Below are positions 1 to 64,000 of a stretch of DNA of 64,000 bases, one piece after another. The stretch is from Polytrichum commune (Eukaryota > Streptophyta > Polytrichopsida > Polytrichales > Polytrichaceae). A program made the position numbers and the translations under genes. Where the stretch lies: assembly GCA_950295325.1 (NCBI GenBank), contig OX485808.1, forward strand, positions 2,422,501 through 2,486,500. The letters are read 5' to 3'. How positions within the stretch are numbered: position 1 is the first letter of the stretch; each line of letters begins with the position of its first letter. Under the pieces are notes generated by a model. The model did not search any database. It saw nothing but the letters and a program-made list of their open reading frames with translations, and was not told the DNA's origin.

Positions 1-1080
1 CTTTATACTTTATATAATATATACATAAAATAAAATAAAATAGACTTTATATAATATATAAAGTATATAATATGTATGCCCTTGTTGTAAATTCTTGGAT
101 GGGTTCCAATGTTTCATAGGGCATGATATATCTACATTGCCAAGAAACAATAAAATACCCTAATTCTATGTATATTTTGTACCCCATAGTCATAACTTAT
201 ATCCATGTTGTGCATTCATGTGTTACAAGTACAATATATCATTCCCTGGGCATAGATCATGCTAGGATACTATCAATTATACCACCACAATCAGTTCACC
301 ATCTCAATGCCTCATAAGTCATTGAATGCTTTTGGATTTTGGTATCAAAAGTCTTGTTGTTCTTGTAGAATTCATCTTTAAATTAGACTACCAAATCTCC
401 TATTACAAATTCCCTTGGAGGGGCCACTTATAGGCCTTAAAAACCCAAGATAAATTGTGTATCACTGTGAAAATATTACCTCTAATATTATATCTTTAAG
501 GATATAAATTATGCTTACAACTACAAAATTAAATATAGGCTCATGCATGTATGTTATCAACAAATCAAATATATAAACCATGTGCCTAATAAGTTTAAAG
601 AAAATTTCAAATCTTCCAGAATTTAGGTTTACAATTAAGTATATAACTTTCAACACCGAAACCCTAGAGGCCCTAGTGTATGGTGGCATATGTATTCCAT
701 GCATGTAGAGATTTTTAAGTTAAAGAATAATCTCCTTTATATAACCCTTGTGAGTTGGTACAACTACATTGTGTGCGCTTACCAATTCACACATTTACAA
801 TTGAGGAGATTACTCAAGTGCACATGTCAACCAACTTATCATGGTGCGTCTATGGGATGAAGTTTATACAAATTTGTGCCAACTTGCAATGTCATTGTGG
901 CCAATGCAATTATGAGATTATAGTGTCAAAGTGTACCATGAAATGATTAGTTGGGTCATAGGTCCACATTTCAATGCATTGTCACTCGTGACATATGTTT
1001 ATCATGGAAAAAAAACTACATCAATGTTCAAAATGGAATTTATCCCTGGAAAGATAAGCTGGCCAGATTTACCTAAGGTA
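1..1080. other. AT-rich intergenic DNA, no gene seen
   Basis: Very AT-rich at the left edge (TATA/ATAA-rich first 80 bases). Open frames are short, lack codon character and have no recognisable motif. I see no gene or clear repeat here. Confidence 0.5.
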
Positions 1081-1153
1081 CGGCTTAGTAGGACTCGAAC
1101 CTACAATATCACCGTTATGAGCGGTGCGTTTGAACCAATTAAACTATAAGCCC
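1081..1153 (-). tRNA. trnI-CAU: mitochondrial-type tRNA-Ile(CAU) copy (NUMT)
   Basis: The minus strand folds as a tRNA: acceptor arm GGGCTTA pairs with TAAGCC, the anticodon stem CACCG/CGGTG encloses the loop CTCATAA with anticodon CAT, and the T arm carries the GGTTCGAGTCC signature. The sequence closely resembles, from memory, the plant mitochondrial trnI whose C34 is modified to lysidine so that it reads AUA. The first acceptor pair is broken (G1 opposite G72), and the flanks do not look mitochondrial. It is therefore best read as a mitochondrial fragment or retro-copied tRNA in nuclear DNA. Whether it is transcribed is unknown; without the organellar lysidine enzyme it would be expected to read AUG. 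Confidence 0.8.
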
Positions 1154-2992
1154 TTTAGATATAGTCATAAAAGCATGCTTAATAATATTATGGCATGATT
1201 TTAATTTGGTTGTCACTCAAAATCCTACATGGACTCAAGATATTTTAACATTTTGAATGGCTGACATAGTAACATTGTCATACCTACAAACCTTTGCTCT
1301 CTACAATATCCCTCCCTATGACATGTACGATGTACGCGACTTGTCCAATTTATGGCCCTTTATGTGCACCCATGTCGTTAGGTACAACCAACATAGAATG
1401 CATCCCCCAGGGACATTCCAAATGCAATTCTCAAAGGCTTTGGCAATTCCCAAAACCGGATTAATTTTGATGTGCCTATCTTAGACCTAAGGGTTGCTTT
1501 ACACACCTAAAACTTGTTGTGAACGATGTGTAGTACTATGTGAAAAATGGTTCAATGGGCCTTTTTAGTGGTCAAACTCATGAGGCCACAATGAAAGAAG
1601 TCACATCATATACATATAGGGCCTATCTACTATTTTAAAGTGTCTATGAAATATGTTGCGGTCCCTCAACATGGTGCACTTTCACTTTTACACTAGGCTT
1701 AAGGGCCCATCAATTGCAAAATTGGAATTCTATTTCCCGTAGAACAACCTTTGCATGATTCTCAAGGCCCCTTAGATCTTCATGGTCACAGCTCTTAGTC
1801 CGTGTATAAAGCGGCCCTAACTACACTATACACATAGATTGTATTTAGTGTCACCGATGCTATTTGTCTTGCTCAATCCTAATCTTAAACCCCGTGTGTA
1901 GCATCACCAACACTAAACGTAAACCTAACATTATTTGTCATTCCTTGTAAAAAGATTGAGCATTATAAATTTACAATGTTGCAATTACTGTCACTTACGA
2001 AGTAAATTTTCATTTTCATTTCAGAGATAGAATACAAAACATAGTAAACTTAAAGTGGATGAAGTAAAAGTAAGATGACAATCCTTATAGACAATACTTC
2101 ATAGGAAGTGTGATTAGAAAAGCTACCACAGTGACATAACATACAATATGACACTTAATACAATGCCATGGTGCTCAAATACTTCTATTTCATGCATCAA
2201 GCACATCCTCTTCTCATGCTCCCTGCATGCCCATGCAGCATCATGACCCACCAAATAAAGCTTTCCATCTCACACACCTAAATCTCGGGCAATTCCGTAA
2301 ATGGGTTTTAAATCAACGTGCGTTTTAATCATCCATGGTAACATAATTTTAGCACGGTCTATCCATCCTTAGTTCCGTATCTCAAATGCCCCGATAACTG
2401 TTTGTTTTTCGGTTCATTAGGGTTTAGGGTTCTTTTTGTATCACAACAATTTCGTTGTGAAATGATGCCCCAAGTTCACCTCTCAAAATGAATATCCAAA
2501 GAAGTTTTGAATTTTTTTGAAGAATTGAGAATTGGATTACTATGCGTCCAACCACACATGGGTGCTATGATAATCAAATAAAGATCGAACGTGACCGTAT
2601 TGGGACTGCATAGAAGTGTATTTAATTCATTCATGATAGTGTTCCTAATTTTATTGGTTATTCATGTGCATCATTGGTCTTGTGGAAATGACACCCGGGG
2701 GGGGGGTGTGGACTCTTCATTAGAGAGAAAGAAAAAGAAAAGAAAAGAAAAAATAACGTCAGAGTCTGATACCATGACATGCGATGTTTGTTCAATGCCT
2801 CCCTCTCATGTTTGCGTGAGCATGAGAGTGGGGGCGGCTTAGTGCCTATTTTCATAGGTGGACCGTGTGGTTAGTGTTAGGGCTATGTGTTCTATGTTAG
2901 TTTTGGGTGTTAGTGTTAGTAAGTGTGTTTAGTCAAGTGAGACCGGGGCTTGTTCTTTTCTAATCTCCTTTGTTTAGGACTACCGTACGTTA
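1154..2992. other. intergenic DNA with repeat fragments
   Basis: No gene is supported. Two repeats lie inside: 1,848-2,150 (shared with 53.1 kb) and a CATGCATG-rich stretch at about 2,190-2,265 that recurs at 8,418-8,490 and 9,085-9,170. There is a G homopolymer at about 2,698-2,707 and a single TTTAGGG-like motif near 2,422. Confidence 0.5.
1848..2150 (+). repeat. dispersed repeat, partner at 53.1 kb
   Basis: About 300 bp beginning TAGTGTCACCGAT recur in direct orientation at about 53,116-53,455 with small indels. Shared blocks include TTACAATGTTGCAATTAC and AAACTTAAAGTGGATGAA. No coding potential is seen; I infer a short non-autonomous element or part of one. Confidence 0.65.
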
Positions 2993-3386
2993 GAGCATCC
3001 TCAGTCGGTCTAGGTAAAGCTCACTGCAAACCAAGACCTATCTTGCTTAAAATTGCTCAAAATTTAGAGGGAGTGCACCAAATCTTGCTTAAAAATGGAT
3101 AGATCCTCCCACACTCCCTCTAAATGTCAAAAATTTGGAGGGAGTGTGGGAGAATCTTTCCATTTAAAGCAAGATTTGGTGCACTCCCTCTAAATTTTGA
3201 AAATGTGGTGTTTTCAATGAGGGATTTCACCTACGTCAAATTTTTACAATTCTTTGTTCTTGAGAAATATCTCACGTTTATTTAGGTGCGCTTCTAATGA
3301 TGGTAAATTCAGTTTCTAATTTTAGGTCAGTCAAAAGATAGGTTTTGGTTTGCAGTGAGCTTTACCTAGACCGACTGAGGATGCTC
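2993..3386. mobile_element. 394-bp fold-back MITE with TTA target duplication
   Basis: The ends are perfect inverted repeats of about 42 bp starting GAGCATCCTCAGTCGGTCTA, continuing to about 52 bp with one mismatch. They are flanked by TTA at 2,990-2,992 and 3,387-3,389. The middle (about 3,053-3,205) is a second inverted repeat, so most of the element can fold into one hairpin. TTA/TAA target duplications and no coding capacity fit a Tourist-like (PIF/Harbinger) MITE; the family call is inference from the duplication size. Confidence 0.85.
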
Positions 3387-3390
3387 TTAA

Positions 3391-4311
3391 GGGCAGCTTC
3401 GACACATGTTAGCCGAATAATTAATTAAAGTTCAAAAAGTAGGTTCGGCACCTAAAAATAGTAAATTCACATTTTCGGCAATTTTCTCTTTTAATTTTTA
3501 AAAATTCAGCCTAAATTCATTTTAAATTTTCTATTTAAGCTTATATCTTGTACATCTCTCTTGCATTGAATGACAAGTAAGATGTGAGTGAAGAGTTGAG
3601 AATGCTCTGTGCTTTATGCAAGTAGAGTGGAGTTGTGTTCAACAATGCATATGGGATATGTAAACTTTGAGGTGAAGCACCGAGTTAGACTTCATTTTTA
3701 TAACACGCATAACTTTTGCATAGAGTCTTCAAATGACATAAAATTTCTTGGAGGTGAAAGATTACTTGATTTCTAAACTTTTCTTAGACCAACAAAATTC
3801 CAAAAAAGTTGATCTTCTATGCACAAATGAGCTCCGAAAAACTGTTATGAACGCATTTTAATTTTTTGATCTTTACACGGCTGCAATGTTTTGTCCATAT
3901 CTTTTGCATAAAGACTTATTTTGACACAAAACTTGTTGGAGGTGGAAGAAGGATTGATTTCTCAACTTTTGTTAGTTGGACAAAATTCTATAAAACTTCA
4001 TCTTCTATGCTCAATTGGACTCCAAAAATTTGTGTACAACACATTTGAAAAGCCTCACCTAGAGTCTTGCTACTTCTTAACCCATATTCTTTGTGGACTA
4101 ATGTAAGTGAGCTTGATTACAAAAGGAGCACCTTCTCTCTTTCAAAATTCACATATGCTTCCATTGTAAGTAAAACTCTAGTGAGAAGTAAAAATTTCTT
4201 ACTTTTTGGCAATTTTGAAAAATAATTAATTTTATATTCGGCAAAAAATGCCAATAATTTTCCAAAATTTTCGGAATCTATTTTTAGAATTATTTTGTGC
4301 CGAACCTGCCC
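3391..4311. mobile_element. 921-bp TIR element in TTAA
   Basis: The ends read GGGCAGCTTCGACAC and, inverted, GGGCAGGTTCGGCAC, flanked on both sides by TTAA (3,387-3,390 and 4,312-4,315). The interior is AT-rich with no convincing ORF; 3.7-4.1 kb holds two loosely similar segments (cataactttTGCATA-type). A TTAA target is typical of piggyBac-like and Kolobok elements; which of these is not decidable here. Confidence 0.65.
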
Positions 4312-4316
4312 TTAAC

Positions 4317-7300
4317 GTACGGTACGTGTGTTAGGTACCTTACACCAAGTTTGGAGAAGGCTTTCACTACCTTATGGATTTTGGAGTTGGAGATTTGTAG
4401 GTCTTGGAGGAGTTTAATAGTTGTTGTATGTATAGTGCCCCTTATTTTTGCGGTGATTATAATGGGTGGTAGTGCTATCCACCCTAGTCGGGATAGGAGC
4501 GGGTGGAGGATGGCATATTTATCAAGTTTTCAGTTGGTGGTTTTTGCGGGGAATCTATCGTTGTAGTAAATGAATTCAAACATTTGTACTTTGAGGTCTG
4601 GACTGGGTGTGAAGGGTGGTTTATTTGTAGGTGGGGTTCCTAAGATGCATAATATAACGGGTCTAAGTCGAGTTGGGCATTTATATCATGATGGATAACA
4701 TGTGCATGGGAGTAGCCATGAGGGTATGGTGTTCTCAGGTGTGCGGTCTTTAATGTTACCAATGTCAATTAGGGTAAAGCAACATGCTGTGGGGTGGGCT
4801 AGTAGTGTGTTCGCTACTGTGCGTACTGCTTTATTGTGTTGGTTTATCCTGAGATTGTTTATGTGTTTATTACAACAATGTGATAGTAAGTGGAGGCATG
4901 TCTTATTTTGATGGGATGTACATAGGTTACATGTTGGGGATATGTCTTGTTTGAGGATGTGTTTTTCTTGGTAGTTCCCTAAGTATCTTCCATATCTAAA
5001 TGTGTTTGTTTGTGTTATTTGCGCATAGGTAATCCAGGTTGCATCCCATAATAGATTTGACCATTTTATGTGTATGTTTGTGTTGGAGAGACACTTGTCT
5101 ATATAGGGTATTGTATTTTTTGCATGGGAGATGAGTGCGCTTACATATTCTTTTTCTATGTAGTTTTTTCCAGGTTGTGGACTGATCCATCATGTTGTGT
5201 GGATGTAGGAGGGATAGATGGCCAATACGATGTCTGATGGCCGATGAGGTGGAAAGGAGTTTCTACAATGCGGGGTTGTTATGCTCTTTGTTTGGCCAAT
5301 TTATCAGCCAACTTTTCTAATGATGTTTGTGTAAGCTCTGACTTTGCGGGTGGTGATATTTTGGTGCGAGGTTTTTAGTGTATTTACTATTTGGGTTATG
5401 AGGAGCTTATTTGGCTGATTATATTGGGAGGATGGGTTTCTTATGTGGTTGAGGAGAAGATATATGTTGTTGAGGCTCTATGTGAATATGAATGTATCTG
5501 TTGGGAGCGTTTTCGTGTGTTCCGTGGCTATCAAGTGTGTGTATAATTTTGCTCCTGAGAATATTAGGTTATCTGGTTAGGTGAGGAATAATATCGACTT
5601 GTAGTGGTCCATTGAAAATTCCAACTCTTGCAATGTCGCCTTTTCGTTTTCCATCCAGTGGTGTGAATGAGCCATATGTATAGTAGGATTAGGCGGGTGG
5701 GAAGCATAAGGGGGAGGATTGATATTACGGTTGGTGGGAAGGGGGGGGGGGGGTGTTAGGCTATGTGCCATGCTTTAGGATTTTGATGTATGTTCTATTT
5801 GTATGGGGGATGGGTGTGATGGGGTAGGTGCTGCAAGTGGGAAGGAGTGTTGTAGGAAGTTGTTGGAGAAGGTGGGTATTTGTGGTGTGGTGTGTGTGTG
5901 TGGGAGAGTTTTAAAATGGAGGTGACTAGGGATTCTTTGTTATTGTAGTATGCGGGGAATGACAATGTTTTGGTATATTGTAAAGTGAGGGGTGGGATGG
6001 TAATTATAGATGTTACATGTGGTTGTTGAAACGGGTTGGTTGGTTTGTTTGTCCAATCATCATGTGTGATGGTAATAATTGTAGTGGAGTTGTGATTGGT
6101 GTATGCGGCTAGTCTTGCCCATTTGATGATATTTGGGAGTAGGTCCATGGTTGTTATATGAGCATACCCACATCCATTCCATTGAGTGGAGAAGGCTAGG
6201 CCTAGTGATTTATTTATTTATAGCCCATTTTACGGATTGGACAAATCATATTCCTAGGTATGTGCATGGGTTGTTTGTGAGAGGATGAGGAGTTGTTGTT
6301 GTTGTTGTTGTTTATAGTTAAGGTTTGGGGTTTTTCGGTATGTGGTACATGCAAGGGGTTGTGGTTTTGATTTGTTGGGACATCCTATGACTACACATTT
6401 GGTTATGCCTAGTTCTACGTGTGCCCAATTAGAGTATTGTCTTAGTTTGTTGAGTTGGGGTTGTATGTGTTTTATGTTGTCGGTGAGGATGCCTAGGTTG
6501 CTGGCGTAGGTTGTAATTGTGATACTATTTGGTAAGGTGCTAAAGTGATATCCTACTTGTTCTTTCTCTAACCATCTAAGTAAGGGTTCTAAGAAGTTGA
6601 TGAATAAGTATGGACTCAAGGTGTCTCCTTAGATGGTTCCATGGCTGATTTGAATGTGTGTTGTTGTTGTTGTTGTTGTCGTCGTTGTAAAGTGTGTTGA
6701 TTCGGCTGTTGTTGAGGTTGTGGATGTGAGGGGCCCGATGGATAAGTAACGGTTTAATATTGATCGTGAGACTTCATTAGTGGAATGTCGGGCGGAATGG
6801 CCTTTGGGGAGGGTTTTGGTAGTCTGATTCATGTCTATAGGGATGCGGGTCATCCAATAGGTTGTCGAACATGTTGTGGTCAAGGTTGTACTGAGTGGAG
6901 AAGTCCTTAGTATCACTATATTCGTTAATTTGAGACTTTCTCTTGTCTCAAATTAATATATGGACCACAACAACATTGTCTAATGTTTGGGTCGTCCTAC
7001 CTAAACCATCTTGCTATGAGTTCTTAATAAGATTCTTGATATGAACACCCGCTTCAAAGTATTTGCATCTTACAACATTCTCCAATATATGTGTGATTTT
7101 ATCCGTGTTCTTATATTTGTAACTGTCTTAAAATGCCAAAAAAATCCCAAATTAACAAATATAAGTGTTTGTGATGATGTTAAGGCCGGAAGTGGCAAGT
7201 GCACATCTCTATCTTGATCTTAAACGTTCTAGTTGTAGATTGGTAGGCTTGGTAATGGTGTTTTGGTTGCTAGGTTTATTAGCATTTGTATGAGATTGAG

Positions 7301-7960
7301 GGTGGCAGTGTGTGGGTGGAAGGAGTGGTGATCCGTATCAACTGGGTGGCGGTTTTGATGCCATGTAGGGGTTAAGGTTGTGTGTTTACTGTGTCTGCGT
7401 TGATTTGTTGTATTTTGTTTGGTTTTTTTTAGTTTTGGAGGATGCCTTGCTATGCTATGAGATGGTTTGCAAAGTGTGCGCTTGAGAGTGGTGTCTTGAC
7501 AAGGTGTGAGATGCTTTTTGGTAGGAGCGAGGAGGTTGGTGTGCTAGGTTGTGGTGTTGGTTTTGTTTGTATCAGTTGGCATTTTTCTTCTTTCTAATGT
7601 AGTCATTATGATTGTTTTATTTTTGAGATGTGGGAATTTTTTGTTGTGTATGGGCCGGTGTTACTGATCTTGGTGGTGGCTTGTGTAGGTTGTGGTTGCA
7701 AGAGGTGGGCTTCTTTTTGGAGTTCGATGTGGGACCATTGGTTTCATTAGGATTTGTTCTTGAGTAAGGGTTAGGTGTAGGAGCAGCTGGGGGCAGTGTA
7801 TTTTGTAGTGAGTGTGAAGATTATTGTTGAATAGCTTCGGGAGCTTATTTACAGTTTGAGAAGATGCATATTGGTTTAGATCCTTGTTGTTGTTTGGTGG
7901 TGGAGATTTTGTTGAGATGATGGGGTTGGTGCCTGGTGGAAGGGAGATTGGTGGCAAGCT
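4317..7960 (-). pseudogene. degenerate LINE (non-LTR retrotransposon) ORF2 remnant
   Basis: Read on the minus strand, 6,632-6,254 encodes reverse-transcriptase sequence (GDTLSPYLFINFLEPLLRWL, the RT domain's QG-x-LSP-x-LF block). It is preceded by an in-frame stop where Q is expected, and the catalytic YADD is changed to YASN. Further on, about 5,190-4,870 in another frame reads as a continuous C-terminal segment with a zinc knuckle (CNLC...HLLSHC). Similar reading continues to about 4,320 with a further stop. The upstream stretch to about 7,960 is proline/threonine-rich and lower confidence. Frameshifts and stops make it dead. It abuts the TTAA element on its 3' side, and the 5' boundary is uncertain. 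Confidence 0.7.
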
Positions 7961-8910
7961 TGGTGGTGCAGTTCTTCTTCTTCTTCTTTGAAAATATCAA
8001 TGACATGAATGGGTGACTATGAAATAAAACCCTTTATATAAAAGAAAGTTATGAAGAAGGACATAGCATGAACTAGCATACCTTTAGTACTATGCACCAT
8101 TAGTACGATGATACTACATATGAATCATGAACTTGAGCACATCTATTATCATTTTTCTCTTTAAACCTTAAGATTCCCTTTTGCACATCTAGCTCTCCTT
8201 TAAATTCTGAATAGAGGACCCCCCCCTTTTCCAGCAAATGAGAAACAACCATGGCACCCATTTCATTGATTATAATTTGTGTTGGTCATGACGAGTTTCT
8301 CTTAGCCTAATCTTTAACTACTTGCAAATAAAAGAAAAGAAAATAAAACAACTACATGTATGAATATTGTGGAATATCTAAAAGTCTAGTTTTACTTGAA
8401 TCTCAGTTATCATTTAATGCCATGCATCATGCACATTCCCCTCGTGCTCCATGCATGCCATGCATCATGATGACCCACCATGCATCCAATAAATAATTTA
8501 GTTCTAAGTGGTCTAGACTACTTATTACCACACATGATCATCCACTTCACTACCAAAGCTGAATTACCAATTTCATAATGAATTTAAGTGTGTGCATAAG
8601 TGCTTAACCAACCGTGGTACTCCGATAGTGTGCTATCTCCAACATCTTAGTAACCATTTGAATTGGGATTAAGGTTTTAATATACGTCTTGCTCTTCTAT
8701 ATAAACTCCTTGAGTTCAAGTGAAATGATGCCTTAGGTCTAAGGCCTCCCACATGAATCCCCATCTACTGGTCCAAGAAGTTTCAAAAAACTCAGGCTAC
8801 TCATTTTGAGTTATTCTTCACCCAACCTATTATCAGCCTACGGTACATTACAAAACTAATCATCAAAACCTACACCATATTAGGCATCATATAATATAGA
8901 TTGAATTGCC
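7961..8910. other. intergenic, repeat-bearing
   Basis: No gene is seen. It carries a C homopolymer at about 8,220 and a CATGCATC-rich stretch at 8,418-8,490 that belongs to the repeat also found at 2,190 and 9,085. Confidence 0.45.
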
Positions 8911-9058
8911 CATAACATTGTTCAAATCCATAATAGTGTCTTGTGGGACTGAAAATATTCCATGGAATATTCCTCACATTCAATTTGAATGTGGAAAATA
9001 TTATGTGGAATACTGCCAGTCCCACATAACACTGTTATGGATCTGAATAATGTTATGC
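8911..9058. mobile_element. 148-bp fold-back element
   Basis: The left arm (about 8,911-8,972: ATAACATTGTTCAAATCCAT...) and right arm (about 8,996-9,058) are inverted copies with a few mismatches, separated by a short loop, and form a long hairpin. A half copy lies at about 28,218-28,275, just outside the left end of the giant element. It has no coding capacity and is best read as a small MITE. Confidence 0.65.
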
Positions 9059-9189
9059 TGCATGCATGGGCTAACAATCAACAAATTCATGCATCATGCA
9101 TGCACATCCTCCTCTCATGCTCCATGCATGCCCCATGCACCAACATACAAAATGATGACCATCCATCCATTCAAACTCCCCATGCATGT

Positions 9190-10490
9190 ACGTAGCTGGC
9201 CACATATAATCTAGCTCTCCTCCATCTCCACAACCATTTACACCTCATCGATGCACACATCAATCCCAATTCCCTCCCAACCATGAGAGAATCCTCTTCA
9301 CTGTTCCATCCCCTGCTACAATTCACACACAATTTGTATGACACTACCTAATATCTAACTTAACTTCTCGCTTGCAAGTTACAGTTAACGAACTGAGTAG
9401 TTAATTAAGTCATCAAAAACATCATCAAAATTTCAAAAACATCATCACCGGTGACCACCGCTAACTTAATTGCTGCTGCAGGCATTCATCATCATCATCA
9501 TTGATCATCGCCAGCTTCCTGCAGCTGTCAAGTTCCAACCCACCACCATGCGTGGACAAGTACTAGTGCTTCGTACGCGTCATCTCTGATCAACTAGTCA
9601 TCAAGACTGTCGATGCTAATCCGCTGTCAGACAGTCCGATCCATTGACAGTTAATCTCCTTCCCACACATCCCACACTGCTGCACCCTGATTCTGATTAT
9701 CCAGACACAGAATTTGCCAGCAATAGTACTGGTGGGTTTGATCATCAACAGATGTCATGCAGATATGCTGATCATCCTGACTCATAACAGTGAGCACATA
9801 ATATGATTACCCTCAGGTATGTGGGTGTTATTTGATCCTCACCGAACCAGGTACGTATCAAATGCAGGGGTCCGATTAAGAAAACGAGCCACTTAAGACC
9901 CATCTACCTTAGACTTTGTCATCTGAGAAATGAGCAGGGGTGAGGGTTATGTGGTGATCATGTCAGAGTGATCATGACCATGAATTGCTGCCTGCGTGTC
10001 AGGCCAACCTTGGTTTGGTTTTATCTCGTGATTCACAGATCGGCCACATTACAGTACTACGATTGACAAGATCCCAGTACACAAGAAAGTAGAAATATCT
10101 TCTTGAATCAATCGGAGGCTTAGTGCAGCTGGGGGCTTGCTGCAGGGGCTGATCGGTTGCGAAGAAACTCGATCTTGTGGACTAAGTTGTAGCTGTAGTA
10201 GCTGTGTTGGTGACAATATTGGTGCAAGTTTGGGGGTGTGGTGGCGGTGTTGGGAGTTTGAGGAGTTTTGGGTGTTTTTGGGGTTATGAGGGTTCGGCGG
10301 TAGAGAGGGTTGAGAAGGAGGAGGTTTTTGGTGCAAGTTTGGGGGTGTGGTGGTGGTGGTGTTGGGCGTTTTGGATGTTTTGGGTGTTTTATTGGTCAAT
10401 GGATTAGGCAGTGGAGAGGGTTGAGAAGGAGGTTTTTGTTTTGTTTTGTTTTGTTTTGTTTTGGTTTGGTTTGGTTTGGTGGTGTAGGAT
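9190..10490 (+). promoter_or_regulatory. upstream/5' leader region of the H+-ATPase gene
   Basis: This is 1.3 kb immediately upstream of the ATPase ATG with no convincing coding frame. CATGCATG (RY-type) motifs occur just before it, and a pyrimidine-rich stretch at about 9,205-9,260 follows an AT-rich CATATAAT, a possible but weak core promoter. The T/G-rich tract ending GGTGTAG at 10,487 just before GATATGG resembles a 3' splice site, so a 5'-UTR intron is plausible. The exact start of transcription cannot be set from sequence. Confidence 0.35.
10219..10438 (+). repeat. tandem pair of about 110-bp G-rich repeats
   Basis: Two adjacent copies both begin GGTGCAAGTTTGGGGGTGTG (near 10,220 and 10,330) and both end with GAGAGGGTTGAGAAGGAGG. 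They are followed by (TTTTG)n and (GGTTT)n tracts up to the start codon. The open frames seen across them on both strands are repeat artefacts. Confidence 0.75.
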
Positions 10491-13400
10491 ATGGCGGATG
10501 AGGACAAGAAAGCTGGGCTGGAAGCCATCAACAATGAGGCTGTGGATTTGGTACCATATTGATCCTGCTGATCTTTGCATTTTGACTTGATGAGTTGGTT
10601 CAATAAACTGATCCCTTCGGTACTGTATGTCCCGGAGGTGGCAGAAGTGTAAGCTGTCGACGCTGGGATTGGCTTTATTTTTTTTGAAGTGGAGGTTCCA
10701 TGTGCTGTAGAATTGTAGGGCAAGAGGACTTGGCCTACTTCGTGGCTATGGAGATTTGCAGCCGTGACTATGTAGTTGGAGGCTAATATACAAACACCAA
10801 TTTGGAGGGGATTTTGACTTCATGAGCGTGCAGTCTCTGAAGACTATATTGTTTGTTTGTCTGAAGGATTAGTGCTCTTGTTTAGTGTGGGAGCATTTGG
10901 TCTCCATTGAGGAGGTCCAGGCGGAGGTTCCATAAGAATTGTGGGTTAAGAGAACTCGGACTAATTCATGGCTATGGAGTTCTGCAAGCACTGTGTTTCG
11001 ATGTATTCGGAGGCTACACAAATCGTGCACAATTCAGGGGGGATTAAAACTTCATGGGCATTCTGTTTTTGCCTAAATGGCTGCTCTTAATGTGTGTAGG
11101 AGCATATCCCCATTGAGGAGGTTTTCCTTCAGCTGCGGTGCTCAAGAGAAGGAATCTCAAATGAGGAAGGCGAGGAGAGAATCAGAATCTTCGGTCACAA
11201 CAAACTGGAAGAGAAGACGGTAGTAACTATGCTCTTTATCGTATAAACATTAATCTTTACTTTCAGTATTATTCCCTATTAACCTCTGCGAAGATCTGGA
11301 AGTGGGAGAGCTAATTATTTTTGGAGGCGTTTGTACAGGAGAGCAAGTTTTGGAAGTTTCTTGGGTTCATGTGGAACCCATTGTCGTGGGTGATGGAGGC
11401 TGCTGCTATTATGGCTATTATCATGACCAACGGAGGGGTAAGTGTCACTTTTTTGGATTCATATGTCAAAGCTTCCCTATTAGGGTTATGTGTTTATTAT
11501 CTGTCCTTCAAAGGTTTCAAATGCAGGGATATTTTTTGCAAAAATGTAGGAGGTTCTATTCTGATGTTTTTCCTGTTCTTTGTGTGGCAGGATCGGCCTC
11601 CAGACTGGCAAGATTTTATTGGGATTTTGGTGCTGTTGGTGATCAACTCCACAATCAGTTTTTGGGAGGAGAATAATGCTGGCAATGCAGCAGCCGCTTT
11701 GATGGCGAGGCTTGCCCCCAAAACCAAGGTAAACTAAAAGTCTAGTATCTGTTCGTGCCCTGCTTTAAAGTTTCTTTGACTTTGATTTGGAGAATTCAAG
11801 GTGAGAATGGAGAGGAGGCATAATTTTGCAACCCAACAGTGTGCAGTAGGATCATGTCCAAGAGGGACACTTAAAATGTCATACCACTCTTTTTGGCTTC
11901 TTGCTTGGCTCAACAACACACTTTACACTTGAAAGCAAAATCTTACATTTTTGAGAATTTAATGTATCTATCTGAACTATGAGAGGCTTCCATAGGTTCT
12001 TCGGGATGGAAAATGGAGTGAGCAAGACGCTGTAATTCTTGTCCCTGGAGATATCATTAGCATCAAGCTTGGTGATATAATACCAGCTGATGGACGGCTT
12101 TTGGATGGAGATCCACTCAAAATAGACCAGGTATGGTAAACACATAATTAACTAGCGGAGCCTCAAGCTTTCTGTCATAAATGACCTTCACAAGAAACAT
12201 TTTTTAGTGTCAATGGCTTGACTGCAAATGCAAATACTCTTTCCTAGTTGACCATTATTTTCATTATGTGCAAGTAAGAATCGAAGGTTGGGAGACATTA
12301 GCTAGAATGGGTTTACTTGAGTCTAACGGGCCTGATTATGCACATTACATTTGGAAATAATAGATTAAGAGTGTACCCATGTGCAAAATTGTGAATCGGA
12401 CGTGGAATATATACATTTTTATTTTATTTTATTTTATATTTCCTGCAGTCTGCATTGACAGGAGAGTCCTTGCCTGTTACGAAGAATGCGGGGGATGAAA
12501 TCTACTCAGGTTCTACTTGCAAGCAAGGGGAGATAGAGGCAGTGGTCATTGCAACTGGTGTCCATACTTTCTTTGGAAAAGCAGCCCACTTGGTAGATTC
12601 AACAAATCAAGTTGGACACTTTCAGCAAGTAAGACTGACTTTTAAGACTCGTACCTGATATGAAACACGCAATTAGTGCAAGATGAGTAGCAAATCCAGA
12701 TTGTGTAGCAAGATGAGTAGCAAGATGAGTAGCAAATCCAGATTGTGCCCGTAGCCATTTTCCTCCAGAATTTGAAGTGCATATGAAGATCTTATTGATT
12801 ATCACAGTGCAGATTCTCGTGCTCATTAGATGGTCATACAGCCCCCCCCCCCCAATTATGTTGACTATTGAGCCTAGAATGGTTACCATATTTTGAGCAC
12901 GAAGTCTAATCTCAGTTGAACACATGATGCCTTTTTGGTGTCCGTTCTTAGATCCACACCTAGCCACATACCACTTAAATATAGGTGTCCAGGTTATTGC
13001 TATGTTGGATTAACCCCAGTCTACCAGAGAGTCTACCTTAGAGGATTATCTTCTTTGCCCCCCCCCCCCCCAATGAAGTGCTGAAATTAATCAATTGTGT
13101 TAATCTATAGTAGCAAATATCTACAATTAAATGCTTTATTTTATTTATGAACCGGGATTTATATTCCTAGGTCTCAGTAATTTATTTGATAGTATTCTAT
13201 TGTGACAATCTCATGTGAAGGTAGTCTATCATGTGTTATTCGAATACTTTTCTCTCTGCACCTACTTCTCGTAGGATATGAAACATGTAATTAGTGCGAG
13301 ATGATTAGCAAATCCAAATTGTGCCCTTAGCCAGTTGCCCCAAAATTTTCGGAGCTCAGATGAATATCTTATTCATTATCAAAGTGAAGATTCTCGTGCT

Positions 13401-16400
13401 CATTAAGTGGCCATATCGGTCCCCCCAAAGGTGTTGACTACTGAGCCTGGAATAATTAAGATATTTTGAGCACGTAGTCCAATCTCCGTTTTTAGATCCA
13501 CACCTAACCACATACCACTCAAATACTGGTGTCCGAATTATTGTTATGTTGGAACTAGGCACATCTACCTTACAAAATCATGCATGAAATTGGAACTGTA
13601 GGTTCTAAAGGCGATTGGGAACTTCTGCATCTGCTCAATTACACTTGGAATGCTGGTGGAGATCCTGGTCATGTTCCCAATACAACACAGGAAGTACCGA
13701 ACAGGTGTTGATAATTTGTTGGTTCTCCTTATTGGAGGCATTCCTATTGCCATGCCGACCGTCTTGTCCGTCACCATGGCAATTGGTTCCCACCGTCTCT
13801 CTGAGCAAGTGAGTTATCCTTAAGTAATACTTCTCAAAGAATACGAGATACAGCAGCCGATTGCCCTTTTGAGCTTTTGAGGGCAATCTCAAATACTTTA
13901 TTGACTATAACAACCTAGGGGTTTGAAATTAGCAGTTGATGGAGCTTCAATTTTTCTGCTCATTGCTTTGCTTGAATCTCTCCTAATTCAACTGTTTATG
14001 TGAGCAGGGGGCCATTACAAAAAGAATGACAGCTATTGAAGAGATGGCTGGAATGGATGTCCTCTGCAGTGATAAAACTGGGACACTGACTCTGAACAAG
14101 CTTTCGGTGGACAAAAATCTTATTGAGGTGTGTAGGCATAAATCACACCTGTCCAGGAATATCCAAATTACCTGAATTGACCCAAACTATGTGTTTATTC
14201 TGTACTTAAAGATACTTTTATAACGCAGTCAGCCTAAACTGAACTTAACACATAAAAATGATCATATATTCACTGTTTTCCTCAAAAAAACATCTAAGCA
14301 GATTTTCAGCAAGGATGTGGACAAGAGGTCCGTGGCGTTGCTGGCAGCCCGAGCATCCAGGATTGAGAATCAAGATGCTATTGATGCTGCTGTGGTCGGA
14401 ATGCTAGCCGATCCTAAGGAGGTAAAATTGTTGACCACAAAAATTGTGGTTCTACAGTCTATCCATCTAGCCATCAATGTACCCTGAAATGTTACACTGT
14501 AAAATCCGCCTGTCATTCATTTGCAAACTCTCTTGGTTACATCAACGAGGAATTTTTTAAATTTGATGAAATGGCACATCACAATGATCCTTGAAGGCTC
14601 ACTCTGGACCTGGATTATCTAATATTAGCATGATTTCCAGTAGTTATTCATTGCGGAGTAGCTCACATTGACTTTTTAAGAACCTTATTGTTGTTGGGCA
14701 TGTCTACTTGTAGGCGCGGGAAGGAGTGCAGGAGGTTCACTTTCTCCCATTCAACCCCACAGATAAGCGCACAGCCTTGACTTATATCGACCAAAGAGAT
14801 GGCAAATGGTATCGAGCTAGCAAGGGAGCACCTGAGCAGGTACACCGCTTTCTCATTAAGCTAGATATTCGTACAAAGGTATACTTTATCAGCTGGTATG
14901 TATTGAAGAATTTATTGAAAATGTGCGACCAATGTCATTGCAAGGCAGTAAATTAGATGAAACATAGCGCCCTGACTATAATATACTGTAGGACAAAAAG
15001 GATCTGGTGCCTTCATGTTTTACCAAGTGGAATTTCTTTTATCTATATATATTACAGATTCTTGCATTAGCACACAACAGTGCAGACATTGCTGCAAGGG
15101 TGCATGCAGTGATTGACAAATTTGCAGACCGTGGCCTCAGGTCCCTAGCTGTTGCCAAGCAGGTAATCAGACGCCATCTCAGCCCATTATTTCTCCAATA
15201 GCACAGTGAAGTTTGGGAAATTTACCACATGGGGAAAGTGAAATTGGGTAAAGTGGACAAAACCTGGCGAATGGGCCTCCATTCACCAAACTCTCCCAGT
15301 GTGGTAAATATCCCAAATTTCCCATTACGTCTTAGGATGCCATCCTCATTGTTGTTGTTTCACATAATCTACTTGGAAAGAGCACTAAGGAATGTGTGCC
15401 TTACATGGTCACTCTTCTTGATTGGTCATCTATATTTGAGGTGTATATTGCAAAGCTTGAAATTGAGATGGACATCAAAATAACAACTGTTTCAATGATA
15501 TTGGACTATGTGCTCAAAATATAGACACCTATTTAATAGTGATCACAATTGGGAAGGTATGTTTTCACTTGACGACAATAAAAAATCTTCATTTCGACTC
15601 CTATGGCTATTGTATCTCCACTCCAATTCCTGAAACTTGAAATGAAAATCTTTGTGTTTGACAATGCTAACCAGATGAGGTAATTTCTCATTCGATCAAA
15701 CAATCAAAATTATCTCTTGAGCTGGAAGTATCCACAGTAGGGCGACTTACCTTATTTTGACTTGAGGAGAGTCATGAAGTTTAGAATGATAACAACTGCC
15801 ACACACTCGGCGCAGTGCATTGTGATATGGACAACCTGGTCAGCATTATTCAGGATTATGATGCTGTGATCTGGTACTTTTCCTTCAGGAAGTTCCAGAA
15901 TGTACAAAAGACAGCCCTGGAAGTCCATGGGAGTTCGTTGGCTTATTGCCTTTGTTCGATCCACCTCGGCACGACAGCGCTGAAACGATTCGACGCGCTT
16001 TGAATCTTGGAGTCAACGTCAAGATGATCACAGGTTCTTAACCTCCACCATTTCCATGATTCTAACAAACTCAAACTCCCAGTACTCGAAGAGAATTCAG
16101 CTACATCTACAGAGAGTTGAGCCATAGGAAGGTACACTAAACATCTGATGTAGTGTGCCATTAAATTTGGAATGCCATGTTAGTGCTCACTGTGATTTGT
16201 CATGTCACACCTTGTCTAGTTGCCAACCAGTGATTGCAGGACAATGAATGTGCGTCGATGATGAATAGTGTGGGCCACACTAAATCACGTGTTTAGTGTA
16301 GTTGTAGCTTCTGTAACAAAATGCTTGTGAGTTACCTTGACCATGATCTGGGCCAGCTATAGATATTGGACACTAGCCCCAAGACCGCCAATCACAAAGG

Positions 16401-19400
16401 AGAAAGAATTGTGGCAACCCACTGATTAAGGGCTAATTAAATTTTTTTCCTTAGTACTGGTATATTTTGAAGATTCTTAAGGCACGCGTTTGCAAAATTC
16501 ATGTTTTGGAAGAGTATCAGAGCTATAGTGGCTCTTTGAACTGTGCATTTGTTTCCATAAACAATAAGTCCAGTGTACAATGTGGGGTTGTTTGTGTAGT
16601 TTGATTTAAAACACAGAGCTGGGATCTTTCTCATGAAATCAGTGTGTAGTTTTGCAGGAGACCAACTGGCAATTGCAAAGGAAACTGGGCGGCGCTTGGG
16701 AATGGGAACGAATATGTACCCATCATCATCACTACTTGGACAACACAGAGATGATTCATTAGCTTCATTGCCAGTAGAGGAGCTCATTGAGCGAGCAGAT
16801 GGTTTTGCTGGCGTATTCCCAGGTGAAAAGGAAATTGAAATGAAATGTAGTGTTGTAGTTCAACCATGAGAGGTTGACTTATAAATCTCCATTTTAGTTT
16901 AAATTTTTCTAAGAAGATTGTTGTGGGTATTTTAATTTTGTTGAGATCTCCATTTTTCTTTGAAACTTTGTGGCAGAGCATAAGTACGAAATCGTGAAGA
17001 AATTGCAAGAGATGAAGCACATATGCGGGATGACAGGAGATGGTGTTAATGATGCACCTGCATTGAAGCGGGCCGACATTGGAATTGCGGTAGCAGATGC
17101 CACAGATGCGGCCCGAAGTGCCTCCGACATTGTTTTAACGGAACCTGGCCTTAGTGTCATCATCAGTGCTGTACTCACCAGCCGTGCAATCTTTCAAAGA
17201 ATGAAAAACTATACTGTAAGAACAACTGTCCATGTCAATCATCATATCAAATTTCAGAACAATACCCTTTGGGTAAATTTTGTCACCCTAAATGGAACCT
17301 ATACTTCTCTGTGGTCTGAAGTAAGGTAGAGGAGCCTATTACAGTTAATTTCATGAAGTTTGGCCTCTTCTGATGTGCAATAAATCCAGGAAAGAAATTC
17401 ACCCCCTTAGCAAATCTTGTATGTTATTAATGCCATAAGAATGAGATTAAGGTGACTAAACTTCAAATTGTGACGAATTTTCAAAGAGCATATATACAAT
17501 CTTCTTAAGTTGTTACATAGGGGTGCCTAATGTGGTTAGCATTGAGCAGGTGTTGAGCATTGACTTTTTGGCCAGTATCGCACCAATGAGCCATCATATT
17601 AGTCCTTAGAATAATACCCCAATAATACTAGGAGTGTTTGTTTTAGGAAGATACCCAAAAGTAGGTGTTTGAATAATAATGGTCTTTAAATAAGACACGT
17701 CTATCTTAAGGCATGTTCAATATTTGCTATTCAATTTGTAGAGGTTGGGACATCACAGTGAATAAGACATTTCTATCTGAGGGCATATTCAATGTTTGCT
17801 CTTCAATTTGTAGAGGTTGTGATCTTGCAGTAAGGATATATGAAGGATGTCTTGCACAATGGTCTTTTTATTTCCTAGTGCAAATAGGGGGCTTACAAGG
17901 ACAGTTGAGAAATGGTGGTATTTTATATAATGGATACCTGAAAGTCTTCCATCGATTGTTTGCAGATTTATGCCGTATCTGTCACAATTCGGATTGTGGT
18001 AAGGCATCAGCTGAAAATCAACCATTTCTTATCCATGTATTTGAACAAGCGCTTCTCTCTTTAGTCATATCAGTTGATCAGTTGAATCAGCAACTCTTGA
18101 GCGCCACTCTTAAAACTCCTTGCATTTCAAAGTCATCCTTGTTTTAGTTTAACCAGGTTATGGTCGCATCACTAGAAGCTACTCAATGCTCAAAGCTTAG
18201 CCTACATGCCAGCGAGCTAGATGCAGACATTTGTCAAGCAATTAAAAGGATCTCTGCGCATATACTTAATGTTGTTGACATCAATATCCCTTTTCATCAA
18301 ATGATTTTTTGGTTGCCTTTTCCTGCAGCTTGGATTTACTCTGCTGACGTTGATTTGGGAGTTCGACTTCCCACCTTTCATGGTTCTCATCATTGCAATA
18401 CTAAATGATGGTAAGAGTCTATCTCATTGCTTACATAATCACCCAACTACTTTCGCATTTTGTTCACAGAGGAGCATACCTTGTAAGCTGTCCTTTTGTG
18501 CCTTTCTCAATGATTATGCCCTCATTAAGGTAAGTGGCCGAATTTCGTTACTTATCTTAATTGGACATCTATATTTAAGTGGCGTGTGGGTAGGTGTGAA
18601 TCCGAGAACGGATATCAAAAAGACATCTGTTTATAAGAAATTGGACTGCATGCTCAAATATTGTTAACAATATATGCTCAAATATTCTAACTTAGATAGT
18701 CAACATAATTGGATGGACCTATATAGTCATTTAAAGAAGTTAGAAAATCTCCACTTTGATAATAAAAAAGGTATTTATATGACCTCCTCGATAAGTTTAT
18801 ATGAGGAAAATGGCGACGGGCTCAATTTGGGTCTTTAATTAATATACTTGGAGAAGTGGGTGACAAGCTAAACCTGTTCATTTTAGGCCCACTTCCCTTA
18901 AATCAAGATCTAAAACTACAATTAGCTACCTACTCTAGCGACGTGGAGCATTTAGGGTGAGTTTCTATGTAGGACGCTGACCCACTAGATTCTAGAAAAT
19001 AGTGGGTTGGAGGTGTTCGCATGTACTTAAACATAAGTTGTCATCCAACCATATTCTAGCTGTCTGCTAGAATGTGGAGGGTTGTAAACACAAGCCACTA
19101 GACTTTCATGCACCCATTAAAAAATCTTTAACCTACAAGTGTTGGTCACCAAAAGGTTTTGAAGACCGGTTTTAGTAGGAGGAGGTTAGTAAGTGGGCCC
19201 GGATTTGAGAAGATGGGAGCATCTAGTAGGTCTAGAAACTAGATGCTTAGAGGTCTCAAAGTGTCACACCCATTAATTCTCAATATGATTCCATTCATCA
19301 ACATAAGTAACTTCTTTAAGTAAAAAAATATCTACAATATGACATTTAGAGTAGCACATTGAGATACATGAGATGATAGTCTTGCGTAAAGTATGCAAGG

Positions 19401-22400
19401 GGAAGATATGTTTGAGCGTACTAATGGCAAGTGTCATGTGTTTGCATTTTAGTATGCAAGAGGTAGATATTCTTGAGCATACTAATGGCCAGTGTCATTT
19501 GTGTACACTTTAGTCAACTTGTAGACCATTGTGTAACATAGGCATGCACCTCATAACACTATTGAACATGCTCATGCCAAGATATCAGTGAGCACACTTG
19601 AATGTCAAGTGTCATGAGGTGACAATTATGGTGAAGTTGTTAGTCTTCAATGTAACCTAGCACACGCCTCAAAATACGGTAAGGGTAAGTTTCCATGTAG
19701 GCTGCTCACCCACTAGATTCTAGTGTGAATAAGGACAAAACCACCTAAATGTAGAGGGAATCTAGTTAGGTAGGGCTCGTATGTGCCAACTAGCAACTCC
19801 CATCTTCTCAAATTTGGGCCCACCTACTAACCTCCTCCTCCATGTTAAAACCTCCTCCTCCTTCTAAAACAGGTGTTCAATCCTTTGGTGGTTGACACTT
19901 GTAGGTTCAAATTCTTTAGTAGGGCGCATGGAAGTCTAGCGACACATGTCCACAACCCTCCACGATCAAGTGGCCTGCCAAAATGTCGTTGGATGGTGGC
20001 TTGTGCTTAACTACATGCGAACACCTCCAACCCAAAAATTTCTAGAATCTAGTGGGCAAGCGGCCTACATGGAAACTCACCCTAAGTGACAATATTACAC
20101 ATGTGACACAAAATACCATAAACAGTGTAGTGAGTTGTGGAATAGATGATAAAATTTGAAGACATAGTGCACTCTCTTTCAAACATGTCTTTATGGTGTT
20201 TGGTCTTTGATCCTCACTGAACCACACACCATATATATATAAGGTGTCTGTTTAAGAAAAGCAACCAAATAACACATGCCTGTCTTATTCACTCACCTTG
20301 TAACCCCATCTATGTAGGTACTATAATGACCATATCAAAGGACCGGGTGAAGCCATCGCCTCTTCCAGATAGCTGGAAACTTCCTGAGATTTTCGCAACA
20401 GGAATTGTACTTGGCTCCTACATGGCCATTATGACTGTCATCTTCTTCTGGGCTGCACACAGAACTCTCTTCTTCCAGGTACTAAGCTATATCCCAAGGT
20501 CCATAAAACTAAAAAATCATAGGTCCTAGGTGAATACCTTAGCATATACAGAACACTTTAGATGTATCTAATGAGAAATCATATGAAACTTTAGATGTGA
20601 ATATACTTAATGGGTCAGTGAATGAGACTCACTTCTTGCATAATTTTATGGTTAGGATCCTCCATGGTATTGTTTTCAGTATTTCACATTAAACTGTAAT
20701 TTGGTCTATAAAAGGCCAGTCAGATGAACATATTCATGTGGATCAATTCAGGTTGCACAAAAATTTAAAATCTATAGGACATCTGAGAAGCATCCCATGA
20801 GAAACTATGTGAAAGTTAGGTGTAGGTAGTATGGATCACTGAAAGAGACTCAGTTCTTGCATCAATTTTATGGGTTTGGATGCTGCATAAGGTATGCAGG
20901 TGTTATTTTGGTTACTTTTCTAAATCGGACACCTCTATTTGATTGGTGTGAGGTTAGGTGAGGATCAGAGAACAAACGCCATAAAGACAAATGCTTAAAA
21001 CAGATTGGACTACGTCTTCAAATTTTATTATCTACTCAACACTCAATAGTGAACACAATTGGGAGGACCTATGTTTTCAGTTGAGGAATCAACAAGCATA
21101 CACTTCTGATAACCATAACAAAATCAGGGGAGGTCTGATTTTCAATTTTCCATTTGTGTTGTTGTTTCATCATTGAAATCTTATCCAACACAAGTTTCAT
21201 TGTGTAAATTCAATCAGTAGAAGCTGGAGAACACGAAAAATGAACCAAATAACATCCACATACCTTAGTGCTGTTATCAAGTTTCCCATGGGGCTGTAAT
21301 ATGGTCAATAGAAGGCCAGTTACATGAACAAATTCACATAGGTAAATCCAAGTTGCACAAAATACTAAAAGAAAGAGGTGTAATTATTGTATATGATATT
21401 GTGGCCTTGGTTTCACAGAGGACTTTCCATGTACATGACATTCGACATGACCATGATCAACTAGTGGCGGCTGTGTATTTGCAAGTCAGCATTGTCAGCC
21501 AGGCTCTCATCTTTGTGACACGGTCGCGAAGTTGGTCGTTTTGTGAGAGACCAGGAACACTTTTGTTGGCGGCCTTCTGCATTGCTCAGACAGTAAGATC
21601 ACAACAAACATCTGCACTACTTGGGATAAATATTTGTTTGTACCCTTTTTCACCTAAGACAGATACGCACATCATGAGCAGTGCCATCAATTGAGGCGAG
21701 AGGGAATTATATCATACAAGCATGCCTCATTTTCATCCAACCTCTAAAACCCCTGAAATAGCATGCAGTCCCAATGTTACTTTTTAAATTGAATTAAAAC
21801 CGTCTATTTGAAGTCATTTCAGGTATACTGGCCACCAACCTATAAGGGGGTCAAGTTTTTATGTTGGATGGATGAGAGGTATGCTCCATGTTGGATCAGA
21901 ATGCATGTGAATGCATTGGTCTTAATAATCAATATCAATATTGGTATCGATATTTGTCAAACATTGATACTTGGTGGATATCCAAGGGTGATAAAATTTT
22001 TGGTATACCCGAGTTATTATTTGGGTCCATACCAATCTATATCATAATGATAATAGGACGATTTTGCCTAGATATAAAGGTTCTTACATGGTACATAGAC
22101 TTGGATGATATCAAAAACAAAAATATCGTCAAGTATCCATACCCTACTGTGATAAAAAATAAAAGTAAAGAGGTGAGGTCCTCATTGAAGATACCCAAAT
22201 GGTATCAAAAAAACGACAATACCAGATCAACACCGGTACACTCTCGTATGCGACAATTTTCTTTCGGAATCGATTTATTGCACTTACTTCGTCCATTTGG
22301 GATTCACAAGCTGACCTATTGTAAATTTGGCATGCTGCAGATTGCAACTCTAATTGCTGTGTATGCCAACTGGGATTTTGCCATGATGAATGGCATAGGC

Positions 22401-24668
22401 TGGAGATGGGCCGGTGTCATCTGGCTGTACAGTTTGATTTTCTATCTGCCCCTCGATGTGATCAAGTTTTCAGTGCGCTACATTTGGAGTGGCAGGGCAT
22501 GGGATCTTGTTACCGAGCAAAGAGTAAAACTTCCCCCCAGCTTTGCAAATCTGTTTCACATAATTAAGCCAAAGTCTACTATGAGGTCCCAGATTTGTAA
22601 CCATAAATTTTGTAACTCTTGCAGCCACAAATTGAGGCAGTCTGGTGACAATGCAGTGCAATTAATTAAGAGTACTGTAAGGTGCTTCGTGGTTCATATA
22701 TTGGATGTTGAACTACCATTTCCACATGGGATCAGTATGGGCCACAAGCAATATAAAACTGACATGTGGCAAAATTTCAAGAATATTCCTTCAATAAGAG
22801 CCGAAGCGTACTAGGCTCAATTTGGTGAAGTTTTACTCGAGCACTTCAAGGAACTCACCAGATAAGGATATATAGGAATGCTGTAAAACTGACGTAATTT
22901 AAATGCCAAGTCATGGCCACACCCAAGTTTGGTGTTTACTTTGTCTGAAACAGAAATACTCCCACCAGGAAATCGATTAACATGGTTTTGGAAATTGGTA
23001 CCTCATTTGTGTAGACGGCATTTACAAGGAAGAAAGACTTTGGAAAAGAAGCGAGAGAGGTGAAGTGGGTGCAAGCGGAGCGGACATTGCATGGTTTGCA
23101 CCCAATTGAGGACAAGGAGGAGAAGATTGACCATGGGCCATGGTACCAAAACATGAATGACATAGCTGAGCAAGCCAAACGACGAGCCGAAATTGCAAGG
23201 TACAAGTTCAGATGATTTTTTTTCTCTGGTGCTCACTTCCATAATCCATCGTCATGTCAGGTGTTCCTAGAATGTGTCAAATCATCACAAGTACTTGACC
23301 CCTATCTGATGTAACACGAGGTATGCAATGCTATTTGGTTGCTTTTCTTAATTGGACCCCTTCATTTGATTGATGTGTGGTTAGGTGAGGATCAAAGAAC
23401 AAACATCACTAAGAGACATGTTTAAAACCTATCGGACTATGTTTTCAAATTTCACTAATTACTCCACACTCAATAGTGAACACAATTGGGAGGACCTATG
23501 TATTCAATTAAGTAATCAACAATCATGCACTTCAGATAACCATAACCACGTAAGGGGAGGTCCGATTATCAATTTGGTTTCTATTGATGTTTCATCATAG
23601 ATTTGCTAATGCAACACAAATATGAAGATCTAAGTTTGATCAATAGAAGATAGAGAACAAGAAAATCAAACCGAACAATGCCCGCATACCTTCATCCTAT
23701 TCTGTTATATCACATATGTATGGTAACCTATGCCATCAATTCCTACTTCCATTGAATATTCTTGACGCTCTTGCTCCACCCGCACAGGAGGCTTGCCAAC
23801 TCAAAATGGTGACCAACTCATTGTTAATGTTTGTCTTTTTGTGTTTTCAGCCAATAGTGAGCATGTGCATATACTGAAACCGACACTGAACCTAGAACCA
23901 ATTTTATGTTCCACACTTAAATTTGGGAGCTTCAAATGTATGATTGTGGTACACAGTGTGGGTGTGCTTACCTTCAAACTAGTAAAAATATCCTCATTCT
24001 ATATCCTCAAATGTCTACAAAAGAAGTGCACTGAGGTGGAGTAACCCACAAAATGGCAATAATCCTCTGGTATGGTGGTTGAGTATGAAACCCTCTGACA
24101 ACCCAAAAGCTTAGCAGTCTTCATCTAATGAACAAACACCATATTCAACGCCGGTCCTTGAAGATTCGAGCAAGTGTCCGGGGAGATTTTGGGCATATTC
24201 AGTCGAGATCCAAGTGTTTCTAAGTCCAACCAGTTACATGTTGATATATTTTGGTTTTCCTTTATTAAACTGAGGTAAATTCTATAGATTTCTCCAAGAC
24301 GATTGGCGATTTGTTTAAAGTCCTGAACTTGAATTGTTCATTTCTCAAACTCAACCAGCCCATTTGAAACCAGCGGTTGGATCTCCCCATTCTTAGATTC
24401 GAGGTATTTTTGTTTCTCTGGATCCAGAGGGCTGAGCAAGGATTGCAATTTATTCCAAGTTGCATAAGTATGCCATAATGAGGTATGTTCACGCCATGAC
24501 TTGTTAACTAAAAATTTTACTTCAGCAAATTTCTCATGATGCAAAATTTTGGCTATTGTGTTTGGTGACAGGTTGCGTGAGTTTCACACCTTGAAGGGGC
24601 ATGTGGAGTCGGTCGTGAGGATCAAAGGCCTTGATATCAACACGATCCAACAATCTTACACTGTCTAA
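10491..24668 (+). CDS. AHA: plasma-membrane H+-ATPase (P3A-type), 21 exons
   Basis: P-type proton pump that exports H+ at the cost of ATP and energises the plasma membrane. Exons: 10491-10550, 11100-11219, 11339-11437, 11591-11728, 11996-12130, 12449-12628, 13602-13808, 14008-14127, 14302-14421, 14714-14839, 15058-15162, 15889-16033, 16658-16822, 16977-17215, 17966-17998, 18329-18410, 20318-20478, 21419-21592, 22341-22523, 23015-23199, 24572-24668. All introns are GT-AG and the joined frame is 957 aa without a stop, the usual family length. Visible motifs: [12 protein letters not shown] (TM1), VINSTISF (TM2; N112, like AHA2 Asn106), TGES (188-191), the phosphorylated D335 in DKTGT, KGAPEQ, TGDGVND (593-599), R662 and D691 matching AHA2 Arg655/Asp684. 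The autoinhibitory tail ends QSYTV with T956 as the expected phosphorylation and 14-3-3 site. All key residues are present, so the gene looks functional. The donor after exon 19 (AGA|GTAAAA) is weak. Which paralogue it is cannot be told. Confidence 0.97.
10686..11119 (+). repeat. divergent tandem duplication spanning intron 1 and start of exon 2
   Basis: About 10,686-10,918 and 10,919-11,119 are divergent direct copies. Shared landmarks are GGAGGTTCCAT, GGCTATGGAG and TTCATGGGCA/TTCATGAGCG. Both end in GAGCAT...CCATTGAGGAGGT, which in the second copy is the true start of exon 2 (encoding EHIPIEEV). The first copy keeps a degenerate exon piece but lacks the TGTGTGTAG acceptor. Confidence 0.7.
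12659..13040 (-). repeat. dispersed repeat family F1, copy in ATPase intron 6
   Basis: About 380 bp containing ATTAGTGCAAGATGAGTAGC and CACACCTAGCCACATACCAC. The same family occurs at 13,228-13,572 and 50,955-51,345, and in reverse orientation at about 15.4, 18.5, 20.9, 23.3, 25.0 and 52.3 kb. A C homopolymer is inserted at about 12,842. No coding capacity. Confidence 0.75.
13228..13572 (-). repeat. F1 repeat, second copy in ATPase intron 6
   Basis: Clear second copy of the repeat above, longer on its left (TGCACCTACTTCTCGTAGGAT is shared with 50,985). It ends about 30 bp before exon 7. Local duplication or a second insertion are both possible. Confidence 0.8.
15400..15610 (+). repeat. F1 repeat, degenerate copy in ATPase intron 11
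   Basis: Contains ATTGGACTATGTGCTCAAAATA and ATAGTGATCACAATTGGGA in family order, otherwise diverged. No coding capacity. Confidence 0.5.
18530..18790 (+). repeat. F1 repeat, copy in ATPase intron 16
   Basis: Carries the family blocks TTACTTATCTTAATTGGACA, ATTGGACTGCATGCTCAAAT and CATAATTGGATGGACCTA in order. It lies directly upstream of the inverted MITE pair. Confidence 0.65.
18954..20083. mobile_element. two inverted copies of a 400-bp MITE flanking another repeat, ATPase intron 16
   Basis: The complete copy, about 19,684-20,083, has ends AGGGTAAGTTTCCATGTAGG and, inverted, AGGGTGAGTTTCCATGTAGG. A second copy, about 18,954-19,236, lies in opposite orientation and lacks its far end. Between them sits another repeat (19,239-19,682). 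The two arms share blocks such as GTGTTCGCATGTA and GAGAAGATGGGAG, so the intron RNA could pair over about 280 bp. The whole lies in the 1.9-kb intron 16. Confidence 0.75.
19239..19682 (+). repeat. about 440-bp dispersed repeat F3, partner at 56.3 kb
   Basis: Near-identical to about 56,305-56,752 in the same orientation. Long shared blocks include GGCAAGTGTCATGTGTTT and CTTTAGTCAACTTGTAGACC. A reverse-oriented fragment of its left end lies near 40,115-40,200 inside the giant element. No coding potential. Confidence 0.85.
20887..21240 (+). repeat. F1 repeat, copy in ATPase intron 17
   Basis: Begins around TTTTGGTTACTTTTCTAAATCGGACACC and carries GTGAACACAATTGGGAGGAC in family order. Closest sister in this window is 23,325-23,700 (intron 20). 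Confidence 0.7.
23325..23700 (+). repeat. F1 repeat, copy in ATPase intron 20
   Basis: Shares TTGGTTGCTTTTCTTAATTG, GTGTGGTTAGGTGAGGATCA and GAACACAATTGGGAGGAC with the intron-17 copy. It shares the GGTTAGGTG block with the reversed intron-6 copies. Confidence 0.75.
24160..24360 (+). repeat. about 200-bp repeat F5 before the last ATPase exon
   Basis: Recurs at about 52,895-53,105 (same strand) and inverted at about 26,826-27,025. Shared blocks include CCAACCAGTTACATGTTGA and TTCTATAGATTTCTCC. No coding capacity. Confidence 0.7.
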
Positions 24669-25599
24669 TTCCAGGACACCCCCTGGTTCTTGTAATATAG
24701 TGTTTAGAACTTTAATGAGAAAAATCAAGTGCAACAATAGTACTATAAGTGATCCTTTTTATCACCTTTTAATGCATATGGCAGGTGTAAGGTGCCTCTG
24801 AGTTGCACTCGAAGGGTTAATTGTATATCAAACAACTTTTCATGACAACGATGATCTTGATCACCTCAGGCAGAGGCATCGAAAACTCACTGGAGTAAGA
24901 GAGCAAGTCTAGCAACAATGATACAAGACTACCTATCATATGGGCATCCTGTAAATCTTATTGCTTGGATATATGATGTCTGGAAATTTGAATTCAACTT
25001 AACAACAACCACTACAATGTTCTGATCTTGGCAATGATGTGCAGGTTAATTTGGTTACTTATCTTAATTGGACACATCTATATATGAGTGGTGGGTGGTT
25101 AGGTGCAGATCTTGGAACGGAATTCATAAAGACAAATGTTTAAAAGAGATTGGACTATGTGCTCAACATTTGCTAACATAATTAAGGGCCTTGTGTGGCT
25201 TTCTTATGGTTCAATGTCAGTGGACTTAGATATTTCTTAACAATGCGAGATTAGCTCCAAGATTTTTTGGGATTGATCATGGCTTCTTCATGTACATTTG
25301 TGGACACACCTTGCGAATCCGAGTAGTACAAGGTAGCAAAAAGCACAAAGTGACCAAATAAGGCCCATCTCCCTTAATGTAGGGACTTATCTTTTTGAGT
25401 GTCATAATATGTCATGATTATATTATATATATATATATATACACACACACACATATTTGCATGTGTAGTATTGTTTCACCTCCGGATAAATTGTCAAATA
25501 ATTGAATTCAATTAAGGGGACTTGCATGCTCCTTGTTCCAGTTCCTATATTGAAAAACTTGATACCTAGGTGCAAACTTAGTATTGTGCATTAATTTTT

Positions 25600-26150
25600 G
25601 AAGAGATAAGGTAGAGGGTGCTAAATCCAACACCCCCACCCAAAAGGAACATCTATAAATGCCTCTTGAACCCATGCCTGGAACACATTTTAACCATCCG
25701 AATGTTTCCGACACAAAGTGGAGGCAGATTTGGGTGAAAAGTCAGGTGGTTGCAGGAAAATGTAGGATTGGTTTTGGGCAAAAATGGGATTGGATTTGAG
25801 CAAGTATTGGAATGTAGCTTGGGGTGGCTCACTTATATGCATTTATTAAGATCCCACATGCAAAAAGGTAGAGGAGCTCAGTTTTCTTATTGAGTGGAAA
25901 GTTGGTTTTAGTGCAAGGGTAGTTTGGGCAAAAGGTGGGGCCTGTTTTGGATGAAAAATGAAAGCATCTTGGACAAGTGTCGGGACGGTTTTGGGAGCCA
26001 TTTGCAATGGAAAAAATGGAAGTCTAGAGATGGATTTAGGAATCTAGGGGTAAGTGACTTCAAAATTTGTAGTATACTCATAGGATGTGCAATTTATTTT
26101 ATTTGTGTTTCTACTCTATCTAAGCCAATTCACTAAGCCAATCATGCATT
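25600..26150 (+). repeat. about 550-bp repeat F6, partner at 58.7 kb
   Basis: Matches about 58,690-59,370 in order and orientation, with indels (TTTGGGCAAAAGTGGGAT-type blocks, GCCAATTGCA, AAGCCAATCATGC). Neither copy carries a credible ORF. Confidence 0.65.
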
Positions 26151-26490
26151 CTACTAATCCAAACGGACTCGAACAACTGGCTAAATCGTGTTGGTTTAAG
26201 CACCGTCTACCTTATTGAAACTTTTTTCATGGTAAGCTGAAGTGATATACATGAAGATTAAGACAATTAAGTACTTGCTAGTATATTGTAAATTTTGAAG
26301 TCTTTGATGAAAGCCTTGGACGGCTTGCCTACACCATAGCATGCACTCAAATTATCAATCTCATACAGTTGAACTTACTTGACTTCAAGGTTTTGGAAGT
26401 TGCTAGCGGTAAGTTGAAAGACATGATTCACGAGGTACACATGTAGGGCTCAATTTTTATCTTTTCGGTGGTGATAAAAAAAAAATGTAC

Positions 26491-26708
26491 ACTAAATATT
26501 GTATTTATTGTTACTTACTATTTGGAGTTACACCATGCTATATCTTTTCACTATTAATGTAATTTATTTACCAAGTAAACATGTTAATACTCTATAAATG
26601 TCCTAACATCTATTTTGAACTTTGTTGCCACAAAAATGAGATATACAGTAAGTAATTATAGCATGGCGTAATTCCAAATAGTAAGTGACACTAGATACAA
26701 TATTTAGT
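26491..26708. mobile_element. 218-bp fold-back MITE
   Basis: Arms ACTAAATATTGTATTTATTG... (from 26,491) and its inverted copy ending at 26,708 match over about 52 bp with few differences; the loop is AT-rich. No target duplication could be fixed. Confidence 0.7.
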
Positions 26709-27397
26709 ATAGTGAATAATTTAAAATTTTCTCATTAGAGAGGCAGTGGCTTACTTCTCTTGAATCATGTAAACAAACCTAGGTTAGGAACAACGATCGG
26801 GGAGAACCTGCAGTTAGTTACAGATGAACCGGTTGAGTTTAAGAAATAACCAATTGAAGTTCAAGACTGCATGAAAATTACCGATCATTCTAGAGGAATT
26901 TATAGAATATACCCCAATTTAATGAAGGAAAACCGGAGGATGTCATCAACATGTAACCGGATGGACTTGCAAACACTAGGATCTCAACCGATTAGTATGC
27001 CCAAAAACCTCCCCAATCACTGGTTAGGAATCTACCAAGCTCGTGTGCTCGAATTGACTTCCATTTGGAGGATCAAAAACTAGGTTGGCAAAGGTTAGCA
27101 GTTTTTAGATGCCAACTAGAGACATGATTCATTTGCATCCGCCAGAGTCAGAAGCTCCTCTCATGGACGAATTCCAATCACTTCTTGAGATTCCATGTTG
27201 CTAAACTGATGATATTTTAATAATCCAGAAGCAAGAAACGGAGGCCATAACCAGGCCTCCTCCTTGTTTTTGGGAAATGTGTGGCGGAGTACTTAAACTA
27301 GAGTAGCTCATATTGCAATGTGTCCTGCATTTTTTGCAAGTTTCCCGTGCAGTGTTGTCTCCTGATTTCCAGTCTTCGCAACTAGAATATTGGTAGG

Positions 27398-27918
27398 ATG
27401 CCTTCGAAAGTCAGGAAGCCACTTTTCATAGCGAAACATCGACATCAATTCAGGCTCATCATCAAAGCCCGCAATGCAAAGGTCACCAGCATTGCTTGTC
27501 GTTTTTGCAATGCTTTCGAGAATGAGGAAGAAGCAGGCAACAAGAGGAAGGCAACGTCCCATGTGAAGGATTTTGAGTCATTCCGTACTGACAACTACCT
27601 CTCTCATCTTCAAGGGCAGCGCCCTTTGAAGTTGATGAACTCAATCAACAGTCTGTTATGTTCCTAGGAGCATATCGTGAAGGACGTGCTTTTAAGGGCG
27701 CAATCGAGCAGGGCGATAATTTCAAGGCCGACTTCAAAGAGGCATGGTCCTTGACCAATGGGCGCTTTCTTATGTTGGCATTGTTCTGTGGAGGATTTGC
27801 CTCTGCTTTTCCAAACACTGCTATAGTGGAACCCGACTTCGCTTTGTTGGGACATGAGAAAGATGATGCAAGGAAGTGCCTAACTAATTTACCTTTAGAT
27901 GATATTGTCCATTGTTAG
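27398..27918 (+). pseudogene. frameshifted zinc-finger (transposase-like) ORF fragment
   Basis: Frame 27,398-27,667 reads as a basic N-terminus followed by ACRFCNAF and a downstream SHLQGQ block, a C-x2-C...H layout as in BED-type fingers of transposon proteins. Near 27,625 the reading moves to the next frame, which continues through YREGRAFKGAIEQGDNF and TNGRFLMLALFCGG to 27,918. Codon quality is good on both sides of the shift, so it was one protein. I recall similar uncharacterised zinc-finger proteins in plants and oomycetes but cannot name the family. Parts of the ORF further downstream are missing. Confidence 0.5.
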
Positions 27919-28217
27919 CAATGGATGGACCTGAAGAATCTTTCCCTACCTCAATAGGCCAATCAATACATTGGTTTGACTCGAAATCATGCCTTTCCAA
28001 ATATAACGAAAACAATGGTAACAGATGTCCCAAAATTATCTTATATTTGGTATATTCGGAAATTCCTGAAAATAAGGAGGCCTAGCCATAATCCATAAAG
28101 ATCAAGCCAGCTTCCAGTACACTAAATTCTCAATTATATTTTCAAAATTAAAATGATTATCATCAACAAAACATATCCGACACACCTGAAGTTTTTTCGT
28201 TGTAACAGGGTGGACAG

Positions 28218-28275
28218 TCATAACATTATTCAGATCCATAACAGTGTTCTGTGGGACTGATAGTATTTTGTGGCA
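28218..28275 (-). repeat. half copy of the fold-back at 8.9 kb
   Basis: ATAACATTATTCAGATCCAT...GTGGGACTGA matches one arm of the 8,911-9,058 hairpin. It ends about 35 bp left of the giant element terminus. Confidence 0.6.
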
Positions 28276-28308
28276 AGGGTTTAGGCATCCAACATGGAAT
28301 GAGTGTAT

Positions 28309-28336
28309 AACACTATATTAAACATTTCGGGACTTT
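28309..28336 (+). repeat. left terminal inverted repeat of giant element
   Basis: 28 bp, exact reverse complement of 50,754-50,781; target duplication GTAT immediately outside at 28,305-28,308. Confidence 0.9.
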
Positions 28337-28376
28337 CGGGAGTCCCAAAGTGAAGATTTTTTTACATTTTGGGGAC

Positions 28377-28670
28377 ATGGGAACATATTTATTGCTCCCA
28401 GGAACATGCAACTAGCTTGTGGGAACGTGGGAACAATGAATTTAGACCATGTGAATGCCAGATGCGCACGTGGGAACCTATGTATGGGAACGTTAAAGCG
28501 AACGCATAAACGCTCTATGGGAACATGGGAACGATATATGGGAACATGGGAACGATATATGGGAACGCTGGGAACGTTCTATGGGAACGCGGGAACGCTC
28601 TATGGGAACGTATGTGCGCACTGTGGAACGGGGGAACAAGAAGACATTTTGTGGCTACATGGGAACGGTG
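28377..28670 (+). repeat. left subterminal TGGGAAC repeats
   Basis: Fourteen exact TGGGAAC motifs in about 290 bp, many as ATGGGAACG or in pairs eight to nine bases apart. The right end has two copies on the opposite strand (50,694-50,700 and 50,705-50,711). Inward-facing short subterminal repeats are typical transposase-binding sites in CACTA and related elements; here that role is inference. Confidence 0.75.
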
Positions 28671-29127
28671 TGTGGTCGCGGCAGGGTAGTGTGGTTTGCA
28701 AACGTGATAGAAGGGGTGTTTGTGGTGTGCACAGTGACAGACCGAGGGCTCATTAATACAAGTAAACCCAAACCCACATCCAAATACAAAGGATAGACCT
28801 TGCATTACATACTTCAAAGTTCAAATTACAACACTTCACATTAGATAAATGAACCCACCCTCTATAATGCTGGTGGTTTCCATTAAGAGTTGCACGGGTA
28901 CACCGTGCCCACAATGGGGTTCCATTTAGCTGCATAGTGTTGAAATCAACAAAATTTGCACCCACATGTCCGAGAGGAGCCATGATGGTCTCCCATCGAG
29001 GAACCACCCCAAAAAAATTAGTACCAATCATTGGAGTATTTGATGTGGTGTCTCACATTGTCAAGGAAATCACATCTAATCATGAATCATTGTGTGACGA
29101 CTACGATGTGGGTTTTCCAGTCTCGCA

Positions 29128-32100
29128 TTACGAGGAAGGGTTGCCCCGAGCTCCCCGTCTACCAGTTGCACGGCCACGACCTCGAGTTCCATGTCCACCC
29201 CCTACATTTCCACGTCCACGACCTACTCGTCGCGCACTCGGCACATCAACGTCCTCCTCAACCGCCATCCCTCCGCGCTCTTGCGCAGAACAACGGCGAA
29301 GGTTGTCTTTGGCAAATTCAATCTGCTCTGGTGGAATAGTAATCTTAAGGGGCTCAACATCTTCATGTGCAGGTAGAGGCCATGCTGCCAAGATGCAGTC
29401 AATTGGTTGCCAGTCGGGGATGGAATATTTCGAATCGGCTTTCCACTTGAAGTTCGTGTTGGAGTCCCAACCATGGTATTTCTTTGTTATGTCTCTAGCA
29501 GTTGAAGTGGGAGTGAACCATTGTACCAGAATCTGACGGGGATGGTCCCCAGTGACGTTCAAGTTTGGTGGACACAAAGCTCGGCACACCCAAATGGGTC
29601 TATCAATATCTTGATCTTGGGGTCGAAGAATGAGGAAATGCCCCTCATGCACGTTGTCGGCAATGCGGAAAGCCGGTGCAGGTCGAAGGTTAGAGGGGCC
29701 CACATAATGGTCATCTGGTTGGTGTTCCTCACGAAGTTCACCAGTACTCATGAAAGGATGTGCGTCCCTTTCGATTCGGGAGGATGGCCAGAATCCCTCC
29801 TGGAGTGCCAATCCCGCAGTGTACACATTTGTGAGGGGTGCCCGTAATGCCTCCAGTACCCCAGTCCAGTATTGTAAAAGATGTGTTTGTGAGCCCCTAT
29901 ATGCTCCGGTCATGTCATGGTCACATATAGATTGCCAGTAGTCAACAAACCCTTGCAACCCAACAAGAACATCGTCCAGTTTTGCCATTTCTCGAGGTTT
30001 AGCAGGGTAAGGTTCCCCAGGTGGGAAAATTGGCTCCCCCTTTATGTTGGATTTCCACATCAATATGCCATCCTTGGGCAACCATTCATCATGCGTACTA
30101 AGCACCTTGTAATGCATGACGGGCCAACCATCATCCCGTACAACAAATTTGAATTGTTGGGCTTTCGTATGGCCAATGAGTTTGTCTTGGCCATCAGGAA
30201 TGTACTCACTAACAAAAGCCCTCCAATCTGGAAGCTCCTCTATCATATGTGGGATGATAGGGACCTTCTCCATGTCCATGTATGATTTCATGAGCAAGGG
30301 GATAGTGGGGTAATCATGTTCACGCAAGTCCATACTCCATCTACCAAATGAAGCGTCAATGTCGTCATGTGTATGACCAACTAAAAGGTAAGACACGTGG
30401 ACCTCTGTGAATATACCTTTGGCCGTGAGCATGGACCAAAATGCCTTCACATATCTACACTTGTTGTCCTTCCAACAATTATCGAGTTGAACATGCAAAA
30501 CGGGTGGAAGCGAGACAGCTGGAATAGGCTCACTAGGTGGAGGTCGTAATCCTGACAAACATACATCACTCCCCTGAAGAACAGCACGATAAAGCGGTGA
30601 CCGACCCGCACCATGGAATAACATGCGAGATGATGAAGCCGGGGGCTGTTCCAAATCGCGAAGAAGCCTCGCAAATGAGCCCACAGTATGGTTGCAATCA
30701 CCAGGATACAAATCCAATGCATAATGAGCATATCTCTCATCTCCATGGCCATGAGCCATCATGCCTGTCACGGAAAGTGGTAGTTTCGTGAACATATCAG
30801 TGTCTTTGTTCTTGTTAGCAAAGCATGGAGATGCAGTTTTGCCATGGTCCATTTTGTCGTGAATGATGGTCAAAACCTTGCGCGGATGCTCAATGGACAA
30901 CGCTCTCATACAACGGTAAGCATTACGAGCGGATTCTTGCTGTGCCTGGTGCTTCTCCAACTGCTTGGAAAACCCGGTGTGTGCGGCAGAACCTTTAACA
31001 TGTTGAAGAATAATAGCCATAAGTGAATCGCATTTCCCACAGCGAGCAAAATTGTCCCCTGCTCTTTTTGTCACGTAGTGCTTAAAATAATTCTGTCTTA
31101 TTTGGCTCAGAGTCGAAAGAGAGATTGGTTGCAACCCACATTTGTCATTCACCTGAATATCATACCACATACAACATTTAGACAGCCACAGAAATGAGAA
31201 CACCTGGATTGAGGCAATCACTAACAACACATTGAAAATGGACTAAGTGGAACATCGGGAGCCTACTAACCTGGTTGATTGTAACTAAAAATTTCTTCCA
31301 TTTTGTGCCGCGAGGCAAGACCATCTCCACTACTCGAGTACCATTAGGCAAAGTGCGGGATTTATGAGGCATCATGTCCGCTTTGTCCTCTAAGAGGTTG
31401 GAAAGAGTGGCAGTGGCTTGCTGAGTGGACACACGATACCGTTTGGTGTTCAAGTTCCCATGGTCTCGTGGTCGCACCCCACAATTGAACTCTTGTCGAT
31501 TTCTGTAGAACGCGGTTTTTGAAATCACAAATATGTGCCTCCATGCGATTAGGCAAATATCACGTCCACTAAGTGTTACCACATTCGTATGCCCCCCCGG
31601 AAGTGGATGTACTTGTCCGTGGACCTCAAGACGTTTTGCATGCCTCATCCTTGTGGAGCAATCATAAAATTCAGTTCGAAGAGCGAGAGCCTCATCTCTA
31701 GGAAAGAATCTAAGGCACTCGCGATCACAACACAAAACTGCAGATAGTTGTTGTATGCTTGCATTGGTTAGTATTTGGGATTTTTTCGTTGGCTTACGAC
31801 GCTCTGGTATCCTGGATGTTTCATACGCTCTCTTCCCGTCCTTCCTTCGCTTCTCCAGCGACTTGGTTTGTGCCCGTAATCTGTGGCCACTAACAAGGAG
31901 ATGATGTGCCAGAGTGCAACCACCGTGGAAAACACGAGAGATTGGCCACGCCCTCAAAGCAAACATGGCCCCCATGTCCATCATGCCATGAATAGGCTCC
32001 ATTATTAGTACACCAACGTGATCAGGTCCCAAACATTTGTCTTCCACGCAGTCAATTAGGTTTACATTACGGCAAATTCCTTTTGCCATATTGTGTCCAT

Positions 32101-32321
32101 GTTCATTCACAAGCATAACAGGCTTGTTCACCCAATCATCCCTACGAAGTCCACTGCAATTCGGGTCAATATCTTCAACCGGAACAGTTTCATCTTCCGA
32201 GAATATTGCGTCGGAAAGGGATGACCCCTGCACAAACACTTCATTAGTAAAACATATTCCAACAAACAATGTGAAACATCTTAGTTTAGAAAACCACCTC
32301 TGTGGTAGATTCCGCATCCAT
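29128..32321 (-). CDS. DUF7869-like protein, candidate transposase, 3 exons
   Basis: Exons on the minus strand: 32321-32298, 32227-31271, 31152-29128; both introns are GT-AG and all phases 0, giving about 1,001 aa without a stop. The start at 32,321 follows from splicing out 32,297-32,228 and gives an acidic N-terminus; an earlier start is possible. Visible parts: a basic region with a CCDREC cysteine motif, HDKMD (aa about 425-429), HVQLDNCWKDNK (D551), VGHTHDDIDASFG (587-593) and a C-terminal RG/GRG-rich tail. I recognise the pattern as the DUF7869 family of plants and other eukaryotes. The spacing of D, D and D resembles an RNase H-fold DDE nuclease, which with its position in a TIR element makes it the likely transposase. 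That function is inference; the family is formally uncharacterised. Confidence 0.75.
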
Positions 32322-32543
32322 GTGCTCGGCCAATCTGCACAAGAACACTTGCGCGGTCAGTGTTACAACTTAGGCCTGATATAGCTTCACGTACCATTCG
32401 CTATTGAATCATATTAGTGCTTGTACTCGCAATCACCAAACGTTTAAACTAAAAACACAACTGTAGATATCCTAAAGAACGAAAACTTCATCCTGTATTA
32501 TCTGCCTTGTGACCTCACTAGATATCACCTATATCACCTGTTA

Positions 32544-32637
32544 CAATATGTCGTGTATGTGGCGCGGGCATGCATCCCACTTTCACTCGATCGAGTGAAA
32601 GTGGGATGCATGCCCGCGCCACATACACGACATATTG
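32544..32637. repeat. perfect 94-bp palindrome containing the core motif
   Basis: Positions pair without mismatch around the centre 32,590/32,591; the arms run from CAATATGTCG to the core half-site CACTTTCACTCGA. It lies about 220 bp upstream of the predicted DUF7869 start codon. Such a sequence can extrude as a cruciform and is usually unstable. Confidence 0.95.
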
Positions 32638-32854
32638 GGCCCTTCATGCCTTTTCTTTTCTCAGAAAATCCGGTCATAAATAGATGTTACCCAATCTATC
32701 CCACCCGATTAACACCTACCTCCCTCTATACATATTATTTGTGTCGATAATAAAAACGTCGATCACCAAACAATCACATCCTCTCCCCAGAAACTAATCA
32801 CATCCTCATCCCCAAACAATCACATGTTCATCCCCATGCAATCGACTCGCCAGC

Positions 32855-32985
32855 CCACTTTCACTCGATCGAGTGAAAGTGGTGGGCCTGCCAGCGCCGC
32901 GCCACAAAACTTTCACTCGATCGAGTGAAAGTGGGCTGGCGAGTCGATTGCAGGCCCACCACTTTCACTCGATCGAGTGAAAGTG
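32855..32985. repeat. palindrome cluster A (3 copies, 52-bp period)
   Basis: Cores centred at 32,868, 32,920 and 32,972; perfect palindromes of 28, 24 and 26 bp built on CACTTTCACTCGA and its mirror. With the 94-bp palindrome this makes four copies upstream of the DUF7869 gene. The spacer between copies 3 and 4 is an inverted copy of the sequences flanking copy 2. Confidence 0.92.
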
Positions 32986-34037
32986 TTGGGCCTCCCAGCG
33001 CCGGTTGTTCGGGCCGTACTGTACGGACTGCAGGGATGGGTACAGGGCCCCGCAAATATGGTGCCGCTGCAATGCTCCATGCATATGGAACGGCACATTG
33101 AACAGCGCCTCTTCGATCAGGTGTTTCTTGTTGTGTAGGACCGAACCTTGTGAAATTGATCCCTGGAAGGGATAGAAAGAAGAATGTTGTGGTGTTGTGC
33201 TCCCTGGCACAAAGGGCGACAAAAGAGGGTTCGAGTGTGCTCCTTCCAGGCTTATATAGTCGGGTGTAGCAGAATTGGTGGGAGAATAGTGCCCTAATCC
33301 AATTTTGAAGGTTCCCTCCCTTTCGTTTTAGGCCGTCACAGATCCGTATGCGGACGGCTTTTGATGCCTTTGGGTGGGTTTTTACATGCACCTTGATACA
33401 ATTGTGTTAGTGGGATTGTTTTGCATTATTTTCGGCATGATGTGTTTAAGCCAATCCGGTCCACCCCCAATCCTGTAATGATAGTTAGCACATCGCCCAC
33501 TCTTGGGCATCACTACTATGAGCGCGTACTACCCGCTGGTACGCCTTTGGATCCAAGTTTGATTGATGAGATGAAAACACGCCAGAATGTGGTCCTATCA
33601 ACAGGTACCCTCAGCCCACCACTTCCATCGCACTTGTGGCATCACACCCTGCTATTGAGGCGCGTACAACGTTGAGGTACTCACAAGCGCTCATTGTCGT
33701 TGCAACCTACATTTGTGCACCGGCTTCAAGGTTGAAGATATTTGCACCCCTAGACCTTGAATCTCTTGAAAAGAAATGGATGTCCCCAACATGTCATAAC
33801 AATTACAATTAAATCATCGGCCCTCATCCCAACGTATCTATGTATGCTTGTAGTATTGCAGATAAATTGCCATGCTCCCAATGCTATCGGAGTGGTTTAT
33901 GGCACCCCGATGAGTTCTCCTTCCGAAATTCATATTAACTATTTCAATATTAATCCAAAATTAATTATTATGTGGGTGGGTCCAATTTCCAATTACAATG
34001 TGCTTTGCACATCTCTCAACATTGACATAATGTCTTA

Positions 34038-34326
34038 ATAACTTCCCAAGAGGTTAGTAACTTCCCAACTTCCCAATAGAGGTTACTAGTAACTTCCCAA
34101 TAGAGATTAATAACTTCCCAATAGAGGTTAGTAACTTCCCAATAGAGATTAGTAACTTCCCAATAGAGGTTAGTAACTTCCCAATAGAGATTAGTAACTT
34201 CCCAACTTCCCAATAGAGGTTACTAGTAACTTCTCAATAGAGATTAGTAACTTCCCAATAGAGGTTAGTAACTTCCCAATAGAGATTAGTAACTTCCCAA
34301 CAGAGGTTAGTAACTTCCCAATAGAA
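34038..34326. repeat. tandem array of about 21-bp units
   Basis: About thirteen head-to-tail units of TAGTAACTTCCCAATAGAG with alternating AGAGGTT and AGAGATT variants and two longer interruptions. The minus-strand ORF across it (YWEVTNL repeats) is an artefact. Confidence 0.9.
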
Positions 34327-34582
34327 GCAAATTAGGAAGGGGCTTATTAACCCCATTATAGTAACCCCATTGGGCTTATGGGGTTCAACAATTCATAAAT
34401 TAAATTGGAAGAATTTGAAATTTGCGCCTCCAACTTCATCTGAGGATGCCGTCTCGAATTGACCCTAGACCCTTCTACCCTATTTAACAATTAGTCCAAT
34501 ACCCTAAATGAAAGGTGAAAAGTGCATGTGTGGGTTAATATTAGTGAAGATTGAGTAGCCTCTGGAGGCCCATCAGCCTACT

Positions 34583-34611
34583 TAAACCCTAAACCCTAAA
34601 CCCTAAACCCT
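34583..34611 (-). repeat. interstitial telomere-like CCCTAAA repeats
   Basis: About four consecutive CCCTAAA units. A TTTAGGG block in the opposite orientation follows 1.25 kb to the right. Confidence 0.85.
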
Positions 34612-35862
34612 ATACTCGAAGTACCACTTTGGTTTGCATTTGAAGCAAATAATGAATGGGCTACCATGATACAAAACCAATCCCAAATATATTTGATATT
34701 CATATTAAGTGCTATGTCTGAATCGGTTGCTTCCACCATTGGTCACACTTTTTACATTATTTTGTTAGGTCCAATAGCTAAGTCATAGTCTAAGAACTCT
34801 AAAATGATTTGAATCAGCTGATCAAACTAGTCAATTTAAAGCGTTGTCTACATTTGAGCACGTCGTAAGTTAATCTCATCCTAACACGTGTTCATTTAGT
34901 GTTCCCTCATAACTGCACGTATTACAAGCATACAACTCTTGGACAATTGATCTGCGTTAGTGACAAATATAGGTGTTTAATTAAGAAGCGCGAACATAAG
35001 GCCCTCAAACCTTAATCACCATGTGTCCAAGTGTCTTCGTGGCAATAATGCATCCAAATAAATGCATGGCTTGGACCCTGTAGGAAGCAGTTACAACACT
35101 GGCCATTCCCGCAAATTCCTGTGAGCATGCCACGTGTCACATATCTTCACATCATGTCTTCAAAAGTTCACGCCCAAGCAGTTGCTCTTGCAATGGTCGG
35201 AGTCAATTGTTGAAAGTGCCTATATTGTTCGTAATTGGGAGTTCACCCATTGGATCTCCCCTTTATGACCTCTCCACTTTCCTTCCATCCACACTCATAA
35301 CCTTAGTACGTGTAATTAGGTTGCCTTCGCAAATGGGTAAAGTTGTGTTGCCTCTTACATCGCCTCTTTACGCAAGCAACTTTCCATAGGTCAAACTCGG
35401 ATCAAAAACCTTATATTAAGTTTTTTGGTTCATTCCTATCACAATTAAAGTCCATACAAAATTTGTGTATTTTGTTGTACTGGTAATAAATAATCAAGTA
35501 ATGTGACATGCCAATAGATTAGTGCAAGACTACCTAATTGCCAATATTGGTGTAGGTAGATTCATTGGCATTTATTTGAGCTACTAGTCTAAGAGACAAA
35601 TTGAATCCAAACTTAAGTTAGAGTTAGAGCAAACCAAGAGCTACCTCAATTGATGGAAACAGGGATTTGAGTATATTTGGATTATGCATTAATTTTGGAC
35701 AACACAACTGCCTAGTAGTATATGGCGTGCACTAGATTGGAAAACTACATGAAATTAATATAATGGTGGTTGGCAAATATGGCATACATTGTCAAACATT
35801 TGAAGTTGTCACTGATTGTTGTGTTGTCACTCCCACTCCAGTGCGCAATAATTGTGAACTTT

Positions 35863-35893
35863 TTAGGGTTTAGGGTTTAGGGTTTGGGGTTTA
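35863..35893 (+). repeat. interstitial telomere-like TTTAGGG repeats
   Basis: About three and a half TTTAGGG units, one with TTTGGGG. Together with 34,583-34,611 it forms a convergent inverted pair; the outer flanks are also loosely similar when inverted (GGCCCA...CTTAACCC). Confidence 0.85.
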
Positions 35894-36650
35894 TGGGTTA
35901 AGTTATTTAGTGGGCTCCAATCTGCCTTTGAAATCCAATGAGCTCAGTTATGTGCAAAATGCAAGGGTGGCCATTACGAATGGAACGGTCATTTGAAGCT
36001 CCAATGTGGTGTTTTGAAAAATGGGGTAACGTTATGGTCACTAACCTTTCACCATTTAAACTAGTGATCAATCTTGGGTCAAGTAACATAGTGACATTTC
36101 AAACATATTGGCATAAATATGCTTACAATTCAACCTACAAGCCTCAACCCTCCATCCTAAACATGCACTCTAAAAACTAAAACTCTATGCCTGAACCCCA
36201 AGTTCTAAACGTTACCCCTAGACAATGAGTTTAATATCTAGCCGACGTTGAATGAATCATATCATCGTGACGAAGGCCACAAACCTATGCATTGGGGAGT
36301 CAAGTGTTCCACATGTTGATGGATGAGAGTAAACTTGTCAAAGCATAATTATTATACCCATAAGAAGTTTACACATTTGGTATGACACTAGTCGTATAAC
36401 TAGTGTTAGACATAAATGTGCCACCACCCTCCCTACGACCATGCACCTTCTCTTATCTTTGTTAAGAAATTTTCACATCCTTACTAACACTAAATTTGGG
36501 CATGTGACTTACCATAGTCCAAGTTTAGTGTTTGAGTTCACAATGAATGTTACTTACTTTCATCTAGGGTTACTAATATTTAGTGTATGCGTTCGTATTT
36601 TGTGTATCTAACACTAAATATCACTAGAGTGGGTTGGGACATATATGCAC

Positions 36651-36794
36651 CACTATAGTTAACTAATCATTAATAGGTCAATGATCATGCACAAATAATA
36701 TCATCGTGAACTAAACCTTAAAGGTCAGCAATCATGCACCACTATAGTTAACTAATCATTAATAGGTTAGTGATCAAGCACCACTATAGTTAAC
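36651..36794 (+). repeat. ACTATAGTTAAC motif, three copies
   Basis: GTTAAC starts at 36,658, 36,747 and 36,789, each preceded by CACTATA; two of them are embedded in a longer direct repeat ending AATCATTAATAGGT. Confidence 0.8.
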
Positions 36795-38096
36795 TAGGTT
36801 CTGAGAGGATTGTTTATTGCGCACCACTATTCACCACTTAGTGTAGTTAGTGGCGTTGTAGTTGCCACTATTATTTAGTGGTAGAAGGTCTCGAATACTT
36901 GCCAGCAGATTGCCTACTAGTAGGCTTATGAAAGTGCACAATATTAATATCGGATGGAGGGCTAACCCTTGCGACACCCACTTTCACCATATGTTATAAT
37001 CAACACAACAATAACATAACATCTGTTATGTTATTATAACCAACAGACAACCTTAAAGTTTACCACCTTGCAATAAAGAAGTTCAACCCAAGTTAACTTA
37101 TGCGTAGTACAATGAACACACGACATCCTTACACCGTCGCGTAGGCCTAAGGTATAGACACCCATAACCGATAACGCACCCATCACCGACAAGTAGACCT
37201 ATGCATGAACGCGCATGGCTTAAATTAGCAGAAGTCGATGTTTTTATATTATAAACGTGAGGACCATATGACTTCGTGGAGGGGAAGTTGTCGAAATAGT
37301 TGTTGTCGGTCATGGGTGAAGCTATATGTTGGTTATGGACTCTAACCAACTTTCATGTTTGCAAAATTTGTAGTAATTCTAACTTTACTTAATCAATTTT
37401 GAAAAAAAGCTCGACATTCATCATGGACATTATTTTCCTACGCAGAAAAATTAACTCCTTCTTGATAACCGAAGATATGCTATGCTGAAATTCTTAAGTT
37501 ATCGGTTATAGGTATAATATGTACCTTAACTTAAATTTAGGGGAAATCTAGATATATTTAAAGATCCTACTACAGGCCACCGGTCCCTCTATAAATGTCC
37601 GTGAAGGATAGAAGATTTCAAGAGTGATTTAGATTGTGAATTTCTTACATCTTTCTACTACTGCTTTCTTGTTGTCCTCGAGATTATCATTGATACATTC
37701 TATTAACCTTGATAATGTCACCCTTGGTAATAGAACACCTTAAAGTTTGAAACCGATTTTCTTAGTGTAAAACTCCCTTGTTATTATCCCTATCATCCTA
37801 GACAATGCCACTATCCAAAATCCAAAATACATCCAAAATACTCCAAAATACTCGAAAATCCGTAGTGTGAACGTTATAATATCAATTATGGATGGATTGT
37901 ATGTGATGGTTGGATGGACAGATTGTAATAGCCAAAAGGGTCATGAGCCGCCCCCTGTGATAATGCAATGCTATTCACATGGTCATGAGCCGCCCATGTG
38001 CACCAACTTTGAACGGTGTTGTCTATACACGGCACTCAAAGGTGTTGTATGGGACGGCACTGTCAAGACTTCAGACCTTAAACAACTGCCAAAATA

Positions 38097-38700
38097 ACTA
38101 GAGTTAACTAGAGTTTTTTCAAGACATTAGAAAACAACTATAGTTAACTAGGAAATTTTCAAACCAATTTGAAGAACAACTATAGTTAACTAGAAATATT
38201 TAAGACCATATTAAAAAACAACTATAGTTAACTAGAAAAAAATTCAACCAACTACAACTTGAGAGTTCCAAAAAATGTAAGGAGTCAACCAACAAGTTAT
38301 TTCATTTTTGAATTAACGTATATTACATAACTTCTATAATAGACCTTATGTTTGTCACCCATGAAGGCCCATCCCAAGAAGGACTAGAACCCATTATACT
38401 CTAAGTAACTTAGACATAATGAAGTCATCATCATGATGCTCATTGGGTGTTGATTGAGTGCGGATCACAACTGGAATCAAGTCCCAAATTTAAATTTTGA
38501 ATAAAAGAGAAGGAAAATATATAGATGCTATGATCTGTCATGGTACTACACTACAGGTTGTGCCCAACTTTAGTTAACTAGATATAACTATAGTTAACTA
38601 GATTTTTTGGCATACCAAAATCAAAACAACTATAGTTAACTACATTTTTTGGCAGGTCAAATCACAAACAACTATAGTTACGAAAGGCAACTAGTTAACT
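38097..38700 (+). repeat. ACTATAGTTAAC motif arrays, about 42-bp period
   Basis: GTTAAC starts at 38,103, 38,143, 38,185, 38,227 and again at 38,573, 38,593, 38,635, 38,694, with a degenerate GTTACG at 38,677. The symmetric context AACTATAGTT/AGTTAACT recurs while the intervening A/T-rich sequence differs. No coding frame. Confidence 0.85.
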
Positions 38701-40942
38701 GATAGTTGAATTAGTTGGTTAGTTGTCCAAGGTCTGCAAGACTTCTCGGCCTCTAATATGCATCCCACCTTCCGTCACATGTGTTCACCTAATATGTGTC
38801 TATGAGGGTTTCGGCTTGTGTGAAGTAATTTGGGATGTTAGTTAAGTTCTACGGTTAGGTGAGCTGGTCTAGGTACAGAGTAAGTGTCGACTTAAGCTAA
38901 ATTAGTTCAATTGGTTTGCAGTGCAGGTGTTATTCGTTGTGTTGTTGTTTTTGTTGTTGTTGCTACATTGGAAGCTAGTGATTCCATGGAAGAAGACCCA
39001 TTGATTGTTGATAGCAGTCACTGTGATGACGAGTCTAAAGTAGTATAGCTAAGCGATCATGCACAAAAATATGCTAAAGATGTTTTGAATTTTATGGTTA
39101 GCCAAGGTTTTCAGATTTTCAACACCCAGGAGTTGTTAGGAATGGAAAAAATCCATAACAAACTCATTAGAATTGGTGTTGGACAATAAACATCACTAAA
39201 ACAATGTGACATTAGAAGCTCCTTTGTCTCTAGTGAGAGGTCTTTACCTGGTCTCAATGACAGATTATGATGTGCTCTTGCTGTTATTCACAATTTTGAA
39301 TTAGAGTTTACATGTAAAAACATTGAAGTCTTGTATTTGTTATTTTCTTTTTTTACATTGAAATTTTATTTTGATTGTCTACCTATTTTTTTTGATAATA
39401 TCACATTATGCACAAATCTTCAGAATGTGACATTATCAAATATGACACCTTCAATGCTTATATCACACTTTATGGTGAAACGGATGCTGTGATATTATCA
39501 AGGTTAGACTGTACCAATATGTTGAAATGTCAGTACCGTTTCAATATACTCAAACATCAATGTTTCATTATTGAAATTATTATTCTATCTTTTCACCATG
39601 TGTGTTCTTTAAGTTTGGTCTCACTTATATTATAATAGTATTGAACATCGCTTAAATGATAAACATGATAATGTGCACTTTGAACAAAAATTTCAATACA
39701 TACATGAAGGGCAATTTTTGAGCTAACCCTTCATTTTGAAAGGGAAAATTTTAAGTTACCCTTCCTTATGAAATACAAGCAACCCTTCAAATTTATTCCC
39801 TGACACTAAACACCATAAACAATGTAACAATACTTATTGAATGCAGGGCCTAGTAAACAAATTAAACTTTTTAGGTTTGATCACCCCACCTTATTTTTCA
39901 CTCGGAAATTAAACTCAAGGTTTTGATGATGATTTCAAGACAAAATTGCTCAGAAAAGAAATATTTGGACTACAAGGGAGCGCTAAATTGTCGTCCAAAG
40001 TATTCCAATGTGCTACTCTCACTGTCATAATGTAGATTTTTCAATTAATATTTTTGCTTAAACATGTTACTTATGTTGATGAATTGTATCATATGGGCAA
40101 TTAGTAGGCTAGCCTTGACACTTTGAGACCCCGCCGGCATCTAGTTTAGGCCCTTCGCACATTGTGCACTTGACACTAAACATCATAAACGGTGTAGTAC
40201 CTTCTTACATGTGGTGAAATATATATGTATATGAATATGTATGTGTATATGTATAATTTTTGAGCTGCATATATATAGGTCCATTCAACTGAATCGTTTT
40301 TGAGAGTAGAGATTATCAACGTTTCAATACATAGTACACTCTTTTAAACGTGTCTTCTTGATGTTTGCTCTTTGATCCTCACTGAACCCCATACCATTCA
40401 AATATAGGGGTTTCGGTTTATGTACCAGCCAAGCGGTGGCGGTGGCCGTATCATATCTAAATTGAACCATTGTGATGGAATCAAGCCATTTGGACGAAAG
40501 CTCATTTGGTAAGTTAAGTGAATCATAAGTGAAAGCACCAACTAACATCATACAGTTTGCAATCAATACCCTCTACAGTTAGTAGGAAGTACCCTTCCTA
40601 CTAACCCACACCCTCCTTAATGAGAACGGGTGAAACTACACCCTAGCCTACTCGTCCGCCCATCATGGTCCGGCGTCTAGGATCTGGGCCGTCCATTATT
40701 GACGGCACAATCCTGACCATCGGCACTTGGGCGAAGGGACGTGGCCGTTCCCAATCTTGGGTCCAGAATGACCTCCCCCGCTCAACACTTTCATTGTGTT
40801 TTCTCCTCTTCGATCCTAGTGTTTTCTCCTCTTGGTTCTTCCGTTGCAATATTGTGCACCCTCTCCCTCTCCGCACCCGGCTCCAAGTGTATTATGCATT
40901 TGCCTTCGTCTATGCTCCTTGCTTCATTGAAATTGCTGATCT

Positions 40943-41122
40943 AGTATGCACCTTGCACCTTGCTTCACTGCCATCCGGTTGATCTCTTCTAGTATGCACC
41001 TTGTTTCATTGAAATCTGGTTGATATCTTGTAGTATGCACCTGGTTCACTCCAATCTGGTTGATATCTTGTAGTATGCACCTGGTTCACTCCAATGTGGT
41101 TGAGCTCTGCCTCTAGTATGCA
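40943..41122 (+). repeat. tandem AGTATGCACCT repeats, about 41 bp
   Basis: AGTATGCAC starts near 40,943, 40,991, 41,032, 41,072 and 41,114, with shared CTCCAATCTGGTTGATATC between the middle units. It lies about 0.9 kb upstream of palindrome cluster B. Confidence 0.75.
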
Positions 41123-41948
41123 CATTGCTCAACAATCTGCATCTTCCTTTTTTCAATTCACAATCTGCATCATATCTCCCTTTTCGCACATTCCTCCACC
41201 CTCCTGAAGTGCCATCCACACCTGGGATCCACTCAGTATATCACAAAGAGCATCCTGGTTATGTTTATTTCATTGAATGCATTTTGCTTGACGTTTTTCT
41301 ATACATTAGGCACCCTGAATTCTTATTAAGAAATCTTCTTTTGTTTGTTCCATCTCCATGGATTCGGGATGTTCACCCTGATACTCTTGATTTCTAAAGA
41401 GTATGCACCTGGAGCCTCCAAGTGTATTAAGTCAATTTTCGTGTTCCACATTGTTTGTTTGCTATGCTTCATTGAAATCTTCACCCCCAGCATCCTAAAT
41501 TTGTTCAGTGCAATCGGCATCTTGAATTTTCCTTCGATATGCTCACTTTTTGAGGTATTTACAACTGGAACCTAATCACATTCTGGTTTTTCTTTTTCAA
41601 TCCAGGCCCCTGAATCCTTGCAGCATAAGCATTCAGATTAGCCATATTCCTGTACACAATATTAAATAACCTCCATCTTGATCCATGTAGCAAGACATGG
41701 TATTGGTTTCTACAGTAATCAGAACTTATGTAAAATCCCCACTCCTGCTCTTATTGTTGATTCCAAGTGAAGGTCGTGCAAGCAGAGACTGAGTAGCAAA
41801 TATACATCCATACTCTTCACACATCAGGTACACTTCCCGGCTTGCATTGAATGTCAAAGACATAGAAATAAGAAGTATATTTCAAGATATAGTGGTGGGA
41901 AATATCCCCGTTCACACCTGACTGTACGGACACTCTTCAGGGTTGGAG

Positions 41949-42428
41949 GCGCTGGGCCACTTTCACTCGATCGAGTGAAAGTGGCCCAGCGCTGGCGTGC
42001 TGGCTGCCTGAGCCATGGCTGGCCACTGGCCACTTTCACTCGATCGAGTGAAAGTGGCCCAGCGCTGGCGTGCTGGCTGCCTGAGCCATGGCTGGCCACT
42101 GGCCACTTTCACTCGATCGAGTGAAAGTGGCCCAGCGCTGGCGTGCTGGCTGCCTGAGCCATGGCTGGCCACTGGCCACTTTCACTCGATCGAGTGAAAG
42201 TGGCCCAGCGCTGGCGTGCTGGCTGCCTGAGAGCCATGGCTGGCCACTGGCCACTTTCACTCGATCGAGTGAAAGTGGCCCAGCGCTGGCGTGCTGGCTG
42301 CCTGAGAGCCATGGCTGGCCACGGTCCACTTTCACTCGATCGAGTGAAAGTGGACCAGCGCTCGCGTGCTGACTGCCTGCTTGTGCCATGGACAACCATG
42401 GCTCACTTTCACTCGATCGAGTGAAAGC
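41949..42428. repeat. palindrome cluster B (7 copies, 73-77-bp period)
   Basis: Core centres at 41,970, 42,043, 42,116, 42,189, 42,264, 42,339 and 42,416. The first is a perfect 44-bp palindrome, the sixth 34 bp, the last 22 bp. The spacers are near-identical (CAGCGCTGGCGTGCTGGCTG...CATGGCTGGCCACT). The cluster ends 72 bp before the composite-gene ATG, and a splice acceptor (CATACCATTGCAG) lies between, so it may sit in a 5'-UTR intron. Overlapping ORFs here on both strands (repeating FHSIE/LSLDRVKV) are artefacts of the repeat. Confidence 0.95.
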
Positions 42429-42500
42429 ATTAATGTTGAGTTGAGTGATGCATTAATGTGGCTTGAAGATTAACTTATTTCACATACCATTGCAGGAGGC

Positions 42501-45500
42501 ATGGACAAAGTTGTTTTCTGGACAGATATAGTTGGAGTCAAACAAACAGGACCAACTGCTCAATGGGTAATTAGAGACTCTCATTTGCAGAAGTGGTCGC
42601 TGGCCATTAACAAGAGAAACAAATCTTCAGGGTACGAGCTTATATTTACGTACAAGGTAAACAATAGTTGGATTCCGAACCCTGGAAATCCAATTACCAT
42701 CGCTCATGTGGGAGCGAGGGACAGGCTAGAGGTTTCGGTTATGGAGGGGGTGGAAGAGAGAATTTTATCAATTGATTGCAAGAAGCATACATTTCTCTTG
42801 GTGCCATTTTATGAGTCCATGGCCTCATTCCCTTCGAAGGAGAAGGAAGAGATAGAGAAGGTGATGTCATCTGGAATATCCAAAAGAGCCATAAACTTTG
42901 TGTTGGAGACACTGGAAGACATCAACAGTAGAGAGGCAGCTACACGGGAAGAATCAAGGCAGCAAAAGAAGAAGCAAGCCGAGGTTATACTGAAATCCAA
43001 GGCCGATGAAGGTGGCAGCTCTATTGGACAACAGCCGAAGGCAAAGAAGGGGAAAAAACCTGAAGAGCTAACCGCATCACTGGAGACGGAGAGAAGGAAG
43101 CCTCACGAGGTGGTGCCCCACGTTTCTACAGATTCTCAGAACACGGAGAGGGATGCTGGGGATGCCGGGAGTGGAAGGAAAAAGAAAGCAAAGAGGGCTT
43201 TGTCACCCGAGAAGAAATCAAAGCAAAAGAAAATGAAGCCCGACGTTGTTATGCATGAGGAAACCCCACTGGTCTTGACTCAAGCGGAGAAGGGTCGAGT
43301 TATATCGCAAGGTCAACAACCCAGCCTTGAGGAAGCTGCTCTGGATAGGAAGAAGTTTTTGCAACTTTTTGGGCACATTTATCCATTCGGCGCAGAATCG
43401 ATATTCCGTGTACCCATCAAACAAATGAAGGGCGCAAAAGCTTATCAAGTTACGCGGCCTTTGGATCCAAGTGGGGTGAACCTCATGAAGAACTACCTTA
43501 TCCAAACCCCGCCTGCTTGGCCTCAGCACAATCTGTGTTTGATGCCGAAGTTCAAGAAAGGTGAGACATGGCAAGAAGGCATGACATGGGATGACATCAA
43601 GAACATGCAATTCGCCATAATCAATGGGCAACATACTGTAGCCGCATCTACGGAAATAATTGCTCATCGAGATACCGATCCGAAGCTCAAGGAGAAGTTA
43701 AAGGTGTGGCCCTGCACAATTGTGTGGACAGAGGATCCGAGCATGACCGTCAGGCTTTCATATACATTGAACAATTCGAACTCGTTCAACAAGTTCACAC
43801 CGACATGGACTACACAAATTCTGTATTGTCGCAGGGTTTGGGTGAAGTTGAACAAGCCCGAAAAGCAGCGTGCGAACGCCTCTGAGGCTACACAGGACCC
43901 TGAGAAAACATTGGCTTGGAAGGTATGTTACTCTGCTCCCTTAATTCATCAGACCTCAAGTGTTGACATGACCTCACACCACTTTCACTCGATCGAGTGA
44001 AAGTGGTGAGGCGCACCTAAAGTGTTGACATGGCCTCACACCACTTTCACTCGATCGAGTGAAAGTGGTGAGGCGCACCTCAAGTGTTGACATGGCCTCA
44101 CACCACTTTCACTCGATCGAGTGAAAGTGGTGAGGCGCACCTAAAGTGTTGACATGGCCTCACACCACTTTCACTCGATCGAGTGAAAGTGGTGAGGCGC
44201 ACCTAAAGTGTTGATCATGCAGGCATTGTAAACCATTGTATCCTAAACCAATGTATCCTATATCCATGATGTGCAGAACTTTACTACCAGCATGGAGGCA
44301 TCATTCACCGCAATCGCAAGAGGGATCACGCATAACGATCTTAAAGCGGAACTCACGTTAATTATGGCCCCTGAGGAAACATCAAGATTGTGGAAGAAAG
44401 TGTTCATGTCGCACGAGAAGGGCTTATTTATCAACCCGGACAAGCCAGGACGCACATACCTGGAGGATCATGTGGAGGCTCAACAAAAATTGCGAGCTCG
44501 CCACGAGAAGTCCAAGGCAGGAACACCCTTCGTGGAGAAACCTTTCGTGACTAAACCCCTTACAAGGGAGACATTCAAGAGTATGTCAGGACTCACAAAG
44601 CCAGACTTTCACCTGGCAGCGAGACGGCTTTTAGAAGGGAGGGGAGAGGACGACGTTCCTAGTGTCACTCTCAGGCCTTGCAAGAACAGCAATGTCGTGA
44701 CACTGAAGTCATGGTGCAATTTCCGCAAGTGGAAGAATATCTTGCTGCAGGAGTTGGATAAGCGGGATCCCAATAAAGTTGGCTTGTGGAAGAAGGATGA
44801 TGAGGGGAATGGGTTCCTGGATCGCGACGTATGGACAAAATTCAAACGGGAGCATGGAGTTACAAAGCCGAAATGGGTAAAGCTCTACCAGGTTGCGACT
44901 TCAGAGTGGTTGAACAGGAAGAGGGCGACTAACAACAAGTCCTTACCGGTACAACCGGCTTTAGACCGATTGCTTCGCGACTGGCTGCAAACAAATTTCA
45001 ACGAATGCACAGGGCAAGTGATCACGCGGTGGGTGTCACATAATGCCATTAAGAAACGATTGGTGATTCCCAAACAAGATTCCAGTGATGTTGAGTGGAT
45101 TGAGGGAAGCACCATTGCCGCGGGGTTTCTGGACTTCAGGTTCATCCCTGGATGTGTAGATGAACCAATCCCTCCTGAAGTTGTGGAGTCCTTGGTTAAA
45201 TACTTGTGCTCTCCGGAATGGACACCAGGGGTGAAATCTGTTCCAGCTTGGATGATTATCTCCGACTTGCGTAGCCATGATGCCTCGCTCGTATTCATGT
45301 CGTCGCTTATGCGCAGACATCCCAACACGTTTGTGATCGTCCCGTCGTTCTATTTCCCTTGTCCTGCAGAGGAGATAGCCGACCCCAAAGAAATAGTTGG
45401 AAAGAGGCAAACCCCTGCCCTCTACATCGACCACCTCATTGTCCCAGATAAATTTCCCAGGTGGAAGGTAATTGCATGTCCAATGCTAGCCCCGGATTCG

Positions 45501-48500
45501 CGCCGATACAAAGTAAAACCCAAGGATTGGTCTGAGTTAACATATGAAGTGAATCGAGGGGAGCTCAGAATGGAGGTCTATATTAAGTTCTTGGAGTACA
45601 TGGGTTCCGCCGGAGGCATGGTTCTCAATCTATTTGGGGGCTTGAAACCAGTTGCTGCAGCGTTGGTGAGTTCTACCTATCTGAACAATCTCAATTCGTT
45701 CCCTTTCACCTCTTCCCTCTTCCATTTATCTAACCTCATTGATTTTCCAGATGCACGATTACAACGTCTTTTCCTACATGGATTCGGCATTCTTGCATAT
45801 TCTGGACGCGTTGATTCAACGTGTTCGCGTACTTAAGCTGAAGGATTTCGCTGAACAAGCCGAAGATGAAGATGAGTACCAAGCCCACGATGGCCACATT
45901 CACCCTGACCTCAACCCAGATCCACCCTTGCTTTTGGTAAGTATTGCTAATGAATTACTTTCTTGTTTATGAAAATCATCGTTTTCTCACTTCCCCTTTA
46001 TATGAGATGATAGTTGACATTGTATGGTTGCTACACAGGAGGATGTCGAAGATCGCGAACCGATCGAGGCCATGGACATTGACCGAAACCCCTCCGATGT
46101 GGAAGATCTTCCTGACGATGAAGATGACGAGTCTGTGGAGCCTCCAAGTGAACGGGATACCGACGTCGAGAGCCATGGCGAATCCCCCCACACGTCCCAT
46201 CACTCGGACGATGATGCCCCTGGCGGTTTGACTCCGTTGGAAGAGCATATGTCGACTGCCTGCGATCTCGGTGCTTCGCCGCTACGAGCGAAGCAACTTG
46301 ACTTCGATGACGAAGACCGCGATGACCAAGACCCAGCTGACGATGAAGACCAGGAGGATGAGGACCAGGAGGATGAAGAACACCAAGATGAGGACCAGGA
46401 TGTCGAAGAAGAGGATCAGGATGCCCTTGAGGAGGATCAGGATATCCAAGAGGCCCAGGATGTCGAAGAGGAGGTCGAAGATGTCGATGTGGTTTTGGAG
46501 TCCCCTCGTTCTATTCCCGACACCTACCAACCTCCACAGCCTGCTGCACGTAGTCCACAGAGACCCAATACCGCCGAAGTTGGTGCTAGTGGGTCCATGG
46601 ACATTCCACATAGTCCCCTCAGACCCAGTACTGCCGATGTTGGTCCTAGTGGTGCCATGGACATTCCACATAGGAAGTCCTCTCGCTCACGAAGTCGGTC
46701 CTCAACTAAGGATAGGCATAAACGCCGCCATGGTAAGCCCGTGGAGCCCCCACTTACGACGGCTGTTTTGGAACCTCTCATGATGGGCATTTTGAATAAA
46801 AATTTACCAGGCTTGCTAACGAGCTTGTTCAAGGATGCCATGGCCCAGGCCATGCCACCCTCTCAAGTCGTGCCCACGCCAATTCCTACTCCGGCCACTG
46901 TACCAGCAAATGCGGAGGTTGTTTTTGTCCCCATTGGTACTGACCCTTCCCAAGATGTCCTTCCTCAAGTAAAGCCAGCTCATGTGGATCAACCGGAGGT
47001 TGCTGAGAAATCGGCCGAGAAGAACGAAGTGGAAAGTTCACCTGCAGATGCCGGATGCCTGGAGGGGCCTTCACATGATTCCCAGCTTGTTGAAGATGAG
47101 GTAAATATCCTTGACCTATTCTCGCTTTTCCAATTGTTTTTAAACATGCTAGTCACTGAATCTCCGCCGGGATGTTTGATCCAGGTTGGAGGCCGCGCAT
47201 CATAATCAAACCACTTGGAGAATAGGAAGCCGTTTGTAGATCGCAATCCAAGGCTGACTAGAGCATTGGACTTAAAAACCTTTAGGACATTTTAGTTGTA
47301 GCCAAACTCACCATGTACTGGGTATTTGGAAGATGTACATTTTACATTCAATGAAATGTGTTTCGTCTATACATTGTCTGCAATGGCTGTCATTAACAAT
47401 GCATGTTCAATTCACAGGCTGGTTTGCAAATCGTTGATTTCACACGGCCAGAATCACCATGTGCAGCAGTCCCGCAAACGGGTGCAGCCGAAGAGGACAC
47501 CTCACTTATAGTTGGCCCCATGCAAGCCCCCATTGCCACTACATGTCGAAGTCCAACGCTTGTCGTCACCCCTTTGGACAAAGGGGATCGTTCACCCCTC
47601 TTGCCCATAGGTAGTGACGATGATGTGGTCAAGTCGCCTTCACCCACAGCGGTCCACATTGCTGCCATCAAACCTCTTGCTCTGAAGCAGGCTGTCATCG
47701 AACATTCAGAGCCCGGGTCATCATCTGCAGGCCTGCAACAACCAATGTCACCACCTTGTTACTGTACTGCTACCGTGGAGCCAACGGAGCCTTCCTCTTC
47801 TGCAGGCCCTTGCCAACCCGAGGCTCCACATTGTGAGGAGCATGCTGTCGTTGATGCAACGGAGCCCGCTGTCGTCGATCCAACAGAGCCTTCATCTTCT
47901 GCCGGCCCACATCATGTCAAGAAAGTCGTGGAACGTTGGCCACGCGACGACAGGTTCCCCGACTTTCCCCCTGACAATACAAAAATAGCCGAACGTCCAT
48001 TTGAGGCTTGGCGGGCTATGCACGCCAGCCGTTCCGAGGTCACTTGCCCAGAGCTGCGTGTGCGGCCAGCTCTCCCAGTTTGTGTAAGCATCGTTTCCCC
48101 TTCTCATGGCACTTAGTTTGTGTAAGCTTCGTTTCCCCTTCTCATGGCACTTAGTTTGTGTAAGCTTCGTTTCCCCTTCTCAATAAAATTTCACTTGGTC
48201 CACTGGATTTTCTTTTCAATATACCCGGTTTATTTGTGTCCCAAACATTCATCTCCGCGTAGTTTTGGGTTCAGGGTGGACAAAGTGCGCAAACGACTGT
48301 GGATGCGCCCTTCAACCCACACGTTGTTTATGATAAACTTTTTGTTTACGCTGACAACTACCCAACGTACGATAGGAACATCTCTCAAGTTTTCACGAGG
48401 GAGATGGGAATAGCGTGTGCTAAAAGACTTATTTCTAGGGACCCTCAAGACCCTTCAGTAGGACCATCGGATCGCTGGGAATTCAATCCCATAACTTTCG

Positions 48501-49473
48501 AGGTATTGGTTTCCCAGTTCATAATAACTTTTAATATTTAGTTCATTATAAACCCCCATATCAATATATGCACCTATTGCATATATGAATGTAAGTTAAT
48601 GAATATATGAATGTAAGTTATTGAATATATGAAGTTCCACAATTTTCATTAGTTGCAACATTATATGTAATTCGAGTAAAGCAGGAGAAGTTGACAGTGG
48701 ATTCCTGTCGCCAGGCGCTAGCTGCTGTACCCGACCGAAGGTTCATTCTGGTGTTCGATTTGAATGGCATATTTTGTCATTGTATTCCTCGCGGCCGTTC
48801 CGCTTTACCCACATGGATGGTGCAAGATCGTGCGCCAGACAAGGGTCCGGCGATTGTCGGTCCCAAAGCTGTCCTACCTAGACTGGGTTACAAGCACTTT
48901 TGGGAGAGAATGACCCAAATGTTCTATGTTTGCATATGGTCATCTATGAAAAAGTCCACTGTGGACCTCGTGGTGGAGTTTTTATTCAATGGGATGTCAA
49001 GACCTGCAATAGTTCTTGGCCAGGAGGATTGCATCACATTCAAAGACATCTGGGACAATGAGATCAGGAACCCCCTAAAGCCAGAATCAATATTGTTCTT
49101 CAAGAGTTTAAACAAAACATTTTGGTGGCCGCCTGTATCTCTTGATTCCGGACGTGTTACTGCCACTATTGAGAACACTGTTCTTGTGGATGACAGCCCC
49201 TACAAAGGTGCTTGTAATCCTCCCGGGAATGTATTGTTTCCCGATTCCTTCACCACCAACAAACAGGCAACTGCGGATATGAGAGCAATTCTTCTCCCCT
49301 ACTTCCAACGTATGTTCAATTCGACAATGAGCGACGTACGCGATTTTGTGATCACACATAGATTTGGGCAACAGCCGGTCCCGCATAACGATCCAGTCAG
49401 GGAGTCACTTATGATGGCCAACAAGCACTCCAATCGACCCGACTTGCACCCTATAACTGCTGTCCCAAGATAG
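42501..49473 (+). CDS. giant composite protein: ParB-like, FGG motif, acidic/RS region, FCP1-like HAD domain
   Basis: Exons: 42501-43922, 44277-45665, 45751-45936, 46039-47100, 47418-48083, 48275-48502, 48685-49473; all introns GT-AG and all phases 0, giving 1,913 aa. Order: unknown N-terminal domain (1-145), Lys/Glu-rich linker (about 150-270), a segment (about 298-453) with IFRVPIKQMKG and AIINGQHTVAAS resembling the ParB/Srx fold (DGxHR-like motif), a long unknown region, then GGMVLNLFGG (about 921) recalling motif I of N4/N6 DNA methyltransferases, an Asp/Glu-rich run, an RS-like stretch, Pro/Ser repeats, and an FCP1/NIF HAD domain (FDLNGIF, D1676; VDDSPYKGACNPPGN, about 1820). The HAD part is the surest. 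The ParB and methyltransferase readings are inference; no DPPY-type motif was found. Nuclear function is likely from the charge pattern. Confidence 0.75.
43977..44194. repeat. palindrome cluster C (4 copies, 62-bp period) in an intron
   Basis: Core centres at 43,992, 44,054, 44,116 and 44,178; the first is a perfect 32-bp palindrome extended by CACC/GGTG. Units differ only at AAAGTG/CAAGTG and similar single bases. The array lies wholly inside the first coding intron (43,923-44,276) of the composite gene, between good splice sites. Confidence 0.95.
48080..48190 (+). repeat. triplicated 38-bp segment carrying a 5' splice site
   Basis: GTTTGT|GTAAGC recurs with GTAAGC at 48,084, 48,122 and 48,160, in three tandem 38-bp copies. 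The first ends exon 5. Using the second would read through the first repeat (an in-frame TAG lies at its end), so the first is preferred. Confidence 0.85.
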
Positions 49474-49556
49474 TTAGCATGTAGGGTTTAGGTTAGGGCA
49501 TGTAAGGTTCATGAATTGTATGGCATGTAACATTGTGTATTATATGCTTTGTTCAG

Positions 49557-50356
49557 TTTCCTCCTGCTGGATACACACCATCCACTTCCAAGCGATCGGC
49601 ATTCGTGTGTCTCACCCCGCGGCATGAACACAACGTAGTACTGGCCTGCCATCCCTTCTCACTCGCCCACGTGGGCGTAGAAGCTATCCGGGTCGCTAAC
49701 TCTCAAAGTGTGTCACCCCTCACTGAAGCAACCCCTGAAGGACAGAGTCTGGTAAATATAGCTCATTTTGTTCACCTGGGAATGTTCTTACCCAAATAAA
49801 TATTTTGCAAATCTCCTTTTCAATCTCTATCTAATCTCCAACATTTGGCGTGGAATGTATGTGCATGTATATGAATGTTGGTGGTATTTGTGGGGCAATA
49901 AGTTGGAGAATGTTTTTTGCCTATGTCGGCCTGCAGGATGTTGACCTAAATATGCTCCCCCCAATGGATGACGGACCACAACCCGCCCATACATTATCCA
50001 TTATGCGCCCCACCCCTACCCGCGAGTACCAAATTGCGCTAATCGAATCGCAAGGCCCTGACTCAAGAGGTGTTCGTCTTCTACGTGCTGGATTGGCATC
50101 ACTTGGGAAGACTTATGCCCCTCAACCCGCCATGACGAAGCTCCCTTCCACCATTAACCATGTGGAGGGCGTTGACACCAGTATGTGCACCCTCGCAGAT
50201 GCTTCAACACCTCCATGCGGAACTTTGGCCATCGTGCACCCCGCTGCTACACGGGACTACCAAATTTCACTCATCGAATCTCAAGGCCCTAATTCAAGGG
50301 CAGTTCGACTTTTGCGGGCTGGATTGGGTGACCGTGGAAATAATCGTATCGCTTGA
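49557..50356 (+). CDS. two further exon-like frames, possible alternative 3' end of the composite gene
   Basis: 49,557-49,751 (preceded by TTGTTCAG, followed by GTAAAT) and 49,937-50,356 (preceded by CCTGCAG, ending TGA) read in phase 0 as FPPAGYTPSTSKR... and DVDLNMLPP.... The second frame contains an internal duplication: REYQIALIESQGPDSRGVRL and, about 72 residues later, RDYQISLIESQGPNSRAVRL. Codon quality and splice sites look real. They could join the composite gene by splicing from a donor inside its last exon (for example GAC|GTACGC at 49,336, phase 0), which would bypass the TAG at 49,471. Otherwise they form a small separate gene whose start is unseen. No known domain recognised. Confidence 0.5.
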
Positions 50357-50691
50357 CGAGGCAGGACTACAATTGAGCGACCTGTAGAAGCCACAACATG
50401 TATTAAATACTATAGTTGATAATGCGTCCCCTTTAGCCACATATCGGTGGGGACATATATATAGCCAAACATGTATGTAGACGCCTAAGAATGAGGCATT
50501 CGACATATGCTTCAGGAATAAAGATCTCAATTCAAACAGTAATTGTTCTACAAACTTGGTGTATGGGTTACCAATTCTTTTCTTTCGAGTACAAGGCTGT
50601 AGCCTCCACTCACCCACTCATTTGAACCGGTCAAAGTAGTGTTGCAATCAACTAGGAGTCCATTAGGGGTCACTGCTACACAACATAGGAT

Positions 50692-50713
50692 TTGTTCCCA
50701 ATGCGTTCCCAAT
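50692..50713 (-). repeat. right subterminal TGGGAAC pair
   Basis: GTTCCCA on the plus strand at 50,694 and 50,705, 11 bp apart, about 45-60 bp inside the right terminal repeat. Same motif and inward orientation as the left-end array. Confidence 0.7.
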
Positions 50714-50753
50714 GCGATCTCAATGGACACTCCAGAAGTCCCATATTGACGCC

Positions 50754-50781
50754 AAAGTCCCGAAATGTTTAATATAGTGTT
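50754..50781 (-). repeat. right terminal inverted repeat of giant element
   Basis: Exact reverse complement of 28,309-28,336; GTAT duplication follows at 50,782-50,785. Confidence 0.9.
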
Positions 50782-50954
50782 GTATGGATTGGTTTGCCCA
50801 AATCATGCAATGAAGAGGCAGTGAAAATCAAAATACTGCAAGACTTGGATACATGACCTCCATAATTGGGCCGCAACCTTCAAAACAACATGATAATCTT
50901 GGAAACCACAAGCCTACTAAATGTACATGTAAGTGGGCAATTAGTAGGGTAGAC

Positions 50955-51345
50955 GTGTGTTATTCACATGCTTTTCTCCTCTGCACCCACTTCTCGTAGG
51001 ATATAAAACACATTGCAATTAGTGCGAGATGATTAGCTAATCCAAATTGTGCCCATAACTATATGCCTCATAGTTTTCAGAGTTCGTATGAATATCTTAT
51101 CCATTATAGAAGTGAAGATTCTCATGCTCATTAAGTGGTCCTATAGGTCCCCTCATCATGTTGATTATTGACCCTAGAATGGTTAGCATGTTTTTAACAT
51201 GTAGTCCAATCTCTTTGGATTCACGTGTCTTTTTGGTGTCCATTGTGAGATCCACACCCCATCCACACCTAACCACATACCATTCAACTTTAAGTGCCTA
51301 GATTATTGCTATGTTGGATTTTAGGTGCGTCTATCTTATATGGTC
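50955..51345 (-). repeat. F1 repeat, copy right of the giant element
   Basis: Closest to the 13,228-13,572 copy (CACTTCTCGTAGGATAT, ATTAGTGCGAGATGATTAGC). No coding capacity. Confidence 0.75.
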
Positions 51346-52894
51346 ACTTATGCATTGTGAGCGGTAAGGTCGAACTACCCATAACCGATCACTTTAAGAG
51401 ATTATGCACCATATATAGAGAAGTATAAGGTGGTGCAAAATTTTCCCATGTATGAAGATAGAAATCAAGAGGGTTGCAATTTTATTGGTAATTTTATTCC
51501 TTAAACTAAAACTACTGTGAATTTTTGAAGCCAAAAGTTGGCCCAAACGCATTACCAGTGTTTAGAGTTTGCCATAACTGCTCATTTTGAGACGAATTCC
51601 TCCACGCTTTAGCACTCATAACCAAGGACATGAGTCATGGCACTATCAATTCCCTAGTGTATGTACCATAACCGAAGTTGGAGACTTAGAAAACCAAGAA
51701 CTGTGCACTATCAGTGTATAGACTGGCAGGATTGGTATGCATTGTAGTCAATCATCATCAAAAGAAATTCTTCCATTGTGATTGGATTGTAAGCTTTCTT
51801 CTTTAAGTCTAGAAATGGCATGCAATCCTTCTTCCTCTCTGTAGCACCCACAACTATTTGGAATTTTGGAGCTGAGCTTAAAAGAGTTTTAAGTTCTAAA
51901 CACTCTTTTGGAGTTGCTTTCGGGTTGTAAGCATATGTTAAAAACTTTCGTAGAAGTGAAAATAAATAGCTTCATGGGGTCTAGATTATGACATATAGAC
52001 CTCTGCTTTCTAGAAACATTTGCGCCTGATTGATTTTGAAAATTGACAATCTCACTAACTCATGCTCGTGACAATTGGCAATCATGTCCTACTATGCACA
52101 AAAAGCCCAAGACATGAAACGTTGTTCAACCTTATTTTAACCACCCACGAAAAGAAATTACCGAGAACAATCCCAGCCCGATCGAAATTCCGTACCCTAT
52201 AGATTCCCAATTGGGTACTAATTGGGAATAGGTGGTTCAACTCTATATGACAAAGCTTTTGTAGTTAAGAATGCATTGGCCAACCAAAAGAGATCATGTG
52301 GTACAAGGAGATTGGACTACGTGCCCAAATAAATCAATCATGACAAAGTTTCAATAGTGAACACAATTGGGAGGGCTTATGTGATCATTGTTTAAAGAGG
52401 AAGAGAATCTACACCTTGAACTCTTATGAATCTTCCATAAATTGTACATGTCAACTCCGATTTTGGAAGTTGAAATGACAACTTTGTGATTGACCCAAGA
52501 TTGAGGTTTGCTAACAAATCCAAAAGTCATAATTGTTTGTGCCCACAATTGGGCCTTATATGTACCTTACTACAATCTACAAAAGAAGTTAAATGAACAC
52601 GTGTCATGTGTCCATTGTAATCGTACTAGACGAGACTAGGAGTTAGGGAATTATGTATACGAGCGTACCTCTCATCCATCCAACATAAAACCTTGACCCC
52701 CTATAAATGTGTTGCCAATTCATCTCAAATATTCTCAAGTAGACCTAAAATCAGGGACTCTAACACTAATTCCAGTATCAAACCAATCAATTTAAAGAAA
52801 ACTTCGAGTTGCATGTTATTTCAAGGCTTTTTATGTTTGATGAATGAAACGTATGCTCATATATGATCATTCCCTCTCTTCATGAGATTAGGCA
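51346..52894. other. intergenic, one degenerate F1 copy
   Basis: No gene seen. About 52,310-52,560 is a degenerate F1 copy (ATTGGACTACGTGCCCAAAT, GAACACAATTGGGAGGGC). The remainder shows no structure I can support. Confidence 0.45.
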
Positions 52895-53105
52895 TGAAAC
52901 CAATGTCCAAGGAGGTTTTTGGGCATAATCGGTTGAGATCCTAATGTTTTTCAAGATCAACTGGTTACATGTTGACATCTTTCGGTTTTTCTTTATTGAA
53001 TCGAAGAATATTCTATAAATTCCTCTAAATATATTCTACATTGATCAATAATTTTCTTGAAGTTTGGAATTTGAACTGGTTATTTGTCAAAGTCAACTAC
53101 ATTAA
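52895..53105 (+). repeat. F5 repeat, third copy
   Basis: Matches 24,160-24,360 (AACTGGTTACATGTTGACAT, TTCTATAAATTCCTC). It is followed directly by the repeat shared with 1.85 kb. Confidence 0.65.
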
Positions 53106-53109
53106 ATAT

Positions 53110-53455
53110 GATAATTAGTGTCACCGATTCTAAATGTCTTGCTCAATACTAATTGTAAACCACCCGTGTAGTGTCACAAACCAAATGTAAACCTAAGTTA
53201 CCTAACATTATTTGTCATCCCTTGTTAAAAAATATTGGGCATTAGAATTTACAATGTTGCAATTACTTGTCACTTACTGCACAATTTTCCATCCAAATTT
53301 TGGTCATCCATGTCAATATTTCATTACATAATTGTTAGGATGCAAATTATCCAAACTTAAAGTGGATGAACTAAAAAAAAGTTGGAATGGCAATGCTTGT
53401 AAACTTATTCATAAGAAATGTCATCAGAAAAGTTACCTAGTGACCTACTGTATTT
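53110..53455 (+). repeat. repeat shared with 1.85 kb
   Basis: Direct copy of 1,848-2,150 with several indels; no ORF. Confidence 0.65.
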
Positions 53456-53508
53456 AGTGACACTAAATGCACTATTTAGTGCACCTCTATACTCTAGAAT
53501 CTAGCCTT

Positions 53509-53650
53509 GTGCATTCGTTCATGTGGGTCCTCATAATATAACCATGCAATGCCCCAACCTAGTTCACATTCGTATTCAATCTGAGTCTCCTAGCACTAGG
53601 TTGGGGGCATCCCATGATTATATTCTCAGGACCCACATGAACGAACGCAC
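53509..53650. repeat. 56-bp inverted repeat (hairpin)
   Basis: Left arm from 53,509 (GTGCATTCGTTCATGTGGGT) and right arm ending at about 53,650 are inverted copies with about six differences and a short spacer. It could be a small MITE or a hairpin-RNA source; nothing distinguishes these. Confidence 0.75.
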
Positions 53651-53668
53651 ACTGCTTAATAATGTTAT

Positions 53669-53735
53669 GTGCAATCTTTATGTGTGCAATCTTTATGTGT
53701 GCAATCTTTATGTGTGCAATCTTTATGTGTGCAAA
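53669..53735 (+). repeat. 17-bp tandem repeat, four units
   Basis: TGTGTGCAATCTTTATG four times in a row, immediately left of the first Tourist-like MITE. The repeated NLYVC ORF across it is an artefact. Confidence 0.9.
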
Positions 53736-53754
53736 GCCTTGGATCTCCTACTTA

Positions 53755-54242
53755 GGGCCACTTCACACACGAGACGGAGAGCCCATGACCATTACACTCC
53801 AAGCACTCTCATTGGTGGAAAAGGCGGAGCCGGTCCAAGTTCGCTTCCCACTACGCTTGAGGGACCAACAATAGTATGTGAATGCAAGACAGATGTAAAG
53901 TCCACATGGATTCCTACATGGCATCAAATGGATCATGCTTCATGGTCACTTGGACTATTTTCAAAAACCACCTCCTAACACAAAACCAGGAAACCATTGC
54001 AGTCCGAACGTTCAGAACCGTTGGTTTATTCTATTTCATTATGTGTGAGGACCCGCATGAATAAAAATTCCTTGAAATAGCATCTGGGTGAGGGCCCGGT
54101 CACATATGACTTCACACTACACTTGAGGATCCGTGACCACACTACATGATTTTGGAGGTGTGTTGGGACGGCCTTGGGACACTTTCCTTTGGGCTCTCAC
54201 AATTTCATGGTCACGGCTCTTGGCTCAAGTGTGAAGTGGCCC
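53755..54242 (-). mobile_element. Tourist-like MITE F7, complete copy 1
   Basis: 488 bp with terminal inverted repeats GGGCCACTTCACAC and TTA duplications (53,752-53,754 and 54,243-54,245). Non-coding. It is inverted relative to the copies at 60.7 and 61.9 kb. Confidence 0.88.
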
Positions 54243-54644
54243 TTAATACTTGCTTGGTTGCTTGTGATGGAAGCCTTGTCATATTTTAACTTGTGCTCAC
54301 AGAAAATATTCTGTGGAATTTCATTATAAGGTTAAAGCGGGCCTTGAACGGACACTTGCAAAGCATGAATAAACTTGCATTGTGTGGACTTGTTCACCTT
54401 TCCCTACAACCAAGTATTATCTATTGGTAAAATCCTTCTTCTCTGGGCTGGCCTCGGTCGAGGTTAACTATACCATTTCAATTCTACTTCCCATATCCCT
54501 GAAATTCACTATGTGATTCTCGGGAACTACAACTTCCAACCCCAAATCCAACTGTTTTTTCTTACCAGATTTGTGCTCTGAAAAATAGAGGCAGGCGGGG
54601 TTAAGTGAAATTCTTAATTCGATCAGCTCCCGAACTATATACAC

Positions 54645-54990
54645 TCTAAACTCCATAATATCATGCTTGTGGCGACCAAAGTGCACGTGATATTAAGGAG
54701 GTATGCAGTGGTAACATGGATGTGTGATAAACCGAGAATCACTGTAGCATGTGACCTTATGGAATAACACAAAGTCAACATTGCAGTAAATACAATGGTG
54801 ACAACGTGTTACGTGTGAGCGTGCAGTTTTGAATTCTTTAGTGGTTTACTTTTATGTCAAAGCCCGTGATATATGGAAGGGAACAAGGAGCGAGATTAAA
54901 GTTGAGAACATCCGTTCCCTAGGGTTTCAAGATATAAGAGAAGGAGTGACATCAAGGGGGTTGATGTTGCGGATTTTAGAGTGTAGATTT
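54645..54990 (+). repeat. repeat F8, partner at 56.8 kb
   Basis: Shares GACCAAAGTGCACGTGATATT, GTAGCATGTGAC and CATCCGTTCCCTAGGG with about 56,765-57,225 in the same order; the partner has an insertion near the A/G-rich AAGAAAAAGAA tract. Confidence 0.65.
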
Positions 54991-55079
54991 GTATGTAAGT
55001 GCTTCTTGAACACCTCCAAAAGTGACCAAAGTAGTAAACCACAAGTTGATGCCACCTAACCCGGGTCACTTGGTCGACG

Positions 55080-56300
55080 TAAACCATTTCTTTTTGTACT
55101 AAAAATGGAAAATGGCGCCAAGGTTCATTGTTGGTAGATTGTGCGTCGGAGTGCACTATATACGAGGTTCAAGGCGCGTGCACTATGTTCTAGAATGTAC
55201 GCAACATTTGTTTCCATCGTGTAGGACGAAACGCTCTTAACAAATGATGTTTTATTTTGTTTTTAATCTTTGAAAGAATTTTAATTCCATCTCCGCAATT
55301 GTAGAAATTTCATTTTGGTTTTAACGTTTGCGTTTGTGAGCTCATCTATCATGGATAAAAGTGCGCGCGTGTTCGTGTTGATTCGTCTACAATGGAGCCG
55401 AAGCATCCGGCTCGGGCTTCATGATGTCTAGGTACCTGATCCATTGTGGATGAAGGGCTTGTAGTAAAACCAAACCAACGAGAGTATGGACCCCACAAAT
55501 GTAACGTGGGGTCTTTGATGCCATTTTTGAAGTCAAATCAATCACAACTATAAGGCACCAAGATAGCCCACTATGTGTTCCACCCCCCAATGGATGAGTT
55601 TATCTAGGCATCACAAAGCTCAAGCCGCAATCACGAATTCGTCGTGTATGTTAACTCATTCATCAAGAAAGTTAAAACACAACGAATTATTTCATAGTCT
55701 GGAAATGCCTACCATGGATGATTCATCTCCAAAAATAGTATAAAAAACTCCCAATATACATTGAGGCATGTCTTACACACATGACCAAGGGCCGTGGGAG
55801 TGAGTAATTTAGGATTTCTCGTGGTCATGGTCATGGTCGGTGGTCCACATACCATGACCAAGAGAAATCCAAATCACCTCAAAGAATATTGACCACAAGT
55901 TATAGTGTAAAGTGGACTTAGACTGGGCCGTGGTGTTTTTCAATGAAAGCCCAATAATATATGATTAAAAATAAACCTCATTGAAAGTGGTTTCTCTAAG
56001 AATAAAGCATGTTGTATAGAGTTTTGCTCTGACATGGTCACTCTTATTTTCCACTGAGACAACCTAATTGGGTTCTCTCGCCATACAATCCAAGTCATCA
56101 CCAAACATTATCCATTCATGAACATGTCACTTTCTCATCCACTTTCTGACATGCTCACCCATGGTCTTCTATCATGGGGATTGCCACTCATTTCTTAACC
56201 AATGAGAGATTTTAGAAAGTGATGGTCATGGTCATTGGTCATTGGTCATTGATCACTACACCGTCTATGGTATTTAGTGTCATGTGCACTATTTGTGAAG
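55080..56300. other. intergenic, no gene seen
   Basis: Contains an imperfect inverted pair around CATGACCAAG...CTTGGTCATG at about 55,780-55,865 and short GGTCATGGTCATGG iterations at 55,825 and 56,225. No coding frame is supported. Confidence 0.45.
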
Positions 56301-56304
56301 GGCC

Positions 56305-56752
56305 TAAACTAGATGCCTAGAGGTCTCAAAGTGTCACGCCCACTAATTGCAATATGATTACATTCACCAACATAAGTAACTTCTTTAAGTGGAAAAATAT
56401 CTACATCATGGCAATTAGAGTAGCACATTGAGATACATTAGATGATAGTTTTGCATAAAGTATGCAAGGGGGAGATATGTTTGAGCGTACTAATGGCAAG
56501 TGTCATGTGTTTCTATTTTAGTATGCAAGAGGAAGATATTCTTGAGCATACCAATGGCCAGTGTCATTTGTGTACACTTTAGTCAACTTGTAGACCATTG
56601 TGTAACATAGGCATGCACCTCATACCACTATCGAACATGCTCGTGCCAAGATATCAATCTACACACTCGAACGCCAAGTGTCATGAGGTGAAAACTATGG
56701 TGAAATTGTTAATCATCAAAGTAACCGAGCACACGCCTCAAATTAGGGTAAG
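56305..56752 (+). repeat. F3 repeat, second copy
   Basis: Near-identical partner of 19,239-19,682 in ATPase intron 16, here without the flanking inverted MITEs. Confidence 0.85.
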
Positions 56753-56764
56753 TGACACTACACG

Positions 56765-57225
56765 CTAAACTCCGTAGTATCACACATGTGGCAACCAAAG
56801 TGCACGTGATATTACAAAGTTTTGTAGTGTTAAAATGGATGCATGATACTATAGAATCAGTGTAGCATGTGACAATATGGAATAACATAAAGTACCACAT
56901 TTTCATGGTGTAGTGTGGTCCACTCCACTTGGTCTTCCCAGAGAATGTAGCATATGCATGCACCAACATTGAACAAGTGGCATAAGAAAAAGAAAAAGAA
57001 GAAGAAGAAAGTAACACTCCACATATTGACACATGGCGCGATGCTAGGGTGTGGGTTAACTTCTTTGGTGGTTTGCATTAATGACAAATTTTGTGATATA
57101 AGGGAGAGAAATGTGACAATAAGGAGCGAGATTTGAACTACGAACATCCGTTCCCTAGGGCTTGGGATAATAGACAGTGTGTGACATTATGGAGGTTGAT
57201 ATTACGGAGTTTAGGGTGTACCACG
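56765..57225 (+). repeat. repeat F8, second copy
   Basis: Partner of 54,645-54,990; contains an (AAGAAA)n purine tract near 56,985-57,010. Confidence 0.6.
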
Positions 57226-57700
57226 CATGTGACACTGAACACCATACACGGAGTAGAACCGTGAGGTCCACGTACACTCGGACTGAATCGGCCCTCCAAG
57301 TTTATACATTGTTTTGGAGGTTTGTTTTGAATATACTACCCACCCCTTCCTTCCTTCCATCCACGATGAATGAGGTTAGATAGACGCCCCACTAAGCCCA
57401 AGCCCTTTGAAAGAGGCTGGATATGCTCCCGTCCTTGGTATATACACCACCGACCAGCACGTACTTCCGTCCCCGCTTCCAGATTGGGGGAGGGGGGCAT
57501 TTCTTCCCCTGCAACAGGCAATAGAGAGGGCTTCGAACTTCACGAAGGAGAAGCTTCTAAAGGGTATCAGTACTTAAGCTTCTAATGTTGTGATGCAGAG
57601 GCGCGGCTGTTTGTGCATCACTTTGTCCATATATTATATTAGTATGTGTCGTGATAAAGTTCTCTGCATCTCTCTGAAGCACTCCTTAAGTAGGAAGTAA

Positions 57701-57965
57701 GGGCCACTTCACACACGAGCCAAGAGCCGTGACCATGAAACTGTGGGAGCCCAAAAGAAAGCGTCCCAAGGCCGTCCCAACACACCTCCAAAATCGTGTC
57801 GTGTGGTCACGGGCCCTCAAGTGTGTTGTGAAGTCATATGTGACCAGGCCCTTAACTCAATGCTATTTCAATGAGTTTCTATTCATGCGGGTGTTCACAC
57901 ATGATGAAATAGAATAAACCAACGGTTGTGAGCTTTCGGAGTGCCATGGTCTCTAATTTTGTTGG
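57701..57965 (+). mobile_element. Tourist-like MITE F7, truncated copy
   Basis: The left terminal repeat GGGCCACTTCACAC, preceded by TAA, and about 265 bp of the element are present. The right half and second terminal repeat are missing after about 57,965. Confidence 0.8.
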
Positions 57966-58689
57966 ACCCTCCCCCTTGGACCCCCATCTAAAGCACCTCT
58001 TATAGCGTGACTTGCCCTTTGATGCACTACAATGTGGCCCACATTGTACACAATCACGCATTAAAGTAATGTGGAACTTTGTACTTGAGGGAATTGTTTT
58101 TACATCAACATCTCGACATGTTCAAAATTCATGGAAATTCTTTTTTTTCGTAATATCATTTAACAAGGACATTTTTGGGAAATGATTATTTTTTATAAGG
58201 TCGACATATATTTATTTGAAAACTTATCAATTGTTCTAATTTTAGATCCCAAACCGTCCAAGAATGACGAGTATGAATTGGATTGCACTTTGGTGGGAGT
58301 CTTTCAAATGCACACTATCTTCCATCCAATTGAAATAATGTGACCTACAACATAGTCCTCCCATGTGATATACTATGGGTTGGAATATAGTGTGAACACA
58401 CAATACTGTCCCCAATGGTTTTACTAGTGTTGGTTTCCTTGTATATAGTGTCATCCACAATATTTATTCTATTGCCAAAGTCTATTCTTTGCCAAAAGAC
58501 CCTAGGAGCACAAAACTTCAATCGCGAGTTTCTCACCACAATAACTTGAATGATAATGATATAAAATGATATATGTAGTAGAGATAGTAGTCCAGTCTCA
58601 TCGTAACTCATGTCTTTTTGGTCATGCCATAATGAAGGCTAAGATCCGGCTAATAACATACATCAAGGTAAAGGATGCTATAACCAACA
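57966..58689. other. intergenic, no gene seen
   Basis: AT-rich, with a T homopolymer at about 58,141. Open frames are short and featureless. Confidence 0.45.
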
Positions 58690-59370
58690 TCCCAACCAAA
58701 ACCAACACCTATGCATGTATCTTAATTCCATGACTGGAACAAACCTCTAGTGCAAGGTGGCTAGAAAAATGATTTTGGCAAAAGTGGGATGGATTTGGGC
58801 AAGTGCATGAACATAGCTAGGGGTGGGTTACTTATGAGTTTCTATAAATATCCCGCATGCATGATAACCTTTATGAGGGCTCAATATTCTATTGGGTGGA
58901 ATGTTGATTTAAATGTGGGGGCGGATTGAGCAAAAGGCCCACTAGACAATTTTGGAAGAAAGCAGTGTTCATTTTGGATGAAAATCAACAGTATACTTGG
59001 GAGCCAATTGCACTGAATAAAGTGTGGATATGAAGGGGAGGCCACACACATCCAATTACACTTGAAGTTGGAATATGATGGTTTTACACCCCCCCCCCAC
59101 CCCAAGAAAAAAACCAACCTTGAAACCAAGCTCCCCCAAAGTTAGGCACATGTCAAGGCCAAAATTCTTTTACCTTGTATCACTGCTCTCTATTTCAAAA
59201 TCAGTGTTTTCAAATGTGTGTGGCCTCCACATAAGGAGGGATTTTTAAAACTAAGGGTAAGTGACTTTATATACTTTTAGTATATTCATATATTTTATTA
59301 TTTATTTTATATTTATTTCTACCATGTCTAGTCATTTTGCTAAGCCAATCATGCTAACCACTAATAGCAT
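58690..59370 (+). repeat. F6 repeat, second copy
   Basis: Partner of 25,600-26,150 with an extra C-rich insertion at about 59,090. Confidence 0.6.
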
Positions 59371-59689
59371 GCCCACCCTTATTGGTGTGGGTCACTAGTG
59401 AACAACCAGTGAAAGCTCAAAATCGAGCTCTGTTATATCTAGTGGCCATCGTTGGCCAGAATGTGCTTAAAATGACCCTTGCTGGTAGAAATGTCCATTG
59501 GACCCCTCACCAATGAGCGTGGGCATACCATAATCGAAATGGAGTCCCAAAATGGACTATTTTGTAGTTGCCATAATGTGCAAAATTCTCCTACAACTCA
59601 AGATTGGGTGGGATTATATACATAGATATTGATGATGAACTTCTAGTGTAGGTGATAAAAGGTTGGTACTTGAAAGAACTCAATTATGG

Positions 59690-60545
59690 TCCAATCCGTT
59701 TTAATGCTCAGTTCATTGGTAACCTTTGCAGATGCTATGTGGGCTCCTAGTATCAAACCTTAACTAAGATTTGTCCAGACCGGATCACTGTGCCTTTCAT
59801 AATTGAATCCCAAAGATGGCTACTTAGAGTTCAAGTGGGTACCCTTGTGCGACTCGGTGTCTCTAAAACAAAATTTCAATTGTTTTTTGGATTGGATAAA
59901 CTCTACTTTGATTTAAGAAGTTGGTGGTGGCTAGGGGCAATTCTCGGTCAAGCTTGGGGGAACCTAGCTCACTAAGCGCAACACCCTCCTCAAGCCCATT
60001 GCAACAAAATGGAAACACTCAATTCTGCCCACGGTTAGCCCTTAGTGGTACCTTATCTGGCACAAACTTTAGGCTCAAAAAAGGTTGCCTTTCTTTGGTA
60101 TGTCCTTAATAAGGTAGTGGTGATCAATGCCTGGAGAGGATAGACATCCAAAGAGTTGGATAAAATTTGTCCCCTTTGTGGGTCCCCGGCTATGAAACTA
60201 TAGAACCCATGTTTTTTAGACAATCCTTTGGCTCAGTGAGTTTGGAGGTATGCTACTAACGTCATGTGGCAATTACATGCTAAGCATATCAATTTAGGGC
60301 CTTGGAATTCCTTTCCTATGGCCTAGTGTCTCTTCCATAAGTAAAATGCCACACTCCCAAGAACTATCAAAGAATTTGATTCTTTCTTCATAGTGGTCTT
60401 CTTTGGTTTCTATGGAAATAGAGAAATGATCTTATTTTGAATTCCCTTCAATGGCCAATTGAGGAAAGAAACCAGTTTATTTGGGATGCACTTCTTGATT
60501 ATGGTAGGATTGAGTGGCAAAGGACACTTAATAAAAGATCTTGAG
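59690..60545 (+). pseudogene. LINE remnant, zf-RVT C-terminal domain
   Basis: Plus-strand reading gives KVAFLWYVLNKVVVINAWRG, then KELDKICPLCGSPAM, FLDNPLAQ, VWRYATNVMWQLHAKHINLG and PWNSFPMA, the pattern of the zinc-binding C-terminal (zf-RVT) region of plant LINE polymerases. In-frame stops fall where Q, E or W are expected, and a frameshift follows near 60,400, after which Q-W-P-I-E-E and I-W-D-A-L-L-D-Y-G are legible. The catalytic domain is not present. Dead copy, different from the one at 4.3-8.0 kb. Confidence 0.8.
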
Positions 60546-60739
60546 AAAGCGCCAGATGTCGCTTACGATTATGTTTTGAAAGAATTTGAAATGGTTTGGT
60601 GTGTTAAAACACCTGATCGCATATAGGAGTAATTTAGTTGTTACTTGGAGAGATAGACACAAGACGAGTAACCATACATGCCCTCTTTTGGGTTTCTCCA
60701 TGATGGTGTTATTGTGTTCCAGTTTCCTCTTGCAAGTGA

Positions 60740-61239
60740 GCGCCACTTCACATGCGAGCCATGACCATGAAAGTGTGAGAGCCCAAAAAAAAGTGTCCAA
60801 AGGCCATTCCAAGACACTTCCCAAATCATGTAGTATAGTCATGGGCCCTCAAGTGTAGTGTAAAGCCAATTGTGTCCGGACCCTCAACCAATTTCTATTT
60901 CAATCAATTTCTACCCATGCAGGGTCCTCACACATGATAAATTATAATAAACCAATGGTTGAGAGATTTCGGAGTACCATGGTCTCCTAGTTTCATGATA
61001 GACCTACCTCCAAGAGTTGGTTTCTGAAAACAATCCTAGTGACCATGGAACATGATCCATTCGATGCCATGTAAACATCCATGTAGACTTTACCTCCATG
61101 ATCTTGCATCCACATACTCCGTCGGTCCCTCAAGCGTAGTGTGAAGCGAACTTGGACCGCCTCTGTTAATTTCCACCAACGAGAGTGCTTGAAGCGCTGC
61201 AATGGTCACAGGCCCTCAGTCCGGTGTGTGAAGTGGCCC
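60740..61239 (+). mobile_element. Tourist-like MITE F7, complete copy
   Basis: 500 bp, left end GCGCCACTTCACAT (one change), right end intact; flanked by TGA on both sides (60,737-60,739 and 61,240-61,242). The TGA duplication departs from the TWA of other copies. Confidence 0.8.
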
Positions 61240-61906
61240 TGAACTTGTTTCAATTTGTATCCCCCCCCCCCCCCAAAAAAAAAGAGGAGAGGTTAAATTG
61301 CATGAAGTGTGGGTGTAAAGTGCACCCTCTCCCTTATTACAATACTAGCTAGAAGCATGCATGCGCCAATTATTAAATCCCACCAAAACAGGAACTGTAA
61401 GACTATTAAGCAGTCGGTCTCCTGCATCCCAGGAACTCTCTCTGCAGGCAAGGACAGCCACCACTTTCGCGGCGGCCGTCACCAAAAAGGCTTGTTCATC
61501 AACCCATAGTGGAAATTAGCCATAGCCATAGCCACTTTCCTTTTTCTCACATCACAAATGATGGAATCGGCTCTCACAGTTTGGAGCTTCACAATTAAAA
61601 TCACGAGCTGAAGAAGCACGCCCGCTGTGCAGCATTGGTCGGCCACTTGCAGGGAAATTAATTGAAGCCTTTTCACTGACCGAGATTGTAATTGTGCAAG
61701 TGTTAACACATAATCCGAGCTGAAGGAGTGCCTGCCTGCAAGTCCCCTCGAGTAGTTATTAATTAGTTCGCATGGATCTAGAATCTAGACTGATCACCCC
61801 CACTTGCAGGCCACACTTTTCAAGGCAATGAAAAGTCCATTGTGATCGATGCATCTTTGAATTTAACTAAGTAGGCATTGACACCATTTCGTTATGTAGA
61901 TTATAA
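61240..61906. other. intergenic, no gene seen
   Basis: Holds a C homopolymer followed by an A homopolymer at about 61,261-61,283. No feature supported. Confidence 0.45.
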
Positions 61907-62405
61907 GGGCCACGTCACACACGAGCCAAGAGCCAGGACCATGAAGTTGTGAGAGCCCAAAAGAAAGTGTCCAAAGGCCGTCCCAAGTCACCTCCGAATT
62001 CATGTCGTGTGGTCACAGGCCCTCAAGTGTAGTGTGAAGTCATGTGTAACTAGACACTCAACCATATGCTATTTCAATGGATTTTTATTCATGTGGGTCT
62101 TCACACATGATAAAATAGAATAAATCAATGGTTGTGAGCATTCGGAGTAGCATGGTCTCCCGGTTTTGTGTTAGGCCTACCTCCAAGAGGTGGTTTTTGA
62201 AAATAGTCCAAGTGACCGTGAAACATGATCCATTTGATGGCATGCAGGAATCCATGTAGACTTTACATGCATCTCGCATTCACATACTCCATCGGTCCCT
62301 CAAGCATCATGTGAAGTGAACTTGGACCGGCTCCGGCTTTTCCACCAATGAGAGTCCTTGAAGTGTAATGGTCACGGGCTCTTAGTCTCATGTGTGAAGT
62401 GGCCC
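61907..62405 (+). mobile_element. Tourist-like MITE F7, complete copy
   Basis: 499 bp with ends GGGCCACGTCACAC and (inverted) GGGCCACTTCACAC and TAA duplications (61,904-61,906 and 62,406-62,408). Confidence 0.87.
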
Positions 62406-63639
62406 TAAGTATGGAGTAGAAACATTGAATTCAACTCAGTAACTTAGATTCAATGAGGTGAGGTGAGGTATATATGTTGCTTGGAACATGAACTGTAGGC
62501 TCTTTTCCTAGATTGATCTCCCCGGGAATGAGGATTGTAGCTGGCTCTAATAAGCTATCAATCAGCTTTGTGCGATAGAGTCTGAGCTTCGCAGGGGTAC
62601 TGCATTCTAGAAGATTCTAGCTACTTTGCTTCTGAGTCATGAATCATGATACTTGAATAAGTTAAAGCTCAACTAATCTTCAACTGAGATGAGTATGCTT
62701 TATTTTTTAATTAACCCATCATTATAACTTTCTATCTGTGCTGAATACCATGAATTTTGTACTTTTTGAACCTTGGCATTTATAACATAACACTTACAAC
62801 CTCCAAGGGGTGTACATACTACATTGTACTTAGTTAAGAGTATTTCCACTCTTGAAGTTCCAACCAATGTTTTAAAGAAGAAGAAGAAGAAGAAGAAGAA
62901 GAAATGGGTCTATTCATTGGTTTTTGCCCCATCTATTGGCTAGCCTTTGAGGCATTTTCAGTGGGATTGAAGGAAACCCAACTAGAGATGTGGGATGCCT
63001 TAGTATATTACAAATGCGAGAAGAGGTCTTACTAGGTATACATATGTGGCTATACATAAATGATTTGTGGCACATGTATATGGTTGATTTATGGTGACAT
63101 GGAGCTAGCATGTGGCCTCCAACTCCTAAATTGTTGATGTAAATGTGGCAAACACAATGCAAAACAACGTTAAAAAAAACAAAACTTCGGCTACATGTAA
63201 GAATTAGGGTGTTTAAAAAATTGTTTCATGGGGGAATTGAACCCCGGTCTTTCGACCATGCCCTCTGCATTGTGGAATGGCTTGCAAAACCACACATTAG
63301 CACAACCCATCCTCCACCCAAACAATATTAGTAATCTAAGGTCATGACATGCGTTGACAACTTCCTCCCAACAACTCCATCCAAATATAACTAGTGCACC
63401 TTACACAAACATGCATGAAGGACCTACACCCTCAACCACATCACAAATGGTTCAAAGTTTCACACCAAACTCTTGAGGTATAAATTCATGCCTTGGTTCA
63501 TCATGTTCCAAAAAATGAGTGCATGTTAAGTACATTGGGTACCTCTCATAGAACTAGAATTGCACTAGTCTTTCATTTTCCAAGCCACTACTTAGTTGTT
63601 GTTTGTTGACCCTTACCAATGCATACATCAACTAACATT
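62406..63639. other. intergenic, microsatellite, no gene seen
   Basis: Contains a (GAA)n microsatellite at about 62,876-62,903. A GGTTCAATTCC-like T-arm motif lies on the minus strand at about 63,233-63,250 without a foldable tRNA around it. Confidence 0.45.
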
Positions 63640-64000
63640 GCATTTAGAAACCAATTGTAGCAACATACATTAAACTCGTCTACTCTTCCCTTCCATAGTA
63701 AAACCCTTTGGGCTTTCCAATATAATATTGCTTCTTGGTAAGGGATGTGTTCAAGGTGTAGAAGTCTTTTGCAAACATGCAGACCACCAAGTCTAGATGG
63801 GTTGTAAGCCGGTTCCTCAACTTGCTCATCAAAACAACACATTATTTAACACTTGAGCAATCTCAACAACTTTCATGAACTTCAAGAGCTTTGCTGAGAT
63901 GAAGGCATTGCTAGAAAGCTTGCGCCAAAGCCCGGGCATCGGGTTCTTGGTCATGGGTAAAGACATGGCAGCTTGAGCTTTCGATATCATGGTGATTTTG
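63640..64000 (-). pseudogene. hAT transposase remnant, C-terminal dimerisation region
   Basis: Read on the minus strand, SKLRNRLTTHLDLVVCMFAK and DFYTL (about 63,829-63,750) followed, in the next frame, by PYQEAILYWKAQRV match the conserved C-terminal dimerisation block of plant hAT transposases. Upstream (63,998-63,840) KITMISKAQAAMSLPMTKNP and a Leu-rich stretch fit the preceding region but end in stops, and the expected VLGSVEDER-type segment is deleted. Frameshifts make it inactive. The copy runs off the right window edge. Confidence 0.65.

What the first reader, a model, noticed from the sequence alone, without database searches (positions are those of the whole stretch)
32544..44194. 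Fifteen copies of one perfect palindrome in three clusters confined to the giant element
The half-site CACTTTCACTCGA joined to its mirror recurs 4, 7 and 4 times, nearly invariant, while the spacers of the three clusters are unrelated to each other. I noticed none outside the element. Invariant cores with cluster-specific spacers suggest selection on or conversion of the palindrome itself, for example a binding site for an element-encoded dimeric protein.
Basis: partly seen in the sequence, partly recalled or inferred. Interest (0 to 1): 0.92.

Follow-up and report, generated by a model that had tools for sequence, protein, structure and literature searches.

The report
Lineage-specific palindromes in a giant plant transposon
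A 22-kb jumping gene in a plant genome carries many copies of one short mirror-image DNA word near its own genes, and related lineages carry their own spellings of that word, which suggests a private address read by a protein the element itself makes.

Summary
Fifteen palindromes (core CACTTTCACTCGA|TCGAGTGAAAGTG, 13 exact) lie in three clusters: upstream of the putative transposase gene, upstream of the second gene, and in an inferred intron of that gene. The element is a 22,473-bp transposon (28309-50781) with 28-bp inverted repeats and a 4-bp target duplication. The exact core occurs 183 times in the 408-Mb genome (0 in the reversed control); 155 were placed by reading, all in copies of this family.

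Relatives make it more interesting. In 30 copies of the second gene's first exon read with flanks, a scan with no sequence given found 214 long palindromes; 211 share a CKCGnnCGMG centre, 3 differ by one letter, none lies in the exon. Lineages at 56-68% protein identity have their own core, changed on both halves; two divergent transposase promoters carry their lineage's diagnostic letters too. Three relatives at 26-28% identity have two palindromes with another half-site in the corresponding intron.

Best reading: operator-like sites for an element-encoded, two-fold symmetric DNA-binding factor that co-diverges with its sites, working like VANC anti-silencing or autoregulation. Binding and factor are not shown. 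Hairpin function (RNA or cruciform) is the main rival, because pairing extends beyond the conserved core.

The parts
28309..50781 (.). Complete giant DNA transposon (22,473 bp)
   Evidence: 28-bp perfect terminal inverted repeats, flanking GTAT on both sides; three further copies whose two ends were read have identical ends and TSDs TATG, TTAT, TTTA
28309..28336 (+). Left terminal inverted repeat AACACTATATTAAACATTTCGGGACTTT
50754..50781 (-). Right terminal inverted repeat
29128..32317 (-). Putative transposase gene, spliced, DUF7869 domain
   Evidence: Pfam PF25273 E 4.8e-40 on the 700-aa exon; no Pfam hit on the 379-aa exon
32544..33002 (.). Cluster 1: four palindromes (cores 32578-32603, 32856-32881, 32908-32933, 32960-32985), upstream of the putative transposase gene
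41949..42429 (.). Cluster 2: seven palindromes (cores start 41958, 42031, 42104, 42177, 42252, 42327, 42404), just upstream of exon 1 of the plus-strand gene
42501..43922 (+). Exon 1 of the second, multi-exon gene; N-terminal 170 aa confidently folded; ParB-like motif INGQHTVAAS recalled, not confirmed
43923..44276 (+). Inferred intron (GT...AG) that contains cluster 3
   Evidence: open frame joins EKTLAWK to NFTTSMEASF; no transcript evidence
43978..44193 (.). Cluster 3: four palindromes (cores start 43980, 44042, 44104, 44166), 62-bp period, inside the inferred intron
44277..45665 (+). Exon 2 of the second gene (boundaries inferred)
   Evidence: 30 metagenome relatives among 8000 scored candidates
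48691..49470 (+). Open frame with NIF/FCP-like phosphatase domain, same element
   Evidence: Pfam PF03031 E 5.9e-10

Best explanation
[quoted passage not shown] Shown: the element's boundaries, three gene-adjacent noncoding clusters, invariance of an 11-13-nt half-site against changing spacers, a centre of two base pairs that varies in some lineages, and lineage-specific letters changed in both halves. Inferred: a trans-acting element protein reads the site, so protein and sites diverge together. Its most likely role is to keep the element's own promoters open (anti-silencing, as VANC does for VANDAL elements) or to autoregulate them. Perfect flanking arms of varying length are explained as by-products of template switching and unequal exchange at the palindromic core.
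For: Exact core 183 sites genome-wide, 0 in reversed control; general core CTTYCWCTCGNNCGAGWGRAAG 420 sites, 0 in control. 30 of 30 exon-1 copies read with 1.5 kb flanks carry at least two sites; 214 palindromes found without a given sequence (arm 11 or more, centre 0-4), 211 with centre CKCGnnCGMG and 3 with one changed letter, 0 in exon 1, 0 in three sets of mononucleotide shuffles. 247 of 250 half-site contexts (both halves of a palindrome counted) have a mirror partner two bases away, with up to 3 of 10 mismatches allowed, and 228 of those 247 agree at diagnostic positions 8 and 6 (CA/CA 78, CT/CT 79, TA/TA 71). In the window's lineage letters are 0.96-1.00 alike up to position 13 and 0.69, 0.48 at positions 14, 15. 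In the copy at C2:23.2 Mb (86.8% DNA identity over 1.9 kb) cores are kept while cluster-2 spacers are replaced. Two divergent elements carry their lineage's letters at positions 6 and 8 upstream of the transposase gene too (L054, L055). Three distant copies (26-28%) have two palindromes TACGAACGnnCGTTCGTA or longer in the corresponding intron.
Confidence: 0.6

Rival explanations
1. Hairpin function: the palindromes act as stem-loops in transcripts (splicing, RNA-binding or small-RNA precursors) or as DNA cruciforms, so pairing rather than the letters is what counts.
For: Cluster 3 lies in an inferred intron with a predicted fold of -169 kcal/mol (no shuffled control run). Perfect arms reach 58 nt in relatives and pairing outside the core is compensated. 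In the intron, mismatched pairs are sense-strand G-U 15 times against 2 antisense; upstream it is 13 against 9.
Against: Letters, not just pairing, are invariant across clusters with different flanks. Of the 15 intron G-U cells, 10 come from related tandem copies in L040-L043, so independent events are few. Five distinct intron sites in L041-L043 keep an A.A mismatch at position 6. Clusters also lie upstream of both genes.
Confidence: 0.22
2. Mutational by-product: palindromes and tandem arrays are generated by replication slippage and template switching and have no function.
For: Copy number varies widely between near-identical copies; arms of varied length are perfectly symmetric; template switching alone can mirror a change from one half to the other (established knowledge, not tested here).
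Against: It does not explain why the same letters recur in clusters with different spacers, why the conserved stretch ends at 11-13 nt, why none of 214 lies in exon 1, or why relatives at 26-28% identity have two palindromes with other letters in the corresponding intron.
Confidence: 0.1
3. Transposition sites: the palindromes assemble the transposition complex, like the subterminal repeats bound by TNPA in En/Spm.
For: Element-specific repeated motifs that diverge between subfamilies are known from CACTA elements (PMC2613891, passages read).
Against: The clusters are internal, 4.2 kb from the left end and 6.6 kb from the right end, and sit at genes.
Confidence: 0.08

Closest known systems
VANDAL elements with VANC anti-silencing proteins (Arabidopsis; PMC5735166, PMC10398659)
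   Same: Element-specific short motifs, often tandemly repeated in noncoding regions, differing between related elements, bound by an element-encoded protein that is proposed to co-evolve with them (passages of PMC5735166; abstract of PMC10398659).
   Different: The VANC motifs in the passages are 8-9 nt, and the main text of PMC5735166 holds no word beginning palindrom; here the site is a long two-fold palindrome, the element has a DUF7869 protein, and binding is untested.
En/Spm (CACTA) TNPA and its subterminal repeats (PMC2613891)
   Same: Repeated motifs bound by an element-encoded protein; motifs diverge between subfamilies, likely together with that protein (passages read).
   Different: Here the clusters are internal and gene-adjacent; inverted repeats start AACACTA, the TSD is 4 bp, and the Pfam scan of the two exons gave DUF7869 and no CACTA transposase domain.
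Sola superfamily DNA transposons
   Same: 4-bp target duplications, AT-rich in Sola2 (passages of PMC3627910 read).
   Different: Transposase kinship was not tested; palindrome clusters are not mentioned in the passages read.
Bacterial ParB/parS (recalled)
   Same: Clusters of palindromes beside a gene with a ParB-like motif (motif recalled).
   Different: No Pfam ParB hit and no confident fold for that region.

Membership tests
VANDAL/VANC anti-silencing system | Element-specific motif repeats in noncoding regions that differ between related elements | tested here: met
VANDAL/VANC anti-silencing system | Mutator-type (VANA) transposase | tested here: inconclusive
   Only DUF7869 found in the transposase exons; no direct comparison with VANA was made
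VANDAL/VANC anti-silencing system | Protein binds the motif and removes DNA methylation | not testable with these tools
   needs ChIP or DAP-seq and methylomes
En/Spm (CACTA) | 3-bp target duplication and ends beginning CACTA | tested here: not met
   4-bp TSD in 4 of 4 copies whose two ends were read in simple context; the rearranged C2:23.2-Mb copy, with mirror-image flanks, was left out; ends begin AACACTA
En/Spm (CACTA) | These repeats lie in the subterminal regions | tested here: not met
   clusters 4.2 and 6.6 kb from the ends; separate repeats at 28509-28610 near the left end were not studied
Sola | 4-bp target duplication | tested here: met
   GTAT, TATG, TTAT, TTTA
Sola | Sola-type transposase | not tested
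   no Sola profile or sequence was compared
ParB/parS | ParB-fold protein | tested here: inconclusive
   no ParB family among Pfam hits of 30 members up to E 1; AF2 not confident there
Ordinary satellite | Copies in unrelated genomic contexts | tested here: not met
   155 of 183 exact sites placed, all in copies of the family; 28 not placed individually

The most novel reading that the evidence does not exclude
Each lineage of this element carries a private two-fold address word at its promoters and in an early intron, read by a ParB-like clamp encoded by the second gene that loads at the palindromes and spreads along the element to keep it open: a eukaryotic, transposon-borne analogue of ParB/parS whose specificity has been rewritten several times.
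Probability: 0.06. Interest if true: 0.95.

Novelty: new variant of a known kind. Interest (0 to 1): 0.76.

Why it matters
It offers a natural series of diverging sites and elements inside one genome: the window's core, several related cores and one largely different one, each with its own candidate proteins. That makes it possible to ask directly how a selfish element rewrites the DNA word by which it recognises itself, and whether anti-silencing by motif repeats, reported for Arabidopsis VANDALs (PMC5735166), also arose in other transposons.

Tried and rejected
Viral and prokaryotic collections: exact core 0 in viral contigs; inner 22-mer 0 in prokaryote genome contigs; protein-guided scans found no relatives there.

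Back-translation of intron read-through tails of metagenome relatives as a palindrome test: of 38 tails, only P0047 (52 nt) and P0008 (28 nt) exceeded the largest value of the shuffled-tail and exon-piece controls (20 nt). The tails of P0003, P0006, P0009, P0019 and P0022, which I had read as palindromes by eye, did not; the genomic loci replaced this evidence.

PDB sequence search with both exon profiles: best E 0.17 and 0.7, nothing significant. Pfam with both alignments: nothing credible. ParB reading of exon 1: motif recalled, not confirmed. A methylase-like reading of exon 2 (FGG motif, recalled) got no fold test, because the structure queue stayed full. Literature: DUF7869 0 papers; the listings of broader searches showed nothing on this element. 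The TIR pattern search of the genome did not complete. The count of TTACGAACGnnCGTTCGTA genome-wide was not obtained.

The site finder behind (centres) and 121 fixes most of positions 2-5 and asks for 9 of 10 pairs, so invariance and pairing there are partly by construction; others (no sequence given; one half only; no shuffled control was run for it) are the fairer tests. In one search six sites were labelled in-exon because tblastn ran into the intron in L030, L033, L034 and L037; with the exon end fixed, one search gives 0. One search stopped at its second locus for a missing file; one search read that locus.
Full report
Observation. The half-site CACTTTCACTCGA occurs 30 times in the window (up to 2 mismatches) and always as a head-to-head pair, against 1.2 expected from shuffles. 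That gives 15 palindromes in clusters of 4, 7 and 4. Thirteen have the exact 26-mer and all 15 share the inner 22 bp. Symmetry often continues beyond the core, up to 47-nt perfect arms at 32544-32637. In cluster 1 the left flank of the second palindrome and the right flank of the third are mirror images over 44 nt (pair I3), as if an older long palindrome had been split at its core.

What carries it. The clusters lie inside a transposon, 28309-50781 (22,473 bp), with identical 28-bp inverted repeats. Four copies whose two ends were read have 4-bp flanking duplications: GTAT in the window, and TATG, TTAT and TTTA at C1:63.19, C2:57.18 and C3:1.96 Mb. A fifth region (C2:23.2 Mb) is rearranged, with mirror-image flanks, and was left out of that count. 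A minus-strand gene encodes a DUF7869 protein (E 4.8e-40), the putative transposase. A plus-strand multi-exon gene encodes a large protein; its first two exons have no Pfam hit and 30 relatives each among 8000 scored metagenome candidates, none with a Pfam domain listed; further downstream an open frame has an NIF/FCP-like phosphatase domain. Cluster 1 is upstream of the DUF7869 gene, cluster 2 upstream of exon 1 of the second gene, and cluster 3 in the intron 43923-44276 (splicing inferred from the open frame).

Genome-wide count. The genome (408 Mb, 64 contigs) holds 183 exact cores and none of the reversed control. Reading places 155: 132 in 16 exon-1 loci, 8 in the two C2:23.2-Mb copies, and 15 in five first clusters. 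The remaining 28 are close to the 27 expected from nine further near-identical copies with three exact cores each, but were not read one by one. The general core CTTYCWCTCGNNCGAGWGRAAG has 420 sites and 0 controls. Only the first 50 places are listed, all on C1: 46 fall within about 11 kb of an exon-1 match, and four (C1:21351725-21351990) lie about 28 kb from the nearest.

Relatives. The exon-1 protein has 87 scored matches in the genome, a lower bound: 14 at 98-100%, four long or partial ones at 87-90%, further long ones at 56-68% with many fragments, and three at 26-28%. Of the 46 best rows, 45 have a DUF7869 exon in divergent orientation within 35 kb, and 40 have one within 16 kb. For the 30 best matches the DNA with 1.5 kb on each side was read. 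A scan for palindromes with arms of 11 or more and no sequence given found 214; 211 have the centre CKCGnnCGMG, 3 differ from it by one letter, none lies in exon 1, and three sets of mononucleotide shuffles give 0. Every one of the 30 loci has at least two. Six (L041-L044, L046, L047) have none of that length downstream of exon 1; with a relaxed finder only L044 has no downstream site.

Lineage-specific words (positions counted outward from the centre). The window's lineage uses ACTTTCACTCG with centre AT; the clade L040-L044 and L047 uses ACTTCCACTCG with AT, as does L053, which falls next to the window's lineage on a long, unsure branch; L045-L046 use ACTTCCACTCG or ATTTCCACTCG with centre GT/AC; L048-L051 use AACTTCCTCTCG with centres CT/AG, AC, GC and GG/CC; L052 uses GGTTCCTCTCGG with variants (tree). 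The centre is AT in 149 of 149 sites of the window's lineage and 44 of 44 of lineage 2, so it is free only in the others. Half-sites were then searched on their own: 247 of 250 distinct contexts have a mirror partner two bases away (up to 3 of 10 mismatches allowed; each palindrome can count twice), and in 228 of 247 the letters at positions 8 and 6 agree on both halves. Conservation in the window's lineage is 0.96-1.00 up to position 13, then 0.69, 0.48 and 0.65 at positions 14-16, and rises again to 0.94 at position 21, so the spacers of clusters 2 and 3 share a little outside the core. The copy at C2:23.2 Mb (86.8% DNA identity over 1.9 kb around exon 1) keeps the core while its cluster-2 spacers are replaced.

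The three places. Upstream of the DUF7869 gene, the element of L049 has GTTTCCTCTCGGCCGAGAGGAAAC and TTCCTCTCGGCCGAGAGGAA, and that of L043 has GGATCCACTCGGTCGAGTGGATCC, TCCACTCGATCGAGTGGA and GATCCACTCGATCGAGTGGATC. Both carry the letters of their own lineage at positions 6 and 8, but differ from their other clusters further out. A third attempt (L056) missed the gene and says nothing. Within gene two, upstream and intron sites agree in L048-L052, but in L040 the intron sites read GTTCCTCTCGA where the upstream sites read CTTCCACTCGA, and L041-L043 have intron sites with one half of each kind.

Distant relatives. All three copies at 26-28% identity (L057, L058, L059) have, in a short GT...AG stretch that starts GGAAG|GTGAGT next to the end of the exon match, two palindromes with half-site TTTACGAACG or TACGAACG and centres AA, TG or TA. 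The spacers of L057/L058 and L059 differ. Their upstream sides were hardly read, no shuffled control was run, and L057 and L058 each also show one unrelated 8-nt inverted repeat. With that reserve, place, two-fold symmetry, two-base centre and the CGnnCG heart persist while the rest of the word is different.

What stands against it. Pairing continues beyond the conserved letters and is compensated there. Intron sites show more sense-strand G-U than antisense (15 against 2; upstream 13 against 9), though 10 of the 15 come from related tandem copies. A hairpin role therefore stays open at about one in five. Template switching at a palindrome can by itself create longer symmetric arms and mirror substitutions (established knowledge), which weakens symmetry alone as evidence of selection. 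It does not explain identical words in clusters with different spacers or the persistence of the intron site. On checking, I lowered the best reading from 0.62 to 0.60 and raised the hairpin rival from 0.20 to 0.22, because of the fixed centre in two lineages and the differing words within some elements.

Novelty. Motif repeats read by an element's own protein are known; a long palindromic version in a DUF7869 transposon, with several lineage words in one genome, did not show up in the listings of the searches made. The host is taken to be a plant from TTTAGGG-type repeats in the window; its name is not known to me.

Noticed in passing
window 36641-38690: A second repeated motif, about AACTATAGTTAACTA (itself made of overlapping palindromes), ten copies of a 19-nt unit, partly spaced 40-42 bp, inside the same element between the two genes (families D8-D15).
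   Followed up: no
window 28509-28610: Tandem GGGAACG-rich repeats just inside the left end, a possible subterminal repeat region.
   Followed up: no
window 34583-34612 and 35862-35899: Two short telomere-like arrays (TAAACCC, TTTAGGG) in inverted orientation inside the element.
   Followed up: no
window 34029-34325 and 40954-41129: Further tandem arrays (21-bp and 40-bp units) in the element's central part.
   Followed up: no
window 48691-49470: An NIF/FCP-like phosphatase domain carried by the transposon.
   Followed up: no
genome C2:23190000-23222000 and C2:23272000-23279500: Two copies in opposite orientation; in the first, three end sequences in 32 kb and mirror-image outer flanks, suggesting an inverted duplication or nested insertion.
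   Followed up: partly
genome, 38 of 108 DUF7869 matches at 42-45% identity: Further DUF7869 exons with mostly long open frames, many with the same score; 0 of 38 lie within 35 kb of an exon-1 match: perhaps another branch of transposons without the second gene.
   Followed up: partly
genome C1:21351725-21351990: Four palindromes, three of the lineage-2 type and one with mixed halves, about 28 kb from the nearest exon-1 match; element not identified.
   Followed up: no
window 21888-24700: Exons that by eye look like the C-terminal part of a plasma-membrane proton ATPase (recalled resemblance, no search), upstream of the element.
   Followed up: no
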